Below are positions 1 through 64,000 of a DNA stretch of 64,000 nucleotides, piece by piece. This stretch comes from a virus. The notes beneath the pieces were generated by a model. The model ran no database searches. It was given only the letters and a program-made list of their open reading frames with translations, and was not told the DNA's origin. Positions within the stretch are counted from its first letter, which is position 1. The number at the start of each line of letters is the position of its first letter. Location of the stretch: the IMG/VR virus record IMGVR_UViG_3300008110_000075, positions 17,343 to 81,342 of that record; one strand, 5' to 3'. The position numbers and the translations under genes were made by a program.

Positions 1-907
1 CACCTTTGAGCTTCCTTTCCTTTTTAAAAGGATTGCATGATACTTGAAGTAATCCCATCGGCCATGCCATGATGAGAAAGTCTGCTTCAGGGTTATTTCT
101 AAATGGGGTATACCTGTCATAAGAGCCAGGCTTAACCATACTACCTCCACCATATTGGTAAATGATATTATCTTCAACATGGGGAAATCCTTTCATTTGT
201 TTTGCATAATCTTGTGCGTGTTTTTGTAGTTCTTCTGGTTTTGGTGCATTTGTATCTTTCATCCATGTTTTGATGTTACTAAGTATATTCATCAAAGATG
301 GTTCTGAATTCATTACAAGTCGCTCCAAAAATCCTTTCTTGTTTTTGAATGCTAAAATGAGTTTGTTTATAACGAAACCCAATAACATTTTGTTTCTTTG
401 TAACGGCTTTTCTTTATCTAATCTAAAAAGATAATTGACTACCTCCTCGGGACTTATATCTTGTCTAGCGAAATCTGCGGAGTCAACAGTGTTAATCAAT
501 AAAACGTCAGATGAGGGAAATAAATCTTTGGGTGAAATTATTTGTGAGATTGTTTCCACGTTTGAACGTGCTTGTCTAAATGATTTCGAAGCACCTTTTT
601 CCGCACCTATTTGTTTGTCATGATGGTCCGTGTGGATAACGAACATTGGTTTACCATGAGCAAAGTCAACCAAAACAGGCATGGTATCACCCTTAGCGTC
701 ATTCTTCTTAACCGCAAATTCTTTTTCCCCATATTGTATTACGTGAACATCTACCACATCAATACCATTGTTCTCAAGGTATTTTTTCATCGCAATAGCA
801 GTAGTTACACCATCTAAATCTTGGTGGAAATATATTTCAGCCTTCGGGTATCTTTTTCTTAATGCGGAAATATCTCTTAAACCTGTCTCAGTTATTAGGT
901 TCTTCAT
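1..907 (-). CDS. DHH-family phosphoesterase, 3' end beyond window
   Basis: The frame is open from an ATG at 907 down to base 1, giving about 302 visible residues; the C-terminus lies outside the window. Residues 28-33 read HQDLDG and 94-97 read DHHD, with a DFAHG stretch near 81-85. These match the metal-binding motifs I to III of the DHH superfamily (RecJ, NrnA and oligoribonuclease-like enzymes), which hydrolyse phosphodiesters of single-stranded DNA or small nucleotides. The start codon shares one base with the stop of the upstream gene (TAATG), so the two are probably translated together. A role in DNA or nucleotide turnover is inferred; RecJ versus NrnA type cannot be decided from this half. 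Confidence 0.75.
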   Translation of the reverse strand, partial: MKNLITETGLRDISALRKRYPKAEIYFHQDLDGVTTAIAMKKYLENNGIDVVDVHVIQYGEKEFAVKKNDAKGDTMPVLVDFAHGKPMFVIHTDHHDKQIGAEKGASKSFRQARSNVETISQIISPKDLFPSSDVLLINTVDSADFARQDISPEEVVNYLFRLDKEKPLQRNKMLLGFVINKLILAFKNKKGFLERLVMNSEPSLMNILSNIKTWMKDTNAPKPEELQKHAQDYAKQMKGFPHVEDNIIYQYGGGSMVKPGSYDRYTPFRNNPEADFLIMAWPMGLLQVSCNPFKKERKLKG

Positions 908-1278
908 TAATATTTCAGAGTCAACAAGTATTTCGATTTATTAATCAAACCTAACATTTCATCTCTTAGATTCAATAAATCTGTATCATATCTCGAGTCC
1001 AATTGGTCAGAGATTCCAACTAAAAATTCTGTGATTCCGTCCATGAAATTCTGAATACTTAACTTACTGATGTCTTGAAACATCAATCCAAACTCAGGTT
1101 CAAATTCAGGTCTACCATACTTTCCCATCATGGTTTCAGTGAACTCATCAATGAGACCATCTAATCCCTCATAAATTGCACCGTAGGTTTTATGTTTTGC
1201 ATCACCAAACGTCTGCCAGTGTAAAAATCTCCATTGAATTTGGATTTGGACTAATTTTTTTATCAATTCTTCTTTCAT
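907..1278 (-). CDS. Ferritin/Dps-like small helical protein
   Basis: This 123-residue, mostly helical protein has HWQT at residues 20-23, a second His at 29 and an acidic helix with IDEF at 43-46. The spacing resembles the ferroxidase-site region of Dps/ferritin-like four-helix proteins, where His and Asp/Glu from adjacent subunits hold iron. Phages of T4-like type often encode uncharacterised proteins of this size and pattern. The family placement is by motif pattern only, so iron storage or DNA protection is inferred. It lies between a hydrophobic protein and the DHH gene in one minus-strand unit. Confidence 0.5.
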   Translation of the reverse strand: MKEELIKKLVQIQIQWRFLHWQTFGDAKHKTYGAIYEGLDGLIDEFTETMMGKYGRPEFEPEFGLMFQDISKLSIQNFMDGITEFLVGISDQLDSRYDTDLLNLRDEMLGLINKSKYLLTLKY

Positions 1279-1293
1279 ATAATTTAAATATTA

Positions 1294-2508
1294 CTAAGGT
1301 AAAGGATTTAACGAACCCGAAAACATATTACTAAACATGTTTTGAACTGGATTATTTTCTTTCGGTTTTTCAGATGAACTTTGAGGTTTGTAAGCACCAG
1401 AACCAAAAAGAGGTTGAATTTGCCCATACCCTACTTTACCTGAACCACCATCTTGACCTGCATCAGCGTTTATTGCTTGGTTAAAGTCCGACTCAAAATT
1501 ATTTTGAGCTTCTTCTGTTTTATTATAGTTTTCCATATTTTTCAGAAGTTCGTCTTCACCAATTTTAGCCGCCAATTCATCGGGTCCGACAAAATTTGCA
1601 ATATTCATATAATCTAATAATCCCATCCACCATTTTGTTTGTCTCATTAAACTTCTTACGGATGCATTTCTATTCAATAGTTGAGGCATTCCTCTGAAAA
1701 CACTTTTCCAAGACAAAATTCCTTTGGTTGTTCTATAACCTGAAAATAAACCTGGTGCTTCTTTAGCTAGTTTGGTAAGTTCTTCGAGTGCCGCTAGTTG
1801 TTTAGCTTTTGACCATACTCCAACAGATGTAGTTGCAGTTTTCAATCCTGTCATACCCCTCACTATTTCTTGACCTGTTTTTCTCAAAGGTGCTGTTGCT
1901 TTATTATAATTAGCGAATAAATCAAACCATTGTAAAACAGTTTTCTTTAACCCTCCCATCAATGGCATCGGAACTCTTTCGATATATCCTCTTAACTTAC
2001 CAGCGATTTTACTGAAAGCTGAAACAAATCTTCCTGTCACACCACCCATCGCGGTTATATTATCAAGCATTTTAGCCGCTTCGGCTGTTTTTCCTGCTTC
2101 AACCAAGGCGGTAACTTTTCTCAAATTCTTCACGCCAGGACCACCAATTTTGAGGGCTGCCATCATAGGTTTGGCAACGATGTCTCCAGCATATGGTAAA
2201 GCTGAAATGATTGATAATAATCCGAATAATTTATCTCCTTGTTTCAAATAAGAGATACCGTTTACTAAATCAACTACCCCTGTTGGGTCAAAAATTCCAA
2301 CGATATCACCAAGGGTGTTATACCACTTTGCTTCGTTTACTAATTTACCCTTTGATGGATATAGAACACACAGTGTTTCGACGATTTGTTTTTTTTCCTC
2401 TTTGGAAAACTTTGACCAACTTTCTTCGGCAAGCCTATAATTGTCTTGCTTGAGAATTTCTAAATTCAAAAGTTGGAGTTGTTTTTCAGAAATTATAAAT
2501 TCTGCCAT
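1294..2508 (-). CDS. Hydrophobic protein of unknown function
   Basis: 404 residues. I do not recognise a characterised family. The N-terminal 60 residues are charged and helical. Residues about 70-115 contain a DPTGVVDLVNG stretch followed by hydrophobic helices (LFGLLSIISALPYAGD), a pattern seen in some phage virion proteins and in pre-toxin TG-type segments. The middle is Ala/Gly/Lys-rich with several amphipathic helices, and the C-terminus is a Gly/Ser/Asn/Pro-rich tail. It is the first gene of a minus-strand unit: an ATATTTATAA box precedes it and an intrinsic terminator closes the unit upstream. A virion or membrane-interacting role is possible but not shown. Confidence 0.55.
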   Translation of the reverse strand: MAEFIISEKQLQLLNLEILKQDNYRLAEESWSKFSKEEKKQIVETLCVLYPSKGKLVNEAKWYNTLGDIVGIFDPTGVVDLVNGISYLKQGDKLFGLLSIISALPYAGDIVAKPMMAALKIGGPGVKNLRKVTALVEAGKTAEAAKMLDNITAMGGVTGRFVSAFSKIAGKLRGYIERVPMPLMGGLKKTVLQWFDLFANYNKATAPLRKTGQEIVRGMTGLKTATTSVGVWSKAKQLAALEELTKLAKEAPGLFSGYRTTKGILSWKSVFRGMPQLLNRNASVRSLMRQTKWWMGLLDYMNIANFVGPDELAAKIGEDELLKNMENYNKTEEAQNNFESDFNQAINADAGQDGGSGKVGYGQIQPLFGSGAYKPQSSSEKPKENNPVQNMFSNMFSGSLNPLP

Positions 2509-2520
2509 GGATACTTTTTC

Positions 2521-2530
2521 TTATAAATAT
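2521..2530 (-). promoter_or_regulatory. ATATTTATAA box (candidate promoter element)
   Basis: ATATTTATAA lies 12 bases before the ATG at 2508. The same box precedes the first gene of many units in the window. It reads TTATAAATAT on the other strand and thus resembles the T4 late-promoter octamer in the opposite direction. Confidence 0.4.
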
Positions 2531-2540
2531 CCCTCGGATA

Positions 2541-2566
2541 TAAAAAAAGGAGGTTAGACCTCCTTT
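2541..2566 (-). terminator. Intrinsic terminator overlapping a stop codon
   Basis: On the minus strand a perfect AAGGAGGT/ACCTCCTT stem with a 3-base loop (2548-2566) is followed by a run of seven Ts. The TAA stop of the methyltransferase gene sits in the hairpin. It separates the 2.55-8.4 kb unit from the 0-2.5 kb unit. Confidence 0.85.
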
Positions 2567-3417
2567 TCAAAATCAAGTTCTGGTTGATTTTTTTTATCTA
2601 TAAAATGTTGAACTCTTTTTCGAGCGACTTCCGCATAATTAGGACTGAGTTCAATCCCTATCCACCTTCTATCTAATATCTCTGCCGCACATGCACTTGT
2701 TCCACTTCCCATGAATGGGTCAAGAACCAAATCGTTCTTATAGGTTAATATTTTTATGGCTTTCGCTGGAATATCCATTGAGAAGGTTGCCTTGGTAAGT
2801 TGTTTTGTATCAGCGAAATAGTCCCATTGACCATATACTAAATCCATAAACTCACGTTTTTGCTCCTCAGTATACATTGTCTTATTTCTTTTTTTTCCAT
2901 CCTCACTCTCGATTTCCTCAACAACTCCAACCCATTGCGGCTCCCCCTTAATCTTTTTGATTCTATCTTTTTTATATGCTAAAATCACACATTCTTTCGG
3001 ATTGTAGATATAAGGAGAGGACGGTGACATCCATGAGCCCCAAGCAGTGGTCTTACTTCTATGTGGTGAGTTTTCATTCAGGTCAACCAGTCCGTAAAAC
3101 TTATAACCAATTTTTTGCATGATTGACCATAATTCCGAAACCATGAAAATTCTCCCACCTTTATCTTGTCTATTGATTTCATAAGGTATGTTCAGGGCAA
3201 TTCTTCCGTCGTCTTTCAAAAGTCTGAAAGCTTGGGTCAACCATTTTTTTGAAAATTCCTTGTAATCTTCAAATTGAACGTCGTCGTCATGAACATCGTA
3301 TTCGATTCCAACACCATACGGTGGTGATGTTACAATTAAATCAATTGATTTCTCAGGTAGGGTCTTCATGACTTCAACACAATCTCCTTGAGTTATTTTT
3401 CTTATATAATTTTCCAT
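2554..3417 (-). CDS. Beta-class DNA methyltransferase (N4-cytosine or N6-adenine)
   Basis: This 287-residue enzyme would transfer a methyl group from S-adenosylmethionine to DNA. The catalytic motif IV, TSPPYG, is at residues 30-35 and the AdoMet-binding motif I, DPFMGSGT, at 233-240; catalytic-before-binding order marks the beta class. SPPY is common in N4-cytosine enzymes but also occurs in N6-adenine ones, so the modified base is uncertain. The region between, about 90-220, is probably the target-recognition part. No restriction enzyme lies next to it, so an orphan phage methylase that protects or marks viral DNA is the likeliest role. It abuts the nucleotidyltransferase gene (TAATG) and ends in an intrinsic terminator. 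Confidence 0.9.
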   Translation of the reverse strand: MENYIRKITQGDCVEVMKTLPEKSIDLIVTSPPYGVGIEYDVHDDDVQFEDYKEFSKKWLTQAFRLLKDDGRIALNIPYEINRQDKGGRIFMVSELWSIMQKIGYKFYGLVDLNENSPHRSKTTAWGSWMSPSSPYIYNPKECVILAYKKDRIKKIKGEPQWVGVVEEIESEDGKKRNKTMYTEEQKREFMDLVYGQWDYFADTKQLTKATFSMDIPAKAIKILTYKNDLVLDPFMGSGTSACAAEILDRRWIGIELSPNYAEVARKRVQHFIDKKNQPELDFEKEV

Positions 3418-3818
3418 TACAACTTTCCCTCTTGTTTCATTTGTTCTCTAATCTTTGTTGCAGAGATATCATGAATGTCCTGAGGTGGAACATGTTCAAT
3501 AATATCATAACCTACTCCTCTTCCAAAATTGACAGATTCAATATCGGGTATGACAATTACTTTTACCGTTTGGTCACTGAGCAATTGCCATAATTCTTTT
3601 TTTATGTTCGCCTCAACTTCTTGAGCGGAAAAAGGATTTTTTTCATCAGGGGCAATATCCCTAATACAAATCAAAACATTTTTACCTTCGTTGAGTCTTT
3701 GGTCAATCAACCATCTGTGTCCAGCATGCCACGGTTGCCATCTTCCGATAAACATGGAATACTGTTTTGCCCCCGTGTTTTTTAACTTAGGGTCACCCTC
3801 TACGTGAATTTTTTGCAT
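3417..3818 (-). CDS. HxGH-type nucleotidyltransferase
   Basis: 133 residues of the cytidylyltransferase-like fold. GRWQPWHAGH at 25-34 carries the HxGH nucleotide-binding motif, and ISATKIR at 118-124 matches the ISxTxxR phosphate-binding signature. Such enzymes move AMP or CMP from a nucleoside triphosphate onto a phosphorylated acceptor (NMN, sugar phosphate, pantetheine phosphate). The gene overlaps the preceding APS-kinase-like gene by 26 bases; in several phages the two activities sit next to each other or are fused, which suggests they act in sequence. Substrate unknown. The first 18 residues look like a linker remnant. Confidence 0.8.
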   Translation of the reverse strand: MQKIHVEGDPKLKNTGAKQYSMFIGRWQPWHAGHRWLIDQRLNEGKNVLICIRDIAPDEKNPFSAQEVEANIKKELWQLLSDQTVKVIVIPDIESVNFGRGVGYDIIEHVPPQDIHDISATKIREQMKQEGKL

Positions 3819-4242
3819 AGTCTAAAACTTTTTTTGCAGATACCTCAACACTTTCATTTGTGGTGTCGATACTAAGATATCTTTCGGTAGGTGCCTCATA
3901 TTCTTTAACAAAGAAACTTTCTCTTCCTCTTACCTCTGTTGTATGAATATAAACCTCAACCATATTATCCCCCATCTTCTGTTTGAACTTGTCTCGTTGG
4001 TCTTTGTAAGGGGAAACCAACGATACTAATACATCTTTACCTTTGTTGTGAAGGTATTGAGCGATTTGTTGTGCGAGTTCTATGTTCTTTCTTCTCCCTG
4101 TTTCAGAATAATCTTTATTATCGAATAAATCTCTTAGGTCATCACCGTCGATATGAAATATTCTATGGTCTCTAATGTCCAAGATTTCGTTACAGATTGT
4201 TGTTTTGCCAGCACCAGGCTGTCCTGTTAACCAGTATATCAT
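3793..4242 (-). CDS. Adenylylsulfate-kinase-like P-loop kinase
   Basis: 149 residues. A Walker A motif GQPGAGKTT is at 7-15 and DGDDLR at 32-37, the latter typical of APS kinase (CysC), followed by a GRRKNIELAQQ stretch near 50-60 that also fits the family. CysC proteins phosphorylate adenylylsulfate to PAPS using ATP, but several phage members may act on other small molecules or on nucleic-acid ends. The protein is slightly shorter than bacterial CysC. Its 3' end overlaps the nucleotidyltransferase gene by 26 bases, and its start overlaps the next upstream stop by 4 bases, so co-translation is likely. Confidence 0.8.
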   Translation of the reverse strand: MIYWLTGQPGAGKTTICNEILDIRDHRIFHIDGDDLRDLFDNKDYSETGRRKNIELAQQIAQYLHNKGKDVLVSLVSPYKDQRDKFKQKMGDNMVEVYIHTTEVRGRESFFVKEYEAPTERYLSIDTTNESVEVSAKKVLDYAKNSRRG

Positions 4243-4421
4243 TTTTTGTCCTCCAATTGTTTTATTCTCAATTCATTAACGAATGATGAACCCATCCAAA
4301 GAAGTGTAATGAACTGCCAAGTAAAGTCTTTACCATCAATAAAAGAAAGTATTATCGAACCTATCACACCAATAAAACCTAACAAGAAACAGGTCTTTGC
4401 TAGTAAACTCAATTTATTCAT
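4239..4421 (-). CDS. Small two-helix membrane protein
   Basis: 60 residues with two predicted membrane segments, about 8-26 and 33-50, and a charged C-terminus ending in KQLEDKK. Function unknown. It overlaps its neighbours by 4 and 8 bases, which supports it as a real gene within the operon. Confidence 0.6.
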   Translation of the reverse strand: MNKLSLLAKTCFLLGFIGVIGSIILSFIDGKDFTWQFITLLWMGSSFVNELRIKQLEDKK

Positions 4422-4641
4422 TTTCTAAATTTTGTATTTTTCGGTTTAAGTAAAATGAAGCCTTTTTGAGGTCTTCTAATTCTTTTGAAGAATCTTTTTT
4501 ACCGGCTCTTGCAACGTATTTGACTACATTGAAGAGATATGCATCTTTGTGTAACTCCCAAGCCTCACAAACTTTAATCACCTCGTAAGGATTTTCTTCT
4601 CCACCATAATGATTCGGGTGGTTTACCATTTCTTTACTCAT
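4414..4641 (-). CDS. DUF3310 family protein
   Basis: 75 residues starting with VNHPNHYGG (6-14), the signature of the phage DUF3310 family, followed by helices containing FNVVKYVARAGKK (about 37-49) and a KELEDLKKASFYLNRKI helix. Members are widespread in phages and are sometimes annotated as nucleotide-kinase-like, but their biochemical role is not established. It shares one base with the stop/start of the next gene. Confidence 0.8.
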   Translation of the reverse strand: MSKEMVNHPNHYGGEENPYEVIKVCEAWELHKDAYLFNVVKYVARAGKKDSSKELEDLKKASFYLNRKIQNLENE

Positions 4642-4829
4642 TATCTAGCATTTAAAGTTGAATCTGAGATTTGACTGTGATTTGTGGGATATGAATCCAA
4701 TTCTTTTTTTATGAACTCTTCTTGGATGTGATTTTGATTTTCATAGTTAACCAAATAAATTATAATTGTTACCCAAGAAGCTAACAAAATAGACAAGTAT
4801 ATTTTAAGTCCATCATCTAATTTGTTCAT
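4641..4829 (-). CDS. Small single-pass membrane protein
   Basis: 62 residues from the ATG at 4829. I chose this start over an upstream ATG at 4844 because it forms an exact ATGA overlap with the stop of the 41-residue gene before it. One membrane segment spans about residues 10-29, followed by a polar, partly helical tail. Function unknown. Confidence 0.55.
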   Translation of the reverse strand: MNKLDDGLKIYLSILLASWVTIIIYLVNYENQNHIQEEFIKKELDSYPTNHSQISDSTLNAR

Positions 4830-4951
4830 TTTTTTGAGCCCCATTTGTTTTCCATGTATTCAATATATCTATGAGTCTTATTTCCATTATACAACATCCA
4901 TACAATGTAATAGTCAAACCACCAATCTATTTTTTTTAATATTTTTTTCAA
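4826..4951 (-). CDS. 41-residue basic/aromatic small protein
   Basis: A TTG-started frame encodes 41 residues rich in Lys, Trp and Tyr (KKIDWWFDYYIVWMLYNGNK and then HRYIEYMENKW). The aromatic core looks like small conserved phage proteins I recall from T4-like genomes, but I cannot name the family. The stop overlaps the next start as ATGA, strong evidence that it is translated. It fills what would otherwise be a gap. Confidence 0.6.
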   Translation of the reverse strand: MKKILKKIDWWFDYYIVWMLYNGNKTHRYIEYMENKWGSKK

Positions 4952-4956
4952 TGTAA

Positions 4957-5145
4957 TTAAATTTCTTCTACGTTTTGAACGTGAAAGTCTTCACCTCCTG
5001 ATGTTTCTTTTTGCCAATGGTCGTCATTGTCATCAATCTCACCACTCTCAACCATTTCGATTGCCTCATCTTCAGTCTCGGCTTCAACGGTGTAGGTGAC
5101 ATATTCATCAATAGTTCTCACACCTACGATTGTGAATCTTTTCAT
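4957..5145 (-). CDS. Small acidic protein
   Basis: 62 residues with a beta-strand-like start (FTIVGVRTIDEYVTYTVEAE) followed by a helix TEDEAIEMVES and an acidic tail. This beta-helix arrangement with the DEAI element is common in small phage regulators and antirestriction-type proteins, but no specific family is assigned. It sits in the operon of small early-type genes. Confidence 0.55.
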   Translation of the reverse strand: MKRFTIVGVRTIDEYVTYTVEAETEDEAIEMVESGEIDDNDDHWQKETSGGEDFHVQNVEEI

Positions 5146-5146
5146 A

Positions 5147-5362
5147 TTATAAAAAGTATTTTTGTAATGTTTCTAATTTATCATCGGCATCCACCAACAT
5201 TTGGAGTGCTTCTTCAGCATTTTTATAGAAATCTCCTGTAGAGTGGTCTCCAATTCCTGATGCATGATTTGATAACAATTCCAAAGTAAGTAATGCTTTG
5301 GCTTTTTGTGCTTCAGCTTCTAAACGAAGCATTTCGATTAAATGATTCTTAACGTTTCCCAT
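5147..5362 (-). CDS. Small helical protein, unknown
   Basis: 71 residues, almost wholly helical, with a central HASGIGDHSTGDF turn (about 33-45) between two long helices. This central GIGDHST pattern resembles a small protein family of T4-like phages whose role is unknown. The start overlaps the stop of the upstream gene by one base. Confidence 0.6.
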   Translation of the reverse strand: MGNVKNHLIEMLRLEAEAQKAKALLTLELLSNHASGIGDHSTGDFYKNAEEALQMLVDADDKLETLQKYFL

Positions 5363-5595
5363 TATTGTTTGTTTTTATGTTTTTCAGATTTTTGACCCTT
5401 CTTGTAGGGTTTCTTTTCTACTTGTTCGGTTACTTGCTCTGTAGTTTTAGTTTTACGGTTTACAAGTTTCCATTCTGATTTGGGAATATATGCCCACATA
5501 CTCCCAACCATGTTGTAAGCGGTTTTGTCATCAACTCTTTTGATGTCACCGACCTCAACGTCTTTCGATGCTTTTAAAGCTTTAATACACTTCAT
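5362..5595 (-). CDS. Small protein with Lys-rich tail
   Basis: 77 residues. The first 45 look like a compact beta domain (VEVGDIKRVDDKTAYNMV); the last 30 are mostly Lys, Gln and Thr, probably disordered and nucleic-acid-binding. Function unknown. It overlaps its neighbours by 1 and 14 bases. Confidence 0.55.
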   Translation of the reverse strand: MKCIKALKASKDVEVGDIKRVDDKTAYNMVGSMWAYIPKSEWKLVNRKTKTTEQVTEQVEKKPYKKGQKSEKHKNKQ

Positions 5596-5794
5596 TGGTT
5601 TTTTCCTCCATGTTTTTTATAGTTAATAGAATTTCTTTTTCGTTTTTTCCACTTTTGTAATATTCATAAACTTTTGAACTCAGTTCATCTTCAAAAATTA
5701 ACATATCACTTTTTCCATAATAATCTTTAAGACTATTGTTTTCAAGTGCTTTCAATGTGTATTCAGCTGAAATAATTCTTTTGTTGAATCCCAT
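5582..5794 (-). CDS. Small protein, unknown
   Basis: 70 residues, helical and charged, beginning MGFNKRIISAEYTLKALEN. No recognised domain. It is followed, with a 14-base overlap, by the Lys-rich small protein. Confidence 0.5.
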   Translation of the reverse strand: MGFNKRIISAEYTLKALENNSLKDYYGKSDMLIFEDELSSKVYEYYKSGKNEKEILLTIKNMEEKTNEVY

Positions 5795-5812
5795 AAAACA
5801 AAAATAATAATT

Positions 5813-6592
5813 TTATAGTTCAGAGTCAAAATTATTTATTTTTTCTAAATTAACAATCTGAAAAACGTATGCCATTATTTTTCTTTTCATTATGGGTAAG
5901 AAAGTTTCCTCCATTGGGAAATCATTCGTGGACTTCAATTCAAAAATAGGTAAATCTTTAAAATGTTCTTCTTCATTCCAAGTTGAGAAGGTTTCTATAA
6001 TTGAGTTCAACGTTACATCACTTGGTAATGTGTTGTATATGAGGTTTAAATAAATTTTACTATTGAAATTCTCGTTCTCGGGTTTTTTTATTTCATATTC
6101 CCAAATGAAAATTTCATTCAAGGATTTTTTGAAATAGTAAACATACCCCTTCCCCGCGGCTAAATTATTTTTATTTCTTTTGAGACTGAGGTCCATGTGG
6201 TCGTAAGCCATGTTCCAAATTGACTTAGCCATATTGAAGGCGTCAAATAATTTGTTACCAGAATATTTGATTGTCTTGTCAAGTTCATTGGATTCAGAAT
6301 CACTTAATTGTCTTGGTTTTTTTTGAACCAATTCTTTAAGAAGAATCTCATCATCACATGACTCGAATGTCTTATTTGTAAGTAGTAACCTATTTTCTTT
6401 GACAAGTGATTGTATGTTAGCCAAATGAAGTGAAAGTTCTACAAAGTCAGGATAAATTTGTAGATTGTTGAAATTGTTTTCGCACTTCTGAAGGTAATCC
6501 AATAAAGTATATTTGTTGTATTCGAAGTCAACAGGTTTTTTCAACATCCAATCGGGCTTCAATCTGAACGGTTGTTTCTTTTGTCTAGCCAT
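5813..6592 (-). CDS. Hypothetical protein
   Basis: 259 residues, mixed alpha/beta, no signal peptide or membrane segment. It starts with a basic stretch (MARQKKQPFRLKPDW) and contains a Lys/Asn-rich middle (about 130-150) that may contact nucleic acid. I do not recognise the family. It is co-directional with the WCT-motif protein 26 bases upstream and with the small genes 18 bases downstream. Confidence 0.6.
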   Translation of the reverse strand: MARQKKQPFRLKPDWMLKKPVDFEYNKYTLLDYLQKCENNFNNLQIYPDFVELSLHLANIQSLVKENRLLLTNKTFESCDDEILLKELVQKKPRQLSDSESNELDKTIKYSGNKLFDAFNMAKSIWNMAYDHMDLSLKRNKNNLAAGKGYVYYFKKSLNEIFIWEYEIKKPENENFNSKIYLNLIYNTLPSDVTLNSIIETFSTWNEEEHFKDLPIFELKSTNDFPMEETFLPIMKRKIMAYVFQIVNLEKINNFDSEL

Positions 6593-6618
6593 AACAAAAA
6601 GATAATTTATTATAACTA

Positions 6619-8382
6619 TTAATCAATTCTCATTACGTAAAACCATTGGTCTTGAATTTTCACCTCATCAGCATTCCCATCGTAAGAATTAAGTGTTTGC
6701 CCAAATCCATCAGCATCTATCACCCCTTGTATAAATTCATCTTTGTCTATAAATTGTTCCCAGTCAATCCCATGCTCATTTAAAAAACCTTCGGGGTCTC
6801 TCATAACATCATCAACTAATTCATCAACTTTTTCTTCAACCAAATCATCAGGGAATTCTCCATCAGGGTCGTTCTCAATATCATCGATTTCATCCTGATA
6901 TTCTACTATCAATTCACTTAGTTCATCTATTTTATCTTGAATCGAATCATCATCTCCCCCGTCCCCAATTAGTTCCTCAAATCTCTCAATTTCTACTTCG
7001 GTTCTTTTTATTCTCATTTTGAGAATTTCGATTTCTTCTTTTTGTTTGGAAGATAATTGTCTCTCACTTTCATCCAAATAAACCTCAGGATTTTGATATA
7101 CATCGTCCCCTAAGTAGTCTCTTGCATAGTCCGCGACTTGTTCATCGTCAATGAAACCTCTCGCAAACCCACTACTGAAACCGCCATAACCAATATCGTC
7201 AATTAATGAATCCACCCTTTCCTCACAACTTGATTGCATTTCACCCTCCGTTCCCACCGCATATTTTCTATCACTCAAACCTGCATCTATTACCTCAAAT
7301 TCCGTGCAATCATAATACTCTCCTGTGGGTATTATGTTGTATACATCAATTTTTTCCTCTAATTCATTCAACTCATCCTCTAAGTCACTGATTTCGTCTA
7401 AAATGTCTGTTTCTACTTCCTCACTATTATCGTATTGGTTTTTAAGTCTCTCGATTTCATCTTTAAGTCTCTGAATTTCTATTCTGTCCTCATTTGTCAA
7501 CGCTGAAACGTCACTTGTGTCAACCAACCAATCTAAAAGGGCGTGGGCTTTCAAACCCTCTTCAGGACAATCGGGACCAAGAGCCCATTCATTTTCCATC
7601 CTTCTCTCCTCAGCATCGTCTCTCATTTGCCTTAATATTCTTGCTTGTCTTAGTGCTTCTTGTCTCTCTTTTTCTTTTTTCGCGGCTTCTTTGTCATTAA
7701 AAATCTTTATTTGTTCAGAATACTCTGAGTTCATGTATTCAGTTATCTGATTAATTATCTCATTGTATTTAGCGGTGCCCACATGAGCAGGATATATATT
7801 TGTTTGTTGGTCTGTGGCCGTGAAAAAACTTTTGTTACCGTCAAATTTGTTGAGCAAGGCTACTTTGTAGAATGGGTCAGATGAATCAGCACTTCTATCT
7901 AAAATATAAAACAATTTACCCTCTGTGTTATAATAATTGAATTGGTGGTCTGAACTTGCCACGGTGCACCACTTTGTTCCTTTACCGTAATAGCATGAAG
8001 CCTGATGTGTTTGAGGATTCACAACAAAAAATCTTCCATCATCGAAAACAACTTTACCACCCTCAACTTGTTTATAATCTCTTCTTGGTCTGTTCGCATA
8101 TTTTTGTAATTCATCACTGAGTTCGGAAACACTTTTATATGAATTAATATCAGTTTTAGGTAGGTTTGATGAAATCTTATCAAATTCTCTAAGTTTTCTG
8201 ACTAAGTCTTGAAAGTTAGATTCAAAGTTCATCACCTCAAAGTTTTTGGCAACCCAATCCCAAAATTTTTGAGGAACGTTATCAATGATTTTTTTCAATT
8301 GCTCCTCAGAAAATTTCGTTCCATACTTAGCTTTGAGTTCTTCTGATTTGTTTTCTAATATTAATTCTAAAATTTTCATCAA
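6619..8382 (-). CDS. WCT-motif protein with acidic coiled-coil C-terminus
   Basis: 587 residues. The N-terminal 120 residues are helical. Residues 130-140 read CYYGKGTKWCT, followed by a YYNTEGKLFYILDR strand pair near 150-163 and a conserved YKVAL segment. The same C-x-G-x(n)-WCT plus aromatic strands appears in the 440-residue protein at 23259-24581, so I treat it as a shared domain. After about residue 225 comes a highly charged coiled coil (Lys/Glu/Arg, then Asp/Glu-rich) and a C-terminal DGFGQTLNSYDGN segment. Function unknown; the distant resemblance of the core to PcfJ proteins is a guess. First gene of a minus-strand unit, with an ATATTTATTA box 8 bases before its ATG. Confidence 0.7.
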   Translation of the reverse strand: MMKILELILENKSEELKAKYGTKFSEEQLKKIIDNVPQKFWDWVAKNFEVMNFESNFQDLVRKLREFDKISSNLPKTDINSYKSVSELSDELQKYANRPRRDYKQVEGGKVVFDDGRFFVVNPQTHQASCYYGKGTKWCTVASSDHQFNYYNTEGKLFYILDRSADSSDPFYKVALLNKFDGNKSFFTATDQQTNIYPAHVGTAKYNEIINQITEYMNSEYSEQIKIFNDKEAAKKEKERQEALRQARILRQMRDDAEERRMENEWALGPDCPEEGLKAHALLDWLVDTSDVSALTNEDRIEIQRLKDEIERLKNQYDNSEEVETDILDEISDLEDELNELEEKIDVYNIIPTGEYYDCTEFEVIDAGLSDRKYAVGTEGEMQSSCEERVDSLIDDIGYGGFSSGFARGFIDDEQVADYARDYLGDDVYQNPEVYLDESERQLSSKQKEEIEILKMRIKRTEVEIERFEELIGDGGDDDSIQDKIDELSELIVEYQDEIDDIENDPDGEFPDDLVEEKVDELVDDVMRDPEGFLNEHGIDWEQFIDKDEFIQGVIDADGFGQTLNSYDGNADEVKIQDQWFYVMRID

Positions 8383-8390
8383 GTTTTCTT

Positions 8391-8400
8391 TAATAAATAT
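8391..8400 (-). promoter_or_regulatory. ATATTTATTA box (candidate promoter element)
   Basis: The box lies 8 bases before the ATG at 8382, in a divergent intergenic region. Same orientation relative to its gene as at the other units. Confidence 0.4.
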
Positions 8401-8428
8401 CTTTTTTTAATTATAATTGGTTGGAAGT

Positions 8429-8440
8429 AATATTTATATA
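8429..8440 (+). promoter_or_regulatory. AATATTTATATA box (candidate promoter element)
   Basis: On the plus strand, 26 bases before the ATG at 8467. Together with the minus-strand box at 8391-8400 it suggests a divergent promoter pair in this 84-base gap. Confidence 0.4.
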
Positions 8441-8466
8441 AATAAAAACTAAAAAATCTTTTTACC

Positions 8467-8646
8467 ATGGGATGCGGATGTAAAAACAAACAGAATACCT
8501 CGCCTGAAGCTCAAAAGCTAGCTCAAGAGGCAGTTCAAAAAACAATTATGACCAAAAATCAAGAATTGAAAGAAACAGTTAAAAAAACTGTTGAAAAATA
8601 TTATAACACCAACAAAGGACAAACTAACGGATACATTAGGGACTAA
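8467..8646 (+). CDS. 59-residue Cys/Lys-rich small protein
   Basis: ATG at 8467 to TAA at 8644-8646. The protein begins MGCGCKNK and continues as a charged helix (about 13-47). It is flanked by an ATATTTATA-type box upstream and a perfect intrinsic terminator downstream, so it seems to form its own transcription unit. The Cys pair near the N-terminus resembles the start of the other lone plus-strand small gene at 25689 (MACSSCK). Function unknown; a metal-binding or membrane-tethered role is possible. Confidence 0.65.
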   Translation: MGCGCKNKQNTSPEAQKLAQEAVQKTIMTKNQELKETVKKTVEKYYNTNKGQTNGYIRD

Positions 8647-8675
8647 TATGTCCACTTCACAAAAAAATAATTCAA

Positions 8676-8699
8676 GGGACAAAATTTGTCCCTTTTTTT
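8676..8699 (+). terminator. Intrinsic terminator
   Basis: GGGACA pairs with TGTCCC around a 5-base loop (8676-8692) and is followed by seven Ts. It ends the 59-residue gene's transcript. Confidence 0.85.
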
Positions 8700-8700
8700 G

Positions 8701-8709
8701 TATTTATAT
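8701..8709 (+). promoter_or_regulatory. TATTTATAT box (candidate promoter element)
   Basis: It lies only 3 bases before the ATG at 8713, immediately after the terminator. If it is a -10 element the transcript would be nearly leaderless. Confidence 0.35.
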
Positions 8710-8712
8710 GAT

Positions 8713-9723
8713 ATGGAAAATGAATATTCTATACGTGGTTTCTTGGAATCATTCAATAATAATGACTTGGATGTAAAAAAATATTTTGGTGATTATGAAA
8801 CATGGTTCAATGTGTTGAAGAAAAGAGGTTTGATGGGTGAAATCGACCCGAAGAATGCTGCGGGTTCCGAAGATTGGCAAAATGAATATCTTTTGTGGTT
8901 ATACGATAATGATAGAGAAAAATATTACAAATGGATGAATGAGATTTTATCTGATGTTGTAATAGAAGGTAAAGATGTTTATTGGCAAGGTGACAGAGTT
9001 GATTTAGCAATTTTATTTTGTGATGATAGAAGAGACGGTCCGAGTAGAGATACAATTGAAAGTATTTTAGTTGGTGAGGATGTTTTCGAACCTTATTGGG
9101 ACACAACCGATGATGTTTACAGAGATGTCATTGAAGAACTAACCAAAGAGAATTTAGAAATTTTTAAAGAAAGGATTGTTAAAGAATTATCAGGTCAACA
9201 GTTGAGTCCTGATACGGAAGAAATGGAGTTAATAGCCACTGAGCAAGGACATGAAAATTATTGGACTATAGATTCAGAAAATGTGACGAGAATAATCGAC
9301 GATGAGGAGTCCATGAATAGTTTACTAAAAGATGAGCTTGCCGATGTAAAATCTGATTTATACTCTGTTCATTCTAATTCATATAATTCTGCTTACGAAA
9401 GTGAGGTATATAATAGCATTTTCAATAAATTGGATGAATATTTCAACACCGAAAAAAAACAATGGATAAATGTTCCCCACCCATACAAAAAAGAAACTGT
9501 GGTTGAAAAATTCAAAATACCAATATATGATTTCGAAGGTATCGTGAATGATTTTTTACATTCTAACAAAGGTTATGGAAATTCAGGAACACTTGATTAC
9601 CATGGAAGTTTTATAGAAATAATTAGGGAAGAAAAGGATTGTCTCAGATTGTGGTTTCCTGATTACCCTGACTCAAGATTGCTTGACAAAAACATAAATG
9701 AAATATTTTCTGATTATTTTTAA
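8713..9723 (+). CDS. Acidic hypothetical protein
   Basis: 336 residues from the ATG at 8713 (MENEYSIRG...); a TTG at 8686 in the same frame lies within the preceding terminator and is less likely. The protein is rich in Asp, Glu, Tyr and Trp and has no recognised domain. Its acidic composition resembles the C-terminal half of the WCT-motif protein across the intergenic region. It shares one base (TAATG) with the first metallopeptidase gene, so the three plus-strand genes form one operon. Confidence 0.6.
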   Translation: MENEYSIRGFLESFNNNDLDVKKYFGDYETWFNVLKKRGLMGEIDPKNAAGSEDWQNEYLLWLYDNDREKYYKWMNEILSDVVIEGKDVYWQGDRVDLAILFCDDRRDGPSRDTIESILVGEDVFEPYWDTTDDVYRDVIEELTKENLEIFKERIVKELSGQQLSPDTEEMELIATEQGHENYWTIDSENVTRIIDDEESMNSLLKDELADVKSDLYSVHSNSYNSAYESEVYNSIFNKLDEYFNTEKKQWINVPHPYKKETVVEKFKIPIYDFEGIVNDFLHSNKGYGNSGTLDYHGSFIEIIREEKDCLRLWFPDYPDSRLLDKNINEIFSDYF

Positions 9724-10505
9724 TGGCTTACGTAAAATACATATTAGTTGAACAAAGAGGCTTTACTCCAAGAAAAACTCCTCCACCAAACATCAAAAAT
9801 ATTTTATCCCAAATAGAACTTTTCGAGATGTATCCAAAGATTTTTGCTCTTGTCATCAAAGACGACAAATTAAGAGCAAGAGTTTTTATGAGGTATCAGG
9901 AGTTTTATGAGTCAGATTCCGAGACATTTAGAGGAAAAGGTTTCAAATGGTATGACTACGTGAAACATTACAAGAAAAAGACCAAGAAAGATTATTTCTC
10001 TTATCATGAAGATTGGGCAGGTTATAATATCCCTTGTAACTCAATTGAATCTTGTATGAAAGTTATTCCAGACGTAAATTTTTATGATTTGATAATGTTT
10101 AGTGTAATAGATACGATTAGAACGTTAGTAGGTGGAGAGGATTTCTATTTAATTGGTATTGACCAAAGTAATGGTGAAGACCCTTCACTTATTTTTCACG
10201 AAGTAGCACATGGTCTTTGGTTTTCATCTCCAATTTATAAGAACAAACAAATGAAAAACATAGAAAGACTCGAGCCAAATGTAAGAGAATCGGTAGCAAG
10301 AAAAATAACTGGTATGGGATATGGAGAAAATGTGGTAGATGATGAGATTCAAGCCTATTTATCTACAGGGATAGGAGATAACATGACAAGAATCAAAAAC
10401 ATCAAACAAGCTCAATTACCTTTCAAACAAGTATTTGATTCTTATACAGGTAAAATCAAACCTAATAAAATAAACATAGATTGGAGGACTGATTTGAATG
10501 CCTAA
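9723..10505 (+). CDS. HExxH zinc metallopeptidase-like protein 1
   Basis: 260 residues. HEVAH at 159-163 is a zinc-peptidase motif inside a hydrophobic helix (LIFHEVAHGLWF), and DDEIQAY (206-212) about 45 residues later can supply a third ligand, Glu 208, as in gluzincin-type enzymes. No signal peptide is visible, so it probably acts inside the cell or is packaged. The target is unknown. It overlaps the second metallopeptidase gene by 8 bases. Zinc-peptidase assignment is by motif; substrate and activity are not shown. Confidence 0.65.
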   Translation: MAYVKYILVEQRGFTPRKTPPPNIKNILSQIELFEMYPKIFALVIKDDKLRARVFMRYQEFYESDSETFRGKGFKWYDYVKHYKKKTKKDYFSYHEDWAGYNIPCNSIESCMKVIPDVNFYDLIMFSVIDTIRTLVGGEDFYLIGIDQSNGEDPSLIFHEVAHGLWFSSPIYKNKQMKNIERLEPNVRESVARKITGMGYGENVVDDEIQAYLSTGIGDNMTRIKNIKQAQLPFKQVFDSYTGKIKPNKINIDWRTDLNA

Positions 10506-11349
10506 ATTCATCAACATATTATCCGATATTTTATCTGAAGCTAAAAGATATAAATTCACACCTGAATTACTACAAAAAATTAATTCGGTCGTAGAAAACC
10601 TTTGGAATGACCGAAACAAAAATTACGGTAATAAGAAAGAGGTTGTTGATGTTATCCCCTTCAAAACTGCAAATGGTGTTGACGGTTTGGTAAAAGTGAT
10701 TGTTAATCCAAGATTGAAATACTTGGGATTTATGGGAACTAAACCGAGTAAATCTTATGACCCCGCAGACATTTATATCGAGGTAAATCCAAAATATTAC
10801 GAATCTAAGAAAAATCTTTATCTTACAATCTATCATGAGATGATACACGCCAGTGACCCAACTCAAAGTAGTTCTTGGTCTCCAAAATATATGTTGAGCT
10901 ATGATGAAAAGTCTGATGAAAAGTATTGGGGTCATCCAATAGAATTCTTTGCGATATCAAATGAGTTCTTGGAAGGTCTTGTAAGAGAATTTGAAAGAAG
11001 AGCAAAAAGATTAAGAAAAATTGAAAACAAAGAGATTTTGGATAAGTCTTTGAAAAATATTCTCAACTATTTTGCCAAGGGTGAGCCATTAAATAAGCTC
11101 AGTCAAGACATTCTTTTCAGAATCAATGACGAACACGTAGGACAAGATTCATTCAAAGTTCTTAAGAATCTGACCGCAGATATGCCCCATTTGGCGGACT
11201 TACTTCCTGAAAGAGGTGAGGAACCATATTATTTACACTATGTCGAATTGATTAAGAAATTTAATCCTGAAATATGGAAAAAGTTCCTAAGTATGTTCTA
11301 CAATACAACTTTCGAGATTAGAGACATTATCAACAAAAACTATAAATAA
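10498..11349 (+). CDS. HExxH zinc metallopeptidase-like protein 2
   Basis: 283 residues. HEMIH at 113-117 lies in a YLTIYHEMIHASDP helix, and WGHPIEFFA (144-152) carries a His and Glu that could complete a zinc site. The pattern resembles small phage and SprT-like zinc proteins. The C-terminal half is helical with many Lys and Arg. The sequence is otherwise unlike the preceding peptidase, so the two are not simple recent duplicates. Translation is coupled to the gene before it, and the operon ends at a bidirectional terminator. Confidence 0.65.
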   Translation: MPKFINILSDILSEAKRYKFTPELLQKINSVVENLWNDRNKNYGNKKEVVDVIPFKTANGVDGLVKVIVNPRLKYLGFMGTKPSKSYDPADIYIEVNPKYYESKKNLYLTIYHEMIHASDPTQSSSWSPKYMLSYDEKSDEKYWGHPIEFFAISNEFLEGLVREFERRAKRLRKIENKEILDKSLKNILNYFAKGEPLNKLSQDILFRINDEHVGQDSFKVLKNLTADMPHLADLLPERGEEPYYLHYVELIKKFNPEIWKKFLSMFYNTTFEIRDIINKNYK

Positions 11350-11350
11350 A

Positions 11351-11378
11351 AAAAAGGGATTTTTAAATCCCTTTTTTT
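11351..11378. terminator. Bidirectional intrinsic terminator
   Basis: GGGATT...AATCCC hairpin flanked by A-run on the left and T-run on the right, between the convergent metallopeptidase and collagen-like genes. The stop codon of the minus-strand gene is inside the hairpin. Confidence 0.85.
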
Positions 11379-13705
11379 CCGCTTGCTAACATTTCCAATT
11401 TTTCTAATTTCCTTTCATGGAAATCTAAAAGGGTGGATTGTTCTTTGATTGCCTCTAAACAAGCTGATATAATCGTTTCAAATCTTATTGATAACATTGT
11501 GGTTTCTGGGTCTTCATAAACGAGTTCAGGAAATACCAACTGCAACTCTTGTGCAATAAAACCTATCTGAAGTAACTCGGGTCTTTCATCATCTTTTATT
11601 AGATGGTAGGAAACACCTCTAGTCTTTAATATTTTGTCCAAACTATCTGTAATTGGTCTGATATTAGTTTTGAACCTTAAATCCGATGGTCCAGGTGCAC
11701 CTGATGCACCTTGTGCCCCTGTTGGTCCTGTGCCACCTTGTGGACCAGTTCCACCACCTCCACCTTGAGCACCTTGTGGACCTGTTCCTCCTGTTCCACC
11801 ACCAGTCCCTTGAGCACCTTGATTACCCGTAGGACCGGTTGGTCCTCCAGGACCTTGAGCACCTTGTGCACCTTGGTTTCCATTACCTTGTGATGGACCT
11901 TGGGCTCCTTGAGAACCAGTTCCACCTCCTCCACCAGGAGGTCCTGTGTGACCTTGAGCTCCCTGTGGACCTCGGTTACCCGTTGGTCCGCCAGGACCCT
12001 GAGCACCTTGTGCTCCGCCAGGACCCTGAGCACCTTGTCCACCTTGAGAACCTTGAGCTCCTTGAGCTCCTGTTGCACCACCACCACCTTGAGAACCTTG
12101 TCCTCCCTGTGAACCTTGGGCTCCTTGGTTTCCACCACTGCCTTGAGCTCCTTGCGCACCTTGTCCTCCTGCCGGTCCTTGTGCTCCTTGGTTACCTTTA
12201 CCACCTTGAGCTCCTTGCGCACCTTGTCCTCCTGCCGGTCCTTGTGCTCCTTGGGCTCCTCCTGGGCCTTGAGCTCCTTGCGCACCTTGTCCTCCTGTTG
12301 GTCCCTGAGCTCCTTGGTTACCTTTACCACCTTGTGCTCCTTGAGCACCTTGTCCTCCTTGAGAACCTTGTGAACCTGTGGCACCTACAGGCCCCTGTGC
12401 TCCTTGTGCTCCCTGTCCACCTTGTGAACCTTGACCACCTTTGGCACCTTGTGAACCTTGTCCTCCTTGAGCTCCTTGTCCACCTGTTGGTCCTTGTGCT
12501 CCTTGATTACCACCCGAACCTTGCGCTCCTTGAGCTCCTTGTCCACCTGTTGGTCCTGTAGCACCCTTACCACCTTGAGAACCTTGTCCTCCTTGAGCTC
12601 CTTGTCCACCTGTTGGTCCTTGAGCTCCTTGATTACCACCCGAACCTTGCGCTCCTTGAGCTCCTTGTCCACCCTGTGAGCCTTGGGAACCTGTGGCACC
12701 CGCAGAACCTACTGGACCTTGTGCTCCTTGGCCTCCCTGCGAACCTTGTGAGCCCGTGGCCCCTTGTGCACCTACTGGCCCTTGAGCTCCCTGTCCACCT
12801 TGTGAACCTTGGGAACCTGTGGCTCCTGCTGAACCAACGGGACCCTGAGCTCCCTGTCCACCTTGTGAACCTTGTGAACCTATGGCACCTTGTGAACCTT
12901 GTCCACCTTGAGCTCCTTGTCCTCCCTGTGAACCTTGGGAACCTGTAGCTCCTTGTGACCCAACTGGTCCTTGTGCTCCTTGACCTCCTTGTGACCCTTG
13001 GGAACCAACCGCTCCCTGAGAACCTGTGGCACCTTGAGCACCTTGACCTCCTTGTGAACCCTGAGAACCTGTAGCACCTTGTGACCCTACCGGCCCTTGA
13101 GCACCTTGTCCACCTTGTGAACCCTGAGAACCGACCGCTCCCTGTGAACCTGTGGCACCTTGAGCACCTTGACCTCCTTGTGAACCCTGAGAACCAGTAT
13201 CGCCTTGTGCACCTATTGCACCCTGAGCACCTTGACCACCTTGTGCGCCTTGTGGACCTACAGCACCTTGGGAACCTTGTGAGCCAGTAATACCTTGAGC
13301 CCCTGTTGGACCTTGTGCTCCTTGACCCCCTTGTGAACCTTGAGCACCTTGACCACCTGTCACTCCCTGGGAACCTTGATTTCCTTGAGCACCTTGTCCC
13401 CCTTGAAAACCAATACTACCTTGAGCACCAGTTGGTTCTCTATTACCAACCCATCCTGTAGAGTTGATAAGTGTTCCTGCTGAATTTTTTAAACTAGTTG
13501 TTATCTTGAGGTTACTATTGTAAGTTACAAATGAAGGTTTATCACTTCTCCAAGCAAGATAAACAATATTACTATTATCTGTCCAATGCAAATGTAGTAG
13601 TGGTGAATCGTCTTCAAGCTTCAAATATGTTGAGGTTGAGCCAGAATCAACGAATTCGACCGTGGGAAACGCATAATCAGGATATATTATTATATTTTCA
13701 GACAC
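11363..13705 (-). CDS. Collagen-like tail fibre protein with S74 chaperone domain (1)
   Basis: 780 residues in three parts. Residues 1-90 form a short N-terminal domain starting with IIIYPDY, probably the virion-attachment part. About 91-665 is an unbroken Gly-X-Y array dominated by GAQ, GSQ, GGQ and GPT/GPV triplets, which should form a collagen-type triple helix. The last 110 residues match the intramolecular chaperone of endosialidase family (peptidase S74): SDLRFKTNI, then [16 protein letters not shown]. In known members this domain drives trimerisation and cleaves itself off just before the Ser-Asp. Third of three tandem fibre genes; overlaps the previous one by 8 bases. Virion location and receptor binding are inferred. 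Confidence 0.85.
11690..13440 (-). repeat. Collagen-coding tandem repeats
   Basis: Degenerate 9-base-periodic DNA encoding Gly-X-Y triplets, with longer 45-54 base near-repeats around 12.7-13.2 kb. It creates long spurious open frames on both strands. Confidence 0.9.
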
Positions 13706-16127
13706 TTAAATTATCTTTTAAAATTTTTATTCTCTCCATTATTGAGATTATTCTTTTCTGTTGTTCTTGAAGTGCACCAATACCCAAACTTACCATAAGA
13801 CCATATTCAACTGATTTAAAGCCCTCCTCGTCTGTCCAAACAACTTCTGGGACGATATCTTCAATTTGCTGTGCAATAAAACCTATTGTTTCACCAGTAA
13901 ATGCACTTGGAAGAGATATTGCACGGTTCATTGATATTTTAGGATGGTCAACCCATTCGAATCTAACACCCTCAATACCTTTAACTTTTTCTAATACATT
14001 TGTTAAGGATTGAATATTATCTTTAAGTCTTTGGTCTGAAGGTGGACCCTGAGCTCCTTGAGCTCCTTGACCTCCTGTTGGACCAGTTCCACCCTGAGGA
14101 CCTGTAGGTCCTACGTTACCTTGAGCACCTTGACCACCTTGGCCCCCACCTGAACCTGTAGCACCTTGGGCACCTTGACCCCCTTGACCACCACCCGAGC
14201 CTTGAGCCCCTTGGGCTCCCGTAGCTCCTGGTCCTCCACCAGGCCCCACTGCTCCTTGGGCACCTTGTCCTCCTGTTCCTCCTGTAGGTCCTGTTGGTCC
14301 CTGTGCTCCTTGGAATCCTGTTGCACCTCCCCCTCCTGTTCCACCTTGAGCCCCAACAGGACCCTGAGCGCCTTGAGCTCCCTGAGCACCACCCTGTGCT
14401 CCTTGAGCACCTGTGGAACCACCTCCACCTTGGCTTCCTTGAGCACCTGTAGTTCCACCTTGAGCTCCTTGAGCACCTGTTGGTCCTTGAGCACCTTGGT
14501 TACCTTGTGCACCTTGGTTACCACCTTGAGCTCCTTGGGCTCCTTGTGAACCTTGGACACCAGGAGCACCTTGTGCACCCGTATTTCCTCCTTGGGCTCC
14601 TTGAGCTCCTTGTGAACCTTGGACACCAGGAGCACCTTGTGCACCTGTTGAAGCTCCTTGAGCTCCCTGAGCCCCTTGAGAGCCCTGAACACCAGGAGCT
14701 CCCTGTGCTCCCGTTGAACCACCTTGAGCTCCTTGGGCTCCTTGGGCACCCTGATTACCTGTCGCACCTTGGGCACCTGTTGAACCACCTTGAGCACCCT
14801 GTGAACCTTGTGCCCCTTGTGCTCCAGTATTACCTTGAGCTCCTGTATTGGCTCCTTGTGCTCCTTGAGCACCTTGTGGTCCTTGTGCACCTTGGTTTCC
14901 TTGTGCACCTGTATTGGCTCCTTGTGCTCCTTGAGAGCCTTGAGCTCCTTGAGCACCTGTATTACCTTGAGCTCCTGTATTGGCTCCTTGTGCACCTTGA
15001 GCACCTTGTGGTCCTTGTGCACCTTGGTTTCCTTGTGCACCTGTTGAAGCACCCTGTGCACCTTGCGCTCCCTGTCCTCCTTGTGAGCCTTGACCACCTT
15101 GAGCACCTGTTGTTCCTCCTTGGGCTCCTTGTGCTCCTGTTCCACCTTGAGCTCCTTGACCTCCTTGTGCCCCCGTGGTTCCCCCTTGGGCTCCTTGAGC
15201 ACCCTGTCCTCCTTGTGAACCTTGAGCTCCTTGGGCTCCTGTTGTTCCTCCTTGTGCTCCTTGAGAACCTTGTGCACCTTGTGCTCCAGTTGAACCCTGA
15301 GCACCTGTTGTTCCTCCTTGAGCTCCTTGAGCTCCTTGTCCTCCTTGTGCCCCCTGTGCACCCTGAGCACCTGTTGTTCCTCCTTGGGCTCCTTGTGCAC
15401 CTTGTCCTCCTTGGGCTCCTTGTGCACCCTGAGCACCTGTATTAGCTCCCTGAGCTCCTTGTGAACCCTGTCCTCCTTGTGCTCCTTGAGCTCCTTGAGC
15501 ACCAATTGTTCCACCTTGAGCACCTTGAGCACCTTGTCCTCCTTGTGCACCTTGTGAACCCTGAGCACCTGTGTTAGCTCCTTGAGCACCTTGAGCTCCT
15601 TGACCACCTTGAGCTCCTTGACCACCTTGAGCTCCCGTATCCGCTCCTTGAGCTCCCTGTGCTCCCTGTCCACCCGTAGCACCTTGAGCTCCTTGAGGTC
15701 CTATCGAACCTTGTGAACCTTGAGCACCTACATTTCCTATTGCTCCCTTAGCACCTTGAGAACCTTGCGCTCCTTGAGCACCTATTGACCCCTGAGAGCC
15801 TGTAGTTCCTGAAGCACCTTGTGCTCCTTGAGCACCGGTAAATCCAGATATACCCTCAGCAGGTCCTACCCATTCGCCAACTTCATTAATCATTTCTATA
15901 CCACCCACATACAATCCATATATTCCTCCGGTGACCTTTGCACCATCAACGAGTAATTCAGCTCCGATAGTTGCTATGTTACTTTTTGTTGTTGATGAAA
16001 CTTGGATATTTCCAGAACCATTAACAGATAATTGTATTTTGTCCGCGGATGAAATCCCTTCAAATTCCATATGAGGGTTAGGGTTTCCACCACTTTTACC
16101 ATTGGGATATATTATAACGTCAGACAT
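13698..16127 (-). CDS. Collagen-like tail fibre protein with S74 chaperone domain (2)
   Basis: 809 residues. The N-terminal domain (1-97) starts with [10 protein letters not shown] and has a VGPAEG end similar in position to that of the other two fibres. The collagen part differs from its neighbours: from about residue 160 it is built of 22-residue units, seven triplets plus one extra Thr (GAN-T, GGT-T, GGS-T, GGN-T), repeated about 18 times, so the triplet register is broken at regular spacing. The C-terminus has the S74 signature SDQRLKDNI and [16 protein letters not shown]. Its start overlaps the stop of fibre 3 by one base. Presumably a trimeric fibre on the tail; receptor unknown. Confidence 0.85.
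14400..15680 (-). repeat. 66-base tandem repeats (22-residue collagen units)
   Basis: About 18 consecutive 66-base units, each coding seven Gly-X-Y triplets followed by a single extra residue, nearly always Thr. Adjacent units differ by a few bases, so slippage or recombination can change copy number. Confidence 0.8.
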
Positions 16128-18751
16128 TAATTAAGAAGGTTTTCAAGTTCATTTATTTGTTTTTCGATATCTGATATAAATACTTGTTGCTCTTTAATAC
16201 CTTCAATCAAAACGGCGTTCATTCTATTATATTCAACAGTATAAAAACCATCAGAACCGATTTTAACTACTGTCGGGAAAAATTCTTTAACATTTTGAGC
16301 TATCAGACCAATCGAGTGAAGCTTGTTATTGTTTAATCTTTTAATGTAATCGCTTTTCGTCAACTTTTCATTCCAATCGTATTCTACGACTCTAAGTTCA
16401 AGAATTTTTTCAAGTGTATTATCAAGTGATTTAACATTATATTTGACTCTTCTATCAGAGCAGCTGCCCCCGTATGTAAAATAACCATTGAAGTTAGTAG
16501 AACCATAATACAAATATGTAACACCAATCGTAATTGAACCATAGGTCCACTGAAATGTTGAGTTTTGACAAGTTGTAACATCTGAAGCGAGTTGGATGCT
16601 AAAATTTGCTTGCCAGTTAATATCTTGGGAATAAACTGTTCTGTTTTGACATGCCCCCGCGTTTACACAAATGGCGTAATAAGAATCACCACATAGATTC
16701 TGAACAAAACAAGAGGTGAACGAGCCAGGTCCTGTTGCACCTTGTGCACCTTGGGCTCCTTGTCCTCCCGTAGGACCCGTAGGACCCGTAGGACCACCCG
16801 ACCCTTGTGCACCTTGGTTACCCGTAGGACCAGTAGGACCACCTGGTCCTTGTGCACCTTGGTTACCTTGAGGTCCTGTTACACCTGGTGCACCTTGAGC
16901 ACCTTGACCTCCGTTTGGACCTTTCGGTCCAGCAGCTCCTTGCGCCCCTTGGCTACCCGTAGCACCCCCACCACCTTGAGGACCTTGAGCACCTTGAGCA
17001 CCCTGACCTCCTGTTCCACCTTGTGGTCCTGGAGCACCTTGAGCACCTTGATTTCCTGTTGCTCCTTGTGCACCTGGATGACCTGTAGCACCCTTACCAC
17101 CCTGTGAACCCTGAGCACCTGTTGCTCCCTGAGGACCAATTGCACCTGTATTACCCCCTGCACCTTGTGCACCTTGTGGTCCTGTGGCACCTTGTGCTCC
17201 TGGATGTCCTGTTCCTCCACCAGAACCTGTTGGACCTTGTGGTCCTGTGGCTCCCTGTGCTCCTGGATGTCCTGTTCCTCCACCTGAACCTTGAGGACCT
17301 TGTGGTCCTGTGGCTCCTTGTGCTCCTGGATGTCCTGTTCCTCCACCCGAACCTGTTGGACCTTGTGGTCCTGTGGCTCCTTGTGCTCCTGTATGACCAA
17401 CGGCACCTTGAGCACCTTGAGGTCCTGTTGGTCCTGTTGCTCCTTGAGCTCCTGGATGTCCTGTGGCTCCTTGAGCACCCGTCGAACCTGCATTACCTGT
17501 AGCACCTTGAGCACCAGGGTGACCTGTGTTTCCTGTTGGCCCCTGTGCACCTTGTGGTCCTGTAGCACCTTGAGCACCCGCATGACCCGTCGCACCTTGT
17601 GCCCCAGTAGAACCAGCATTCCCCGTAGCACCTTGTGCACCTGGATGACCTGTATTTCCTGTTGGTCCCTGTGCTCCTTGTGGTCCTGTAGCACCCTGAG
17701 CACCAGCATGACCCGTCGCACCTTGTGGTCCTTGAGCCCCTTGAGGACCTGTAGCACCTTGAGGTCCTACTGCACCTGTAGAACCTGTAGGTCCTTGTGC
17801 ACCTGTATTACCTGTGGCTCCTTGTGGGCCAACATTTCCTTGTGCTCCTGTATTACCTTGTGCTCCTGTGTTACCTGTGGCTCCTTGTGGTCCTACGTTA
17901 CCTGTAGCCCCGGTAGCTCCCTGAGCCCCTGTGTTACCTGTGGCCCCTTGTGGTCCAACATTTCCTTGTGCTCCTGTATTACCTTGTGCTCCTGTATTAC
18001 CTGTGGCCCCTTGTGGACCAACATTTCCTTGTGCTCCTGTATTACCTTGTGCTCCTGTGTTACCTGTAGCTCCTTGAGCACCTGTATGACCCTGTGCACC
18101 TGTATTTCCTTGTGCTCCTGTATTACCTGTGGCCCCTTGTGGTCCAACATTTCCTTGAGCTCCCGTGTTACCTTGCGCTCCTGTGTTACCTGTGGCTCCT
18201 TGTGCACCTGTATTACCCTGTGCACCTGTATTTCCTTGTGCACCGGTATTTCCCGTGGCTCCTTGTGCACCTGTATTACCCTGTGCACCCTGGGTTGTGC
18301 CTTTAGCACCCTGTGCCCCTTGGGGTCCAACCTGACCTTGTGCACCTGTATCACCTTGTGCACCTTGTATTCCTTGTAACCCTTGTGCACCCAAATTTCC
18401 CTGTGCACCCGTATCACCCTGTGCACCTGTATTGCCCTGCGCACCTTGGTGACCCTGAGCCCCTTGAGCTCCTGCAATACCTGTGGTTGGTCCAATCCAA
18501 TCCAAAGTTCCATCAATTACTTGAACTGAGTCAATAGCAAAATAATCAGAAACATTAAGCGTTACAACACCAATTGTTTGGCTAGAACGGTCAATAACTA
18601 ATTGATTAGTAACTGATGCTGAGCTAAGATTAATCTTACCCGTTGGCACAACTCTCCAAACACTTGTTCCACTGTTAACCCAATTTATATAAGGGACTCT
18701 GTCTGGTGTTCTAGAAATGGAATTACTCGGAACTATTAAAATATCACCCAT
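16127..18751 (-). CDS. Collagen-like tail fibre protein with S74 chaperone domain (3)
   Basis: 874 residues. A short N-terminal domain (about 1-94) is followed by a Gly-X-Y array (about 95-690) rich in GNT, GAQ, GAT and GHP triplets. Between the collagen part and the chaperone is a Cys-containing globular domain of about 90 residues (starting [11 protein letters not shown]) that the other two fibres lack, a good candidate for the receptor-binding head. The S74 domain follows with [10 protein letters not shown] and [13 protein letters not shown]. First gene of the fibre operon; a TATTTATA box lies 19 bases upstream. The two downstream fibre genes follow by overlap, so all three are probably made from one message. 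Confidence 0.85.
16730..18480 (-). repeat. Collagen-coding tandem repeats
   Basis: DNA of 9-base periodicity with larger near-identical blocks (for example units coding [15 protein letters not shown]). It accounts for several long shadow frames on the plus strand. Confidence 0.9.
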
Positions 18752-18770
18752 GAATGTTTTTTTCTATTTA

Positions 18771-18778
18771 TATAAATA
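18771..18778 (-). promoter_or_regulatory. TATTTATA box (candidate promoter element)
   Basis: 19 bases before the ATG of fibre 3, within a TATTTATATAAATA palindrome. The 100-base divergent gap also serves the plus-strand gene at 18852, for which I see no such box. Confidence 0.4.
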
Positions 18779-18851
18779 CAAGTTGAATAGAATTTGTATT
18801 CATTTTTATTTTGGAAAATTTTATAATTGACACTATTATAATTATTAATTT

Positions 18852-19565
18852 ATGACATTAAAAAAAATAGGTAGCAAATCTTACGTTGTAAACTTACTTT
18901 CAGACTACATTCTTTCTGAGATATCAACTGAAGAGAACTCAATAATAAAAGTAATCGACTGTGGTAATTTTTTTGTTATCAAAGGAAAAACCACTTCAAA
19001 AGAAGTTTTATTTTTACCAAACATAATTTCTAAATTTAATGAGAGATTCGAAATACCCTCTAAACTCACCCATACAATTGACTTAATTGAATATGATTCT
19101 GATTTACCTGATGTAAAGTCAATTTCCCACACATACCACAGTAATACCTCCAACTGTTCATATAATCAAACCGAAATCGAAAAAAATGAGATTTCCGAAG
19201 AAACTGATGAATTAGTATACGTTTCTTCATTTCCCCACGGTTATTCCCTAACTCAGGGTAGATTACTTTATTATTATGGGAAAAAAATATTCTACAACAT
19301 TCCATCCAATTACCTTGTCACGAGTTTGGAATTTCATCTAACAAATGAGAGAAATGATGAAAATGAATTTGGATTCAGCGTTTACGATGGATTTTACAAA
19401 ACAAAGGATGAAGTGCTTCGTTCTGCGGTCTTAGATATATTTGATTTCAATATGGAGCCAATCGCCAAAGAAATAAAAAAAGTGGATTGGAGTATCGAAC
19501 TCACAGACCCACTTTACGAATATGATTTTTTGAAAGAAAAGGTTGAGGGATTTATTATTATATAA
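18852..19565 (+). CDS. Unknown protein with faint S-adenosylmethionine-synthetase-like N-terminus
   Basis: 237 residues. The first 60 residues (LLSDYILSEIS, then IDCGNFFVIKGKTTSKEVL) resemble in order the N-terminal domain of AdoMet synthetase (ISDAVLD, then a strand leading to GEITTSAYV). The catalytic HPDK motif is absent and the rest does not match, so an enzyme of that type is unlikely; a derived fold is possible. Residues 145-237 form a second alpha/beta part. It is the only plus-strand gene here and runs 8 bases into the convergent glutaredoxin gene. No terminator is visible between them. Confidence 0.5.
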   Translation: MTLKKIGSKSYVVNLLSDYILSEISTEENSIIKVIDCGNFFVIKGKTTSKEVLFLPNIISKFNERFEIPSKLTHTIDLIEYDSDLPDVKSISHTYHSNTSNCSYNQTEIEKNEISEETDELVYVSSFPHGYSLTQGRLLYYYGKKIFYNIPSNYLVTSLEFHLTNERNDENEFGFSVYDGFYKTKDEVLRSAVLDIFDFNMEPIAKEIKKVDWSIELTDPLYEYDFLKEKVEGFIII

Positions 19566-19857
19566 TACCTAATTTTTTTCTGTGTCCTTGTATAATTTGA
19601 ATTGCCTCAGTTAATTCATTATAATTTCTTTCTGGAGCATATAAATGAGGTTCATAATCTTTATCGTCACCTTCGATAATCATCAAAGCTGGAACCATGT
19701 CATTTTCCGTCACTTCAGAATACATATTATATTCTTTGGAATACTCATCGATGTCTCGTTCAAAGAAGTCTATGTTTTCGGTTCTCAACATTTTTTTGAA
19801 TTCATCACAATGAGGACATCCTTTCATTGTGTATACTATAACGTTTAAATTTTTCAT
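19558..19857 (-). CDS. Glutaredoxin-like protein
   Basis: 99 residues of thioredoxin fold. CPHC at about residues 14-17 is the redox-active site in a VIVYTMKGCPHC context, and VPALMI near 55-60 has the conserved cis-Pro. Glutaredoxins reduce disulfides and supply electrons to ribonucleotide reductase; T4-type phages carry their own. Adjacent to a thioredoxin gene by 1 base, which suggests one redox operon. Confidence 0.85.
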   Translation of the reverse strand: MKNLNVIVYTMKGCPHCDEFKKMLRTENIDFFERDIDEYSKEYNMYSEVTENDMVPALMIIEGDDKDYEPHLYAPERNYNELTEAIQIIQGHRKKLGII

Positions 19858-19858
19858 T

Positions 19859-20182
19859 TTAATCTAAAAGATTTAATACTTCGGGTGCAGTCATGACACC
19901 AGGTTTAGAAAACACCTCTTTACCTTCTTTAAATATTTTAATTGTTGGAACACTTCTGATTTGAAGTTCGTTTACGACATACTCTCTATCGGAATCAATA
20001 TCCAACTTATAGATTGAATACTTGGGTGAACTTGTTGACTCACTAATCAGGGATTCGTTCACCTTTTCGAGATTGTATAACATTATTTTACAAGGTCCGC
20101 ACCATGTTGCAAACAAATCCAATACAAAATTTTCTCCGTTGTTAATTTTTTGTTTAAGTTGTTCCGTTGTTATCTGTTCCAT
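19859..20182 (-). CDS. Thioredoxin-like protein
   Basis: 107 residues with the classical WCGPCK site near residues 27-32, preceded by the strand FVLDLFAT and followed by the cis-Pro segment VPTIKIF. It should reduce protein disulfides in the cytoplasm, probably for nucleotide metabolism during infection. It overlaps the upstream 119-residue gene by 29 bases. Confidence 0.9.
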   Translation of the reverse strand: MEQITTEQLKQKINNGENFVLDLFATWCGPCKIMLYNLEKVNESLISESTSSPKYSIYKLDIDSDREYVVNELQIRSVPTIKIFKEGKEVFSKPGVMTAPEVLNLLD

Positions 20183-20513
20183 CTTTGAAGGGTTTTAAAA
20201 GTTGAGTTGTTAAAAAAACAAGTTCTTTAAATTGTTCAGGTTTATAATAAATAGTGAGTCCAAACTCATCTTCTCCATTTACGTTTATTGTATTAACTTG
20301 AAGATAGAACTTTTGAGCTGTTTCGTAAATGACTTCCTCCCATTTAGCTTTGCCTCGGTTGGAAACTACTCCTCTCTCATAAACTCTCTTAAGTTTTTTT
20401 TCATCCAAATACTTGATTAAATCATCTGGATATCTGTGAAAATCCAAAAGGGAAAAAATACCTTCTTTTTTTTCTAATTGATTAATAAAATCTGGTTTAC
20501 CTAAAAATCCCAT
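20154..20513 (-). CDS. Hypothetical protein
   Basis: 119 residues, mixed alpha/beta, no membrane segment or recognised motif. It overlaps the thioredoxin gene by 29 bases and the PcfJ-like gene by 13, so translation is probably coupled. Confidence 0.55.
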   Translation of the reverse strand: MGFLGKPDFINQLEKKEGIFSLLDFHRYPDDLIKYLDEKKLKRVYERGVVSNRGKAKWEEVIYETAQKFYLQVNTINVNGEDEFGLTIYYKPEQFKELVFLTTQLLKPFKDGTDNNGTT

Positions 20514-22114
20514 GTGTAATAATTGTTTGTTGTTTTTCTCTCAGTCCAAATCAAGTTTCCATCATCATCAAAATGAGAACCTGAGGAAAGTTTGATTCCG
20601 TTGTTACAAACTTTTTCTATCGAGACTGTTTCGAATTTTTTATCCTCAAAGCAAGATAAGACAACTTCATCTAATTTCAATAGAACCTTACTCCAAGATG
20701 AATCAAGTTTTTGATTGAATTTTCCTAAAGTTTGAACTCTATCCACATGTATTTTGTCTATATTTTTCAGAAAAACAATTCTATATTCAATCGTTGCTCT
20801 TTCTGTGGAATCAATTGAATTTTTTCTAAGTGAAATTATCATGGAACCCGCTTTACCAATATATCCTTTTACACAGTTGGATTGATTAAAACTTTCATGA
20901 TTATATTCTTCACTAGTTTTCAATAAGACAGGAAAAAAATCATCTAAAGGTTTTTCGATTCTGTCATAAAAATACTCAGGATAAAGTCTTATGTAAGACC
21001 CTTTACGATAATGGTCCAATTTATCAGTCCAATCCAAGTGTTCTGCTTGGAATTTATTGTAATCATTACCATCAGTCGTCCACCTTGTTTCAGTCTCACC
21101 GAATTCTTTTAAGGAAGTGTAGGTTCTTACATGGTCATTAAATGTCCAATTGTTCATTGTGTCATTGAGAATCATTCCTTTAAAAACAGAATAAACTTTT
21201 TTCAATTCTTCGTTGGAAAGATAATTTTTGAAATTATCAGGTATTGATATGGATTTCCCTTGAGAACTTAGAATTTCTTTGATGATATCACCATCTTGAT
21301 TTAACCAATCCTCTCCGAATAATTTCTTAGCACAAGTATAAAGTTCAACATTGAGAAAATTTACTTCATGTAGATATTTTTTAAGTTTTTTTCCTTTAAA
21401 ACTCCAAACTTGCATAAATGTATCAACAATTTTCTTGTCATTTTTTTTCAAGATTTTTCTGTAATCCTTACCCCACATGAAATTCACATAAATCCAAAAA
21501 TTATTTGGATACTTGAAACCCTTTTTGTCCAAATAGAATTTCATTAATTTTTCATCATTATCCAATTTATCCAAATTTAAATCTATTCTTTCGAAGAATT
21601 TATTAGCAACTTCGAAAATAACCTCAGATGAGTTGTCACAAAAATTGGAGAGATGATTTTTGATACTTGACAGTATAGAGGAAAAAGGGTTATTAGGAAA
21701 ATAATTTCTTCGTATGGATTTAGTGAATTTTTTTTTCTTTTGGTAATTGTGCAAATATCCTCTATAAAAATCGCCCGTCTTTTTGTTTACGGTTAGAAAT
21801 TCAACATTTTTAGAGACTTTGAACCATGGCTTCCCAACCCCTCTGGCCTTTCCACCATAGAAAAATTTCAAGGATAATTTATCATCTTTTTCTTCAATTA
21901 CAATCATACTGTAATACCTGTTTACAGCATAGATGGGGTTGGCAAAATTCTTTACGAATGTTTCCTCATCGTGAAATTTGTTTTCAATTACGAATAAAGG
22001 ATGTCTCAAGTCCTCTGTTTCTCCAAAAACTATATTCCTCTCATTCAAAGATGAGTGGTCTCTATATTTTTCAGAAATGAATTTTGTAAAATTTACTTTA
22101 TAGATTTCAGTCAT
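20501..22114 (-). CDS. PcfJ-like protein
   Basis: 537 residues. The region near 412-445 reads SNCVKGYIGKAGSMIISLR and then STERATIEY, which fits the core of PcfJ-like proteins (a Cys-Val-x-Gly-Tyr turn, a SIR/SLR strand and a TIEY strand), known from conjugative plasmids, integrative elements and phages. The N-terminal 400 residues are helical and Lys-rich with no named domain. PcfJ function is unknown. The downstream small gene overlaps it. Upstream lies an intrinsic terminator closing the DUF932 gene, so this unit must have its own promoter. Confidence 0.65.
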   Translation of the reverse strand: MTEIYKVNFTKFISEKYRDHSSLNERNIVFGETEDLRHPLFVIENKFHDEETFVKNFANPIYAVNRYYSMIVIEEKDDKLSLKFFYGGKARGVGKPWFKVSKNVEFLTVNKKTGDFYRGYLHNYQKKKKFTKSIRRNYFPNNPFSSILSSIKNHLSNFCDNSSEVIFEVANKFFERIDLNLDKLDNDEKLMKFYLDKKGFKYPNNFWIYVNFMWGKDYRKILKKNDKKIVDTFMQVWSFKGKKLKKYLHEVNFLNVELYTCAKKLFGEDWLNQDGDIIKEILSSQGKSISIPDNFKNYLSNEELKKVYSVFKGMILNDTMNNWTFNDHVRTYTSLKEFGETETRWTTDGNDYNKFQAEHLDWTDKLDHYRKGSYIRLYPEYFYDRIEKPLDDFFPVLLKTSEEYNHESFNQSNCVKGYIGKAGSMIISLRKNSIDSTERATIEYRIVFLKNIDKIHVDRVQTLGKFNQKLDSSWSKVLLKLDEVVLSCFEDKKFETVSIEKVCNNGIKLSSGSHFDDDGNLIWTERKTTNNYYTWDF

Positions 22115-22130
22115 TAGTATACAAATATAA

Positions 22131-22158
22131 TAAAAAAAGAAGGGAGAAAACTCCCTTC
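22131..22158 (-). terminator. Intrinsic terminator
   Basis: GAAGGGAG/CTCCCTTC stem with an 4-base loop (22139-22158) followed on the minus strand by seven Ts, just after the DUF932 gene's stop. Confidence 0.9.
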
Positions 22159-22163
22159 AAAAA

Positions 22164-22919
22164 TTAACCACAATATGATTCAGCCAATTCCCAAAGACCG
22201 GTGTTGATTTTATTAATGGTTTGGAAGTTTTTCAATTCCTTCATTGTAACCAAACGACCTCTCTTGGATTGATATTTAGTTCCACCACGGACAAATTTTT
22301 CTTGAATCACATTAAAGACTTTCCAAACAGAATTACCGCTATCAGCATCTCTCTCGGGACGAAGTAATTCTTCAACGTTTATTGAGGTAGGAACTGAACC
22401 TTTTTCCCAACGAAGGAGGGATGCCTTATTCATCATATCAATTGTTCTTTCTTCGTTGAGTTCTGTCGTTTCCATACGACCTACAGCTCTTTGGATAAGT
22501 GGGAGACGGTCAGCGAACTCATCAGTGATTTGACGAACAACCCCCATGTCAACACGCATATGTTTAACAGAAATACTGTCAGCAACTGATGTTGGAACAG
22601 TAAGACCATTTGAGCAAACCAAACGGAAAAGACCGGCGCTCACTGAAAAGGTGCTCATGCCATTGTGTGAATTTCGAATCACTGCCTCAACCAATGAATC
22701 TCCGACTTGAGGTAATTCTCCATTTCTTAAACGTAGTTCGTGACTCGAAAAACGACCTTGACCTATTTGTTTTGCGGAATAGAGTCTCCAACCTTCACGG
22801 TCAAAATTTTCCAAAATTTCCATGGTTGGAACGAAGGTATACTTCTCAGACATTTTAGGGTCTGCACTTGTAGAGAAAACGGCGGGAACTGTGTTACGAA
22901 TAGAATCGAGTGTAATCAT
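22164..22919 (-). CDS. DUF932 family protein
   Basis: 251 residues. A stretch RNSHNGMSTFSVSAGLFRL followed by VCSNGL (about 82-107) matches the core of the DUF932 family, common in phages and conjugative plasmids and of unknown biochemical role. It has its own likely Bacteroidota-type promoter upstream and an intrinsic terminator downstream, so it is a single-gene unit, unlike its densely co-transcribed neighbours. This suggests separate and perhaps early or strong expression by the host's main sigma factor. Confidence 0.8.
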   Translation of the reverse strand: MITLDSIRNTVPAVFSTSADPKMSEKYTFVPTMEILENFDREGWRLYSAKQIGQGRFSSHELRLRNGELPQVGDSLVEAVIRNSHNGMSTFSVSAGLFRLVCSNGLTVPTSVADSISVKHMRVDMGVVRQITDEFADRLPLIQRAVGRMETTELNEERTIDMMNKASLLRWEKGSVPTSINVEELLRPERDADSGNSVWKVFNVIQEKFVRGGTKYQSKRGRLVTMKELKNFQTINKINTGLWELAESYCG

Positions 22920-22937
22920 GTTTATTAATTTAGATTA

Positions 22938-22966
22938 CAAAGATACAGTATTAATTTGAATTACAA
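22938..22966 (-). promoter_or_regulatory. Bacteroidota-type promoter (TTG-N18-TATCTTTG)
   Basis: On the minus strand TTG (22964-22966) is separated by 18 bases from TATCTTTG (22938-22945), matching the Bacteroidota -33/-7 consensus TTG and TAnnTTTG. The ATG of the DUF932 gene follows 18 bases later, leaving a short leader. Confidence 0.65.
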
Positions 22967-22969
22967 AAA

Positions 22970-23248
22970 TTAATTTAAACAAACTAGACCAAATTTAGTC
23001 TTGAAGAAAGGTGCAAATAATTCTTTAGTTTCGATTGGTTTCTGATTAAGCTCTCTACACACGTCAATGAGTTGTTTCTGAGTTAAACTAACCTCTTTAC
23101 CATTTTCGATATTATCAAAGGCTACCTCACGAATCTTTACATAAAATTCTTCTTCCTTGTCTTTTGGAATAAGATTAAATAAGTCTTTTGGATTTTCCTT
23201 GAAAAACTTGACGATGTTATTCATATATATGTCAACATCTACGCTCAT
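22970..23248 (-). CDS. Small helical protein
   Basis: 92 residues from the ATG at 23248; the frame is open further upstream, but that part lies inside the preceding gene and this start is 10 bases after its stop. Content is helical (IVKFFKENPKDLFNLIPKD, then a Lys/Glu-rich helix and LTQKQLIDVCREL). Function unknown. Confidence 0.6.
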   Translation of the reverse strand: MSVDVDIYMNNIVKFFKENPKDLFNLIPKDKEEEFYVKIREVAFDNIENGKEVSLTQKQLIDVCRELNQKPIETKELFAPFFKTKFGLVCLN

Positions 23249-23258
23249 AGTGAAATGA

Positions 23259-24581
23259 TTATTCCTCACCTTCCAAATCCCACATATTGTTACCCATGTC
23301 ACTACCTTTTCTTTTGATACATTCAGGAACTTGACAATTGTCACTTCCTTTCAGATTAATAAAGAAAAGACTCGGCATGTTACACACACATTCAGGGATA
23401 GAAGTAAGTTGTTTGTTATTAATAAGTGCTAAGAACTTCAACTTTGGTAATTCACAAATTGAATCGGGCACAGTTTCAACACAATTATCAAGTAATATCA
23501 TTCTCAAGTCTTTGAATCTAGAAATCGATTCAGGAATGTTAATAATAATATTATTTTTGTCTCTATTTTGGATTTGAAATTCAGTCAAGGTAGATGGTAA
23601 GTTATCTATCAAATCGTCTAAACCATAAAGGGCAATGAATTTTCCAATTGCACCATGAGAAAAACTATCAATAACAAGTTTTTCACCTCCAACAGTCAAA
23701 CCTTTTGCAAATTCTGGTTTGAATAACGGTTTCAATTCAGACATTCTTCCATTGAGTAGCCCAACTAAATCTTGTTGACGGTCATCCTTGTCCATAAATT
23801 GATTGGATGGGAAATGGAATTGAAATCTTTCAACAGGTAAACCTGTTTCAGAGGCTTTGTTAGGGTCATTTGGATTGAACACAACATATAATGGACCGTC
23901 CTTAATATATCTATCAAACCAAGACAATCCAGGTGCAGAAGTGCACCATCTAGTCTCTCTATTATTTCCACCGTAAAAACATGCGGCTTCTTTTCCTGAT
24001 AAACCCTTGTCTTCAATCTTAATCACTCTCCAATCTTCACCGTCATACATGAGTTCAGCACCAGGGTGAACTTCGGCAGTTTTTCTTTCTGCTTTAGTTG
24101 TTGTTGCCATCGTAAGGTCGAAGTCTTTAACTTCGTCATACAATTGGTCAGGAGTCAACTTCATTATATCCCTTTTTTCCAAAGGAATACGTTTGTAAAA
24201 TCTTCCGAATTTCTTCAAATCATCTGTAACCTTATACAGGTCTTCCAAGAATGTTTCCTTTACTTGAGCAAGTTCTCTTTCATAACCCGTATCACCAGGT
24301 TGTCTTTCAGTCTTAACGTTCAAGAAACTTTTGATGAGCCAGTTAACATACTTACCTGCCTTTATTTTTTCAAGTTCTTTGGAGTCTGCACTCTCAGGGT
24401 CAACGTTATTTAATTTAGTGGTAGGGTCTGCCTGCACCAATTTTAAAAATTCAGCCACGGTCATCTTGGGCTTTTGTTTTTTTCCCTTCTTGTCTTCAGT
24501 AGGTTTTGTTAAAGCATTTCTCAAAATCTCAAATCTTGATTGCTCCAACAAAATATCTTTAAGTAATGATGTAAATTTCAT
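23259..24581 (-). CDS. WCT-motif protein fused to leucine-rich repeats
   Basis: 440 residues. The helical N-terminal half ends in CFYGGNNRETRWCT (201-214), followed by paired aromatic strands and LYVVFNP, the same core as in the 587-residue protein at 6619-8382. Residues about 325-425 then form four or five leucine-rich repeats: LTEFQIQN, LRMILLDN (355-366), LKFLALINN (381-389), LFFINLKGS (405-413), with INIPESI, VPDSICELP and IPECVCNMP turns in between. LRRs normally bind proteins and are rare in phages. Function unknown; recognition of a host or viral partner by the LRR part is an inference. An ATATTTATTA box precedes the gene. Confidence 0.75.
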   Translation of the reverse strand: MKFTSLLKDILLEQSRFEILRNALTKPTEDKKGKKQKPKMTVAEFLKLVQADPTTKLNNVDPESADSKELEKIKAGKYVNWLIKSFLNVKTERQPGDTGYERELAQVKETFLEDLYKVTDDLKKFGRFYKRIPLEKRDIMKLTPDQLYDEVKDFDLTMATTTKAERKTAEVHPGAELMYDGEDWRVIKIEDKGLSGKEAACFYGGNNRETRWCTSAPGLSWFDRYIKDGPLYVVFNPNDPNKASETGLPVERFQFHFPSNQFMDKDDRQQDLVGLLNGRMSELKPLFKPEFAKGLTVGGEKLVIDSFSHGAIGKFIALYGLDDLIDNLPSTLTEFQIQNRDKNNIIINIPESISRFKDLRMILLDNCVETVPDSICELPKLKFLALINNKQLTSIPECVCNMPSLFFINLKGSDNCQVPECIKRKGSDMGNNMWDLEGEE

Positions 24582-24596
24582 CTACCACGAATTTAT

Positions 24597-24606
24597 TAAT
24601 AAATAT
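24597..24606 (-). promoter_or_regulatory. ATATTTATTA box (candidate promoter element)
   Basis: 15 bases before the ATG at 24581. Same orientation and similar distance as at the fibre and virion genes. Confidence 0.4.
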
Positions 24607-24625
24607 ATTGATTACACAAAAATAA

Positions 24626-25465
24626 CTAATAATTCAATATCAAGAGCTCTTCACCCATATTTTGTTTCGTCCCTTTTTTCGCAGCAGCTGCTTTAGCAAA
24701 CTTCTTCTTTTCCCATCTGAATCTATCTGTTGAATACCATTGACTTAAAAGGTCAAAATCGTAGTAAGATAAACTAAACTTACTTTGGACTGAATTCAAC
24801 ACATTTGCCAATCTTTCGTGGTCTGCTCTGTCGAAATCATGGTTGGAATAGTAATTTTCAGTTTTCCAATATGGTGGGTCCAAGTAAATATAAGTTGACG
24901 GGGAGTCGTATTTCTCTATAACCTTTTGGAAATCCATATTTTCAACATGAGTAATCTTATTAAAGTGTTCGACCCATTTTGGATTAGATAGTTTGTCTCT
25001 GAAAGACAAATATTTTGAACGATACTTTCCCTTCAAATCTATAAAGTTAGAAGTTTCAGGTTTACTTCCACTGAACACTTGAGTGACAATGTAAACGTAT
25101 TTTGCAGCAACTTCGTAGTCAGGGTAATTTATAGTAAATCCCGATGAAAATAATTCAGTTTGATACTCTCTGAATCTATCCTTGTAACTTATGTCTGTAA
25201 CTAATTTACCAAACTCTTGAACCGGTATGGTGTCCAAAACTCTTTGGAGTTCAGCAGGATTCTGAACACATTGAAATAGATTGTAGTTTAGTGGGTTGAA
25301 GTCATTGTAGACCACTCGTTTGAGGTTTGTGAATTTTTCTAAATTCATGTTGAAATAACACCAAAACATTCCCCCGAATGTTTCGACATATGTTTCCATA
25401 TCCTCAGGATAGTATTCGACTATCCATTTTCCAATTTTTGATTTTCCTCCGATATAACTTAACAT
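24626..25465 (-). CDS. dam: Dam-type DNA N6-adenine methyltransferase
   Basis: 279 residues of the D12 class. The N-terminus YIGGKSKIGKWI is the AdoMet-binding motif start, VETFGGMFWCYFNM is near 28-41 and the catalytic DPPYW is at 196-200. D12 enzymes methylate adenine in short palindromes such as GATC; phage T4 Dam belongs here. Length matches the family (260-280). No matching restriction enzyme adjoins it, so protection from host nucleases or epigenetic marking is likely. It is followed, on the same strand, by the WCT/LRR gene, separated by 44 bases. Confidence 0.9.
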   Translation of the reverse strand: MLSYIGGKSKIGKWIVEYYPEDMETYVETFGGMFWCYFNMNLEKFTNLKRVVYNDFNPLNYNLFQCVQNPAELQRVLDTIPVQEFGKLVTDISYKDRFREYQTELFSSGFTINYPDYEVAAKYVYIVTQVFSGSKPETSNFIDLKGKYRSKYLSFRDKLSNPKWVEHFNKITHVENMDFQKVIEKYDSPSTYIYLDPPYWKTENYYSNHDFDRADHERLANVLNSVQSKFSLSYYDFDLLSQWYSTDRFRWEKKKFAKAAAAKKGTKQNMGEELLILNY

Positions 25466-25501
25466 ATAAGAAATATAATAAAAAAAATCAAAAAAGCAAA
25501 T

Positions 25502-25678
25502 TTAGTTATAACAATTTTTGTAAGGTCTACATGAAGCTTTCTGAGTAAATCCCATATCTGAGCATGATGTAGATTTACAATATGATTTACTATATTTCCT
25601 TGGTTTCTTAAATTTCTTTTGTTCTTTCTCGTCCAAATATTGGTAAAGAACTCTTTTAATAATTTGTTCCAAAATCAT
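25502..25678 (-). CDS. 58-residue small Cys-rich protein
   Basis: ATG at 25676-25678 to TAA at 25502. The N-terminal 25 residues form a charged helix; the C-terminus holds four or five Cys in CKSTSCSDMGFTQKASC followed by RPYKNCYN. The MGFxQKASC pattern resembles small conserved phage proteins and suggests a metal-binding knuckle. No named family. An ATATTTATAA box lies 2 bases before its start. Confidence 0.65.
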   Translation of the reverse strand: MILEQIIKRVLYQYLDEKEQKKFKKPRKYSKSYCKSTSCSDMGFTQKASCRPYKNCYN

Positions 25679-25680
25679 AA

Positions 25681-25690
25681 TTATAAATAT
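25681..25690 (-). promoter_or_regulatory. ATATTTATAA box (candidate promoter element)
   Basis: The minus-strand box lies between two divergent start codons, 2 bases from the ATG at 25678 and overlapping the plus-strand ATG at 25689. Confidence 0.35.
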
Positions 25691-25829
25691 GGCATGTAGT
25701 AGTTGTAAATCAAATCGTCCAATAAATAGAGTTAAATGGGGCGTGTTAATTTTAGGAAGTTATATTGTTTTCTCATCTGTTTACGGAACAATCGAAATAT
25801 TCAAAATTATAATAGAATTTTTTAAATAG
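25689..25829 (+). CDS. 46-residue membrane protein with N-terminal Cys pair
   Basis: MACSSCKSNRPINR leads into one hydrophobic segment (about 17-43), so a single-pass membrane protein. The start codon is 10 bases from a divergent start, and the 3' end overlaps the convergent dnaJ gene by 8 bases. The N-terminal CxxC resembles that of the small gene at 8467. Function unknown. Confidence 0.5.
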   Translation: MACSSCKSNRPINRVKWGVLILGSYIVFSSVYGTIEIFKIIIEFFK

Positions 25830-26742
25830 GTCTCTCGAATTTCAAATTGAGTTTAACATAAAAATCACCACCTTTATATCCTTTTCCTCTTAATCTTAAA
25901 GGTTTAGATGTGTCTATTATTTTTGGTGCTTGTAAATTTAAATCACCATCTGGATGTGGAATTAAAAATTTATCATTTTGTATTTGTTCCAAATTCAGTG
26001 TCAAATTATAAACCAAATCTGAATTAATCTTTTCAAACCCATCTTTCGGGACCATTTCCACTTGAATTACCAAATCCCCCATACCTCCGTTTTTGAAATC
26101 ACCCAAGTTTGGTAGTTTGAGAAACTGTCCACTATCAATACCTTGTGGGACTTTGACCCTAATGCTATGAATGGTCTGACTTGTTCCTTTTCCACCACAC
26201 AAATAACACCTTTCAACTAAAATGGTTCCTTGACCATTGCAGTTCCCGCAAATTGTCCTTATTTGTTGAACCATGAATCCTGTCCCAAATGTTTTGATAA
26301 AGAAACCTTGACCACCGCAAGACCCACAGGTTTGATGCTGGCCCCCGTTACCTTGACAAGAATTACACGGAATATCTCTACTATATTGAATTTCCTTTTC
26401 CCCACCCAAATAGGATTCAATTGGTGAAACTTGAAGTCTCACAACTTTGTCTGGTGCATGCCTCGGTCTTTGTCCTTGGAAATGAGGATTGCGACCAAAC
26501 ATGTTATCAAAGAAACTCTCAAAATTGGTTCCTTGATATGGGTTGGACTTTTGATTATTATACTGAGCTCTTTTTTCTCTGTCTCCCAAAACTTCGTAAG
26601 CTTCGTTTATCTCTTTAAATTTTTCAGCACCATCGGGATTGATGTCAGGATGAAATCTTTTTGAGAGGTTTCTGTAACTCTTTTTGATTTCATCTTCTGA
26701 GGCATTCTCTTCAACTTCTAGAATTTTGTAGTAATTTTTCAT
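25822..26742 (-). CDS. dnaJ: DnaJ (Hsp40) co-chaperone
   Basis: 306 residues, shorter than bacterial DnaJ (about 375) mainly in the Gly/Phe region and C-terminus. The J domain is complete with HPD at 31-33. Four CxxCxG zinc motifs follow at 126/129, 139/142, 165/168 and 179/182, each with the expected glycine, then the substrate-binding beta domains with VKVPQGIDSGQFLKL. DnaJ delivers unfolded proteins to host DnaK and stimulates its ATPase. A phage copy may redirect host chaperones to virion assembly, for example of the long fibres. Its start is 2 bases from a divergent gene. Confidence 0.95.
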   Translation of the reverse strand: MKNYYKILEVEENASEDEIKKSYRNLSKRFHPDINPDGAEKFKEINEAYEVLGDREKRAQYNNQKSNPYQGTNFESFFDNMFGRNPHFQGQRPRHAPDKVVRLQVSPIESYLGGEKEIQYSRDIPCNSCQGNGGQHQTCGSCGGQGFFIKTFGTGFMVQQIRTICGNCNGQGTILVERCYLCGGKGTSQTIHSIRVKVPQGIDSGQFLKLPNLGDFKNGGMGDLVIQVEMVPKDGFEKINSDLVYNLTLNLEQIQNDKFLIPHPDGDLNLQAPKIIDTSKPLRLRGKGYKGGDFYVKLNLKFERPI

Positions 26743-26744
26743 AT

Positions 26745-27389
26745 ATGGCTAATTACCTCGTGGTATTATTCAAGGATAAAAAAAAGAAAAGAATAATAAA
26801 TAAGTTTATCACCCCTTCCAAGGCTAAGGATTTTTTCAACAAAAAAATGAAAGAATCCAGTGACGTAATTTTTGATGTAAAATATGAATCAGGAAAGGAA
26901 GTCGACTATGAAATGGGTATAATACATATGAGTTCAAAACAAGAAGTGCCAATCTATCTAACCGACGATTTGGGTAGAAATTTGAGAGTAAAACTTGATG
27001 AACCTGGTATGACATTGATTTTAATATCTCCATACAAAAAGGAGGAAAAGGTTTTCGACATTCAAACGAAAAAGAAGATAGAAGTCCAAAGGTTGATAAA
27101 AACTTATTTGAAGGGCGAAGGTGTAAAAATGATATCAATGTTGAATAATAAGGTTATCATTCAAGATGAGGAAAAAGTCTTTTTGTTCACTTTGAAAAAT
27201 GAATCAGAAGCATCACGTTTTATTGATTGTCTATCAAATTACTTTTGGAAAATCAAAAGGGGTGATTGTCTGTTTGTTAAGGACTTTTCTAAACCACAGA
27301 AAAAATACTTATATCAATTGTTGGAAAATAAAGGATTTGATAAGTCCATCTTATACAGAAGATTTACTTCTCTTCCTCATCAAGAATAA
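26745..27389 (+). CDS. Hypothetical Lys-rich protein
   Basis: 214 residues, alpha/beta, rich in Lys, no membrane segment and no recognised domain. The start codon is only 2 bases from the divergent dnaJ start, so its promoter must lie inside dnaJ. Its end overlaps the next minus-strand gene by 26 bases. Lone plus-strand gene in a minus-strand region. Confidence 0.55.
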   Translation: MANYLVVLFKDKKKKRIINKFITPSKAKDFFNKKMKESSDVIFDVKYESGKEVDYEMGIIHMSSKQEVPIYLTDDLGRNLRVKLDEPGMTLILISPYKKEEKVFDIQTKKKIEVQRLIKTYLKGEGVKMISMLNNKVIIQDEEKVFLFTLKNESEASRFIDCLSNYFWKIKRGDCLFVKDFSKPQKKYLYQLLENKGFDKSILYRRFTSLPHQE

Positions 27390-27594
27390 AGTGAAATTCA
27401 GTTCCTGAGATGTCTATTGAAAATTGTTTGTGATGTCTTTCAATCTCTCTGAAATGATTAATGACTTTGGTATATTCTTCCTTTTTCAGCTCGAATATCA
27501 TTGTTGCTTTTCCGACAAAAACGTTTTGACAAGCGTCGGCAATCAAAGCTAACTTTTCTAATTCCCCAAAATCAGTATTTTTATTTTCTGCCAT
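27364..27594 (-). CDS. Small protein, unknown
   Basis: 76 residues: an N-terminal acidic helix, a strand region (NVFVGKATMIFEL) and a His-rich helix (INHFREIERHHKQF) before an acidic tail. No recognised family. It overlaps its upstream neighbour by 37 bases. Confidence 0.55.
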   Translation of the reverse strand: MAENKNTDFGELEKLALIADACQNVFVGKATMIFELKKEEYTKVINHFREIERHHKQFSIDISGTEFHFILDEEEK

Positions 27595-27746
27595 AAGGTT
27601 AGTTTTTTTGGTTTGGGAAATATGTCTTCTTTATTCAACTTTTTTATTTGACGTATGAAGCTTTCTTTTTCCCTTTCCAATTCTTTTTTATCCTTCGCTT
27701 TCTCGCTGTTCAGCCATTGTAATATCTTCTCCTGTCTCTGACTCAT
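27558..27746 (-). CDS. Small charged helical protein
   Basis: 62 residues, dominated by Lys and Glu, with a hydrophobic C-terminus (LTLWQKIKILILGN). It overlaps both neighbours (37 and 59 bases), so it may be a real overlapping gene or a shadow; composition and the tight start favour a gene. Confidence 0.4.
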   Translation of the reverse strand: MSQRQEKILQWLNSEKAKDKKELEREKESFIRQIKKLNKEDIFPKPKKLTLWQKIKILILGN

Positions 27747-28137
27747 CGTTAATTTCTAATTCAGTTTGTTCTAATTCGAAATCGAAATATAATGTTTTAA
27801 GTTTATCTAAATCAGTCTTTTCGAAAGTTTCTTTCAACTGTTCTATTGTATGTTTGAAAAGTTTTTCTTTGATTTCTTTTTCTTTATTCAATTTAATTAT
27901 TTTTGAAATCTTAGACAAGGTAGAAGAGGTGTTGGCCTCATCCAAGGGTGTAACGAACGAAATCCCTTTTTTATTGGAATCCTCTGTTTCGAAAGAAACT
28001 ACTTGTCCTTCCTCAACCATACTCTTTGGAATTACCCATTTAGAAGGAAACTCTATGTCGAAACTCAAATAGGTTTTGAGCTTCCTGATTGAACGTATGT
28101 ATTCAATGAACGGGGCTATTTCTTTGTAAAAACTCAT
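27688..28137 (-). CDS. Hypothetical protein
   Basis: 149 residues. The first 70 look like a compact domain with a FDIEFPSKWVIPKSM stretch; the rest is a Lys/Glu coiled coil ending in an acidic tail. Function unknown. Its start overlaps the preceding stop as ATGA. Confidence 0.55.
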   Translation of the reverse strand: MSFYKEIAPFIEYIRSIRKLKTYLSFDIEFPSKWVIPKSMVEEGQVVSFETEDSNKKGISFVTPLDEANTSSTLSKISKIIKLNKEKEIKEKLFKHTIEQLKETFEKTDLDKLKTLYFDFELEQTELEINDESETGEDITMAEQRESEG

Positions 28138-28322
28138 TTCGTAATAAGATATGTTATTATGTAACTCAACGATAAACCTAAGAAGATAAGTTCCCTGTTA
28201 CTATAAACCATTGGTTTTGGTTCTTTTTGTAACAGGGCGCTTAAAAATTTTGTGACATTTTTTAATGTTACTAATATTGTGAAAACAAATATAAAAATAT
28301 ATATCGTTTCAATATTATGCAT
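28134..28322 (-). CDS. Small membrane protein
   Basis: 62 residues from the ATG at 28322, chosen because it overlaps the end of the histone-like gene by 8 bases; an upstream in-frame ATG at 28355 would lie far inside that gene. Two hydrophobic segments (about 5-20 and 41-58) flank a basic/Pro stretch. Function unknown. Confidence 0.5.
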   Translation of the reverse strand: MHNIETIYIFIFVFTILVTLKNVTKFLSALLQKEPKPMVYSNRELIFLGLSLSYIITYLITK

Positions 28323-28497
28323 TATCCTCTGTCTTTTTGTGTTCAAGAATTTCACCTCTGAGTTTCTGTAAAAGAGCTTTCAATTCTTGTGCAGATTTTC
28401 TTGCTCTTGTTCCCGCACTCTTATTTCCTTTGAAAAACTTTGTTGTGTCAACTGAAAGTAGTTCGGTCAATTCTTTGATTTTTTCTAATGTTTCCAT
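28315..28497 (-). CDS. Histone H1-like (Hc1-type) DNA-binding protein
   Basis: 60 residues: a helix, then FKGNKSAGTRARKSAQELK (about 22-40) and a second basic helix. The GNK-[SA]AGTRARK signature is that of the small histone H1-like proteins found in nearly all Bacteroidota, which bind and compact DNA. Length and layout match those proteins closely. In a phage it may bind viral DNA or mimic the host nucleoid protein. It is the strongest small-gene marker of a Bacteroidota host here. Confidence 0.8.
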   Translation of the reverse strand: METLEKIKELTELLSVDTTKFFKGNKSAGTRARKSAQELKALLQKLRGEILEHKKTEDNA

Positions 28498-28577
28498 TTT
28501 TCTATGGTTATAGTTGTTTATTAATAGTTATAATATTAACTTTTTTACGTCTGGTGTAAATAGAATCAAGATTTTTT

Positions 28578-29045
28578 TCAAATCATATTTTTTTCCATTA
28601 ACTTATATAGCTCGGTCAGTATGTCCAAGTCAGACTTACTAAAATCTTTTTCGACATCAAAAACATCATTGAGGAATTTGGGTATTGACATTTTTACGTT
28701 ATCTTGTTGTTGATTATAAAAACTGTCTGAAAAAAATTCTTTGAAATACTCTTTGTGGTCCCCTTCTCTGTTTATTTTAATATTTTCCGCTAGAAAATTC
28801 TCTAATAATTTATTCCAACACCACTCGAAATGTTTTTCTTTATCTTCTTGCGAAAGGTAAATCTTAGTTTCACCCTCGGTGTCTCCCATATAAGTGTTGA
28901 TAATAATATGGTTTAAACTTTTGAATAGGTCACCATATAGCTCAATCTTTTCATAACTCATGTTATGAGTATTGAACCAAATCAAAACTTCATCTTTAGG
29001 TATTGTCTTGGACATCCAATTAAAAAAATTCTCCATAGAGTTCAT
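28578..29045 (-). CDS. Hypothetical protein with start inside a hairpin
   Basis: 155 residues, helical, with FFNWM near the start and an EWCWNKLLENFL helix in the middle. It resembles a conserved unknown of tailed phages, without a named domain. The ATG at 29043-29045 lies in the loop of an 11-base-pair hairpin whose following T-run codes for Phe 7 and 8; transcription or translation of this gene could be controlled by that structure. An alternative start would be the ATG at 29015. Confidence 0.6.
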   Translation of the reverse strand: MNSMENFFNWMSKTIPKDEVLIWFNTHNMSYEKIELYGDLFKSLNHIIINTYMGDTEGETKIYLSQEDKEKHFEWCWNKLLENFLAENIKINREGDHKEYFKEFFSDSFYNQQQDNVKMSIPKFLNDVFDVEKDFSKSDLDILTELYKLMEKNMI

Positions 29046-29055
29046 CTATGGAGAA
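29022..29055 (-). terminator. Perfect terminator-like hairpin over a start codon
   Basis: TTCTCCATAGA (minus strand) pairs with TCTATGGAGAA around a 5-base loop and is followed by seven Ts. It follows the end of the 487-residue gene and contains the start of the next one. Confidence 0.75.
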
Positions 29056-29084
29056 TATAATAAATTAAATTTCAATGTGAATTT

Positions 29085-30548
29085 TTACTGAGTCTTTCTG
29101 TCGTAACTAATAAGATTTTTCATCTTTTCCATTTCTTCAGAAATTATTTTTGATTTCTTGTCCTCAGTTGATTCTAATTGGTTGAATATTTTTGCAGATT
29201 TTTCAGTTGATGATTTTATTTTTTTGAGACTTCCAGTTGACTTGGTCTCACCTGCAACGTCTACAGGTTGAGGTTGTCTTTTATAAGATGCGTTTTGTTG
29301 TTCTGCACCGTATAGGTTGTCCTTATAATTTTTCATGAACTTTTCACCTACCTCACTCGGGACCACGTTACCTAACGCTTTACCATCTTTGTCCTTGACA
29401 GCATTACCTGTTTTTGAATTTCCTTTCAAATACATTTCGATTTTTTCATCTTCAGGTTTGATTTCATCATAAACAAGATTTGTCATACCAGGGTATGCGA
29501 ATGCATCAATATATTCATCGACTGCTTCAGACGGATGATACTTTTTTGTTTTTTCTTTCATACCTGAAAGGTCATAATTACTCTCTGGAAACGCCTCAGG
29601 GTTTTCACTAAATTCACCATTCGAACCTGATTTGAGATAATCCTTCATTTTTTTCACAACACTCTTAGCATAATCTTCATTTTCTTTTTTCGACGCGTTA
29701 AGAGCTTTCATTGTTTTTTTCAAACCTTCGGGTTCTTTCTTTGAGATGTTTGATTTTTCCTTTTTTTCTTTTTGCTCGATGACAATATTTTCAATCAAAT
29801 CTATAAGTTCATTTTCAGTGAAAACGATTTTATTTTCATTTTCCTTTATTCCTTTGAGGGTCAGAACTAAATTAACTTGTTTCAAAGTTTTTAAGTCCGA
29901 AGAAGACAATTTTTTATCCCCTTCAGCTTTCTTCATTAATTCTTTTTTCAATGATTTCAATTTTGATTGAGGAATTTTCTCATCATCTGGGACATTCAAT
30001 TTCTTGTGAAGTGCACCTTTTTTAATATCAGTTTTTTGAATCCATTTTTTTTCAGATTCTTTAGTTTCTTTTTTGTGATTACATTTACAATTCATCATAC
30101 CACACTTCGCACACTTCTTACCTTTAGATTCTTTAACATGATATTTTTTTCCATCTACTTCAAAAGAATCTCTTCCGTCTTTTTTAGCATCCGCTAAAGC
30201 CCCTGTAAAAGCATTTCCTTCTTCAGTCTCAGCTTCTTCTTCTAAACCTTTCATGATTCTAATTTTCATTGGACCATATTTGTCCTTATACATGTCGAAA
30301 AATTTCTTACCTTCTTCACCAGGTGCAAACCAATTAGTTTTTTCACCAAATTTTTGGAACATAGGTTCGAACTCATCGTATTCTTCTTCATCAAAATCGA
30401 AATCAAAATCTCCTATATGAGCTCTATCTTTTTCATCAAACCAACCATGTTCATCGCTAAATGAACCAAATATTTTGTTTTTGAGGTTAGCTTTCATTTT
30501 ATTGTCTTCCAATCCTTTACCAACGTAAGTTGGTTCATTCTGAGACAA
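29085..30548 (-). CDS. Probable virion protein, N-terminus displaced by a frameshift
   Basis: 487 residues from a TTG at 30548, which directly follows an in-frame TAA. The protein is very charged (Lys/Glu), has a Cys-rich CAKCGMMNCKCN knuckle near 143-154 and a KKGALHKKLNVPDDEKIP segment, a motif I associate with phage virion proteins. Head-core or scaffold function is possible. The first residues (SQNEPTYVGKGLE) look internal rather than N-terminal; a 43-residue frame at 30494-30625 supplies a plausible start in another frame. See that entry. Confidence 0.6.
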   Translation of the reverse strand: MSQNEPTYVGKGLEDNKMKANLKNKIFGSFSDEHGWFDEKDRAHIGDFDFDFDEEEYDEFEPMFQKFGEKTNWFAPGEEGKKFFDMYKDKYGPMKIRIMKGLEEEAETEEGNAFTGALADAKKDGRDSFEVDGKKYHVKESKGKKCAKCGMMNCKCNHKKETKESEKKWIQKTDIKKGALHKKLNVPDDEKIPQSKLKSLKKELMKKAEGDKKLSSSDLKTLKQVNLVLTLKGIKENENKIVFTENELIDLIENIVIEQKEKKEKSNISKKEPEGLKKTMKALNASKKENEDYAKSVVKKMKDYLKSGSNGEFSENPEAFPESNYDLSGMKEKTKKYHPSEAVDEYIDAFAYPGMTNLVYDEIKPEDEKIEMYLKGNSKTGNAVKDKDGKALGNVVPSEVGEKFMKNYKDNLYGAEQQNASYKRQPQPVDVAGETKSTGSLKKIKSSTEKSAKIFNQLESTEDKKSKIISEEMEKMKNLISYDRKTQ

Positions 30549-30625
30549 TGTTTAACCTTGCTCTCGATTTCCTCATTGAGGATTTTAGAAATAAGATTGT
30601 CAATATGTTTTTGAAACTTGTCCAT
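30494..30625 (-). CDS. 43-residue frame, probable true N-terminus of the next gene
   Basis: ATG at 30625; the sequence begins MDKFQKHIDNLISKILN and EEIESKVK, a normal helical start. One extra A in the AAA run near 30550 (or a -1 slip) would join it to the 487-residue frame as ...SKVK-T-LSQNEPTYVG, an uninterrupted helix-to-domain transition. An ATATTTATAT box lies 14 bases upstream, which supports this as the real start of the gene. Confidence 0.5.
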   Translation of the reverse strand: MDKFQKHIDNLISKILNEEIESKVKHCLRMNQLTLVKDWKTIK

Positions 30626-30639
30626 TATGTGTGTTTTTA

Positions 30640-30649
30640 ATATAAATAT
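30640..30649 (-). promoter_or_regulatory. ATATTTATAT box (candidate promoter element)
   Basis: 14 bases before the ATG at 30625 and just after the stop of the 401-residue gene. Confidence 0.4.
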
Positions 30650-30651
30650 CT

Positions 30652-31857
30652 TTATTTTGGTCTTTTATTAATTTTCTCAAACTCGTGCTCCAATATTGTG
30701 ATAATAACATTTTCACTGATTTTGAATTTTTTGGAAATTGATTTTATTGCTTCTTTTACAGACTCATTTTTCGTAATTTTCAAAGCATTTATGTCACCCT
30801 GATTACAATATGGGAATTTCGTGCATTTCTTTTTTACTTTTACAAATGAACCACCAGGGACTTGGGTTTTCCTACTTGGCCCCCAATCTTTTTTCTTTGT
30901 GGATTTAGCCCACATTGCAGGTGTTTCATAACCACCAACTGAACCCGAACCTGTCGCTTCTTTTGTTTCAGCCTTTTCAATACCATTGAGGCCCATTGCA
31001 TTTACTGCAATACCCTCTTTAAGTTTTGGAGTTTCAGCAAAACTCTTTCTTAGAAAATCACTGTCTTTAAATGCAATAGGACCCGCAAATGCCCCTGATG
31101 AACCTGACCCTGTCGCCTCCTTATTTTCAATTTTTTTTCCCAACCCACACTTTTGAAAAAAGTCATCGTAATCAAACTTTACACCTTCTTTCTTAAATTT
31201 TTGAACCATGTTTTTAGCAACCTTCATCTTATTTCCTTTATCATTAATTTGATTCAGAATTTCAATGATTCCGTCCACCATATCTTTATCATTACCTTTC
31301 AACTCCTTATCTACTTTTTCATTCGTTTTCTCTTTGCCAGGTCTACCCCACTTTCTTTTCTTGATGTAAGGGTCATCTTTCGTTACATTGGGTAAACCGA
31401 AGTTAAACTCCTTATATCCTTGTTTGTATTTCGCTCTCTTCTTAAAATCGATATAGTCTTTATCGGCTTGTAAATCTGTCGCAAATTGTCTTTTTGCGGT
31501 AACTTTATCGTCCTCCTTAGTTTCTATTTTACTCAACTTAGAATAATATTTTGGGTCTTCATATAAGTGGTCCATAGCGATTTCTTTGGCCATGTTCTTA
31601 TCCTTGGTGTGTTCAGTCTCAATTTTGACTCCTTTAAGAAATTCATGTGTAAGTTTTTTGACATCAACCTTGTGTTTGTGAGCAATGTCACCCAAACTCA
31701 TTTTATCTGCCTTACCACCCTCTAGTTTCTCTTCTTTAAATGATTGTTTCAATCTAGTTGCATCTTTCATAGTTGAGGAATTCAACTTTACATTTGGTTG
31801 TGTTGTGAAAGCCTTGTCTATGGCTTTTTTGAATTGTTCTGCAGCATTAAATCCCAT
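30652..31857 (-). CDS. Virion-type protein with DUF5661-like region
   Basis: 401 residues. Residues 50-112 (MSLGDIAHKHKVDVKKLTHE, later EHTKD and AMDHLYEDPKYYSKL) fit the DUF5661 pattern. Two copies of KEATGSGS (246-253 and 299-306) introduce Gly/Ala segments, a motif repeated in phage structural proteins; Glu-Ala junctions there could be cut by a T4 gp21-like prohead protease. KKCTKFPYCNQGDINA near 344-359 is a Cys-containing turn. Charged overall, no membrane segment. Adjacent small genes and a lysis-like block suggest a virion role. Confidence 0.6.
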   Translation of the reverse strand: MGFNAAEQFKKAIDKAFTTQPNVKLNSSTMKDATRLKQSFKEEKLEGGKADKMSLGDIAHKHKVDVKKLTHEFLKGVKIETEHTKDKNMAKEIAMDHLYEDPKYYSKLSKIETKEDDKVTAKRQFATDLQADKDYIDFKKRAKYKQGYKEFNFGLPNVTKDDPYIKKRKWGRPGKEKTNEKVDKELKGNDKDMVDGIIEILNQINDKGNKMKVAKNMVQKFKKEGVKFDYDDFFQKCGLGKKIENKEATGSGSSGAFAGPIAFKDSDFLRKSFAETPKLKEGIAVNAMGLNGIEKAETKEATGSGSVGGYETPAMWAKSTKKKDWGPSRKTQVPGGSFVKVKKKCTKFPYCNQGDINALKITKNESVKEAIKSISKKFKISENVIITILEHEFEKINKRPK

Positions 31858-31858
31858 G

Positions 31859-32104
31859 TTAAGCGTTTTTCAATCTAGGTTCCCAATAACCTCTGTTGGT
31901 CCACATGAACTGGTAAAATTCACGGAACATCCTAAGAGTTATATCTTTTATATCACCTTCGAGTTTTCCTTTTTTGATTTCTTTTCTTATTGTATCAAGA
32001 AGTTTATCCTCGAATTGTTTGACAGTATTATTCTGCATAAAGTTTCTAACCTCCTTGCGGACTAATGTTTCAATTTCTTTTATTTCTGAATTTGTAAATG
32101 CCAT
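31859..32104 (-). CDS. Small conserved-type phage protein
   Basis: 81 residues, helical, Lys/Glu-rich, ending in FYQFMWTNRGYWEPRLKNA. I recall similar C-termini in small phage proteins next to virion genes, but no named family or function is available. It abuts neighbours on both sides by 1 base. Confidence 0.55.
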   Translation of the reverse strand: MAFTNSEIKEIETLVRKEVRNFMQNNTVKQFEDKLLDTIRKEIKKGKLEGDIKDITLRMFREFYQFMWTNRGYWEPRLKNA

Positions 32105-32514
32105 TATTTGGTTATTAAAAAGAACGTTAATACAGCAATCAGACCTGTGCCAAGGATAGAATTGAATTTACTTTTTACTTTCTCTTTCTTCAAATCAAAT
32201 TCTAATTTTTTTGAATATCTTTCCATGATATCAAACTTTTGTTTCTCAGAATCAATTATTGTGAGATAATTCGTTTCTTTTGCTCTAAGAATTGTAATAA
32301 CGCTGTCCTTGAGTCCTACTTTTTTCTCGGTTTCAATAAGTTGGAATTCAGTGAGTTTCAATTGTGCCTTTGCAGAATCTCCACTTATTAAGTCTTTCAT
32401 TATTTGCTTAACCACAGGTAAGGGAAAACACTTTTCAGTCTTACTTGTATCTATCTGTGAAAAAGCTATCGACTTCACGAGAAGTAAGCTTATCAATATT
32501 GCTAATTTTTTCAT
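32104..32514 (-). CDS. Exported protein with signal peptide and C-terminal membrane helix
   Basis: 136 residues from the ATG at 32514 (MKKLAILISLLL...); an upstream start at 32532 is also possible. Residues 1-19 form a signal peptide ending AFSQ, then CFPLPVVKQIMKDL, a long coiled coil (about 55-115) and a C-terminal hydrophobic segment. The family recurs in Bacteroidota phages and prophages. A signal peptide plus coiled coil plus terminal anchor is what a spanin-like lysis protein would need. It overlaps the previous gene by 74 bases in another frame, like Rz/Rz1 pairs. Confidence 0.55.
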   Translation of the reverse strand: MKKLAILISLLLVKSIAFSQIDTSKTEKCFPLPVVKQIMKDLISGDSAKAQLKLTEFQLIETEKKVGLKDSVITILRAKETNYLTIIDSEKQKFDIMERYSKKLEFDLKKEKVKSKFNSILGTGLIAVLTFFLITK

Positions 32515-32803
32515 GATAAATTTCTTTGACAATTGTTTTTTGATTTTTTATTTTGCCGATAGTTTGGTCTACTTTTTCAATTTCATTGTTGAAATCAGAA
32601 ATCTTGTTTTCCAATTTCAAATTATCTTCGTGAAGTTGCTTAATAACAACATTGAGTGAATCAAGTTGTTGTTTTTGGTCGGCAGCCATTTGGACCCTTG
32701 GTGTCAGGAAAAATATTAAATAATAAAGGATGAACAATCCGAAAATAACTTTAAGGATTGTTATGTAATGTTTCTTTAAGAAATTTAGAATTTTACTAAT
32801 CAT
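32441..32803 (-). CDS. Membrane-anchored coiled-coil protein (inner-membrane spanin candidate)
   Basis: 120 residues: one N-terminal membrane segment (about 10-34), then a periplasmic-type coiled coil (40-105). Topology matches an i-spanin (Rz). The next gene begins inside its 3' end in a different frame, the layout of many Rz/Rz1 pairs, and an amidase-like gene lies nearby. No lipobox is seen in the partner, so the assignment is inferred from architecture only. Confidence 0.45.
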   Translation of the reverse strand: MISKILNFLKKHYITILKVIFGLFILYYLIFFLTPRVQMAADQKQQLDSLNVVIKQLHEDNLKLENKISDFNNEIEKVDQTIGKIKNQKTIVKEIYHEKISNIDKLTSREVDSFFTDRYK

Positions 32804-32804
32804 A

Positions 32805-33386
32805 TTAAATTGGTGATTCTTTTGTTTTCTTTCTACTCGCCAAAACTTTACCCCATTTGGATTTGAATTTTTGGTAGAATTGTTGAAGTTTATTAATTAA
32901 ATCCAGAAATTCTTGGTCAACCTTAACCATTTGTCCATTGATATAAATTCCACTATCTTCCCCAATTGTGAAGATAAATTCCAAGTCTTCATCAATTAAT
33001 TTCCCAGACCATTCAACATTATTTTGATAAACATTCAAGACATTGAAATCTACAAGGTCAGAAACCTCTTCTACGAATTCATCCATGGTTTCTTGGAATG
33101 CAACTTTATCGTCTGTTGTAATATCCAATTCACTTCTGTCCTTACCATGAAGGGCTAAGATTCCACCTGAAATTCTATATTTCTGAGTTTTGTCTTCAGG
33201 TGTTGGTTTTTCACCTTTCTCTTCATCAGAAACCGCAGTATCATATTGATTGTCTCTTTCAATCCTTTTTTCAAGGTCTTTGGCGACATTGATTTGTGTC
33301 TCTTGTTCGAATATCAGTCTCGATTTTTTCAAAAGAGATTTGATTTCATCGTATCTTTCTTCGTTAAGCATATTGTTCATTTTCAA
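32805..33386 (-). CDS. Hypothetical protein
   Basis: 193 residues, acidic, with a helical start (SLLKKSRLIFEQE) and an alpha/beta body containing WSGKLIDEDLEFIFTIGED. No recognised domain. It sits between the amidase-like and spanin-like genes, overlapping the former by 23 bases. Confidence 0.5.
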   Translation of the reverse strand: MKMNNMLNEERYDEIKSLLKKSRLIFEQETQINVAKDLEKRIERDNQYDTAVSDEEKGEKPTPEDKTQKYRISGGILALHGKDRSELDITTDDKVAFQETMDEFVEEVSDLVDFNVLNVYQNNVEWSGKLIDEDLEFIFTIGEDSGIYINGQMVKVDQEFLDLINKLQQFYQKFKSKWGKVLASRKKTKESPI

Positions 33387-33969
33387 AATATTTTTGTAAG
33401 GTCTCGAATTGAAATGAAGGATTTAGGTCCGTATACATTGTGTCGATATTACTCCTTGAAATTATTCCCTCCCAATCAGTAATCCCATCGATTTTTGTGT
33501 TATGACCTATTGACCTCAGTTTTATGTTAAGCGACTCTCCTAGCATTTTACACAGTTCAGCTGTTGATTCCATTTGAATGTCAGTGTAAGGTTGCCAAAA
33601 AAAGTAGTCTCTCCATTTTTTTTCATAAACCTTGTCATTATAAATACTTCCAATCCAGTTAATATAATGATTGGTTAATGGTTTCTTTTCCAACCATCCA
33701 AGGTTCTCAAGACATATTATGACTGAGTTCTTATTGATTTGTTCCTTAGGAAATATGTTCGAATGACCTAACTCTGGTAGAAGTTGTAAAACCTCACCCT
33801 TTCTTGTTACAACGTAGTTTGGGATTTTATCATATTGTCCATTATATCTAAATTTAAGGGAGACCAGGAATTCCCCGACCTCCCTTGAAGTATGACATAA
33901 TATTATTTGATTTTTTTTCTTTTGTTTCCCAATCGGTTTGAAGTTTCCGTATTTTTGGATTTTAAGCAT
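33364..33969 (-). CDS. N-acetylmuramoyl-L-alanine amidase-like endolysin
   Basis: 201 residues. IILCHTS (23-29), IPNYVVTRKGEVLQLLPE (about 49-66) and NSVIICLENLGWL (about 81-93) follow the order of the amidase_2 fold, in which His and Glu residues bind zinc; HNTK near 152-155 may provide a further His. The enzyme would cut the peptide from glycan in peptidoglycan during lysis. Ligand residues are not all canonical (a Cys precedes the first His), so activity is not certain. No signal peptide, so it needs a holin; the four-helix membrane protein next to it is a candidate. Confidence 0.55.
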   Translation of the reverse strand: MLKIQKYGNFKPIGKQKKKNQIILCHTSREVGEFLVSLKFRYNGQYDKIPNYVVTRKGEVLQLLPELGHSNIFPKEQINKNSVIICLENLGWLEKKPLTNHYINWIGSIYNDKVYEKKWRDYFFWQPYTDIQMESTAELCKMLGESLNIKLRSIGHNTKIDGITDWEGIISRSNIDTMYTDLNPSFQFETLQKYFENEQYA

Positions 33970-34681
33970 CTCTTCTCAAATAACTCAATACCTTTTTATT
34001 ATTAGTTTCTTTAACTGAGGGTGTTTCATCATAAACAATTGGTTCTTGTAGGTTTCCAAACTTTTGTTCATTTAGTTTCCTCAGTTCTTCTTCAAGTTTT
34101 TTTAATTCATCTTCAGTTGGAGTGAATTTTTCTTTTTCGATTTCGGCCTCTTTCAGTCCAGCTTGTTTACTCAATTCTTCTATATCCAAGTCGAAATTAT
34201 TGACCGGTAGTTTTCTTTTTTCTTCCTCTTCGAATTTCACAAGCATGTGTAGGAACGATAAGGATATCAATGGTAACATACCACCTGCGAACAAAGCCAA
34301 GAATCTTTTGTGTCCAACGAGGTCACCAGATTCTACACCTAAAAATGAAACGATGGGGTCAACCATATCAACCCAATCTTTGAAAGATTCGCTGTTTATA
34401 TCAATATATTGATATGCAAAAAATATGTTTCCAATGAATTGTATCAACGTAACAATGATGAATGGGAAATATACTTTTTTACCCATTTGAGCCGCAATTG
34501 CGGCTAACGCTGATAAAGCAGCGATTTCAATCCCTATTGAAAGATATATCGACCAACTCAATGGATTAGAAATACCATACCAAGTTGTTACGTGAGAAAT
34601 GGAAACAATAGCAACCGTAATAATCGGAACCAAGAAGGCAACGTATATTAGGGTTTTAAAGTTTTTTTGTATCCAGTTCAT
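33962..34681 (-). CDS. Four-helix membrane protein (holin candidate)
   Basis: 239 residues. Four hydrophobic segments at about 8-30, 40-65, 70-92 and 127-148, followed by a long, charged, probably cytoplasmic coiled-coil tail. Overlap with the amidase-like gene by 8 bases and the surrounding coiled-coil membrane proteins suggest a lysis or envelope role, but the protein is larger than most holins, so a tail-associated or superinfection-exclusion function is also possible. Confidence 0.45.
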   Translation of the reverse strand: MNWIQKNFKTLIYVAFLVPIITVAIVSISHVTTWYGISNPLSWSIYLSIGIEIAALSALAAIAAQMGKKVYFPFIIVTLIQFIGNIFFAYQYIDINSESFKDWVDMVDPIVSFLGVESGDLVGHKRFLALFAGGMLPLISLSFLHMLVKFEEEEKRKLPVNNFDLDIEELSKQAGLKEAEIEKEKFTPTEDELKKLEEELRKLNEQKFGNLQEPIVYDETPSVKETNNKKVLSYLRRDA

Positions 34682-34962
34682 TATTTTTTATTTAATTTTT
34701 TTATTTCTTCTTCGATTTCAGTTTGTCTTCTTACATCAAGAAGTTTTCTATCTGTCGCTTGAATCATTCTTTTTTCAGCCTCAAGACCTGAAATCTTAAG
34801 TTCCTTATTCAACTCGGTTTTAGTATAAGTTGAATCTTTTATTGCTCTTATTTCTGATTTAATCCTACTTAAATCTCTTGAATCTCCACATCCCTTAAAA
34901 AAGGTTAATACCGCAATTACCAATACGATAACTGTGAAATTGTTTTGAATAAATTTTTTCAT
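34681..34962 (-). CDS. Membrane-anchored coiled-coil protein
   Basis: 93 residues: N-terminal membrane segment (8-23) ending FKGC, then a Lys/Glu coiled coil. The Cys at about 25 could be a weak lipobox, giving a lipoprotein, or an ordinary anchor. Last gene (first transcribed) of the lysis-like block; its stop shares a base with the next start. Confidence 0.5.
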   Translation of the reverse strand: MKKFIQNNFTVIVLVIAVLTFFKGCGDSRDLSRIKSEIRAIKDSTYTKTELNKELKISGLEAEKRMIQATDRKLLDVRRQTEIEEEIKKLNKK

Positions 34963-35010
34963 AATTTTATAATTTTAATACAACTTAGATTTATAATTTT
35001 AATATCATAA

Positions 35011-35042
35011 AAATATAAAAGGTGTATCTAATAAATACACCC
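35011..35042 (-). terminator. Intrinsic terminator
   Basis: GGTGTAT/ATACACC stem (35021-35042) followed on the minus strand by a T-rich tract, just after the sigma-factor stop. It separates the 35-46 kb unit from the lysis-like block. Confidence 0.8.
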
Positions 35043-35053
35043 TTTACCTTTAA

Positions 35054-35851
35054 TTACATGTAGTCGAACAAACTACCCGTTTCATTCCTAAGTTTTCTGA
35101 GGGCTTTTTCTTTGATTTGTCTAACCCTTTCCTTAGTTAAATCAAAGTCATTACCAATATCTTCTAATGTTCTTGTTGAGCCAGATAACCCGAAATAATC
35201 TTGGATGATTACCTTTTCTCTTTCATCGAGAACATCGAGAAGTGAAAGTAATTTATCTTTAAGTGTTTGCTCTGAAGAAAGTCCTGAGTCCGCACTTTCA
35301 GCATTTGGATTTGGAACAACATCCAAAAGCGTATCTCCCTCTTCGTTAAGTGGGCTATCCAAGTTCACAATAGATGGTAGGTTGAGAAACTTCTCAGGAA
35401 GTTCAGTCCCCACCTTGTCAAGTTCTTTTTTCGCCTTATGTAGTTCTTGAACCACATTTACTGGTAGTCGAATTGTTCTAGCATTTTCATTCAAGGATTG
35501 AAGTATGGATTGTCTAATCCACCACACAGCGTATGATATGAATCTAAGATTTTTTGACCAATCAAAATTCTCAATCGCTTTCATAAGACCATAATTACCT
35601 TCAGCGATAAGGTCAGGTAAATCTAACCCTTGGTTTTGATATTGTTTGGAAACAGTAATCACAAACCTTAAGTTACCCTCGAGAATTTCTTTTTTTATTT
35701 CTTCCTTCTCTTGGATTGAGATTCTACCTGATAACATTTTTCTAGAAAGTTCTCTTTCTCTCTCTACCGTCATTACCTTAAGTTTTCTTACTTCTTTAAG
35801 GTAGGCGTTAATTTCTTCCTGATTAATTGGGATTACACTTTTTTCCTTCAT
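35054..35851 (-). CDS. RpoD-like sigma-70 factor (Bacteroidota type)
   Basis: 265 residues. Region 1.2 is recognisable at 11-30 (INAYLKEVRKL). Region 2 (58-130) is complete, with LRFVITVSKQYQNQGLDLPD, the AVWWIRQSILQSL melting/-10 segment and RLP. Region 4 (205-256) has TLEDIGNDFDLTKERVRQIK, the -35 helix. The LNEEGDTLLDVVP and PNAES stretch around 167-186 follows the matching segment of Bacteroidota primary sigma. The region 3 linker is about 20-25 residues shorter. It would direct RNA polymerase to phage promoters, or to host-like ones. T4-like phages normally carry only a small gp55 factor, so a full-length factor is unusual. Confidence 0.9.
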   Translation of the reverse strand: MKEKSVIPINQEEINAYLKEVRKLKVMTVERERELSRKMLSGRISIQEKEEIKKEILEGNLRFVITVSKQYQNQGLDLPDLIAEGNYGLMKAIENFDWSKNLRFISYAVWWIRQSILQSLNENARTIRLPVNVVQELHKAKKELDKVGTELPEKFLNLPSIVNLDSPLNEEGDTLLDVVPNPNAESADSGLSSEQTLKDKLLSLLDVLDEREKVIIQDYFGLSGSTRTLEDIGNDFDLTKERVRQIKEKALRKLRNETGSLFDYM

Positions 35852-35854
35852 AGA

Positions 35855-36373
35855 TTAATTTTTACTATAACTCTTTAATATATCTTTTTCGAACTCTGTA
35901 AGATTTTCAAACCCTTTGTCAATCATCTTGTCCAAAATTTGGTCTAAGGATGGTTTAGGAAACAGGTTATTCTTTTCACCCAAAAGTAATGCCACAAAAT
36001 CGTCATCTTCCTCTTCGTCCATGAAATCTAAATTCCTTTTAATTCTATTAAGGTCGATATTCATCTCAACGTCATCACTTGAATTTTCTAAGTCTAAAAG
36101 ATGACTTTCTATTTCTTTCGGCATAGACAATGTCATATTGTCATGTAATTCTGTCAGAATAAATGCTTCGGTTATACCATAGAGAATTCCACGGATGTAT
36201 TCAAATATTTCACTTTTTTCAACCTCAGAGGCAAAATGGAATATCAAAATACCGTTTGTGTGTTGGAATTTCATGTGAGGTGAGTCAACAATAGGGGTTA
36301 ATGATAGTGCTAACTCTTGACACATCTTCTCGTTTTCGAATTTACCAATTACTGATAAAATGTATTTTTTCAT
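35855..36373 (-). CDS. Hypothetical protein with Bacteroidota-type C-terminal motif
   Basis: 172 residues. The body is alpha/beta with an acidic Asp/Glu run (about 118-125). The C-terminus KPSLDQILDKMIDKGFENLT and EFEKDILKSYSK matches the LDEILDKI...G...LT..EK..L pattern found at the end of Bacteroidota rhomboid and other proteins (DUF6576-like), a short protein-interaction or targeting module. Function unknown. The gene directly precedes the sigma factor (3-base gap). Confidence 0.55.
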   Translation of the reverse strand: MKKYILSVIGKFENEKMCQELALSLTPIVDSPHMKFQHTNGILIFHFASEVEKSEIFEYIRGILYGITEAFILTELHDNMTLSMPKEIESHLLDLENSSDDVEMNIDLNRIKRNLDFMDEEEDDDFVALLLGEKNNLFPKPSLDQILDKMIDKGFENLTEFEKDILKSYSKN

Positions 36374-36387
36374 AAAGCAAATATAGG

Positions 36388-36927
36388 TTAAACTCTCTTG
36401 GATAATCCAACTATTTGATAAAAATCTTTTTTTCCTTCACAATACTCTTTTACCAAAGTAAGTAGCCCGCGAAACATAAAAGCATCATCTGATTGTTTTT
36501 CACACTTTGAAAAAAGTTCAACAAATGCTGTAATTGTTTCAACTGTATAATACCCATGACCCCTAAGTTGAGAGTGTTTATTACCCATAACTTGTGGGTG
36601 TTTCAAATCGTATGTATTTCTTTCTTGAATAGATGAGAACTTTTCGGACTCATCGTAGATTTTTATGAGGTCATTAACAAAACTATATAGATAGTTCATT
36701 TTGAAAACTGAACTATGAGACCCTTTAACCAATAAGTCAACTATCCAATGTGTGTGAGATGGGGTTCTCAACCTTTTTCCCTCTTCTTTATACTTAACCA
36801 CAAAATCAAGCTCGGGGTTTTGACCTCGTTCGCCTTGATAAATAGCAACTTCTGTAACTAAGTCAGTTTTCCAAACTTTGATTGGGTGATGTTCAACCCC
36901 TATTTTCTTGAATGTTAAATGTTTCAT
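36388..36927 (-). CDS. Hypothetical protein
   Basis: 179 residues, no recognised domain. It contains HTHWIVDLLVKGSHSS near 58-73 and a helical C-terminus with CEKQSDDAFMFRGL. It overlaps the glycosylase gene by 4 bases (ATGA). Confidence 0.5.
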   Translation of the reverse strand: MKHLTFKKIGVEHHPIKVWKTDLVTEVAIYQGERGQNPELDFVVKYKEEGKRLRTPSHTHWIVDLLVKGSHSSVFKMNYLYSFVNDLIKIYDESEKFSSIQERNTYDLKHPQVMGNKHSQLRGHGYYTVETITAFVELFSKCEKQSDDAFMFRGLLTLVKEYCEGKKDFYQIVGLSKRV

Positions 36928-37400
36928 AGATATACTCTTCCTTTTTTTCCTGAATGTTGTTCATACCATTTACCTTCATTATCCAACCATACGTAAGGGT
37001 CTGAAGGGTCTTCGGACCACCCATATTTTTGATAAAATTCAGGTTCTTTTTTCAAAAGATTGGCACGGTGAGATGAATGAAATCTTTCGTTTCCAATGAA
37101 TGGTGGTATAATAACATCATTCTCAATGTATTGTTCAAAACTCATCGTATTCTTGAATCCTCGACAAATCCATTCTGCAATTGAATAATTCATATACAAT
37201 TTCAACGCAGGGACATAGTCTCTCCACATAACCGTGCAAGGATGGTTTAACCAACCTTTGTATGGTGTTCCATCTAACTTAGGCCTACGGGTGATTGCTG
37301 ATATTATTTGATAAGTTTCAACTCTTTGTTTACCGAGACGTTTGTTGTCGAGGGATTTAAGAGATTTTCTCATATCGGAATATGGTAAGAAAATTTGCAT
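36924..37400 (-). CDS. Pyrimidine-dimer DNA glycosylase-like protein (DenV/MSMEG_6728 type)
   Basis: 158 residues from the ATG at 37400. The N-terminus MQIFLPYSDMRKSLKSLDNK followed by RLGKQRVETYQIISAI, then GWLNHPCTVMWRDYVPALKL and SSHRANLLKK with PYVW, follows the family in which T4 DenV and MSMEG_6728-like proteins are found. DenV cleaves the glycosylic bond of cyclobutane dimers and nicks the site through its N-terminal amine, so it repairs UV damage in viral DNA. Upstream in-frame residues (to 37496) lie within the next gene and are unlikely to be used. Confidence 0.75.
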   Translation of the reverse strand: MQIFLPYSDMRKSLKSLDNKRLGKQRVETYQIISAITRRPKLDGTPYKGWLNHPCTVMWRDYVPALKLYMNYSIAEWICRGFKNTMSFEQYIENDVIIPPFIGNERFHSSHRANLLKKEPEFYQKYGWSEDPSDPYVWLDNEGKWYEQHSGKKGRVYL

Positions 37401-37428
37401 GCTGCAATGATACTGAATATTTTTACAA

Positions 37429-38199
37429 TTACAAAATTTGGTCCAACTTAATAATAAGTTCATTTTTGGGTATACTTCTTGGACCTGTAGTATCACCTGA
37501 ACTAAATTGAATTTGTGATATTAAACGTTGAGCTGTTTGAGGGTCTTCGACTCTAAGAAAATAATGTGAAGTAATTGATACATCTGTATCAGTGAAAACA
37601 TCTCCAGCATTGATACCAACTCTTCTGATTGCTAAATTCGCATGTTGTTTTGTGGTGAAAGTAAATTTTGTGGGAGAAAGTTTTATTTCTTTCTCTCTAA
37701 GAACTTCGGTTTTTTTCAAGATAACCCAAACACATGGGACCATGAAATCTTTTCCTTCGAACGTAAAAATATCCTCAGTTAAATCCTGAATTAATGAAAC
37801 CTCAAAGTTGAGAGGAATCTTGTCAATCATTGACCTTTTTTTGAAACCTTTGGGTAATATGAATGCGATTGTGTCTGCGTGAAGACAACACTTTTTTATA
37901 AATTTTAATGCAAGACTTGAATTTCTCCCAAATGGAGGATTACCAAAGAAAAGCACTTTACGATTCCCCAAGAAACTTAAATCCTTAGTCAAAAAATTAC
38001 ATTGTTCTATATCATCAGACTTAGGTTCAATGTCGTAGGCTATTTTGTCTTGGTGTTCCGCCAAATGAAAAAAAACACCCTCTCCTGCCGATGGCTCTAT
38101 GATTGTATCATAATCAGTTAGATTCAGAGTCTCTAAACACCTTCGAGCGACCTCAGATTTTGTATAAAATTGGTCTAAACCATACTTACTTTTTGACAT
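37429..38199 (-). CDS. N6-adenine-type DNA methyltransferase
   Basis: 256 residues. QFYTKSEVA (10-18) is the N-terminal signature of one group of adenine methylases, EPSAGEGVF (about 35-43) is AdoMet motif I, and NPPFG (about 87-91) is the catalytic motif IV. It resembles the MTase half of Eco57I/Type IIG-like or N6_N4 enzymes, but lacks their nuclease domain. It overlaps by 14 bases with a nuclease-like gene, so a two-gene restriction-modification pair is possible. The C-terminal 100 residues probably recognise the target. Confidence 0.8.
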   Translation of the reverse strand: MSKSKYGLDQFYTKSEVARRCLETLNLTDYDTIIEPSAGEGVFFHLAEHQDKIAYDIEPKSDDIEQCNFLTKDLSFLGNRKVLFFGNPPFGRNSSLALKFIKKCCLHADTIAFILPKGFKKRSMIDKIPLNFEVSLIQDLTEDIFTFEGKDFMVPCVWVILKKTEVLREKEIKLSPTKFTFTTKQHANLAIRRVGINAGDVFTDTDVSITSHYFLRVEDPQTAQRLISQIQFSSGDTTGPRSIPKNELIIKLDQIL

Positions 38200-38704
38200 A
38201 ATCTAAAAAAGTTTCCAAGTTTTTGTAAGAAACCGCAGATTGTATTCTACGTTGGGTTTTATGGTCTCTTTTGAATCTAGGTTGAACGATTCTTTCTTCA
38301 CCCCACTTTTCTTTCCACTCTTTTACTTCAGACTTCCAAGTGGTATCGTAGTCATAACTATTGGAAACAACATTTTTAATCCAATGTTTAAGTTCTTCGA
38401 AGTGTTCCCAAGTGAATAACTCTTTCCATTTTTCAACGTCTACTAATATAACTTTTTCTTCAACAATGTTTGATTTTTTACCTTTCCAAACACCATACAT
38501 TAAATAGAAGTCTTTATCTCTCGATACATTATTGAATATATCGGCCAAGGGAATTTCCGAATTTTGTTTGAAGGTTTTAACTACACATGGGGTTCCATCT
38601 TGACGATAGGCATCCCAAATACCCGTGTAGTTATCATCTGAAGATAGGTTATATCTTTCACAGAGTTGTCTTTGGTAATCAAAACCGTGACCTTGTCTTT
38701 CCAT
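38186..38704 (-). CDS. Restriction-endonuclease-like protein
   Basis: 172 residues. GFDYQRQLCERYNL, IWDAYRQDGTPCVVKTFK (about 29-46, Asp 31 and Lys 43) and then IPLADIFNN and DKDFYLMYGVW follow the order of strands and conserved residues in PD-(D/E)XK-type restriction enzymes, although the middle acidic residue is replaced by Val. It overlaps the adenine methylase gene by 14 bases. A phage-borne restriction-modification unit, or a nuclease against competing phages or host DNA, would be unusual; the fold assignment is tentative. Confidence 0.45.
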   Translation of the reverse strand: MERQGHGFDYQRQLCERYNLSSDDNYTGIWDAYRQDGTPCVVKTFKQNSEIPLADIFNNVSRDKDFYLMYGVWKGKKSNIVEEKVILVDVEKWKELFTWEHFEELKHWIKNVVSNSYDYDTTWKSEVKEWKEKWGEERIVQPRFKRDHKTQRRIQSAVSYKNLETFLDYVKK

Positions 38705-38722
38705 ATCGCAAATGTATGGCTT

Positions 38723-41101
38723 TTATTGAGAAACTTTAGAAATATTTTCCGTTTTTGAAATTCTAACCACATTATTAGCCCAATTGTTTACCAAAGGATT
38801 GTGCGTGATAACAAAAATCTTCTCGAAGTATTCTCTCATCTTAGAAAAAAACTCCCCTACCATTTCTAAGTTTTCGTTTGAAATCTTACCAAAAACTTCG
38901 TCCCATACAATAATGTTTGGTTTTGGTAATGAACACACTTTTGACAACACGGCTCTTAGTGCCATAGCAGCTATCGTTCTTTCATAACCAGACCCTGATG
39001 TCATTGGTTTTTCGATTCCAGTTGAATTATCAATCATCATGAATTCTACCTCATTTTTATCGTTAATTCTTATTTCAAGATTGAAATAACAAGAATCCAT
39101 GAGGAGTCTTTGAAGTTCTTGATTGATTAACGGCATCATCGTCTTCATTATAATTTTCGAGATACCATTTTTACCAAATACCTCCAAATATATCTTATAT
39201 ATTTTTTCCCTTTCAAACTCCTCGGTAATTGTTTGAATCATTTCGAGATTCTTATCGATTTGTTGTTTGAGGTTTTTTATTTGAAGTTGGTTAGATGTTA
39301 TAGTTCTTTCGTAATCTCTCTTCTCATTAATTAAATCGTCTATCCTCATTCCCGCCTTCACTAACTGAGCATCAATATCATTGTTCTTTTTAATCTTATC
39401 TTGAACTTCTTCATATCTTGTCAGTTTGTCTTGAGCTTGCTCGAGTTTAAGTTTCGTAGACTCCAAAGACAATTCATACTTTTCTTTTATGAGTTTGTTT
39501 CTTTCATACTCATCAAAGTCTTTTTTCAGTTGGGTGAAAGACTGTTCTTTTTTTTCTAAATCTCCGATTTCTTTTCTGAATTCCCTGACAAGTTTTTTAT
39601 ATCCTTCTAACTGTTCTATTTTTTTCTTTGTTAGGGATGCCTCCATTAATTTGATTCCGCAGTGCTCGCACTGGATTCCATCCCCATACTTTTCTATCAA
39701 TTCTTGTATTTCTTCAACTTTATTTTCTGCTAACACCAACTCACCATTTCTCGATTTGATTACATCTTTCACCGCGTCGTGTTGGTCTTCATGATAGAAC
39801 TCTTTGGGCTCAATAATCTTAACTTCGTTTATTTGAGTTTGAATCGACTTAGATGAATTTTTGAAGTTTTCTATTTCTGTCTTGAGAGTATTTGGATTTA
39901 GTCTAACAAGTTCTTGGTCTATGTCGTTATGCTTGGATTTAAGAAGATTTTCTTTATAATCTTGACCCTTTTGAAGCCTGTTATCAACATCTTTCATTTT
40001 TTCCTGAGAATCGATAATTTGACTGTCGAGAACTTTTATTTCTTCATTTGACTCTGAATTGTTTTGCTTCAAAGTTTCAGTATTATATACATTGGACAAC
40101 ATACCTTTAGAAAAGTCAGAATAAATTTCTTTACCTGTTTCTTCTTTTTTCTTCAGGAATTCGAGCCCCAAAAATCTACTCAACACTTGTCCACGTGCTG
40201 TTGGCTTTGCCTCCAATAAATCCTCTAAATTCGAAGCGGTAGTCACAATGGTCATCAAAAAGTCATCGATATTACCTATCGATTTTTTGATGAAGTCCTC
40301 AGTCTCTCTCCTTTGTTCACCAGTGAAGTTTTGAAGTTGTCCATCAGCGAGTTTTTTGAAAAACTCCAATTCAGTTTTAACATTCCATTCTCCTGACTTA
40401 GCCTTTTTTCTTTCAATTTGTCTTGCAATAACATATTCCTCACCATCAATAACAATTTCACCTCTAACGGTTACTTTGTTTTTGTCAGAAAAACGGTTAA
40501 AGATTTCCTCTGCTTTCTGTGTTTTGGTTGTTGAGTTAAAGAATAAGAACAATAATAAATCTACCGTCAATACAGTTTTTCCTCCAAAGTTTGGTGGGTC
40601 AGATTCAACTACTGTGATACCATTACACTTGTCAAAATCAATTACTTGATTTTCCCCGTAAGAAAGAAAGTTACTAAACTCTATCTTTTTGATATACCAT
40701 CTCTTGAAGGGGGTTACTTCGACCTCATTTATCAACATTCTATTTTCAACCGCTAAGTCGATATTCATGACTTGGTCAAAATACTGATGTTGGTTTTTAG
40801 ATTCCAAGAAATTTCTGACCAACTCTCTGAGATAGTTTTGGTCCATGATATTCATGGTAACATCTATAGTTTGCTGGGTATCGTCTGTTGTTTTTACTTT
40901 GGTAATTACATTTACGTTTGTTGAGGCATACTTCTTCATGAAGTATTGCTTAACAGACTTGATTCTTTCTTGTGTAAAATTTTCAGAAGAGTCTTCCCAA
41001 ATCACTTGAATGTAAGGGTTATCCAAAGCTGAAGTATCGAGTTTGTGTGACATCTCTTTGTAGTTAAATTCTGGTTTTGGATTGAACAAATCCCATTTCA
41101 T
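38723..41101 (-). CDS. SbcC/Rad50-like recombination ATPase (T4 gp46 counterpart)
   Basis: 792 residues. The ABC ATPase begins near 137 (KKIEFSNFLSYGENQVIDF) after an extra N-terminal part of about 130 residues. Its Walker A region, DPPNFGGKT (168-176), lacks the first Gly of the usual motif. Long coiled coils follow, with a CEHC zinc hook at 478-481. Near the C-terminus are the signature GSGYERT (703-709), Walker B NIIVWDE (728-734) and the switch THN. With the SbcD-like partner encoded nearby it should process DNA ends for recombination-dependent replication. Length and hook match the family. Confidence 0.9.
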   Translation of the reverse strand: MKWDLFNPKPEFNYKEMSHKLDTSALDNPYIQVIWEDSSENFTQERIKSVKQYFMKKYASTNVNVITKVKTTDDTQQTIDVTMNIMDQNYLRELVRNFLESKNQHQYFDQVMNIDLAVENRMLINEVEVTPFKRWYIKKIEFSNFLSYGENQVIDFDKCNGITVVESDPPNFGGKTVLTVDLLLFLFFNSTTKTQKAEEIFNRFSDKNKVTVRGEIVIDGEEYVIARQIERKKAKSGEWNVKTELEFFKKLADGQLQNFTGEQRRETEDFIKKSIGNIDDFLMTIVTTASNLEDLLEAKPTARGQVLSRFLGLEFLKKKEETGKEIYSDFSKGMLSNVYNTETLKQNNSESNEEIKVLDSQIIDSQEKMKDVDNRLQKGQDYKENLLKSKHNDIDQELVRLNPNTLKTEIENFKNSSKSIQTQINEVKIIEPKEFYHEDQHDAVKDVIKSRNGELVLAENKVEEIQELIEKYGDGIQCEHCGIKLMEASLTKKKIEQLEGYKKLVREFRKEIGDLEKKEQSFTQLKKDFDEYERNKLIKEKYELSLESTKLKLEQAQDKLTRYEEVQDKIKKNNDIDAQLVKAGMRIDDLINEKRDYERTITSNQLQIKNLKQQIDKNLEMIQTITEEFEREKIYKIYLEVFGKNGISKIIMKTMMPLINQELQRLLMDSCYFNLEIRINDKNEVEFMMIDNSTGIEKPMTSGSGYERTIAAMALRAVLSKVCSLPKPNIIVWDEVFGKISNENLEMVGEFFSKMREYFEKIFVITHNPLVNNWANNVVRISKTENISKVSQ

Positions 41102-41103
41102 TA

Positions 41104-41289
41104 TTATTGAGGTGTTGTTGTTAGACCTGATGTTTGAGCATCTTTCTTCTTCATTTCCTCTATCTGTAGTTTCATTTGTTCCTCAAACAATTTTTGCATA
41201 ACATTTTTTTGTGCATTGATTTGAGTGTTTCTTGATTGAACTCTTTTTCTGTGAGCCTTTGCTCCACCTCTTTTTTTTGACGTTCCCAT
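41104..41289 (-). CDS. Small basic protein
   Basis: 61 residues. The start (KKRGGAKAHRKRVQSR) is very basic, followed by a Gln/Glu/Lys helix. Probably a nucleic-acid-binding protein. No named family. It adjoins the SbcC gene (2-base gap). Confidence 0.6.
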   Translation of the reverse strand: MGTSKKRGGAKAHRKRVQSRNTQINAQKNVMQKLFEEQMKLQIEEMKKKDAQTSGLTTTPQ

Positions 41290-41292
41290 TTT

Positions 41293-41646
41293 TTAATTGT
41301 TTTGTTGTGGTCTATTTTGTTCAAACCACTCGATTATTGAATTAATTGCCCATACAGAACCAGAAGCCAACATCCCATCAAAAAACCACGATACAAATGG
41401 TGATACTTCAAGTATAGTATGAACTGGTGAATATAAGAAAATTCCGAAGAAAAATCCAACCCAAGTTGGTGTGCACATCATACATTTCAACATATCGGAT
41501 AAGAAAACCCAAAATCCATTGAATAGTGTATGCTCGCTTGCCGCCAATTTGTTTATTTTATTTCTCGGTCCGTTGAAAATGCTCCCATAAACCAAGATGT
41601 TGCTTATTCCATAAGTCATTATCATCCATAAAATTAATTGTGTCAT
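41293..41646 (-). CDS. Small membrane protein with CxxC turn
   Basis: 117 residues, two or three hydrophobic segments (about 3-25, 60-80, 90-105) and LSDMLKCMMCTPTWVGFFFG near 49-68. The CxxC and aromatic turn resembles DUF1360-type membrane proteins. Function unknown. Confidence 0.5.
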   Translation of the reverse strand: MTQLILWMIMTYGISNILVYGSIFNGPRNKINKLAASEHTLFNGFWVFLSDMLKCMMCTPTWVGFFFGIFLYSPVHTILEVSPFVSWFFDGMLASGSVWAINSIIEWFEQNRPQQNN

Positions 41647-41652
41647 AAAATA

Positions 41653-42468
41653 TTATTTATAAAGATTATCATCAAGATTCGAGCCCCTCAAGAACATTGC
41701 TTTTTTATCTTCTTGGAACTTTTGAATATCTTGAATTGTTTTTTCGTATTCTTTTATTTTTTTGTCTTTTTCTATGTTGTCTTGTTTTAGTTTCTGAACT
41801 GTATTCTGTAAAGCATCCAGTTTAGGTTGTAAATCCCCTCCTGTGACTTTTTCAATCACCACTTCTTTGATGACCTCAATTGGAATTTCTTTAGTAACCT
41901 CCACTATTTTTTCCTGTATCACAACTTTGTCAACAGGGATTTCTTTTACAACTTCAACAATCTTTGGTGGTTGATTTTCCAACTGTTGTATTTTGAACAA
42001 CAACTCATTTATTTGAGTATCGTCTGAAACTTTTACGATTTTTTCAATCACTTTTTCAACAGGCACCTCTTTTACTATTTCTTTGACCACAACTTTTTCA
42101 ACAGGGATTTCTTTGATTACCTCGACCACATTTTCAACTACCTTTTCAATTGGAATTTCTTTTATGACCTCAACAATTTTTTCTACAATAACCTCTTTGA
42201 TAACTTCGACTGGTTTTTCAATCTCCACATATTCAATTTTGACAACTTCTTTTTCAATTTCCACCGGTATCTCAACTCTCTTTACAACTTCTTTGATGAC
42301 TTCTTTTTCGGTCACTTTTGGTCCAGCATTTAACAAACCATATCTTTCAATGTTGAATCCAGTTGTAAAGGATTCCTTGACAACTGAGCTTATAAGTAAA
42401 TCGTTGAGATTACAATAAGAAACCAATTCTTTAAGTTCATCTTTGGAAAGATTAAGTTTAACTTCCAT
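41653..42468 (-). CDS. Protein with tandem VxVIKEIPVEKV repeats
   Basis: 271 residues. From about 50 to 210 the sequence is built of short repeats of Val/Ile, Lys, Glu and Pro such as VEVIKEIPIEKVV, in which Pro recurs every 12-20 residues; the rest is a Lys/Asp coiled coil. Similar repeats occur in phage and plasmid proteins and may form an extended rod or bind nucleic acid. No enzymatic motif. It lies between the SbcC- and SbcD-like genes, so a link to recombination is possible but not shown. Confidence 0.6.
   Translation of the reverse strand: MEVKLNLSKDELKELVSYCNLNDLLISSVVKESFTTGFNIERYGLLNAGPKVTEKEVIKEVVKRVEIPVEIEKEVVKIEYVEIEKPVEVIKEVIVEKIVEVIKEIPIEKVVENVVEVIKEIPVEKVVVKEIVKEVPVEKVIEKIVKVSDDTQINELLFKIQQLENQPPKIVEVVKEIPVDKVVIQEKIVEVTKEIPIEVIKEVVIEKVTGGDLQPKLDALQNTVQKLKQDNIEKDKKIKEYEKTIQDIQKFQEDKKAMFLRGSNLDDNLYK
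41850..42320 (-). repeat. Degenerate repeats coding V(E/I)VIKEIPVEKVV
   Basis: Diverged tandem units of about 36-60 bases coding Val/Ile-Lys-Glu-Pro segments. The same region also gives a long Ser/Thr/Ile frame on the other strand that I take as a shadow. Confidence 0.7.
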
Positions 42469-42469
42469 C

Positions 42470-43249
42470 TTAATAATTAACTAACTTTTCAGTTCCCTTC
42501 TCTAAATTATCAATTGAATTAATATAGAATGAAAGGAAAGGTTTAGGGTTAGGTAAATCAATGAAAGTGTATTCGTCTTTTTCGATTTCGTATACTCCGT
42601 ATCCGTGTTTCCTTACTGTTTCACCAAAGTTTTGTTGTATAGTGGAACCAATCATATAAGCTTTCTTACCACCAGGTATGTCAAATATCTGCCTTTTGTG
42701 AATATCGCCACATAGAACTAAATCACACCCTTTGAATTTGTTCGAATCGAAACCATCCTCAAACTTATAACCAATATCAGTGTATAATCCTTGAACGGGT
42801 CCATGAAATAAACCTATATTAATTCTTTCTGACTTTTTTATTTCAGGTGGAATGTTATGCTCCATGAGAGAGAACACACACCAATTAATATTATCATCCT
42901 CATAAACACCTCTGTTTTTGAAATAAGAAATGTTTTCGTTTTTGAGTGAGTCTATTATCGGTGTCAATGCATCGAGACGAGTGTTGTTGTTTTCCAAAAA
43001 ATCATGATTACCGATAATTACAATTGTTTTTGTTATTTCAGCACATTGAGCCAAAACCCAAGCAACAAATTCAACCAATTCAGGTGTCATTTGATTTTTG
43101 GAGTGAACCAAGTCACCTGTGAATACAATTCTATCAGGCGCAAGAGCTTTCCACTCGCTAAGTGCTTGCATCAAAATCCCACGATAAAGTTCGTGGTCTT
43201 TGAACAACCTAATATGAAGGTCAGAAAAATGGACTAATTTTTTAATCAT
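42470..43249 (-). CDS. SbcD/Mre11-like nuclease (T4 gp47 counterpart)
   Basis: 259 residues. All metallophosphoesterase motifs are present: DLH (10-12), GDLVH (45-49), GNHD (80-83), FHGP with His 149 and GDIHKR (181-186). It is shorter than bacterial SbcD and lacks most of the capping domain. It would be the nuclease partner of the SbcC-like protein, trimming DNA ends for recombination-dependent replication. It overlaps the zinc-ribbon gene by 8 bases. Confidence 0.9.
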   Translation of the reverse strand: MIKKLVHFSDLHIRLFKDHELYRGILMQALSEWKALAPDRIVFTGDLVHSKNQMTPELVEFVAWVLAQCAEITKTIVIIGNHDFLENNNTRLDALTPIIDSLKNENISYFKNRGVYEDDNINWCVFSLMEHNIPPEIKKSERINIGLFHGPVQGLYTDIGYKFEDGFDSNKFKGCDLVLCGDIHKRQIFDIPGGKKAYMIGSTIQQNFGETVRKHGYGVYEIEKDEYTFIDLPNPKPFLSFYINSIDNLEKGTEKLVNY

Positions 43250-43478
43250 TAATTAATGATTTTGTTTCTTCTTCAAATGGATTAAATCCTTTATTAACAT
43301 GTCCACAACTATCACACTTTGTTACTGAGAAGGGAACATTTGTGTCTTCTCGGGAACCTGTCATCAGTGCAGGAACTCTTTTTAGAAGTAATACTTCACG
43401 GAAAAAAATCCCACCACAGTTCTCACACTTGACGTTGTCACATTGTCTCAAATCAATTTTTGGGGTTAAATCTTGCAT
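43242..43478 (-). CDS. Zinc-ribbon small protein
   Basis: 78 residues with two CxxC pairs, KCENCGG (about 18-24) and KCDSCGHV (about 54-61), forming a zinc ribbon. No further domain. Small zinc ribbons of this kind accompany replication genes in T4-like phages, but the function is unknown. Confidence 0.65.
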   Translation of the reverse strand: MQDLTPKIDLRQCDNVKCENCGGIFFREVLLLKRVPALMTGSREDTNVPFSVTKCDSCGHVNKGFNPFEEETKSLIND

Positions 43479-43509
43479 ACAGTTTTTATTTAAAATATAG
43501 TAAAAATTA

Positions 43510-44352
43510 TTATTTATTCAAATATTTTTTGATGTCCATACCCATCACAGTTTCGATTACTTTTTTTGGAACTCTGAACTCTTCAAATTGTGTATCTTCT
43601 CTGAGATGTGCAATAATACAACCATAAACTTTGATATTTTCATATTTGGAACCCTTTAACATTTTCAATAAGAGTTTTCCATAAAGAGGTAATTGAACAA
43701 AATAATGTCCCAAGGCATTATTCGGTAATTCCTCGAAAGGTTCATACATTCTTTCTGTGTAATCATTTTCAAGGAAGTTTTTTGGTTTATTTGTTTTCCA
43801 ATCTGTAATTAACAATCCGAAGTCATTTTTATTAACATTATGGGTTAACCATACTTTATCAGGTTGACCCGTATAACCAAGTTCAGGGTCTCCGAGAACC
43901 ATCTCGGTATCTAACAATACAACTTCTCTTTGTTCCAATAAATCCAAATATCTTTTACCCGCAACTATCATTTTATCACTTTTCATGAGTTGGGTTAAAT
44001 CGCATTCGAAAACAGGTTTTCTAACCTCTTTATAGGAACCATATCTCTTAATGGCTTCTTCTTCCAAAACGAAGTGCACTCTACTTCCCAAATTCGTGGA
44101 ATAAGAACCAGCTGCCGCCCATTCCTCGATAAGTTGTTGTTGTTTTTCAGGGTCACCACCAGCTTTATTATACGCAGCTTCCTCGGTGGGAAATGGCTTA
44201 TAAAAATGTTTCAAGACTTTCGAAACTGATGGCCAACTTGTCTTACCATCCATTGTGTATATATGTTTTTCTTCTTGGAAAGTAAGACCTAATTCGTCTT
44301 GTCTTCGGGAAATTATTTCCCTTAATTCATTGGCTACGTTACTTAATTTCAT
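43510..44352 (-). CDS. PD-(D/E)XK nuclease (RecB/Cas4-like)
   Basis: 280 residues. GQPD at 162-165 and DWKT at 184-187 give the Asp...Asp-x-Lys site of the PD-(D/E)XK superfamily, with the supporting GSRVHFVLEEEA helix near 89-100. Relatives include RecB-family exonucleases and Cas4. Placement among primase, SbcC/D-like and RuvC-like genes suggests processing of DNA ends or replication forks. It overlaps the primase gene by 14 bases. Confidence 0.8.
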   Translation of the reverse strand: MKLSNVANELREIISRRQDELGLTFQEEKHIYTMDGKTSWPSVSKVLKHFYKPFPTEEAAYNKAGGDPEKQQQLIEEWAAAGSYSTNLGSRVHFVLEEEAIKRYGSYKEVRKPVFECDLTQLMKSDKMIVAGKRYLDLLEQREVVLLDTEMVLGDPELGYTGQPDKVWLTHNVNKNDFGLLITDWKTNKPKNFLENDYTERMYEPFEELPNNALGHYFVQLPLYGKLLLKMLKGSKYENIKVYGCIIAHLREDTQFEEFRVPKKVIETVMGMDIKKYLNK

Positions 44353-45256
44353 AATAGAATTCTTCGATGTTACCTTTCAAATCACAAACGTCTTTGTCTT
44401 TAGGTAATTTAACAATTTTTATTTTATTATACAAACGACCTCCATTCAGTTCGTGATACATTTTGAGACCGTCATCCCAAGCATCACCATCGACACATAT
44501 TGTAATATTTCCATTTGCCCTTGTATAAAGGGTTTCGAAAATGAGTTTACTCATTTTTTTACCAAGCATCACTAACGGGTTTGGAAGAAAGAATGAGTCA
44601 AAGGCACCTTCTACGAGGTATATTTCCTTATCCCAATCAATTAGTTTTTCATTGAATATGATTTCGTCTTTAGGGACTGAAGCAGGATTTTTGTATTTCA
44701 TCTTTTTATTAACCCATGCTCTACCAACAAAATAATTCAAGACACCTTCTTTGTCAAAAGACGGTATAATTACTCTATATGCAAAATCTCCTTGAACCGT
44801 ATATCCAATCTTATATTTTTCAATCATTTCATCTGATATACCACGAGATTGAAGGTATTTGTAAGCTTCAATATGAGGAATGAATCTAGGATTTGAATCT
44901 TTAAATAAAGTGAACCCTTCAGGTAGTCTTAATCTGAGTCTTTTTTTATCCTCCTGTTTGAACTCTTCGGGTTTGATAAGATTGTAAACTTTCTTTTGTT
45001 GTTTTGTTGCATGTCCATCGAAAAGTTTACCCAAGGGTCCGTGTGTTCCGTGAGTTTCACCACAAGCCCAACATTTGTAAACGTGTCGGATATAGTTAAT
45101 CTCAAGGTTTCCTTTACCGTCTCCTTTATCCAAACCTTTTTCATCCGCACAGACAGGGCAGTCAAAAGATATTTGCCCCTTTGATTCATAGTGCTGATTA
45201 GGTTCACCTAAAAAATCACTAAGGAGTTCAACTAAAACCTCTATTTCATCACTCAT
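44339..45256 (-). CDS. DnaG-type primase
   Basis: 305 residues. A zinc-binding N-terminus has Cys 33, 36, 62 and 65 (CPVC and CWAC). The Toprim catalytic core has EIYLVEGAFDSFF (Glu 216) and ITICVDGDAWDD (Asp 256, 258). It makes RNA primers for lagging-strand synthesis, as T4 gp61 does with the gp41 helicase; no helicase is in this window. It is shorter than bacterial DnaG and lacks the helicase-binding domain. The start overlaps the preceding stop (ATGA). Confidence 0.85.
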   Translation of the reverse strand: MSDEIEVLVELLSDFLGEPNQHYESKGQISFDCPVCADEKGLDKGDGKGNLEINYIRHVYKCWACGETHGTHGPLGKLFDGHATKQQKKVYNLIKPEEFKQEDKKRLRLRLPEGFTLFKDSNPRFIPHIEAYKYLQSRGISDEMIEKYKIGYTVQGDFAYRVIIPSFDKEGVLNYFVGRAWVNKKMKYKNPASVPKDEIIFNEKLIDWDKEIYLVEGAFDSFFLPNPLVMLGKKMSKLIFETLYTRANGNITICVDGDAWDDGLKMYHELNGGRLYNKIKIVKLPKDKDVCDLKGNIEEFYYEIK

Positions 45257-45414
45257 ATGTCGATATCTTTAGGTGCTTCTGCCACAACGTGTTTTCTCCA
45301 CCATTTTTTTACCGGATGATTTTCATCAAAATTTTTTTCTATGAAACCAGCAAAAATGAAGAAAACGACCGTTATAATAAGAAGCGTGACCCAAATGTAA
45401 AAAAATATTATCAT
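45253..45414 (-). CDS. 53-residue membrane protein
   Basis: ATG at 45412-45414. One hydrophobic segment (about 2-25) followed by FIEKNFDENHPVKKWWRKHV, a tail pattern I recall from T4-like phage small proteins. Both ends overlap neighbours as ATGA, which supports it as a gene although it is short. Function unknown. Confidence 0.6.
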   Translation of the reverse strand: MIIFFYIWVTLLIITVVFFIFAGFIEKNFDENHPVKKWWRKHVVAEAPKDIDI

Positions 45415-45779
45415 TTCCAAATAATTTTCTTAATCAAATCATAATAGGGTATTTCAATATCGAAATACTTTAAGTAAGTTTTAACATCAAAAAAAATGTT
45501 TCGTCTTATGAATCGATTGACTTTAATTTTTGAAACTCTTCCCCCATTTGGAAAAACGTCAGTCATGACTGAAGAACTATACCAATCTTTTTTCCTATTA
45601 TAGTGAACGAAAATTTGCCCTTCGAATATTATATCTACTTCTTCGAGGTGAGAGTATGAACGGTAGTTTTTGATTGTAAAAGTTCCTTTGAGTTGTGAGT
45701 TGGATATGGGTATCTTGTTACCAAATTTTTTTACAACTTTGGAAATTGACTTTGTGTGTGGTGTTCTCAACATGTGCAT
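45411..45779 (-). CDS. Hypothetical basic protein
   Basis: 122 residues, basic, mixed strands and helices (GTFTIKNYRSYSHLEEVDII). No recognised family. A TTG-N20-TATCTTTG promoter-like sequence ends just before its first ATG, so a second ATG two codons on may be used, or the message is leaderless. Confidence 0.5.
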   Translation of the reverse strand: MHMLRTPHTKSISKVVKKFGNKIPISNSQLKGTFTIKNYRSYSHLEEVDIIFEGQIFVHYNRKKDWYSSSVMTDVFPNGGRVSKIKVNRFIRRNIFFDVKTYLKYFDIEIPYYDLIKKIIWK

Positions 45780-45783
45780 ACCA

Positions 45784-45814
45784 CAAAGATATGCTTTGTT
45801 CTTTAAATCACCAA
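45784..45814 (-). promoter_or_regulatory. Bacteroidota-type promoter (TTG-N20-TATCTTTG)
   Basis: On the minus strand TTG (45812-45814) is 20 bases from TATCTTTG (45784-45791), within the range of the Bacteroidota consensus. The first ATG of the next gene follows at 45779, leaving almost no leader. Confidence 0.5.
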
Positions 45815-46410
45815 ATTTCTTTCATCTTCATGTAACCTAGTGCTGCACAGTAAGCGTCTGTTTGGTCGAAGTTTTCTTTTTTAAGGGTGTTGTTTTTTGT
45901 GTATAACCAAGTAATTTGTGGTTCTCTTTTCGCAATCAACTCCCATATGATAACTTTTTTATCTATGTCTTTAGGAAAACCCCCGAACAATACAAATTTA
46001 CCTTTATCATTTTTCTGAACTAAGTGTGGGAATGCAAATTTTCTTGAGTTGTAAGTAGACATAAATTCAGGAACTACTCCTAAGATATCATACACTTCTT
46101 TACAAATCAAAGTGTTGAACCTCATAAGAGTTCCAACCGTATACACGTTGTTTGAATTAAGTAGTGGTTCCTCGATAATGACATTTTGGATTCCTAATCC
46201 TACATATTCAGAAAGTTTGTTCCTAAAAATGCCCGATTTGAGAATGAGTTCCTCGATTTTATTTTCACTTTTTGGTTTTGGGACCGGTGAAATATGTGTA
46301 AGTTCTAATAAATTTTTTGATTCAATATCAAACAAAGCCCATCCAATAGTTTTGGTGGACACATCCAATCCTAAAATCTTAGGGGAGTCTTTAACAATAT
46401 TTTTAGCCAT
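45808..46410 (-). CDS. RuvC-like Holliday-junction resolvase
   Basis: 200 residues of the RNase H fold. ILGLDVSTKTIGWAL (12-26) has the first catalytic Asp at 16, VIIEEPLL (77-84) supplies Glu 80 or 81 and DQTDAYCAAL (182-191) the last Asp pair. RuvC-type enzymes cut Holliday junctions; phages use them to resolve branched replicative DNA before packaging. Family placement is by motif; substrate preference is unknown. Confidence 0.75.
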   Translation of the reverse strand: MAKNIVKDSPKILGLDVSTKTIGWALFDIESKNLLELTHISPVPKPKSENKIEELILKSGIFRNKLSEYVGLGIQNVIIEEPLLNSNNVYTVGTLMRFNTLICKEVYDILGVVPEFMSTYNSRKFAFPHLVQKNDKGKFVLFGGFPKDIDKKVIIWELIAKREPQITWLYTKNNTLKKENFDQTDAYCAALGYMKMKEIW

Positions 46411-46411
46411 A

Positions 46412-48655
46412 TTAAAAATCTAATTTCACTACGTATTGTTGAATACCTTGTCTCAATTCGGGAGACTGTAGCTTAGATATAACAATAAGGTCTTTATTGG
46501 AATCGTAAAGACCAATTTCGGTAACATATGAAGTAGTTCCACTTGTCCATGTTGGGTTAGAAGTGTTAGTGAATTGATTTCTTCCCAAATTTATCAAGTA
46601 TCTCATCTCATATATTGTTGCCGAAATATCTGTTGTGAAATTACCATAGAAGTAATACTCATCACCAAAATTCAAATAATCTGTTTGATTGTTTGTTGGA
46701 ATGTCTATGTAAGAGGCGAGGTTATATATATCACTGTTTGTAACTGCACTTTGATACGTTGCCAAATCTATTTGGAATGTTGTGCCTGTCAATCCTGACA
46801 TTGTAATATATCCATTAACCGATGAACCAGATATTTGGTCTGTAACATCAATGTATTTCCAATCAGTTGGACTTGGTCTAGTGTCACCTGAAACCATTTG
46901 ACAAAGAATCATCAATGAGTTTGCACAATATCCTGTCAGATTAATAGCCGTAGAAGAAGGTGAAGGTTGATTCAAAAATTGAAACTCTGGTCCGAATCTG
47001 ACAGCAACATTTTGACTTGTGTCTGTGCAACCTGTTGAAGGTCCAACAATTTTCGAATAATAATTACAGTGTAATGAATCAGTAAATCCTGTATTGTTGA
47101 ATCTATAGGTTACCCAAAGTGTTTGTGTATCAGCAGTAAGTAAACCTGTGGCGGTTGAGTTGTTCGTGAAACAAGTATTAGGTGCCAAATAAGAAAGTTT
47201 AGGTGCTGATAGAGTCCAGTTTCTATTAGCCTTATAAGACATAGCCGCTATTACCTCCTCATCGTCAATTACAATGGTCTGTGAATCAGGGAAAACCTTG
47301 CCAATTCTATTCAAATTACCATTACTATCAGGATTTGTATCCCAAAGATGATAATAACGAATACCAGGGTCGTTCATATCAATGTTTTTGGTTGATTTGA
47401 TATAGTATGGTTTACATAAATCATAACCTGGTGGGTCGATAAAGAATGTTTGACCAATTGTGTTTCCTGTCGACTTATGCCACATCAAAGTAGGTATTGT
47501 AACCTTAAGGTGTCTCGCTAAACCTGTTTGATTCGAAGGGTTCTGTGGGTCATAAGGAATAGTTGAAAACTTCTCGCCATAAACATGGTCAATATCTTGA
47601 TTAGTGTAGTGTATGATTGCAATTGCTTTTTGGTCTTGGGGTCTAACAACTACTTTCTCATCAAACGAATTGTAATAAAAAACTTGACTTGTATCGGTTT
47701 GACCTGAAGGCTCTTGATATCCCAAATATTCTTTAGTCCCGATGTAAGTTACTGAACCGTATTTTGTATAATCTTCATAAGCGTTACTGAAAAGACCAGC
47801 AGGACTTTCTGACCAAGGAATATTCATGTTCCAAATTAAAGTATTTTCACGGTTTGAAACATCACATGGTGATTCAAAATTAATAGTGTCAGTCTGCCAA
47901 TAAGGTGCTGGTGTTATGAAATCATAAAGAACAGTCATACCTGAAGGATATATCAGAACTCTTGCATATTCTCCTGATAATGAAAAAGAACTTAAATCTG
48001 GAACACTTCTATCTAAGGTAAGTGTCCATGGAGTTGTTCCAGAGGTTCCTGTTGAAGGGCTTATGTTTTGAATTTTATATGTGAAAACAGGATAGTTACC
48101 TACAAAACCTGTAAGTCCTACTCCGAGTATTAATGTAACAAAATCACCTATTGAGGGTGTTCCTGATGATGGCTCGAGTGTAAGTGGGTTTGTATCTAAT
48201 TCGATGTCTATCGTTGTTTGACCTGTGAGCGTATCTTGTGCAACCCAATAGTTAGAAGTTATTGTATATGCAGATGAAGTTTGTGCCGTCCAACTACCTT
48301 GAGTTCCTCCCGTCATGAAAAATCCTTTTTCACCAGCAGAATTATAAACTTCTTGAAATGTAGAATCCATGTAAGGTATTCCGTATGTGTTACCGATACC
48401 ACCCTGAACATAGTAAGGATATTTCACATTTTCTTTGTTGGACTGAGGGGAACCTGTGTCATTTTGAGCATTGAAATCAGGCATCAAAATGTTATTATTA
48501 GTTTGATTATAGTTAGGAACGGCCTGATAATTAACTTCACTATCCCCTATTTGGAAATAAGAAATGTTGAAATTCCCTTGTGATATCTTTCTACGACCAA
48601 CGTCAGTTAATCTTGTGTTAATTAGACCCGAAGTATTTTTAATTATATAAGCCAT
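46412..48655 (-). CDS. Tail/baseplate structural protein
   Basis: 747 residues, beta-rich, Thr/Ser/Asn-rich. The N-terminus (residues about 8-40, LINTRLTDVGRRKISQGNF) and the C-terminus (EIGLYDSNKDLIVISKLQ) match patterns at the ends of phage tail and baseplate-wedge proteins that attach fibres. The middle is a series of beta domains without named motifs. An ATATTTATTC box lies 3 bases before its start. Location next to the adhesin genes supports a tail-tip or fibre-attachment role. Confidence 0.6.
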   Translation of the reverse strand: MAYIIKNTSGLINTRLTDVGRRKISQGNFNISYFQIGDSEVNYQAVPNYNQTNNNILMPDFNAQNDTGSPQSNKENVKYPYYVQGGIGNTYGIPYMDSTFQEVYNSAGEKGFFMTGGTQGSWTAQTSSAYTITSNYWVAQDTLTGQTTIDIELDTNPLTLEPSSGTPSIGDFVTLILGVGLTGFVGNYPVFTYKIQNISPSTGTSGTTPWTLTLDRSVPDLSSFSLSGEYARVLIYPSGMTVLYDFITPAPYWQTDTINFESPCDVSNRENTLIWNMNIPWSESPAGLFSNAYEDYTKYGSVTYIGTKEYLGYQEPSGQTDTSQVFYYNSFDEKVVVRPQDQKAIAIIHYTNQDIDHVYGEKFSTIPYDPQNPSNQTGLARHLKVTIPTLMWHKSTGNTIGQTFFIDPPGYDLCKPYYIKSTKNIDMNDPGIRYYHLWDTNPDSNGNLNRIGKVFPDSQTIVIDDEEVIAAMSYKANRNWTLSAPKLSYLAPNTCFTNNSTATGLLTADTQTLWVTYRFNNTGFTDSLHCNYYSKIVGPSTGCTDTSQNVAVRFGPEFQFLNQPSPSSTAINLTGYCANSLMILCQMVSGDTRPSPTDWKYIDVTDQISGSSVNGYITMSGLTGTTFQIDLATYQSAVTNSDIYNLASYIDIPTNNQTDYLNFGDEYYFYGNFTTDISATIYEMRYLINLGRNQFTNTSNPTWTSGTTSYVTEIGLYDSNKDLIVISKLQSPELRQGIQQYVVKLDF

Positions 48656-48658
48656 TAC

Positions 48659-48668
48659 GAATAAATAT
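48659..48668 (-). promoter_or_regulatory. ATATTTATTC box (candidate promoter element)
   Basis: 3 bases before the ATG at 48655. Confidence 0.35.
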
Positions 48669-48685
48669 TTGTCATCCTTTTTTTA

Positions 48686-51535
48686 TTAATCCTGTGCACA
48701 TTTACAGCTCGCGTTTGAACATTGTTTTGATGAACAAGAGATAAGAGAATTATCTACGCTGTCAATACAATAAGCAACTATTGTTGGGTCAGGTCCTGGA
48801 CTTCCTGAAACGTTGTCTATCATATTACCCGAAGAATTTCCACTTGTTATTGTTACGGTTTTATAAAATACCCCATAGTTACTCGTCTCAATCTGAATCG
48901 AAAAACTAGTATCAATTGTCACAATGTTTTGCGTAGTAATTACTATGTCCACTGCGGGTTCACCCAAATTAGTAGTTGGTGTCACAATCAAACTTGTCAC
49001 AGGATTACAAACAATACTTCCACCATCACTATTATAAACCATCTTGAACACATCACCTGCAACAAGATTAATCGGGTTATACATAACAACACTAACACTT
49101 TCATTTATTCCCGCAGAACAGAATCCGTTGAAAATACCCGAGCCAACTTCAACGTCATTCAGCATTGCTTTAACCTCAACATAATAATTGTCGCTTGTTG
49201 GTGTTTGGAAGTTTGCCTGCATGTATTGAACATTATTATTTGGGGATATACCACACGGATATGTGGATAGTCCTGAATCAATTGTAAGAACACCACCAGT
49301 AGGGCTATATCTGAAATTTTGGAAACAACCCACCTTATTTGGTCCTGAACAAATTAATCCTCCAACTAATTGATTCATGTTGAGATAAATGTTACCACTT
49401 TGAATAACACCTTGACATGTTACACATTCAGGTGTATCAACCTGACCTTGATAGGTGATTGAGTTGTTATTCACCTGTGTTTTTTCTGTATCACCTACCG
49501 CTGAACAACAAGTGCATCCTTTGATGACTACATCAGAAACTTGAAAAGAAATTGTCTGTTGTAGATTAGTTGTGCAGTTGGACTGAGCTCCAACTTGACC
49601 ATCGGTTATTGTTAATATCGAAGTAGTAGAACCTGAAACAGTGCTAAAATTTGAGAGTTCCAACGAATATTGGTCAGTCTCAGTATCAATTCTTTGTGTC
49701 TCGGGATTACAGTTTGGTCTACTTCCAATAACAGTATCTATGTCTGTGGAGAAAGGTGTCTTTGTTGAACCATTTTGTAGAATAGTAAAGTTGTCTACAC
49801 AAGTTCCTGTTCCTGGTCCATTGAATGTCTTGATAGATGATGTTGTCAAATTGAAATTAACCACAACTCCATTAGGTATAGGCGGAACCGAAGTAACATA
49901 AAAATATGTTGTTTTCGTTGAAATATTATTTGAAGATACCTCAGTGTTTAATTGTGGTTGTGTTATAATATTAATTTGATATGTTTGTGGACTTCCCACT
50001 GAACTTATTTGAACCGATTGATTAACTATATTATTCGCGGCATCTATAACTCTAATATTGTATGTGTTCGGGCAAAGATTTGTAAAAATATTTGAGGTTT
50101 GATATGATACCCCGTTATTAATCGAATATTGATATGGTGCTAATCCAAATCTCGCACTAACCGTTATTGAACCATCACAGTTCGTTTGGTTGTTGCAAGA
50201 CGCATCTTGTTTTGTTGTTGTCACTTGAAGTGGTATTATTGTAGGACAAGAACCTAAAGTTACATTTATAGTATAAGTTTGTGTTCCACCAAGTAAACTC
50301 CAACCACCTAAAGGTGGTAATGAAGTGGTTGAGGACGCAAAAATACCTCCCCCCACAGGGTTTATTGGTGTTATCAAATCTGAACCAACAAGTTCCCATC
50401 TTGTTCCTTTCCACACAATGTTCTGTGAATTACTACTTGTCCATCTTGGTTTACCATTAGACGTTCCATTTTGACTGAACGTTGTTGGTCCTACAACGTT
50501 AGAATTGTTGTATGCCAAGAAACAAATGTTGGCGTAAACTGGTGGAGGTGTTGTGGATGGCGTTACAGTTGGGGATGGAGTTGGACTTGCTGTCGGTAAA
50601 AGTATGGAGCAAACTGTGTTTGCAGTATAGTCACCGTAATAATCAACAACGGTAACAGGATAATAACCAGGTCCTATGTTAGTTAAAGTTCTTGTTCTTT
50701 GACCATTTGCCCAATAAATTGAATACGGACTTGTTCCTCCTGTGATGTTCAAAGTGAGAATCCCATCATATGATTCTGAGTTTGAAGGCATTTTGAGAAG
50801 ATTACAATTCACACCCAAATCGAAAAGGGTAAACGGTTCACAATTGTTTTTCGGACGATAAACTGGTGTTGGGTTAGGTGTTGGTGTTTGACTTGGTGTT
50901 ACATTTGGTGTCAGACTTGGCGTTTGAGTAGGGGTCGGTGTAGTTGTGAGAGTAGTTGTTGGTGAGGCTGTTTGTGTTGGTGTTGGGGTCAGGCACGCTG
51001 TGGTTGCAGGCTCGTTCAATAAAACTACACCACTATAAACTTGAGTATAATCTAACGAAACAAGGACTTCAAAACTTTCACCTTTTTGGAAATTACCACA
51101 ACAATCTGTATACCAAAATATTCCAGTTGTATAAGCACTTCCACACACTATTGGGGTGGATGATGGGGTCTGCGTTGGTGTAGGGGTATTAGTGGGAGTT
51201 TTGGTAGGGGTCGGTGTTTGGGTTGGAGTTTTAGTTTGCGTAATAGTTTGTGTTGGTGTTGGTGGTGGGGTTTGAGATTGGGTTGGCGGGGGGGTTTGAG
51301 TCGGTGTTTGTGTAGGGGTTTGGCTCGAAGAAGGAATAGGGGGCGTGGGACAAGCACCGAGAACTGTGAGTATTATGAACTCACCTGGAGCTTGACCTGG
51401 CACAGTATAGGAACAAACAGTTATTGTGCCGCTCGGTGGAATTGTAGGAATAGGATTCAATTCACAGTCAAACCCTATAGGAGTTGCAGGTAAAATTGCG
51501 GACCCATTTGTTATTTGATAGTTAATACAAGCCAT
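48686..51535 (-). CDS. Modular tail adhesin with SprB-type repeats and Thr/Pro linkers
   Basis: 949 residues. Globular beta modules alternate with mucin-like linkers of TPTQTP type (about 72-130, 185-225 and 312-335). Two modules match the SprB repeat: one near 258-310 (ITGGTSPYSIYWANGQ, then TLTNIGPGYYPVTVVD) and one near 448-510 (PYQYSINNG, then FTNLCPNTYNIRVID). SprB is the gliding-motility adhesin of flavobacteria, so the modules may have come from the host. The Cys-rich C-terminal part (CKCAQD end) has several paired Cys. Function as a surface-exposed tail adhesin is inferred; Ser/Thr linkers are candidate glycosylation sites. Confidence 0.7.
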   Translation of the reverse strand: MACINYQITNGSAILPATPIGFDCELNPIPTIPPSGTITVCSYTVPGQAPGEFIILTVLGACPTPPIPSSSQTPTQTPTQTPPPTQSQTPPPTPTQTITQTKTPTQTPTPTKTPTNTPTPTQTPSSTPIVCGSAYTTGIFWYTDCCGNFQKGESFEVLVSLDYTQVYSGVVLLNEPATTACLTPTPTQTASPTTTLTTTPTPTQTPSLTPNVTPSQTPTPNPTPVYRPKNNCEPFTLFDLGVNCNLLKMPSNSESYDGILTLNITGGTSPYSIYWANGQRTRTLTNIGPGYYPVTVVDYYGDYTANTVCSILLPTASPTPSPTVTPSTTPPPVYANICFLAYNNSNVVGPTTFSQNGTSNGKPRWTSSNSQNIVWKGTRWELVGSDLITPINPVGGGIFASSTTSLPPLGGWSLLGGTQTYTINVTLGSCPTIIPLQVTTTKQDASCNNQTNCDGSITVSARFGLAPYQYSINNGVSYQTSNIFTNLCPNTYNIRVIDAANNIVNQSVQISSVGSPQTYQINIITQPQLNTEVSSNNISTKTTYFYVTSVPPIPNGVVVNFNLTTSSIKTFNGPGTGTCVDNFTILQNGSTKTPFSTDIDTVIGSRPNCNPETQRIDTETDQYSLELSNFSTVSGSTTSILTITDGQVGAQSNCTTNLQQTISFQVSDVVIKGCTCCSAVGDTEKTQVNNNSITYQGQVDTPECVTCQGVIQSGNIYLNMNQLVGGLICSGPNKVGCFQNFRYSPTGGVLTIDSGLSTYPCGISPNNNVQYMQANFQTPTSDNYYVEVKAMLNDVEVGSGIFNGFCSAGINESVSVVMYNPINLVAGDVFKMVYNSDGGSIVCNPVTSLIVTPTTNLGEPAVDIVITTQNIVTIDTSFSIQIETSNYGVFYKTVTITSGNSSGNMIDNVSGSPGPDPTIVAYCIDSVDNSLISCSSKQCSNASCKCAQD

Positions 51536-51566
51536 TAATTTATAATTATCTTTTCCATTTTTTTAT

Positions 51567-52907
51567 TTATGAACATCCACCACAATCTACGCTATCAGTG
51601 CAAATAGTTACACTACTACAAGGTTGAATTGATGTAACCCCACCTGAAAAATCACCCGACCCAGCTCGGATGCACCTTTCGACTTTTGAACCTGCAGAAA
51701 GTGGTTCACCAACTACTGAACCATCACATAAAGTATATTGTATTGTTGAACCCACAACATCTTGATTTTCAAAGTAATAACACAAACATGGACAAACATA
51801 AGTTCCACAAGAGCTTATATCATCGAAATTAGTTATTGCCACTACAACACCATTTAAGATTTCCATAACATAAAGTGGTGGTGACGATATATCAGGATTT
51901 GCTGGATACGTAGATGGTCCGTATACATATTTTCCTGTAAGAGTTGTGTTTACAAAAAATATTCCAAAAAGATTATAATATAATTGACTGCCAGGTCCTA
52001 AAGTAGTTGAAGAATTGTAATAATACCCTGCGTTTCCATCTACCTCAACTAATGGGTCGAAAGCTTCTATAAAATCACATTTCACTTCTTCTTTTGTTTT
52101 TGATGTCCAATTTATTTCTGACCCACATATAGTTGCCCCATATGATAAAAGAAACTCAACAAATGAAGGTGTAACCGTTGGCGTTTGTGAAGGGGTTTCT
52201 GTTTGGGTAGGAGTTTGAGGAGGTGTTTCAGATTGGGTAGGAGTTTGGGTTTGGGATGGAGTTTGAGTTTGTGTTGGTGTCGATGGAACACAAAGTGAAA
52301 AAGATACTATTTTACCTTGGGAATCAATTACCACTTGATATAATGTTCCTCCGAAAGAAATGATATATGTGTTCCCACCCCCATTCAAAGGGTTATATAA
52401 TACCCCGTTTAGAAGTGTTTGGTAAATTGTGGCACCTACAACAGGGACTAAATTTGCCTCTGAAATGTATGTATAATAACCTGTTAGATTGAGTGGTGAT
52501 GAACAACTATCAGCTGTCGGGTGAAAAACAACAAGAGGTGTTGCGGTTGGTGTTGATGATATAGTTGCTGTATTCGAGGTAGTGGGTGAATTTGTTGGTG
52601 TCATGGATGGCGTTTGGGTTGGTGACAAGGTAGGTGAATACGACGGGGTTGGTGTCATGGTTGGGGTTTTAGTGACATTTGGTGTTGGTGTGGGAGTTAT
52701 ATCTATAGGAATCTCATCAATACAACCTTGGGTATCTTCAATTTTAATAACAATTGTTGATTCACTATATGGTGATGGGACATAGAATGAGAATGGAAAT
52801 GTTGCAACCGACGCAACAAATTGACAGTCGCCACCACCCGAGTTACAATAATATATGTCAACTGGTGTATTTGCAGTTACAGATTGGATAGTTACAAATT
52901 GACTCAT
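51567..52907 (-). CDS. Thr/Pro-linker tail adhesin
   Basis: 446 residues from the ATG at 52907, which overlaps the upstream stop as ATGA. A short N-terminal beta domain (about 1-70) is followed by a TPT-rich linker (about 72-125), a beta module, a second linker of the SQTQTPTQ type (about 220-255) and a Cys-containing C-terminal part. The first domain resembles the 72-residue upstream gene. Probably a surface component of the tail with O-glycosylation-prone linkers. Confidence 0.65.
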   Translation of the reverse strand: MSQFVTIQSVTANTPVDIYYCNSGGGDCQFVASVATFPFSFYVPSPYSESTIVIKIEDTQGCIDEIPIDITPTPTPNVTKTPTMTPTPSYSPTLSPTQTPSMTPTNSPTTSNTATISSTPTATPLVVFHPTADSCSSPLNLTGYYTYISEANLVPVVGATIYQTLLNGVLYNPLNGGGNTYIISFGGTLYQVVIDSQGKIVSFSLCVPSTPTQTQTPSQTQTPTQSETPPQTPTQTETPSQTPTVTPSFVEFLLSYGATICGSEINWTSKTKEEVKCDFIEAFDPLVEVDGNAGYYYNSSTTLGPGSQLYYNLFGIFFVNTTLTGKYVYGPSTYPANPDISSPPLYVMEILNGVVVAITNFDDISSCGTYVCPCLCYYFENQDVVGSTIQYTLCDGSVVGEPLSAGSKVERCIRAGSGDFSGGVTSIQPCSSVTICTDSVDCGGCS

Positions 52908-53122
52908 GCTACATAAGTTACTCCTGAGATTATGCAATTCTGCGAATCAATTACTTTCAACATGTAAGCCAGTCCAGTATCATATGGTTGTGGTATATCA
53001 AAATCATATGGAAGAGTTGTTATAGTATTAATATAAAAGCAACCACTACCGTTTGGTTGACAGATATAAATGTCAAATGGTGATTGTCCTGTTATACCAT
53101 TTATTGTAACTTGAACTGCCAT
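52904..53122 (-). CDS. Small tail-associated protein
   Basis: 72 residues, beta-rich (SPFDIYICQPNGSGCFYINT). It looks like the N-terminal domain of the adhesin that follows, which it overlaps by 4 bases, so the pair may have arisen by duplication of that domain. It ends with the stop inside the next ATG. Function probably attachment or assembly of the adhesins. Confidence 0.55.
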   Translation of the reverse strand: MAVQVTINGITGQSPFDIYICQPNGSGCFYINTITTLPYDFDIPQPYDTGLAYMLKVIDSQNCIISGVTYVA

Positions 53123-53123
53123 C

Positions 53124-56100
53124 TTATGTTGTTCGTTTTATAAAAATTTTATACAAAGTTCCTGTCACTGATGGGAAAACAATTGTGTAACATCCTACAA
53201 GAGGTTTGTAATTGAATGGTGGATTTGTAAGTTGAACTGAATTCAACACGAAACCGCCATACTTGTTACATTCAACAACTTTTGTTGTTTGTGAGTTACC
53301 TGAAAGGAGATACCAAGTTCCACTGACATCAACAAACCCACATTGTGCACCGTAACGAATGTATTGTCCGAATTCATTACCAATATCAAACGGAAGGGTG
53401 GTTAGGTTAATTTCATCAGGTGTGCTAGATAAGACGAAGTTCATATTATAAGTTCCGTCTCCATTATTTTCCAAACTTACATTCAAATAAACCTCAACTT
53501 CATCAACACTACTCAAACACGTATCACAACTCAAATAGGTTTTATCAGGTGCTGAAGCAAAGTAATCTCCATCGAATCTTTGTGAGGTTGCAATTTTGAT
53601 AGGTGCAAAATAATTACAATCAAATTCACCCTCATAGGTCCAACAATTTCCATCAGCATCTTTAAATTGTCTTCCAACTGTAGTCTGTATTGGTGATTGT
53701 TGTGTTTGAATCATATATGTTCTGACTGTATTTGGACTAATTGGAATACAACTTGAATAAACATATACCAAACAAGGGGTTTCACTTGGCGTTGGGGTCA
53801 TCGTTGAAGTAGGACTATAAGACGGTGTTTGTGATGGAGTCTGAGTTTGGGTTGGCGTTGATGAATAACTTGGCCTTGGTGTTGCTGTTGGTGTAAGACC
53901 AGGAGTTGTTGTCTGTGTTGGAGTTGGCGTGAATGTAGGAGTCGAGGACGAAGTTTGTGTCGGCGTAATTGTCATCGTTGGTGTTGATGTAGGTGTTGAT
54001 GTTATCGTCGTTGAAGGTGATGGTGAAGGGACTGTTGAACATTTCGAACAATCGTTTCCAAAAATATCAATTATCGAGTCTACGTTCGTGTTAGATGATA
54101 AGTTTGAATCATCCCTCAAATACTTCAAGCAAAGAATTGTTTCATTAATAACCGCCGAGAATACCATCTCAGTTTGGATTGGAATTTCCTCAAACACAAG
54201 TGGGTCAGAAGTGTAGAAATAATTTTCAGTTCCACATTGATTCAATACCTTAACCGAAACACAACTGAATGTTTCTTCAAATATATTGAAGGTAACTTGT
54301 CCATCCGCAGGAACTGTTCTTGTCAGTGTTATCGTTGGTGTGTTTGAAGGGGTTGGGGTTGAATCAGGAACATAATTAATCTCAAAGTCGACACTTTTCC
54401 CAAGACATATCAATCCTGTTGGTGATGGAGTTGGCGTTACACCTATGGAAGTGAAAATGAAATTCACATCGTCACAAGGAACTGACGGACTTGGTGTTGG
54501 GACTGGTTCCCAATCACAGTCAAAGTATGCATTGAAATCGAAGGTGTCACAATTTATTGGCGTTGGAGTTGGAGTTGGACAAACTCCTGGTTCAAAAGAA
54601 CCGAAAGATATATCAGGACACGCAGAGTAACATGGAGACGAGCCCTTCAATAAACAAGTCCCACCGAGAGAGGTGCTCAGACACCAATAACTCTCAGTAA
54701 CTGATGTAAAATAATAAATGTAACCCAAGCTGACGCTTCCACCAGAATAGGAGATTCTACCATTATAAGTTGCACCTGAAACGTAAAGTCCATTGTAATT
54801 CAACAAAGAAGGTAGGGTTGTAGTAAAGCAAAATTCACCCGAATCACAAGCCGCTGGTGTCGAAGATACTGTCGGAGTGTTTGTTGGTGTTGAATACGGG
54901 GTTGGCGTTGGTGTGTTCAATAGACAAGCTCTACAACTACCCCAATCAGGTGCACCCAAATCAGGTCCACCAGGACCTGAAAACTCTTCGAATCTATAAC
55001 ATCTATTGTTATATTCATAAACCGCTCCTTGATAAGCGGTATCTTCATCAACATTGGCATAAAATATTTCTTCAGTGGAACAGTCAATCAATAATGCAGC
55101 AACACTCGCAACTCTTGGACAAAGTGTAGAACCGCAACCTGTTACATTTGTAAATGTAACCGATGTTCCATCATATATTGGACCACTTCCCGAATCAACA
55201 ACTGTCGCACATCCTTCATATTCTGTAGAACCTGTGATAAGATAGACATCGTCAACCACAACTGCAACTGGTAAATCCTCAAATCTGAATAAAGTCCCTG
55301 AAACACAATCACGGAACCCTATTAGGTTTTGTGTCGGTGTTTGAGTGTTAGTTGGGGTATTAGATGGCGTTTGAGTTGGGTCTGGAGTTACAGAAGGTGT
55401 CTGTGTCGGAGTTTCGGTTTGAGTTTGGGTTGGTGTTACATCAGGGGTTGGTGATAGAGTCTGTGAAGGCGTCTGAGTTGGAGTTTCTGAAGGTGTTTGT
55501 GTAGGAGTCTCAGTTGCTGTAGGGGATGAACCAATAGTTGATGTAGGGGTCTGAGTTGGGGTTTCGGATGGTGTTTGTGTAGGAGTTTCTGAAGGCGTTT
55601 GAGTAATAGTCTCAGTTGGTGTTTGTGTGGGAGTTTCGGTTATTGTAGGAGTCTGAGTTGGGGTTTCAGAAGGTGTTTGAGTAGGGGTTTCAGATGGTGT
55701 TTGTGTAGGTGTTTCTGTTGCTGTAGGTGACGAACCTATAGTTGCGGTTGTTGTTGGTGTAGGCGTTTCGGTTGGAGTTTCAGTTGGAGTTTCAGTTGTT
55801 GTCGGTGTAGGTGTTGGAGTACCACAACAATCTACAAATGTATCCGTAGCATAAGACGATACTGGAAAGTAAGCGACATTGTTTTTATAATAATAAGTCG
55901 ACTGAACGTAATTTGCACAAAATGAATCGTCGAAAGTTCCTGCGTCAGCAAAACTTGCCGTGGTCAGTATATTATAACAATTGTAATAGTCTACGAATAT
56001 AGTGTTGTTTAGTGACGAAGGTGTATTACCCGTGGCATCATCCAAGTCAGGTTGTGCAATTGTAACATCAAAATATGTACAATTACAAGGAGTTGAAGGG

Positions 56101-56858
56101 GTTGGAGTTTGTGTTTGAGTTGGCGTAGGAGAAGGGACTACACCACAATCTCCATCAACCACACAAGTTCCTCCCAAAGATGTCCAAGTATATAAAGGCT
56201 CAGGTCCTCCTGCACAGGTAGTTCCCGATGAAACAAGTTTTAATCCTTGTGTTCCACCCGATATACAAATATATCTACTTGATGTCACATCAACTTGAAC
56301 ACATTCCTCATTTCCATTACACGCGTAGTATCTGATTGAAATATCTACAATATCATTGTTAGTGATTTCCCAACATTCGCAATCACCAGGTGGTGTTAGG
56401 GTAGGTGTTGGGGTAGGTGTTGTAGTTGGCGTCTCAGTAAGAGTTGGTGTCGGTGTTTGTGATGGGCTTACAAAACAAGGACCAACAACGGTCAAAATTG
56501 CAGATGGACCGCTTATAACGGTTCCAGCCAGTGCACAAAAAACATCAGTATTACCGTTGGTTATTGTGGCGTTTTGGGGTACAGAATCACAATCAGTGTA
56601 AGAATAAGGTTCTGAAATAGGCCCTGAAAAACCTAAATATAATGAATATTGAACACAACCTGTCTGTGGTGTTGGGGTAGGTGTTTGTGTTTGTGTTTGC
56701 GAGATTGCTGGAGCTGGAGGGTCTGGGTCCGTTGGAGTAGGGGTTGGAGTTTCTGTTGGCGTTTCTGTTACAGTTGGAGTTGGTGTAGGTTCCGTTAGAA
56801 TAATATCCGTCAGGCGCAAATGTTGTAAGACCTGAGTCAGAATATAAAGTACTACCAC
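53124..56858 (-). CDS. Large Thr/Pro-rich tail adhesin (main part; true N-terminus is in another frame)
   Basis: 1244 residues as an open frame, but the first 23 residues look like non-coding frame; sense coding appears to start near 56790 (EPTPTPTVTETP...). Long linkers of PTQTPSETPTQTP type alternate with beta modules; the longest (about 346-509) contains a duplicated block TIGSSPTATETPTQTPSETP. Several Cys-rich modules follow. The preceding 239-residue frame reads into this one if one base is removed near 56789-56795, so both are parts of a single adhesin of about 1.39 thousand residues. Likely a tail-surface adhesin with heavily glycosylated linkers. Confidence 0.65.
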   Translation of the reverse strand: MVVLYILTQVLQHLRLTDIILTEPTPTPTVTETPTETPTPTPTDPDPPAPAISQTQTQTPTPTPQTGCVQYSLYLGFSGPISEPYSYTDCDSVPQNATITNGNTDVFCALAGTVISGPSAILTVVGPCFVSPSQTPTPTLTETPTTTPTPTPTLTPPGDCECWEITNNDIVDISIRYYACNGNEECVQVDVTSSRYICISGGTQGLKLVSSGTTCAGGPEPLYTWTSLGGTCVVDGDCGVVPSPTPTQTQTPTPSTPCNCTYFDVTIAQPDLDDATGNTPSSLNNTIFVDYYNCYNILTTASFADAGTFDDSFCANYVQSTYYYKNNVAYFPVSSYATDTFVDCCGTPTPTPTTTETPTETPTETPTPTTTATIGSSPTATETPTQTPSETPTQTPSETPTQTPTITETPTQTPTETITQTPSETPTQTPSETPTQTPTSTIGSSPTATETPTQTPSETPTQTPSQTLSPTPDVTPTQTQTETPTQTPSVTPDPTQTPSNTPTNTQTPTQNLIGFRDCVSGTLFRFEDLPVAVVVDDVYLITGSTEYEGCATVVDSGSGPIYDGTSVTFTNVTGCGSTLCPRVASVAALLIDCSTEEIFYANVDEDTAYQGAVYEYNNRCYRFEEFSGPGGPDLGAPDWGSCRACLLNTPTPTPYSTPTNTPTVSSTPAACDSGEFCFTTTLPSLLNYNGLYVSGATYNGRISYSGGSVSLGYIYYFTSVTESYWCLSTSLGGTCLLKGSSPCYSACPDISFGSFEPGVCPTPTPTPINCDTFDFNAYFDCDWEPVPTPSPSVPCDDVNFIFTSIGVTPTPSPTGLICLGKSVDFEINYVPDSTPTPSNTPTITLTRTVPADGQVTFNIFEETFSCVSVKVLNQCGTENYFYTSDPLVFEEIPIQTEMVFSAVINETILCLKYLRDDSNLSSNTNVDSIIDIFGNDCSKCSTVPSPSPSTTITSTPTSTPTMTITPTQTSSSTPTFTPTPTQTTTPGLTPTATPRPSYSSTPTQTQTPSQTPSYSPTSTMTPTPSETPCLVYVYSSCIPISPNTVRTYMIQTQQSPIQTTVGRQFKDADGNCWTYEGEFDCNYFAPIKIATSQRFDGDYFASAPDKTYLSCDTCLSSVDEVEVYLNVSLENNGDGTYNMNFVLSSTPDEINLTTLPFDIGNEFGQYIRYGAQCGFVDVSGTWYLLSGNSQTTKVVECNKYGGFVLNSVQLTNPPFNYKPLVGCYTIVFPSVTGTLYKIFIKRTT
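55330..55820 (-). repeat. Mucin-like PTQTPSETP-coding repeats
   Basis: About 490 bases of tandem 6- and 12-base-periodic units coding Thr-Pro-Thr-Gln and Thr-Pro-Ser-Glu, with a longer duplication of the GSSPTATETP block. Confidence 0.8.
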
Positions 56859-57312
56859 TCCAAAGTCCTTCTACTGATGAGGTGTAATAACCTGTACCAC
56901 CTGTAGATGCAAAATCAGAACAAGCAGACGGACCACTTATGACTGAGTATGAAACCAAAAAGGTGTTTGCACCTAATGGACCACAAAAATTGTCGTATAT
57001 TGATATTCCTATTTCAGTAATCCCGTCGTAAATTACGTTGGGAAAAGATTGAGTTGCCGAGCCGCCAGCACCCGCATCAAAATTTTGTTTTCTACCAGTA
57101 CTATCTGTAACCTCGATACAACCATTCAACAACCCATTACTCCAATATACAGTAAGAGTGTACTCACCAACTTGTGTAGTGGTGAATGCACAAGTACTCG
57201 AACTTGGCGTACAAGGACATCCCACATCACAAGTTGCTGTAACACCGTTAAAGTCAATTTGACTTATAGTAATTGTGGGTGGTGACTGATTATAAACAAA
57301 TATGTTAGACAT
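56593..57312 (-). CDS. N-terminal part of the large adhesin (frameshifted)
   Basis: 239 residues as an open frame. Up to about residue 175 (ending TFAPDGYYSNG) it is a normal beta-rich virion domain with Cys pairs; the remaining residues (NRNANRNSNPYSN and onward) are out-of-frame translation of the Thr/Pro linker. Its frame is one base off the 1244-residue frame; deletion of one A at GGAACC (about 56789-56795) joins them as YYSNG-PTPTPT. Either an indel in the assembly, a real knock-out, or phase-variable expression. A TTATTTATAA box precedes the start. Confidence 0.6.
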   Translation of the reverse strand: MSNIFVYNQSPPTITISQIDFNGVTATCDVGCPCTPSSSTCAFTTTQVGEYTLTVYWSNGLLNGCIEVTDSTGRKQNFDAGAGGSATQSFPNVIYDGITEIGISIYDNFCGPLGANTFLVSYSVISGPSACSDFASTGGTGYYTSSVEGLWSGSTLYSDSGLTTFAPDGYYSNGTYTNSNCNRNANRNSNPYSNGPRPSSSSNLANTNTNTYPNTTDRLCSIFIIFRFFRAYFRTLFLH

Positions 57313-57328
57313 GAATTACTTACTTACC

Positions 57329-57338
57329 TTATAAATAA
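57329..57338 (-). promoter_or_regulatory. TTATTTATAA box (candidate promoter element)
   Basis: 16 bases before the adhesin start at 57312; divergent to the glycosylation cassette. Confidence 0.4.
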
Positions 57339-57407
57339 CTTGAACTTTATTTTTTTCACATTCAAAATATAGTTTGACTAAAAACAATATAAAGGCACGC
57401 TCAGCCT

Positions 57408-57417
57408 ATATTTATGA
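57408..57417 (+). promoter_or_regulatory. ATATTTATGA box (candidate promoter element)
   Basis: 4 bases before the ATG at 57422, at the head of the plus-strand glycosylation cassette. Confidence 0.35.
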
Positions 57418-57421
57418 TTAT

Positions 57422-57604
57422 ATGAAACTTCTTAAAACGATAAAGAAGATTATTCAAGAGGCTGAAGAACAGTATAATACTGCAAGTGAGACTAACACAC
57501 CACTTGAAGAATTAGATAGACTCGAAAAACACTATCAAGACTCTCTGAAATTGTTACGCTTATACAATTCCAAACAGGAAAAACTAAAATCCAAGAAAAA
57601 ATAA
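57422..57604 (+). CDS. Small coiled-coil protein
   Basis: 60 residues from the ATG at 57422; an in-frame ATG at 57374 is possible. Entirely helical and charged (KLLKTIKKIIQEAEEQYN, then LEELDRLEKHYQDSLK). First gene of the plus-strand cassette, but separated from the glycosyltransferase by 52 bases, so perhaps not part of the pathway. Confidence 0.5.
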   Translation: MKLLKTIKKIIQEAEEQYNTASETNTPLEELDRLEKHYQDSLKLLRLYNSKQEKLKSKKK

Positions 57605-57656
57605 TTACATCTTAAGTCAATAGATTTTCTTAAAGTTCTTTCTTATATTTCATCAC

Positions 57657-58595
57657 ATGAAAGAACCTCTATTAGACTTACATCTGAGTCATGGATTAGG
57701 TGACACTATTTGTGCAACACCTTCTTTAAGGAAACTATATTTTGCTTATGGAAAAAAAATATCAGTATTAACTGACCATCCACTAATATTCAAACATAAC
57801 AAATATGTTGATAAAATCTTTGATACCAAGAACACAAATAGAGATGATTTAGAATCTCAATACGAATTACTCGTAAGTTTTGCACCAAATTTAGAAAACC
57901 GATACGGTTTAGGATTACGTCATAATGTTATGGACATAAGACAATTCCATGCGGCGGGGTTGGGTTTCCAATTATTACCCGAGGAATGTGATATGGATTA
58001 CGTTCCTGATGAGTGGGAGCCAATTGATGGTTTACCTGAAAAGTTTGTTTTGATACATCCCGTAACCTCTTGGGCTTCGAGAACTTGGCCCGCAGAGAAA
58101 TGGCAGTTATTAACACGAATGTTAAACGATTACGGTATTCCTGTTGTTTCGATGGGGAAGGCATCGAGTGAGGTAGGTTTTCACATGGTAGACAAACCTG
58201 TTTTCGATTTCCCTATCAAACTTGGTTTGAATTTAATGAATAAAGCAAATGTCCCCCAAACTTGGTGGTTAATGCAAAAAAGTATTTGCACGGTCACCAT
58301 GGACTCAGGTATGTTACACTTAGCAGGAACCACAGATGCAAACATCATTCAATTAGGTAGTTCTGTTCATTGGAAGTTAAGAGCCCCTTTTCGAAACGGT
58401 TCTCAAGAATATAAATTTCATTATATTGATGGGGATTGTAAGATAGCATGTGCATCTGACATGAGATATGGTGTCAAAGAATGGGGTTCAATAAGAGGAA
58501 TCCCACCTTTAGTTGGATGTTTAGAAGGAAAATCCGAATTTGTTTGTCATCCTAGCGTTCTACAAATTTTCAATAAAATATTAACCCTATTATGA
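57657..58595 (+). CDS. Glycosyltransferase family 9-like (heptosyltransferase fold)
   Basis: 312 residues. GLGDTICATP (13-22), IHPVTSWASRTWPAEKW (about 131-147) and DSGMLHLAGTT (about 215-225) are the typical motifs of GT9 enzymes, which transfer heptose or related sugars from an ADP-sugar onto lipid A core or proteins. A short C-terminal part carries four Cys. The start of the giant transferase overlaps its stop as ATGA, so the two are co-translated. Phages seldom encode GT9 proteins; the acceptor is unknown, and virion protein glycosylation is inferred. Confidence 0.8.
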   Translation: MKEPLLDLHLSHGLGDTICATPSLRKLYFAYGKKISVLTDHPLIFKHNKYVDKIFDTKNTNRDDLESQYELLVSFAPNLENRYGLGLRHNVMDIRQFHAAGLGFQLLPEECDMDYVPDEWEPIDGLPEKFVLIHPVTSWASRTWPAEKWQLLTRMLNDYGIPVVSMGKASSEVGFHMVDKPVFDFPIKLGLNLMNKANVPQTWWLMQKSICTVTMDSGMLHLAGTTDANIIQLGSSVHWKLRAPFRNGSQEYKFHYIDGDCKIACASDMRYGVKEWGSIRGIPPLVGCLEGKSEFVCHPSVLQIFNKILTLL

Positions 58596-61500
58596 GTATA
58601 AGATACAACTTTATAGAGGTCGGAACATCAGACTTCATGACTCTAATTCAATCTGCTGATGACCAAACTGTCGGACTCAGTATCGAACCCATTTCAGAAT
58701 ATCTCGATAGATTACCTAATAAACCCAAAGTTCAAAAAGTCAATGCGGCTCTTTCTGATACAGACGATACTATTGAAATATATCATATAGAATCTAAAGA
58801 TTTAGAAAAATACAATCTTCCCTATTGGATTAGAGGATGTAACTCTGTTAATGGTCCTCATGAATTTACAAAGAAAAAAATTGGTGATGAAACATATAAC
58901 AAGTTGGTAAAAATTGATAAAGTCCCAACTATATCTTGGAAAACTTTAATAGAAAAATACAATATAGGTTCAATTGATTATTTAAAAATTGACACTGAAG
59001 GTCATGAACATATAATTTTAAAAGGGTATCTCGAACAATGTAGACTGAATCATAATCTTTTCGCATCTAAAATTGAATTCGAATACAATGAAACATCAAA
59101 TAAAATTGAATTAGATAAAATTATAAATCAATTATCAAATTATAATGTAACTTATTTGGAGGAAGACGTTATATTGAACATCAAAACAGAGTCTGAATTT
59201 GACAAATCTTATGTCTTATATTCAACCGAAAATTACTTTGATATTGTAACTGAATGTGCAAAATCAATAAGACAATTTAGTAAACTACCAATATTGGTTT
59301 ATTTAATAAATTCAAACAGAACTGTTGAAGTAGAAAATACCAAGACTTTAAATTGGTCTATAGATATCGAACCTACTTCAAATAACATGTATATTAAGGA
59401 AAGGGACAACTTTTACATAGATAGAAAAAATCCAATAATTTATAAAATTTTATCTCAAAGACCTCTGATTATCAAAGATGCTTTAGAAAAATATTCAAAT
59501 ATTGTTTGTTATGTTGACAGCGATTCAATCGCAACCCCTAACGTTGATACTATATTTTCATATTATGATGAAAATTCATCTCACCCATATTTTGTTGAAG
59601 GGATATACGATTTTTTGAAATACGATGGTAGAGGTGGAGGAGGAGGATTCGGAGGTGGAATGGAAACAACTTTGGAACACGATACCTGTGTCTTGTTTGG
59701 TGTTGACCAATCGGTCAGAAAAAACTATAGACAAACAGGATATTTCGTTTCAGGTCAAAATACCATCGAGTTTTTGGAGGAATGGTATTGGATGTGCTCA
59801 CACCCAAAAGTCCTGAAAAATGTTAGTCATTATGCTCCGTATAATGAGGAGACTATTTGTAACGTTCTATTATGGAAATACAATATAGATAAGGGTCTTC
59901 CCTATGTCTATGTCAATGGGAGATTAGAAACGGTTGAGAAAATGTATACCCAAGTAGAATATAAAGGAAAGGGTATCAGAAACCACATCGGTGAATGGTT
60001 AAGAGTTCCTGAAGAAAAAAATCATCTCCTGTTTTTTCATGGTGAAAAAAATCCAAACATGATGAGAGAGATGGTAGATGAAATCAAAAAATATAACAAG
60101 GAAAAACTTAGAATTTTATACTTAGCACCTCACCTTTCAACTGGTGGTATGCCAGCTTACTTATTGAAAAGAATCGAAACCCTACAAGAATATTACCCTG
60201 AGGTAGAATTATATGTTGTTGAGTATTGTCTTTACTCAACTTGGTATGTGGTTCAAAAAGAAAAAATAAAACAAATTATACCCGATAACAGATATTGGAC
60301 ATTAAACACTTTGGGAAATCATAATGATGAAAATTCTCTGAAGTTAATTCAAATTATAAAAGATAATTCAATTGATATTGTTCATGTTGACGAAATACTT
60401 GAGGGGTTTGATAGTTTCAATCGAGTATCAATAAATGTCTTAAATGCACTTTTTGATAACAACAGAACTTGGAAAATTGTCGAGACCTGTCATAATATTC
60501 ATTTTAATCCTGAGAATAGACATTTTCATCCCGACGCTTACGCCTTCTGTTCTCCCCATCATCCGAAGGTTCAATTCAAAAATGAAAATTCTTATTATGA
60601 ATTTTTTGAATACCCTATTGACCGAAAATTTGTTACCGAAGAACAAAAAGAACACGCAAGGTTAAAACTTGGTTTAGACCTTAATAAAACCCATGTGATA
60701 AACGTTGGACTTTGGACTCAAGGAAAAAATCAAGGAGAGGGCATCGAAATCGCAAGATATCTACAAGGTGAAGATATAGAGTTTCATTTCATAGGAAATC
60801 AAGCATCAAATTTCGAAAGTTATTGGAAACCTCTGATGATGAATTTACCATCAAATGTAAAAATTTGGGGTGAAAGGAGTGATGTGGATTTGTTTATGAA
60901 AGCATCAGACATATTTTTATTTAACTCCACAATTGAATGTAATCCCCTTGTTCTTAGGGAAGCCGCTTCTTATGGTTTAAAAATTCTTTCTAGAAATCTT
61001 ACACAATATTATGATATGTTTACACCATACATCACACCAATTGATGATGATTGTGAGAAAACGTCAAACATAATTCGTGAGTTAAAATACAATGGAATCT
61101 CAAGAGACTATGAAGTTAGTCATGACCAATCTCAGAACTTTGCTTTATCTCATAAAAAGTTTTATGAGAAGTTAAAAACTATGGATATAAAGATTCAAAA
61201 ATCATCAAAGAATAATATACAAATTACTCAATATTTTATAAGACAACCTTTTTTAGAAATTAAAGGGGATTCAAGTTCTAAGTTTTTGGTTCAATTCATT
61301 GATGATAAAGGGGTAATTCATTATGAAAATAAAATAGATTCCAACTGTTGGGTAAAACTTAACAGACAATATTTTACAAATTGGAGAACTAAGGTTTACG
61401 AAGAAGAAACACTAATATATGACTCGAAATTAGATTTGAAAGACAAAAGAGTGTTTATAAATTTTGATAGTAAATCTTTAGGTGACAACATTGCTTGGGT

Positions 61501-62281
61501 GCCTTATGTTTTGGAGTTTCAAAAGAAACATAATTGTAAAATTATTCTTTCCACATTTTGGAATAAGTTATTCAAAGAAGTTTACCCTGAGATAGAATTC
61601 ATAGAACCAGGGAATGTTGTAAAAGACATTCATGCACAATACTCCATTGGTTGGTTTTATAATGAAAATATGGAACCAGTAATCCCGAATACAATTCCTC
61701 TCCAAAAAGCAGCAACAAACATCTTAGGTTTGGAATTTGAAGAAATAAAACCACGAATTAATTTTAACGTTTATCGAAGACCTTTTGATGAAAAATATAT
61801 AAGTATCGCAACCAATTCCACCTCAGGTTTAAAATTTTGGAAAAAAGAATATTGGCAAGAACTAATTGATTACTTAGTAGATTTAGGTTTCAAAGTAATA
61901 AACGTATCAAAAGAAAAAAATGAGTTCAGAAATGTTACACAAATTTCAGATAGTTCAATTGGTAATACCATGAATGTAATACATCATAGTGAATTTTTCA
62001 TAGGTTTATCAAGTGGACTTTCTTGGTTGTCTTGGGCAATGGGTAAACACGTTGTGATGATTAGTAATTTTACTGAACCCGACCACGAATTTACCACAAA
62101 CTGCACCCGAATTATAAACAAATCAGTCTGTAATGGATGTTGGAATAACCCCAACTTCAAGTTCGATAAAGGTGATTGGGATTGGTGTCCAATTCACAAA
62201 GGAACACCAAGACAATTTGAGTGTCACACTTCAATAACACCAAGTATGGTAATAAATCAAATTCAAAATTTATTGAAATGA
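58592..62281 (+). CDS. Giant four-domain glycosyltransferase/methyltransferase
   Basis: 1229 residues. Domain 1 (about 1-200) is FkbM-type AdoMet methyltransferase (FIEVGTSDF at 7-15, LKIDTEGHE near 130-138). Domain 2 (about 205-500) looks like a GT-A glycosyltransferase, with the metal-binding YVDSDS near 306-311 and a glycine-rich loop. Domain 3 (about 505-865) is a GT-B glycosyltransferase, ILYLAPHLSTGGMPAYL at the start and an E-x7-E site in ECNPLVLREAASYG near 782-795. Domain 4 (about 945-1229) resembles TibC-type strand-loop-strand O-heptosyltransferases: SLGDNIAW, then Cys 1180, 1183, 1199 and 1211 in CNGCW, WCPIHK and RQFEC. The protein may build and cap a glycan on Ser/Thr of virion proteins. 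Domain order is from sequence, function is inferred. Confidence 0.8.
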   Translation: MSIRYNFIEVGTSDFMTLIQSADDQTVGLSIEPISEYLDRLPNKPKVQKVNAALSDTDDTIEIYHIESKDLEKYNLPYWIRGCNSVNGPHEFTKKKIGDETYNKLVKIDKVPTISWKTLIEKYNIGSIDYLKIDTEGHEHIILKGYLEQCRLNHNLFASKIEFEYNETSNKIELDKIINQLSNYNVTYLEEDVILNIKTESEFDKSYVLYSTENYFDIVTECAKSIRQFSKLPILVYLINSNRTVEVENTKTLNWSIDIEPTSNNMYIKERDNFYIDRKNPIIYKILSQRPLIIKDALEKYSNIVCYVDSDSIATPNVDTIFSYYDENSSHPYFVEGIYDFLKYDGRGGGGGFGGGMETTLEHDTCVLFGVDQSVRKNYRQTGYFVSGQNTIEFLEEWYWMCSHPKVLKNVSHYAPYNEETICNVLLWKYNIDKGLPYVYVNGRLETVEKMYTQVEYKGKGIRNHIGEWLRVPEEKNHLLFFHGEKNPNMMREMVDEIKKYNKEKLRILYLAPHLSTGGMPAYLLKRIETLQEYYPEVELYVVEYCLYSTWYVVQKEKIKQIIPDNRYWTLNTLGNHNDENSLKLIQIIKDNSIDIVHVDEILEGFDSFNRVSINVLNALFDNNRTWKIVETCHNIHFNPENRHFHPDAYAFCSPHHPKVQFKNENSYYEFFEYPIDRKFVTEEQKEHARLKLGLDLNKTHVINVGLWTQGKNQGEGIEIARYLQGEDIEFHFIGNQASNFESYWKPLMMNLPSNVKIWGERSDVDLFMKASDIFLFNSTIECNPLVLREAASYGLKILSRNLTQYYDMFTPYITPIDDDCEKTSNIIRELKYNGISRDYEVSHDQSQNFALSHKKFYEKLKTMDIKIQKSSKNNIQITQYFIRQPFLEIKGDSSSKFLVQFIDDKGVIHYENKIDSNCWVKLNRQYFTNWRTKVYEEETLIYDSKLDLKDKRVFINFDSKSLGDNIAWVPYVLEFQKKHNCKIILSTFWNKLFKEVYPEIEFIEPGNVVKDIHAQYSIGWFYNENMEPVIPNTIPLQKAATNILGLEFEEIKPRINFNVYRRPFDEKYISIATNSTSGLKFWKKEYWQELIDYLVDLGFKVINVSKEKNEFRNVTQISDSSIGNTMNVIHHSEFFIGLSSGLSWLSWAMGKHVVMISNFTEPDHEFTTNCTRIINKSVCNGCWNNPNFKFDKGDWDWCPIHKGTPRQFECHTSITPSMVINQIQNLLK

Positions 62282-62952
62282 GTATAGAAAATTTTATATG
62301 GGAACCTAAATGTTACGATGGTTTTAGAGAAACTGTGGAACAAGAAATATTTGTTGACAGGATTTACGAAAGATTTTTTGAGGTTGAAGAGGGCGATATT
62401 GTTTTCGATATTGGGGCTAGTTTAGGTCCTTTCACATATTCAATATTATCAAAGAATCCTTCTCACGTATTTGCTTTTGAGCCTAGTTTTGAAGAATTCA
62501 AAACTTTGTTATTAAATACAAGACACGGAAATGTAACCGCAATAAATAAAGGTATTTCGAGTTCAATAGGTGAATTTAATTTCACTGATGTTTTTGATTT
62601 GACTGGTGGTTATAAACTATATTCAACAACATTCTCAAAGGTAATTGAGGATTATAATATTAAAAAAATTGACTTTCTTAAAACTGATTGTGAATCAGGC
62701 GAATATGATATATTCACAATTGAAAATTTGTTTTGGATAAAAAATAATGTCAGAAAAATTGTTGGTGAGTGGCACCTTGGCCAGCCTTGGATGAAAGAAA
62801 AATTCAGAATTTTTAGAGATGTGTATTTGAGGGTTTTTCCTAACTTTAAAGTAATTTCTTTTGATGGAATTGATATAACTTGGCAAATATGGAATGATAA
62901 TTTTATCCCTTATTATAACGAAGTAATGATTTATATTGACAATAGTAAATAA
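62278..62952 (+). CDS. FkbM-family methyltransferase
   Basis: 224 residues from the ATG at 62278, which overlaps the preceding stop as ATGA; a 5' extension in the same frame lies inside that gene. FDIGASLG (43-50) is AdoMet motif I, FAFEPS follows, and DFLKTDCESGEYDI carries the FkbM hallmark Asp/Lys/Asp/Glu-Gly. FkbM enzymes O-methylate sugars or other hydroxyls. It would methylate the glycan built by the two transferases before it, or act on its own substrate. A bidirectional terminator follows directly. Confidence 0.8.
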   Translation: MSIENFIWEPKCYDGFRETVEQEIFVDRIYERFFEVEEGDIVFDIGASLGPFTYSILSKNPSHVFAFEPSFEEFKTLLLNTRHGNVTAINKGISSSIGEFNFTDVFDLTGGYKLYSTTFSKVIEDYNIKKIDFLKTDCESGEYDIFTIENLFWIKNNVRKIVGEWHLGQPWMKEKFRIFRDVYLRVFPNFKVISFDGIDITWQIWNDNFIPYYNEVMIYIDNSK

Positions 62953-62985
62953 AAAAAACGCACCCATTTTATTGAGTGCGTTTTT
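62951..62985. terminator. Bidirectional intrinsic terminator
   Basis: AAAAACGCAC/GTGCGTTTTT stem with a 12-base loop between the convergent FkbM and fibre genes, flanked by A and T runs. Confidence 0.9.
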
Positions 62986-63000
62986 GTATTTTTTTATTCC

Positions 63001-64000
63001 TTATACTATTGGACGATACTCGAGTAATACTTTTTCTACGTCTTTTCTCTCAGCATTTATCATAAAGAACGCGTCGATATGAGAACTTTGAGAGTCTATG
63101 AAGACTTTATTATCTTCAATTTTGACAACAAAGTGTGTATTAGAAACACCAATTGGTGTTAATGATACCGAAATCGATTCCTCTTTTACTAATCCTATCC
63201 AATAATGAGGTAATTCTATTACGTTTCCTTGAACTCTACCTCTGAAATAAACACCATGTTCAGGACCCTCCAACACACCATATCTTAATCTCCAACCTTC
63301 TTTTGTAGGGTGAGGAATATCGAATGATTTAGAAGCCGCTGTTAATGCTCCTGTTATATTAGTGTCACCAGTCACTTTGAGTGTTGAACCATCAAACTGA
63401 AGGTTTTGTTCACCATTGATTGTTCCTGCGGTTCCTGTCGCAGTAAGGACATAGTCATTAACGTTGTTGTTGATTGTCCCGAGTCCAGAAGAACCTGATG
63501 TTCCACTTGTGCCAGAGGAACCTGATGTTCCACTAGTTCCCGAAGAACCTGATGTTCCGCTAGTTCCCGAAGAACCTGATGTTCCACTAGTTCCCGAGGA
63601 ACCTGATGTTCCACTAGTTCCCGAAGAACCTGATGTTCCGCTAGTTCCCGAAGAACCTGATGTTCCACTAGTTCCCGAAGAACCTGATGTTCCGCTAGTT
63701 CCCGAAGAACCTGATGTTCCACTAGTTCCCGAAGAACCTGATGAGCCTGATGTTCCACTTGTTCCAGATGAACCTGATGTTCCGCTCGAACCTGACGTTC
63801 CACTTGTTCCAGAAGAACCTGATGTTCCGCTAGTTCCAGATGAACCTGAACTTCCAGATGAACCTGATGTTCCAGATGTTCCATTTGTTCCAGAAGTTCC
63901 TGACGAACCACTTGAACCAGATGAGCCAGATGTTCCACTTGTTCCAGATGAGCCAGATGTTCCACTTGTTCCAGATGAACCTGAACTTCCAGATGAACCT
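63001..64000 (-). CDS. Fibre protein with Gly-Ser/Thr triplet repeats, 5' end beyond window
   Basis: The frame is open from the right window edge to the stop at 63001, about 332 visible residues. Bases from about 63485 to 64000 code Gly-X-Y triplets of GSS, GTS and GTN kind. The remaining C-terminal domain of about 160 residues contains FDIPHPTKEGWRLRYGVLE, then GPEHGVYFRGR, IELPHYWIGL and SVSLTPIG, a pattern shared with C-terminal domains of phage tail fibres and large bacterial surface proteins. The Ser/Thr content is much higher than in the GAQ-rich fibres. Possibly another target of the glycosylation cassette. The N-terminus lies outside the window. Confidence 0.75.
   Translation of the reverse strand, partial: GSSGSSGSSGTSGTSGSSGTSGTSGSSGSSGSSGTSGTNGTSGTSGSSGSSGSSGTSGTSGSSGTSGTSGSSGTSGSSGTSGTSGSSGSSGTSGTSGSSGTSGTSGSSGTSGTSGSSGTSGTSGSSGTSGTSGSSGTSGTSGSSGTSGTSGSSGTSGTSGSSGTSGTSGSSGLGTINNNVNDYVLTATGTAGTINGEQNLQFDGSTLKVTGDTNITGALTAASKSFDIPHPTKEGWRLRYGVLEGPEHGVYFRGRVQGNVIELPHYWIGLVKEESISVSLTPIGVSNTHFVVKIEDNKVFIDSQSSHIDAFFMINAERKDVEKVLLEYRPIV
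63527..63742 (-). repeat. Eight near-identical 27-base tandem repeats
   Basis: 216 bases made of eight 27-base units coding GSSGTSGTS, differing mainly at one or two positions. Prone to slippage, so copy number may vary between viruses. Confidence 0.85.

What the first reader, a model, noticed from the sequence alone, without database searches (positions are those of the whole stretch)
57657..62952. Phage glycosylation cassette with a giant four-domain enzyme
Three ATGA-coupled genes encode a GT9 transferase, a 1229-residue FkbM + GT-A + GT-B + TibC-like heptosyltransferase fusion, and another FkbM methyltransferase. Seen: the motifs and the Cys quartet of the C-terminal domain. Known: TibC-type enzymes O-heptosylate autotransporter Ser residues. 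Inferred: the cassette builds and methylates a glycan on virion proteins.
Basis: partly seen in the sequence, partly recalled or inferred. Interest (0 to 1): 0.85.

Follow-up and report, generated by a model that had tools for sequence, protein, structure and literature searches.

The report
Phage enzymes for glycosylating collagen-like fibres
A giant phage carries one four-part protein that joins three sugar-transferring domains to a sugar-methylating one, and the place of its relatives' genes in other phages suggests that they decorate the virus's own serine-rich, collagen-like fibres, though no chemistry has been tested yet.

Summary
Three ATGA-coupled genes encode a GT9 protein (312 aa), a 1229-aa FkbM + GT-A + GT-B + TibC-like fusion, and a second FkbM methyltransferase. 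The TibC-like part scores 293.6 bits on TIGR04414 (cut-off 200); its predicted structure matches crystal TibC (Z 38.9, 1.9 A over 349 residues). The catalytic Asp, Lys, Trp and the iron-finger Cys quartet are kept in 44 of 44 related segments; the adenine-contacting Arg is not (7 of 44; Thr here). The source is a jumbo phage, probably of Bacteroidota. TibC's known acceptor repeat (TIGR04415) is in 0 of 25 phage records. Instead, 32 of 45 dereplicated TibC loci carry a Gly-Ser/Thr-Ser collagen-like gene nearby (random placement: mean 7, maximum 16 in 2000 draws). On long contigs TibC is close to the Ser/Thr collagen type (median 1.4 kb, 12 contigs), not to the low-Ser/Thr type (47 kb, 6) or Thr-Pro linkers (10 kb, 8). 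GT-A-only loci had none (0 of 13, about 7 independent). The converse is weak: 9 of 106 Ser/Thr-collagen loci have TibC, against 2 of 117. Best reading: a cytoplasmic enzyme that starts, extends and methylates O-glycans on phage collagen-like fibres. Acceptor and sugar are inferred.

The parts
57657..58595 (+). ORF1, GT9-family glycosyltransferase (312 aa)
   Evidence: PF01075 5.2e-12; heptosyltransferase I/II/III profiles far below cut-off; tblastn above 45 bits only in near-identical contigs L001-L009 among the loci
58592..62281 (+). ORF2, 1229-aa four-domain glycan enzyme
   Evidence: no hydrophobic stretch of membrane-segment strength (maximum 19-residue Kyte-Doolittle 0.89)
58592..59161 (+). 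ORF2 domain 1: FkbM-type methyltransferase (residues 1-190)
   Evidence: PF05050 4.3e-13 at 21-183; not folded here
59174..60106 (+). ORF2 domain 2: GT-A glycosyltransferase with DSD motif (residues 195-505)
   Evidence: AlphaFold2 pLDDT 86.8 and Foldseek to GT-A enzymes; both aspartates of DSD invariant in 25 aligned sequences
60107..61195 (+). ORF2 domain 3: GT-B, GT4-type glycosyltransferase with E-x7-E motif (about residues 506-868)
   Evidence: PF00534 2.3e-8; predicted fold Z 29.0 to HepE 4xsp, 28.3 to BshA 6d9t
61196..62278 (+). ORF2 domain 4: TibC-like protein O-glycosyltransferase with iron-finger Cys quartet (about residues 869-1229)
   Evidence: TIGR04414 293.6 bits; PDB 4rap/4rb4 about 1e-52; fold Z 38.9, 1.9 A over 349 residues
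62278..62952 (+). ORF3, FkbM-type methyltransferase (224 aa)
   Evidence: PF05050 7.5e-7, TIGR01444 50.7 bits above cut-off 37.7; relatives beside TibC-like genes in L033, L046 and L061 and fused to one in L073
63001..64000 (-). 3' end of the Ser/Thr-rich collagen-like gene, the proposed acceptor; it continues beyond the window (record stretch 80714-86311 holds 491 triplets)
   Evidence: PF01391 Collagen 2.8e-25; 239 GTS and 184 GSS of 491 triplets, Ser at Y in 427

Best explanation
The cassette makes O-glycans on the phage's own Ser/Thr-rich collagen-like fibre protein. The TibC-like domain transfers the first sugar from a nucleotide donor straight onto the repeating serines of Gly-(Thr/Ser)-Ser triplets in the host cytoplasm. 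The fused GT-B and GT-A domains and the separate GT9 enzyme add further sugars, and the two FkbM domains cap sugars with methyl groups. Shown by computation: the four domains, the kept active-site and iron-finger residues (one donor-contact residue excepted), the lack of membrane segments, and the close genomic pairing of TibC-like genes with Ser/Thr-type collagen genes. Inferred: the acceptor, that it is a virion fibre, the order of steps, the identity of the sugar (heptose is possible, not established), and the benefit (stiffer, hydrated or shielded nearly proline-free collagen, or altered adhesion).
For: TIGR04414 293.6 bits, cut-off 200; TibC structures about 1e-52 by sequence, predicted fold Z 38.9. 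D110, K230 and W305 equivalents and all four Cys kept in 44 of 44 segments, T226 equivalent in 42 of 44 (residue roles from PMC4358343). 32 of 45 dereplicated TibC loci have a Ser/Thr-type collagen ORF in the fetched flanks; random placement gives mean 7.0, maximum 16 in 2000 draws. 29 of those 32 ORFs match PF01391 Collagen and 12 carry Peptidase_S74, an intramolecular chaperone of phage fibres (role recalled). On long contigs: distance to Ser/Thr-type collagen median 1362 bp, combined p 3e-4 (12 contigs); low-Ser/Thr collagen median 47 kb, p 0.48 (6 contigs); Thr/Ser/Pro/Gln linkers median 10.3 kb, p 0.56 (8 contigs). GT-A-only loci without TibC: 0 of 13 with any collagen ORF (about 7 independent). 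Same-strand neighbours with start-to-end coordinate differences of 46, 33, 45 and 9 in L036, L037, L040 and L071. Ser at Y in 427 of 491 triplets here and in 3014 of 3763 over the 32 ORFs (sum of the rows; the ORFs were picked for Ser/Thr content), and TibC modifies Ser, not Thr. Second FkbM fused to a TibC-like domain in L073.
Against: No chemistry, mass spectrometry or expression data. 13 of 45 loci show no Ser/Thr-type collagen ORF (10 none, 2 intermediate, 1 low-Ser/Thr), though several are cut off by contig ends, and 5 of the 32 positives have only 6-14 triplets. Most Ser/Thr-collagen loci have no TibC-like ORF in the fetched stretch (97 of 106); the converse test is 9 of 106 against 2 of 117, p 0.028, or 8 against 2 without the weakest hit, p 0.05. 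One of 12 contigs goes against the link (G016, p 0.96) and several are weak on their own (G012 0.36, G014 0.18). TibC's adenine-contacting Arg286 is Thr here. TIGR04415 acceptor repeats absent, 0 of 25. Fibre regions may gather host-interaction genes of any kind. Contigs are partly related, so the p values are optimistic.
Confidence: 0.6

Rival explanations
1. The enzymes glycosylate virion proteins, but the acceptor is another one: the Thr-Pro-rich linkers of the adhesin-like proteins next door, or capsid or tail proteins.
For: Several Thr-Pro-linker ORFs (48686-57312) lie directly upstream of the cassette, and several relatives have Thr-rich ORF ends nearby. Glycans on capsid and tail-tube subunits of Mycobacterium phages are reported (Freeman 2023, seen only as cited in PMC12619734).
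Against: Such linkers are scattered through the genome and show no closeness to TibC across 8 contigs (median 10.3 kb, p 0.56). TibC itself was found to modify Ser, not Thr.
Confidence: 0.17
2. The cassette alters a host envelope glycan (for example to exclude other phages); its place beside fibre genes reflects clustering of host-interaction genes.
For: GT9, GT4 and FkbM domains are usual in envelope glycan synthesis (general knowledge); ORF1 hits LPS heptosyltransferase profiles, far below their cut-offs.
Against: No membrane segment in the three proteins; the strongest domain match is to a protein O-heptosyltransferase; the link is to Ser/Thr-type, not low-Ser/Thr, collagen genes; GT-A-only relatives do not lie near collagen genes.
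Confidence: 0.15
3. The glycosyltransferases modify phage DNA bases.
For: DNA glucosylation is named first among the known uses when the four core glycosyltransferase groups of the moraphages are discussed (PMC12619734, passages).
Against: The TibC-like family acts on protein serine; the cassette lies among adhesin- and collagen-like genes.
Confidence: 0.04
4. The TibC-like domain has become a scaffold or binding part and only the other domains are active.
For: Arg286 equivalent lost; its change to Ala impaired TibC.
Against: Catalytic Asp, Lys, Trp and all four Cys unchanged in 44 of 44.
Confidence: 0.04

Closest known systems
TibC / AAH bacterial autotransporter heptosyltransferases (TIGR04414; PDB 4rap, 4rb4)
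   Same: N-terminal beta-barrel and catalytic fold (predicted), catalytic Asp, Lys and Trp, iron-finger Cys quartet with identical spacing
   Different: Fused behind FkbM, GT-A and GT-B domains; Arg286 and Pro300 replaced by Thr and Ser; no TIGR04415 acceptor repeats in 25 phage records; neighbour is a collagen-like gene
Virion protein glycosylation of Mycobacterium phages (Freeman 2023, seen only as cited in PMC12619734)
   Same: Phage proteins of the virion carry glycans
   Different: There on capsid and tail-tube C-termini; here a TibC-like fusion linked to collagen-like genes, with no glycan yet shown
Glycosylated bacterial collagen BclA and glycosylated collagen of mimivirus (review PMC8968730, passages)
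   Same: Sugar on collagen-like Gly-X-Y proteins of bacteria or viruses
   Different: No TibC-like enzyme is named in the passages read; BclA's Pro/Thr-type triplets are recalled, not checked
Microcystis phage Mel-JY01 WWT39291.1 (annotated methyltransferase FkbM)
   Same: About 1227 aa with a C-terminal TibC-like domain (40% identity) near a Ser/Thr-type collagen-like frame
   Different: The other three parts were not found by BLASTP at 1e-4; the collagen-like frame competes with a minus-strand gene in the depositors' annotation
Moraphages, large aquatic phages with mostly Bacteroidota hosts (PMC12619734, passages)
   Same: Large aquatic phages with four core orthologous groups that are putative glycosyltransferases
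   Different: Kinship to this phage not tested; words beginning with heptos or collagen do not occur in the paper's main text

Membership tests
TIGR04414 hepto_Aah_TibC | Profile score above curated cut-off | tested here: met
   293.6 bits against 200; 24 of 25 related records over the cut-off
TIGR04414 hepto_Aah_TibC | Catalytic base Asp110, Lys230, Trp305, Thr226 | tested here: met
   D965, K1081, W1145 in 44 of 44; T1077 in 42 of 44
TIGR04414 hepto_Aah_TibC | Arg286 contacting adenine of ADP-heptose | tested here: not met
   Thr1126 here; Arg in 7, Thr in 26 of 44 segments
TIGR04414 hepto_Aah_TibC | Four-Cys iron finger | tested here: met
   C1180, C1183, C1199, C1211 in 44 of 44, same spacing as TibC; iron itself not testable
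TIGR04414 hepto_Aah_TibC | Beta-barrel plus catalytic fold of TibC | tested here: met
   Predicted model residues 376-730 of the folded piece on 4rap_J 21-388, Z 38.9, rmsd 1.9 A, 349 aligned
TIGR04414 hepto_Aah_TibC | Dodecameric ring | not tested
   no complex was predicted
Bacterial autotransporter heptosyltransferase (functional class) | Partner autotransporter with TIGR04415 strand-loop-strand repeats | tested here: not met
   0 of 25 phage records, several of them fragments; the control rang in E. coli
Bacterial autotransporter heptosyltransferase (functional class) | Transfers heptose from ADP-heptose to Ser | not testable with these tools
   needs an enzyme assay
FkbM methyltransferases (PF05050) | Profile score above gathering cut-off, ORF2 N-terminus and ORF3 | tested here: met
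   50.2 and 29.9 bits against 22.7
Glycosyltransferase family 9 (PF01075), ORF1 | Profile score above gathering cut-off | tested here: met
   46.1 bits against 22
LPS heptosyltransferase I/II/III (TIGR02193, 02195, 02201), ORF1 | Score above equivalog cut-off | tested here: not met
   32.0, 23.7 and 18.7 bits against 185.3, 134.6 and 170.2
Collagen triple helix repeat (PF01391), neighbour at 63001-64000 | Profile score above gathering cut-off | tested here: met
   88.3 bits against 27.2
Collagen triple helix repeat (PF01391), neighbour at 63001-64000 | Forms a triple helix | not testable with these tools
   none of the 13 triplet types printed contains Pro; stability unknown

The most novel reading that the evidence does not exclude
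A widespread phage system of collagen glycosylation: TibC-type enzymes, often fused to extending and methylating domains as a one-protein assembly line, sugar-coat hundreds of regularly spaced serines on nearly proline-free Gly-Thr-Ser/Gly-Ser-Ser fibres in the cytoplasm, and the sugar, not proline, gives these viral collagens their stiffness or shields them.
Probability: 0.42. Interest if true: 0.86.

Novelty: new variant of a known kind. Interest (0 to 1): 0.66.

Why it matters
How phage collagen-like stretches made almost only of Gly, Ser and Thr are used or stabilised is not known to me. A TibC-like enzyme family that travels with that type of collagen gene gives a testable answer, extends a protein O-glycosyltransferase family known from bacterial adhesins into phages, and shows a possible glycan-building line in one polypeptide. 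It also gives a function to test for phage proteins that, like that of Microcystis phage Mel-JY01, are labelled only as FkbM methyltransferase.

Tried and rejected
Autotransporter-type acceptor in the phage: rejected, TIGR04415 0 of 25 records (the 25 include several near-identical records of this phage). Thr/Ser/Pro/Gln linkers as the linked acceptor: no closeness. Phage-borne ADP-heptose synthesis: PF13580 (GmhA-type) 0 of 10 records; TIGR02199 below its cut-off in 2 of 10 and no match in the window's own record or its 321-kb relative. Bacterial relatives: the one genome-contig scan, made with a single sequence, gave 1 relative out of 19 stretches, a MAG contig (L105) that itself carries a collagen ORF and may be phage; it says little about bacteria. 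L105 is one of the 44 segments and one of the 45 loci. Converse test (Ser/Thr-collagen loci, how often TibC?): only weakly positive; both scans stopped at their limit of 120 stretches, 106 and 117 of which had an in-frame array, one Ser/Thr locus (L216) lies on the same contig as L037, and one of the 2 hits in the control set has a Ser/Thr-type array. Literature: searches for TibC + heptosyltransferase + phage (5 papers, by title none on phage TibC), O-heptosyltransferase + bacteriophage (0 papers), collagen-like + phage + tail fiber + glycosyl (13 listed) and jumbo-phage terms (50 papers, 10 listed) showed me no report of this pairing in titles and abstract starts; the library lacks most subscription papers. 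The 'pdb_via' result covers mostly model residues 4-366; families it does not list are not excluded.

Counting choices: the Ser/Thr class is pooled Ser+Thr at X and Y of 0.6 or more, the low class below 0.45, at least 6 triplets in runs of 5 or more. G019 has no Ser/Thr-class ORF and is left out of that test (12 of 13 contigs); contigs without the other two classes are left out of those tests (6 and 8 of 13). Of 79 loci examined, 66 had a TibC ORF and 45 remained after removing TibC segments of 90% identity or more. One search looked at 40 hand-chosen loci. A first test without classes gave p 4e-4 over 13 contigs. The 13 GT-A-only loci fall into about 7 groups by the BLASTN list; their loci are shorter (median 8.4 kb) than the TibC loci (13.4 kb). 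TibC gene borders were entered by hand and are approximate for some contigs. The null draws from the same 13 contigs. Genes are longest open frames, not annotated genes; among the 32 collagen ORFs only that of L102 has a long competing frame on the other strand.
Full report
What is there. The three genes are as described. ORF1 (57657-58595, 312 aa), ORF2 (58592-62281, 1229 aa) and ORF3 (62278-62952, 224 aa from the coupled ATG) run on the plus strand with ATGA at both junctions. The surroundings run on the minus strand: Thr-Pro-linker adhesin-like genes at 48686-57312, one with SprB repeats (PF13573), and a collagen-like gene that ends at 63001 and leaves the window (PF01391 2.8e-25). The window is a piece of a 155,783-base virus record. 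A contig with an ORF2 of 100% identity as rounded, 321,283 bases long (L007), begins and ends inside what looks like the same collagen-like gene, so the complete genome is probably a circle of a little over 321 kb (inference). Phage markers in the window include SbcC-like and DNA primase PHROGs. SprB repeats and, in the long contig, a 1091-aa CarboxypepD_reg plus OMP_b-brl_4 protein point to a Bacteroidota host (inference).

The four domains. Pfam finds FkbM (21-183) and GT4 (687-810); NCBIfam finds TIGR04414 at 897-1226 with 293.6 bits, above its cut-off of 200. The GT-A part had no profile hit, so I predicted it alone with 24 relatives from viral contigs: pLDDT 86.8, pTM 0.89. Its best matches are alpha-1,3-galactosyltransferases, glycogenin and UGGT, with E 3e-7 to 1.4e-5 and TM-scores of only about 0.4-0.5 of the query length, so the GT-A fold is clear and the exact family is not. 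The two aspartates of its DSD motif are invariant in 25 sequences. The GT-B plus TibC piece (730 aa, 39 sequences) gave pLDDT 89.5 and pTM 0.56, so the domains are good and their mutual placement is not. Its second half lies on crystal TibC with Z 38.9 and 1.9 A over 349 residues, beta-barrel included; its first half lies on GT4-type enzymes with Z up to 29.0.

Active-site residues. The TibC paper (PMC4358343; passages, section 11) names Asp110 as candidate base, Arg286, Trp305, Thr226 and Lys230 as donor contacts, and Cys339/342/358/370 as the iron finger. In the alignment to 4rap these fall on D965, T1126, W1145, T1077, K1081 and C1180/1183/1199/1211 (my count along that alignment). Over 44 TibC-like segments from 41 loci (40 from phage contigs, one, L105, from a MAG contig), D965, K1081, W1145 and all four Cys are unchanged in 44 of 44 and T1077 in 42 of 44. 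Arg286 is the exception: Thr in 26 and Arg in 7 of 44, and Thr here. In TibC this Arg contacts adenine, and its change to Ala abolished or largely diminished activity. Pro300, the stereoselectivity residue, is Ser in 25, Gly in 18 and Ala in 1 of 44; Ser is what AAH has there. So a working transferase is likely, but an ADP-heptose donor is not shown. I found no GmhA-type gene (0 of 10 records) and only sub-cut-off HldE-type matches (2 of 10), so any heptose would probably come from the host.

How widespread. One scan of viral contigs returned 74 loci that encode relatives of ORF2, eight of them near-identical copies. The domains are shuffled: FkbM+GT-A+GT-B+TibC, GT-A+GT-B+TibC, GT-B+TibC, TibC with N-termini not recognised by BLASTP, TibC followed by a weakly similar GT-A, tandem full and short TibC copies, and GT-A alone. 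The ORF3-type methyltransferase recurs beside TibC genes (L033, L046, L061) and in L073 is fused to one. Microcystis phage Mel-JY01 has an about 1227-aa relative labelled only 'methyltransferase FkbM'. Huge-phage records of 735 kb (two entries with the same length and match) and 636 kb also have one.

The acceptor. The known target of TibC, the TIGR04415 repeat, is in 0 of 25 phage records, while the control search rang in E. coli. Looking at neighbours instead, many TibC loci have a gene for a Gly-X-Y protein whose X and Y are mostly Ser and Thr. After removing TibC segments of 90% identity or more, 32 of 45 loci have a Ser/Thr-type collagen ORF in the fetched flanks, 26 of the 32 within 2.2 kb and 27 of the 32 with at least 24 triplets (the other 5 have 6-14); 2 more loci are intermediate, 1 has a low-Ser/Thr type and 10 have none. 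Placing the same flanks at random on 13 long contigs of these phages gives a mean of 7.0 and a maximum of 16 in 2000 draws. In 21 of the 32 the nearest collagen ORF is on the opposite strand and in 11 on the same strand; in L036, L037, L040 and L071 it is the same-strand neighbour at coordinate differences of 46, 33, 45 and 9. Of the 32 ORFs, 29 match PF01391 and 12 also carry Peptidase_S74, the fibre chaperone (role recalled). Their triplets have Ser at Y in 3014 of 3763 and contain Pro in 27 of 3763 (my sums; the ORFs were picked for Ser/Thr content, so this is not an independent test).

Controls. Phages of this kind can carry two sorts of collagen-like genes. On the 13 long contigs the TibC gene lies near the Ser/Thr sort (median 1362 bp, combined p 3e-4, 12 contigs; G016 is clearly against, with p 0.96) but not near the low-Ser/Thr sort, mostly Ala/Gln-rich (median 47 kb, p 0.48, 6 contigs), and not near Thr/Ser/Pro/Gln linkers (median 10.3 kb, p 0.56, 8 contigs). 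GT-A-only loci, whose GT-A is 47-52% identical to that of ORF2 but which lack a TibC-like ORF, have a collagen ORF in 0 of 13 loci; these are about 7 independent groups with shorter flanks. The converse is weaker: of 106 loci caught by a Ser/Thr-triplet pattern, 9 have a TibC-like ORF (one of them very weak, another modest), against 2 of 117 caught by an Ala/Pro-Gln pattern, and one of those 2 has a Ser/Thr-type array (Fisher p 0.028, or 0.05 without the weakest hit). So TibC implies a Ser/Thr collagen neighbour far more than the reverse; other fibres may be unmodified or served by other enzymes. Related contigs inflate all these p values.

Mechanism. The collagen-like gene of this phage has, in the record stretch 80714-86311, 491 triplets, 239 GTS and 184 GSS, with Ser at Y in 427 and Pro in none of the types printed (the stretch holds a run of N and a change of frame there, so the true number is larger). 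TibC was found to modify Ser, not Thr, and a screw-like processive action on a regular solenoid inside its ring was proposed. A long regular row of Ser fits such an enzyme (inference). None of the three proteins has a stretch of membrane-segment strength, so a lipid-carrier route is less likely, and direct transfer from nucleotide sugars in the cytoplasm, where virion proteins are made, is more likely (inference). The GT-B and GT-A domains and ORF1 would extend, and the FkbM domains methylate. Glycosylation of bacterial collagen BclA is believed to help its hydration network, and mimivirus can glycosylate its collagen (PMC8968730, passages), so a stabilising role is plausible but untested.

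Comparison and verdict. By profile, residues and fold the C-terminal domain is TibC-like; by acceptor and donor features it is not a bacterial autotransporter heptosyltransferase as defined (TIGR04415 partner not found, Arg286 not kept). Virion glycosylation by phages is reported, and large aquatic phages with mostly Bacteroidota hosts and four core glycosyltransferase groups are published (PMC12619734, passages). I found no report of TibC-like enzymes in phages or of their pairing with Ser/Thr collagen genes in the searches, of which I saw listings only. I therefore call it a new variant of a known kind, with a well-supported anatomy, a good comparative case for the acceptor and no chemistry.

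Noticed in passing
L084:6060-9332 (G001 126060-129335): The 321-kb relative encodes a 1091-aa CarboxypepD_reg + OMP_b-brl_4 protein with a signal-peptide-like start, like a Bacteroidota outer-membrane receptor.
   Followed up: partly
53124-57312 (-): The Thr-Pro-linker adhesin-like gene is split into two overlapping frames in the window but is one 1433-aa ORF in the relative L093, so the split is a variant or an assembly error.
   Followed up: partly
11363-18751 (-): Three consecutive collagen-like genes with low Ser/Thr content (typed in the 321-kb relative) in a stretch of 49-55% G+C in a window of 36% G+C; the one at 16127-18751 ends in Peptidase_S74.
   Followed up: partly
L046:4771-8003, L061:4786-7955, L072:4951-7915: Tandem TibC-like genes, a long one and a short one of 281-298 aa whose profile match starts at about position 80, so that it seems to lack the beta-barrel.
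   Followed up: no
48686-51535 (-): A 949-aa protein with Thr-Pro linkers and SprB repeats, the repeat of a Bacteroidota gliding adhesin (role recalled).
   Followed up: no
G001:C1:146710-147249: A second, weak TIGR04414 match (35.6 bits, below cut-off) in a 217-aa frame of the 321-kb relative.
   Followed up: no
L096 (G000 80714-86311): The collagen-like gene holds a run of N and changes frame there, probably an assembly gap in the repeat.
   Followed up: no
L102:2-3052 (PP395634.1): In Microcystis phage Mel-JY01 a long plus-strand collagen-like frame (181 triplets) overlaps a minus-strand gene annotated by the depositors (739-2298); the collagen-like frame looks like the real one.
   Followed up: partly
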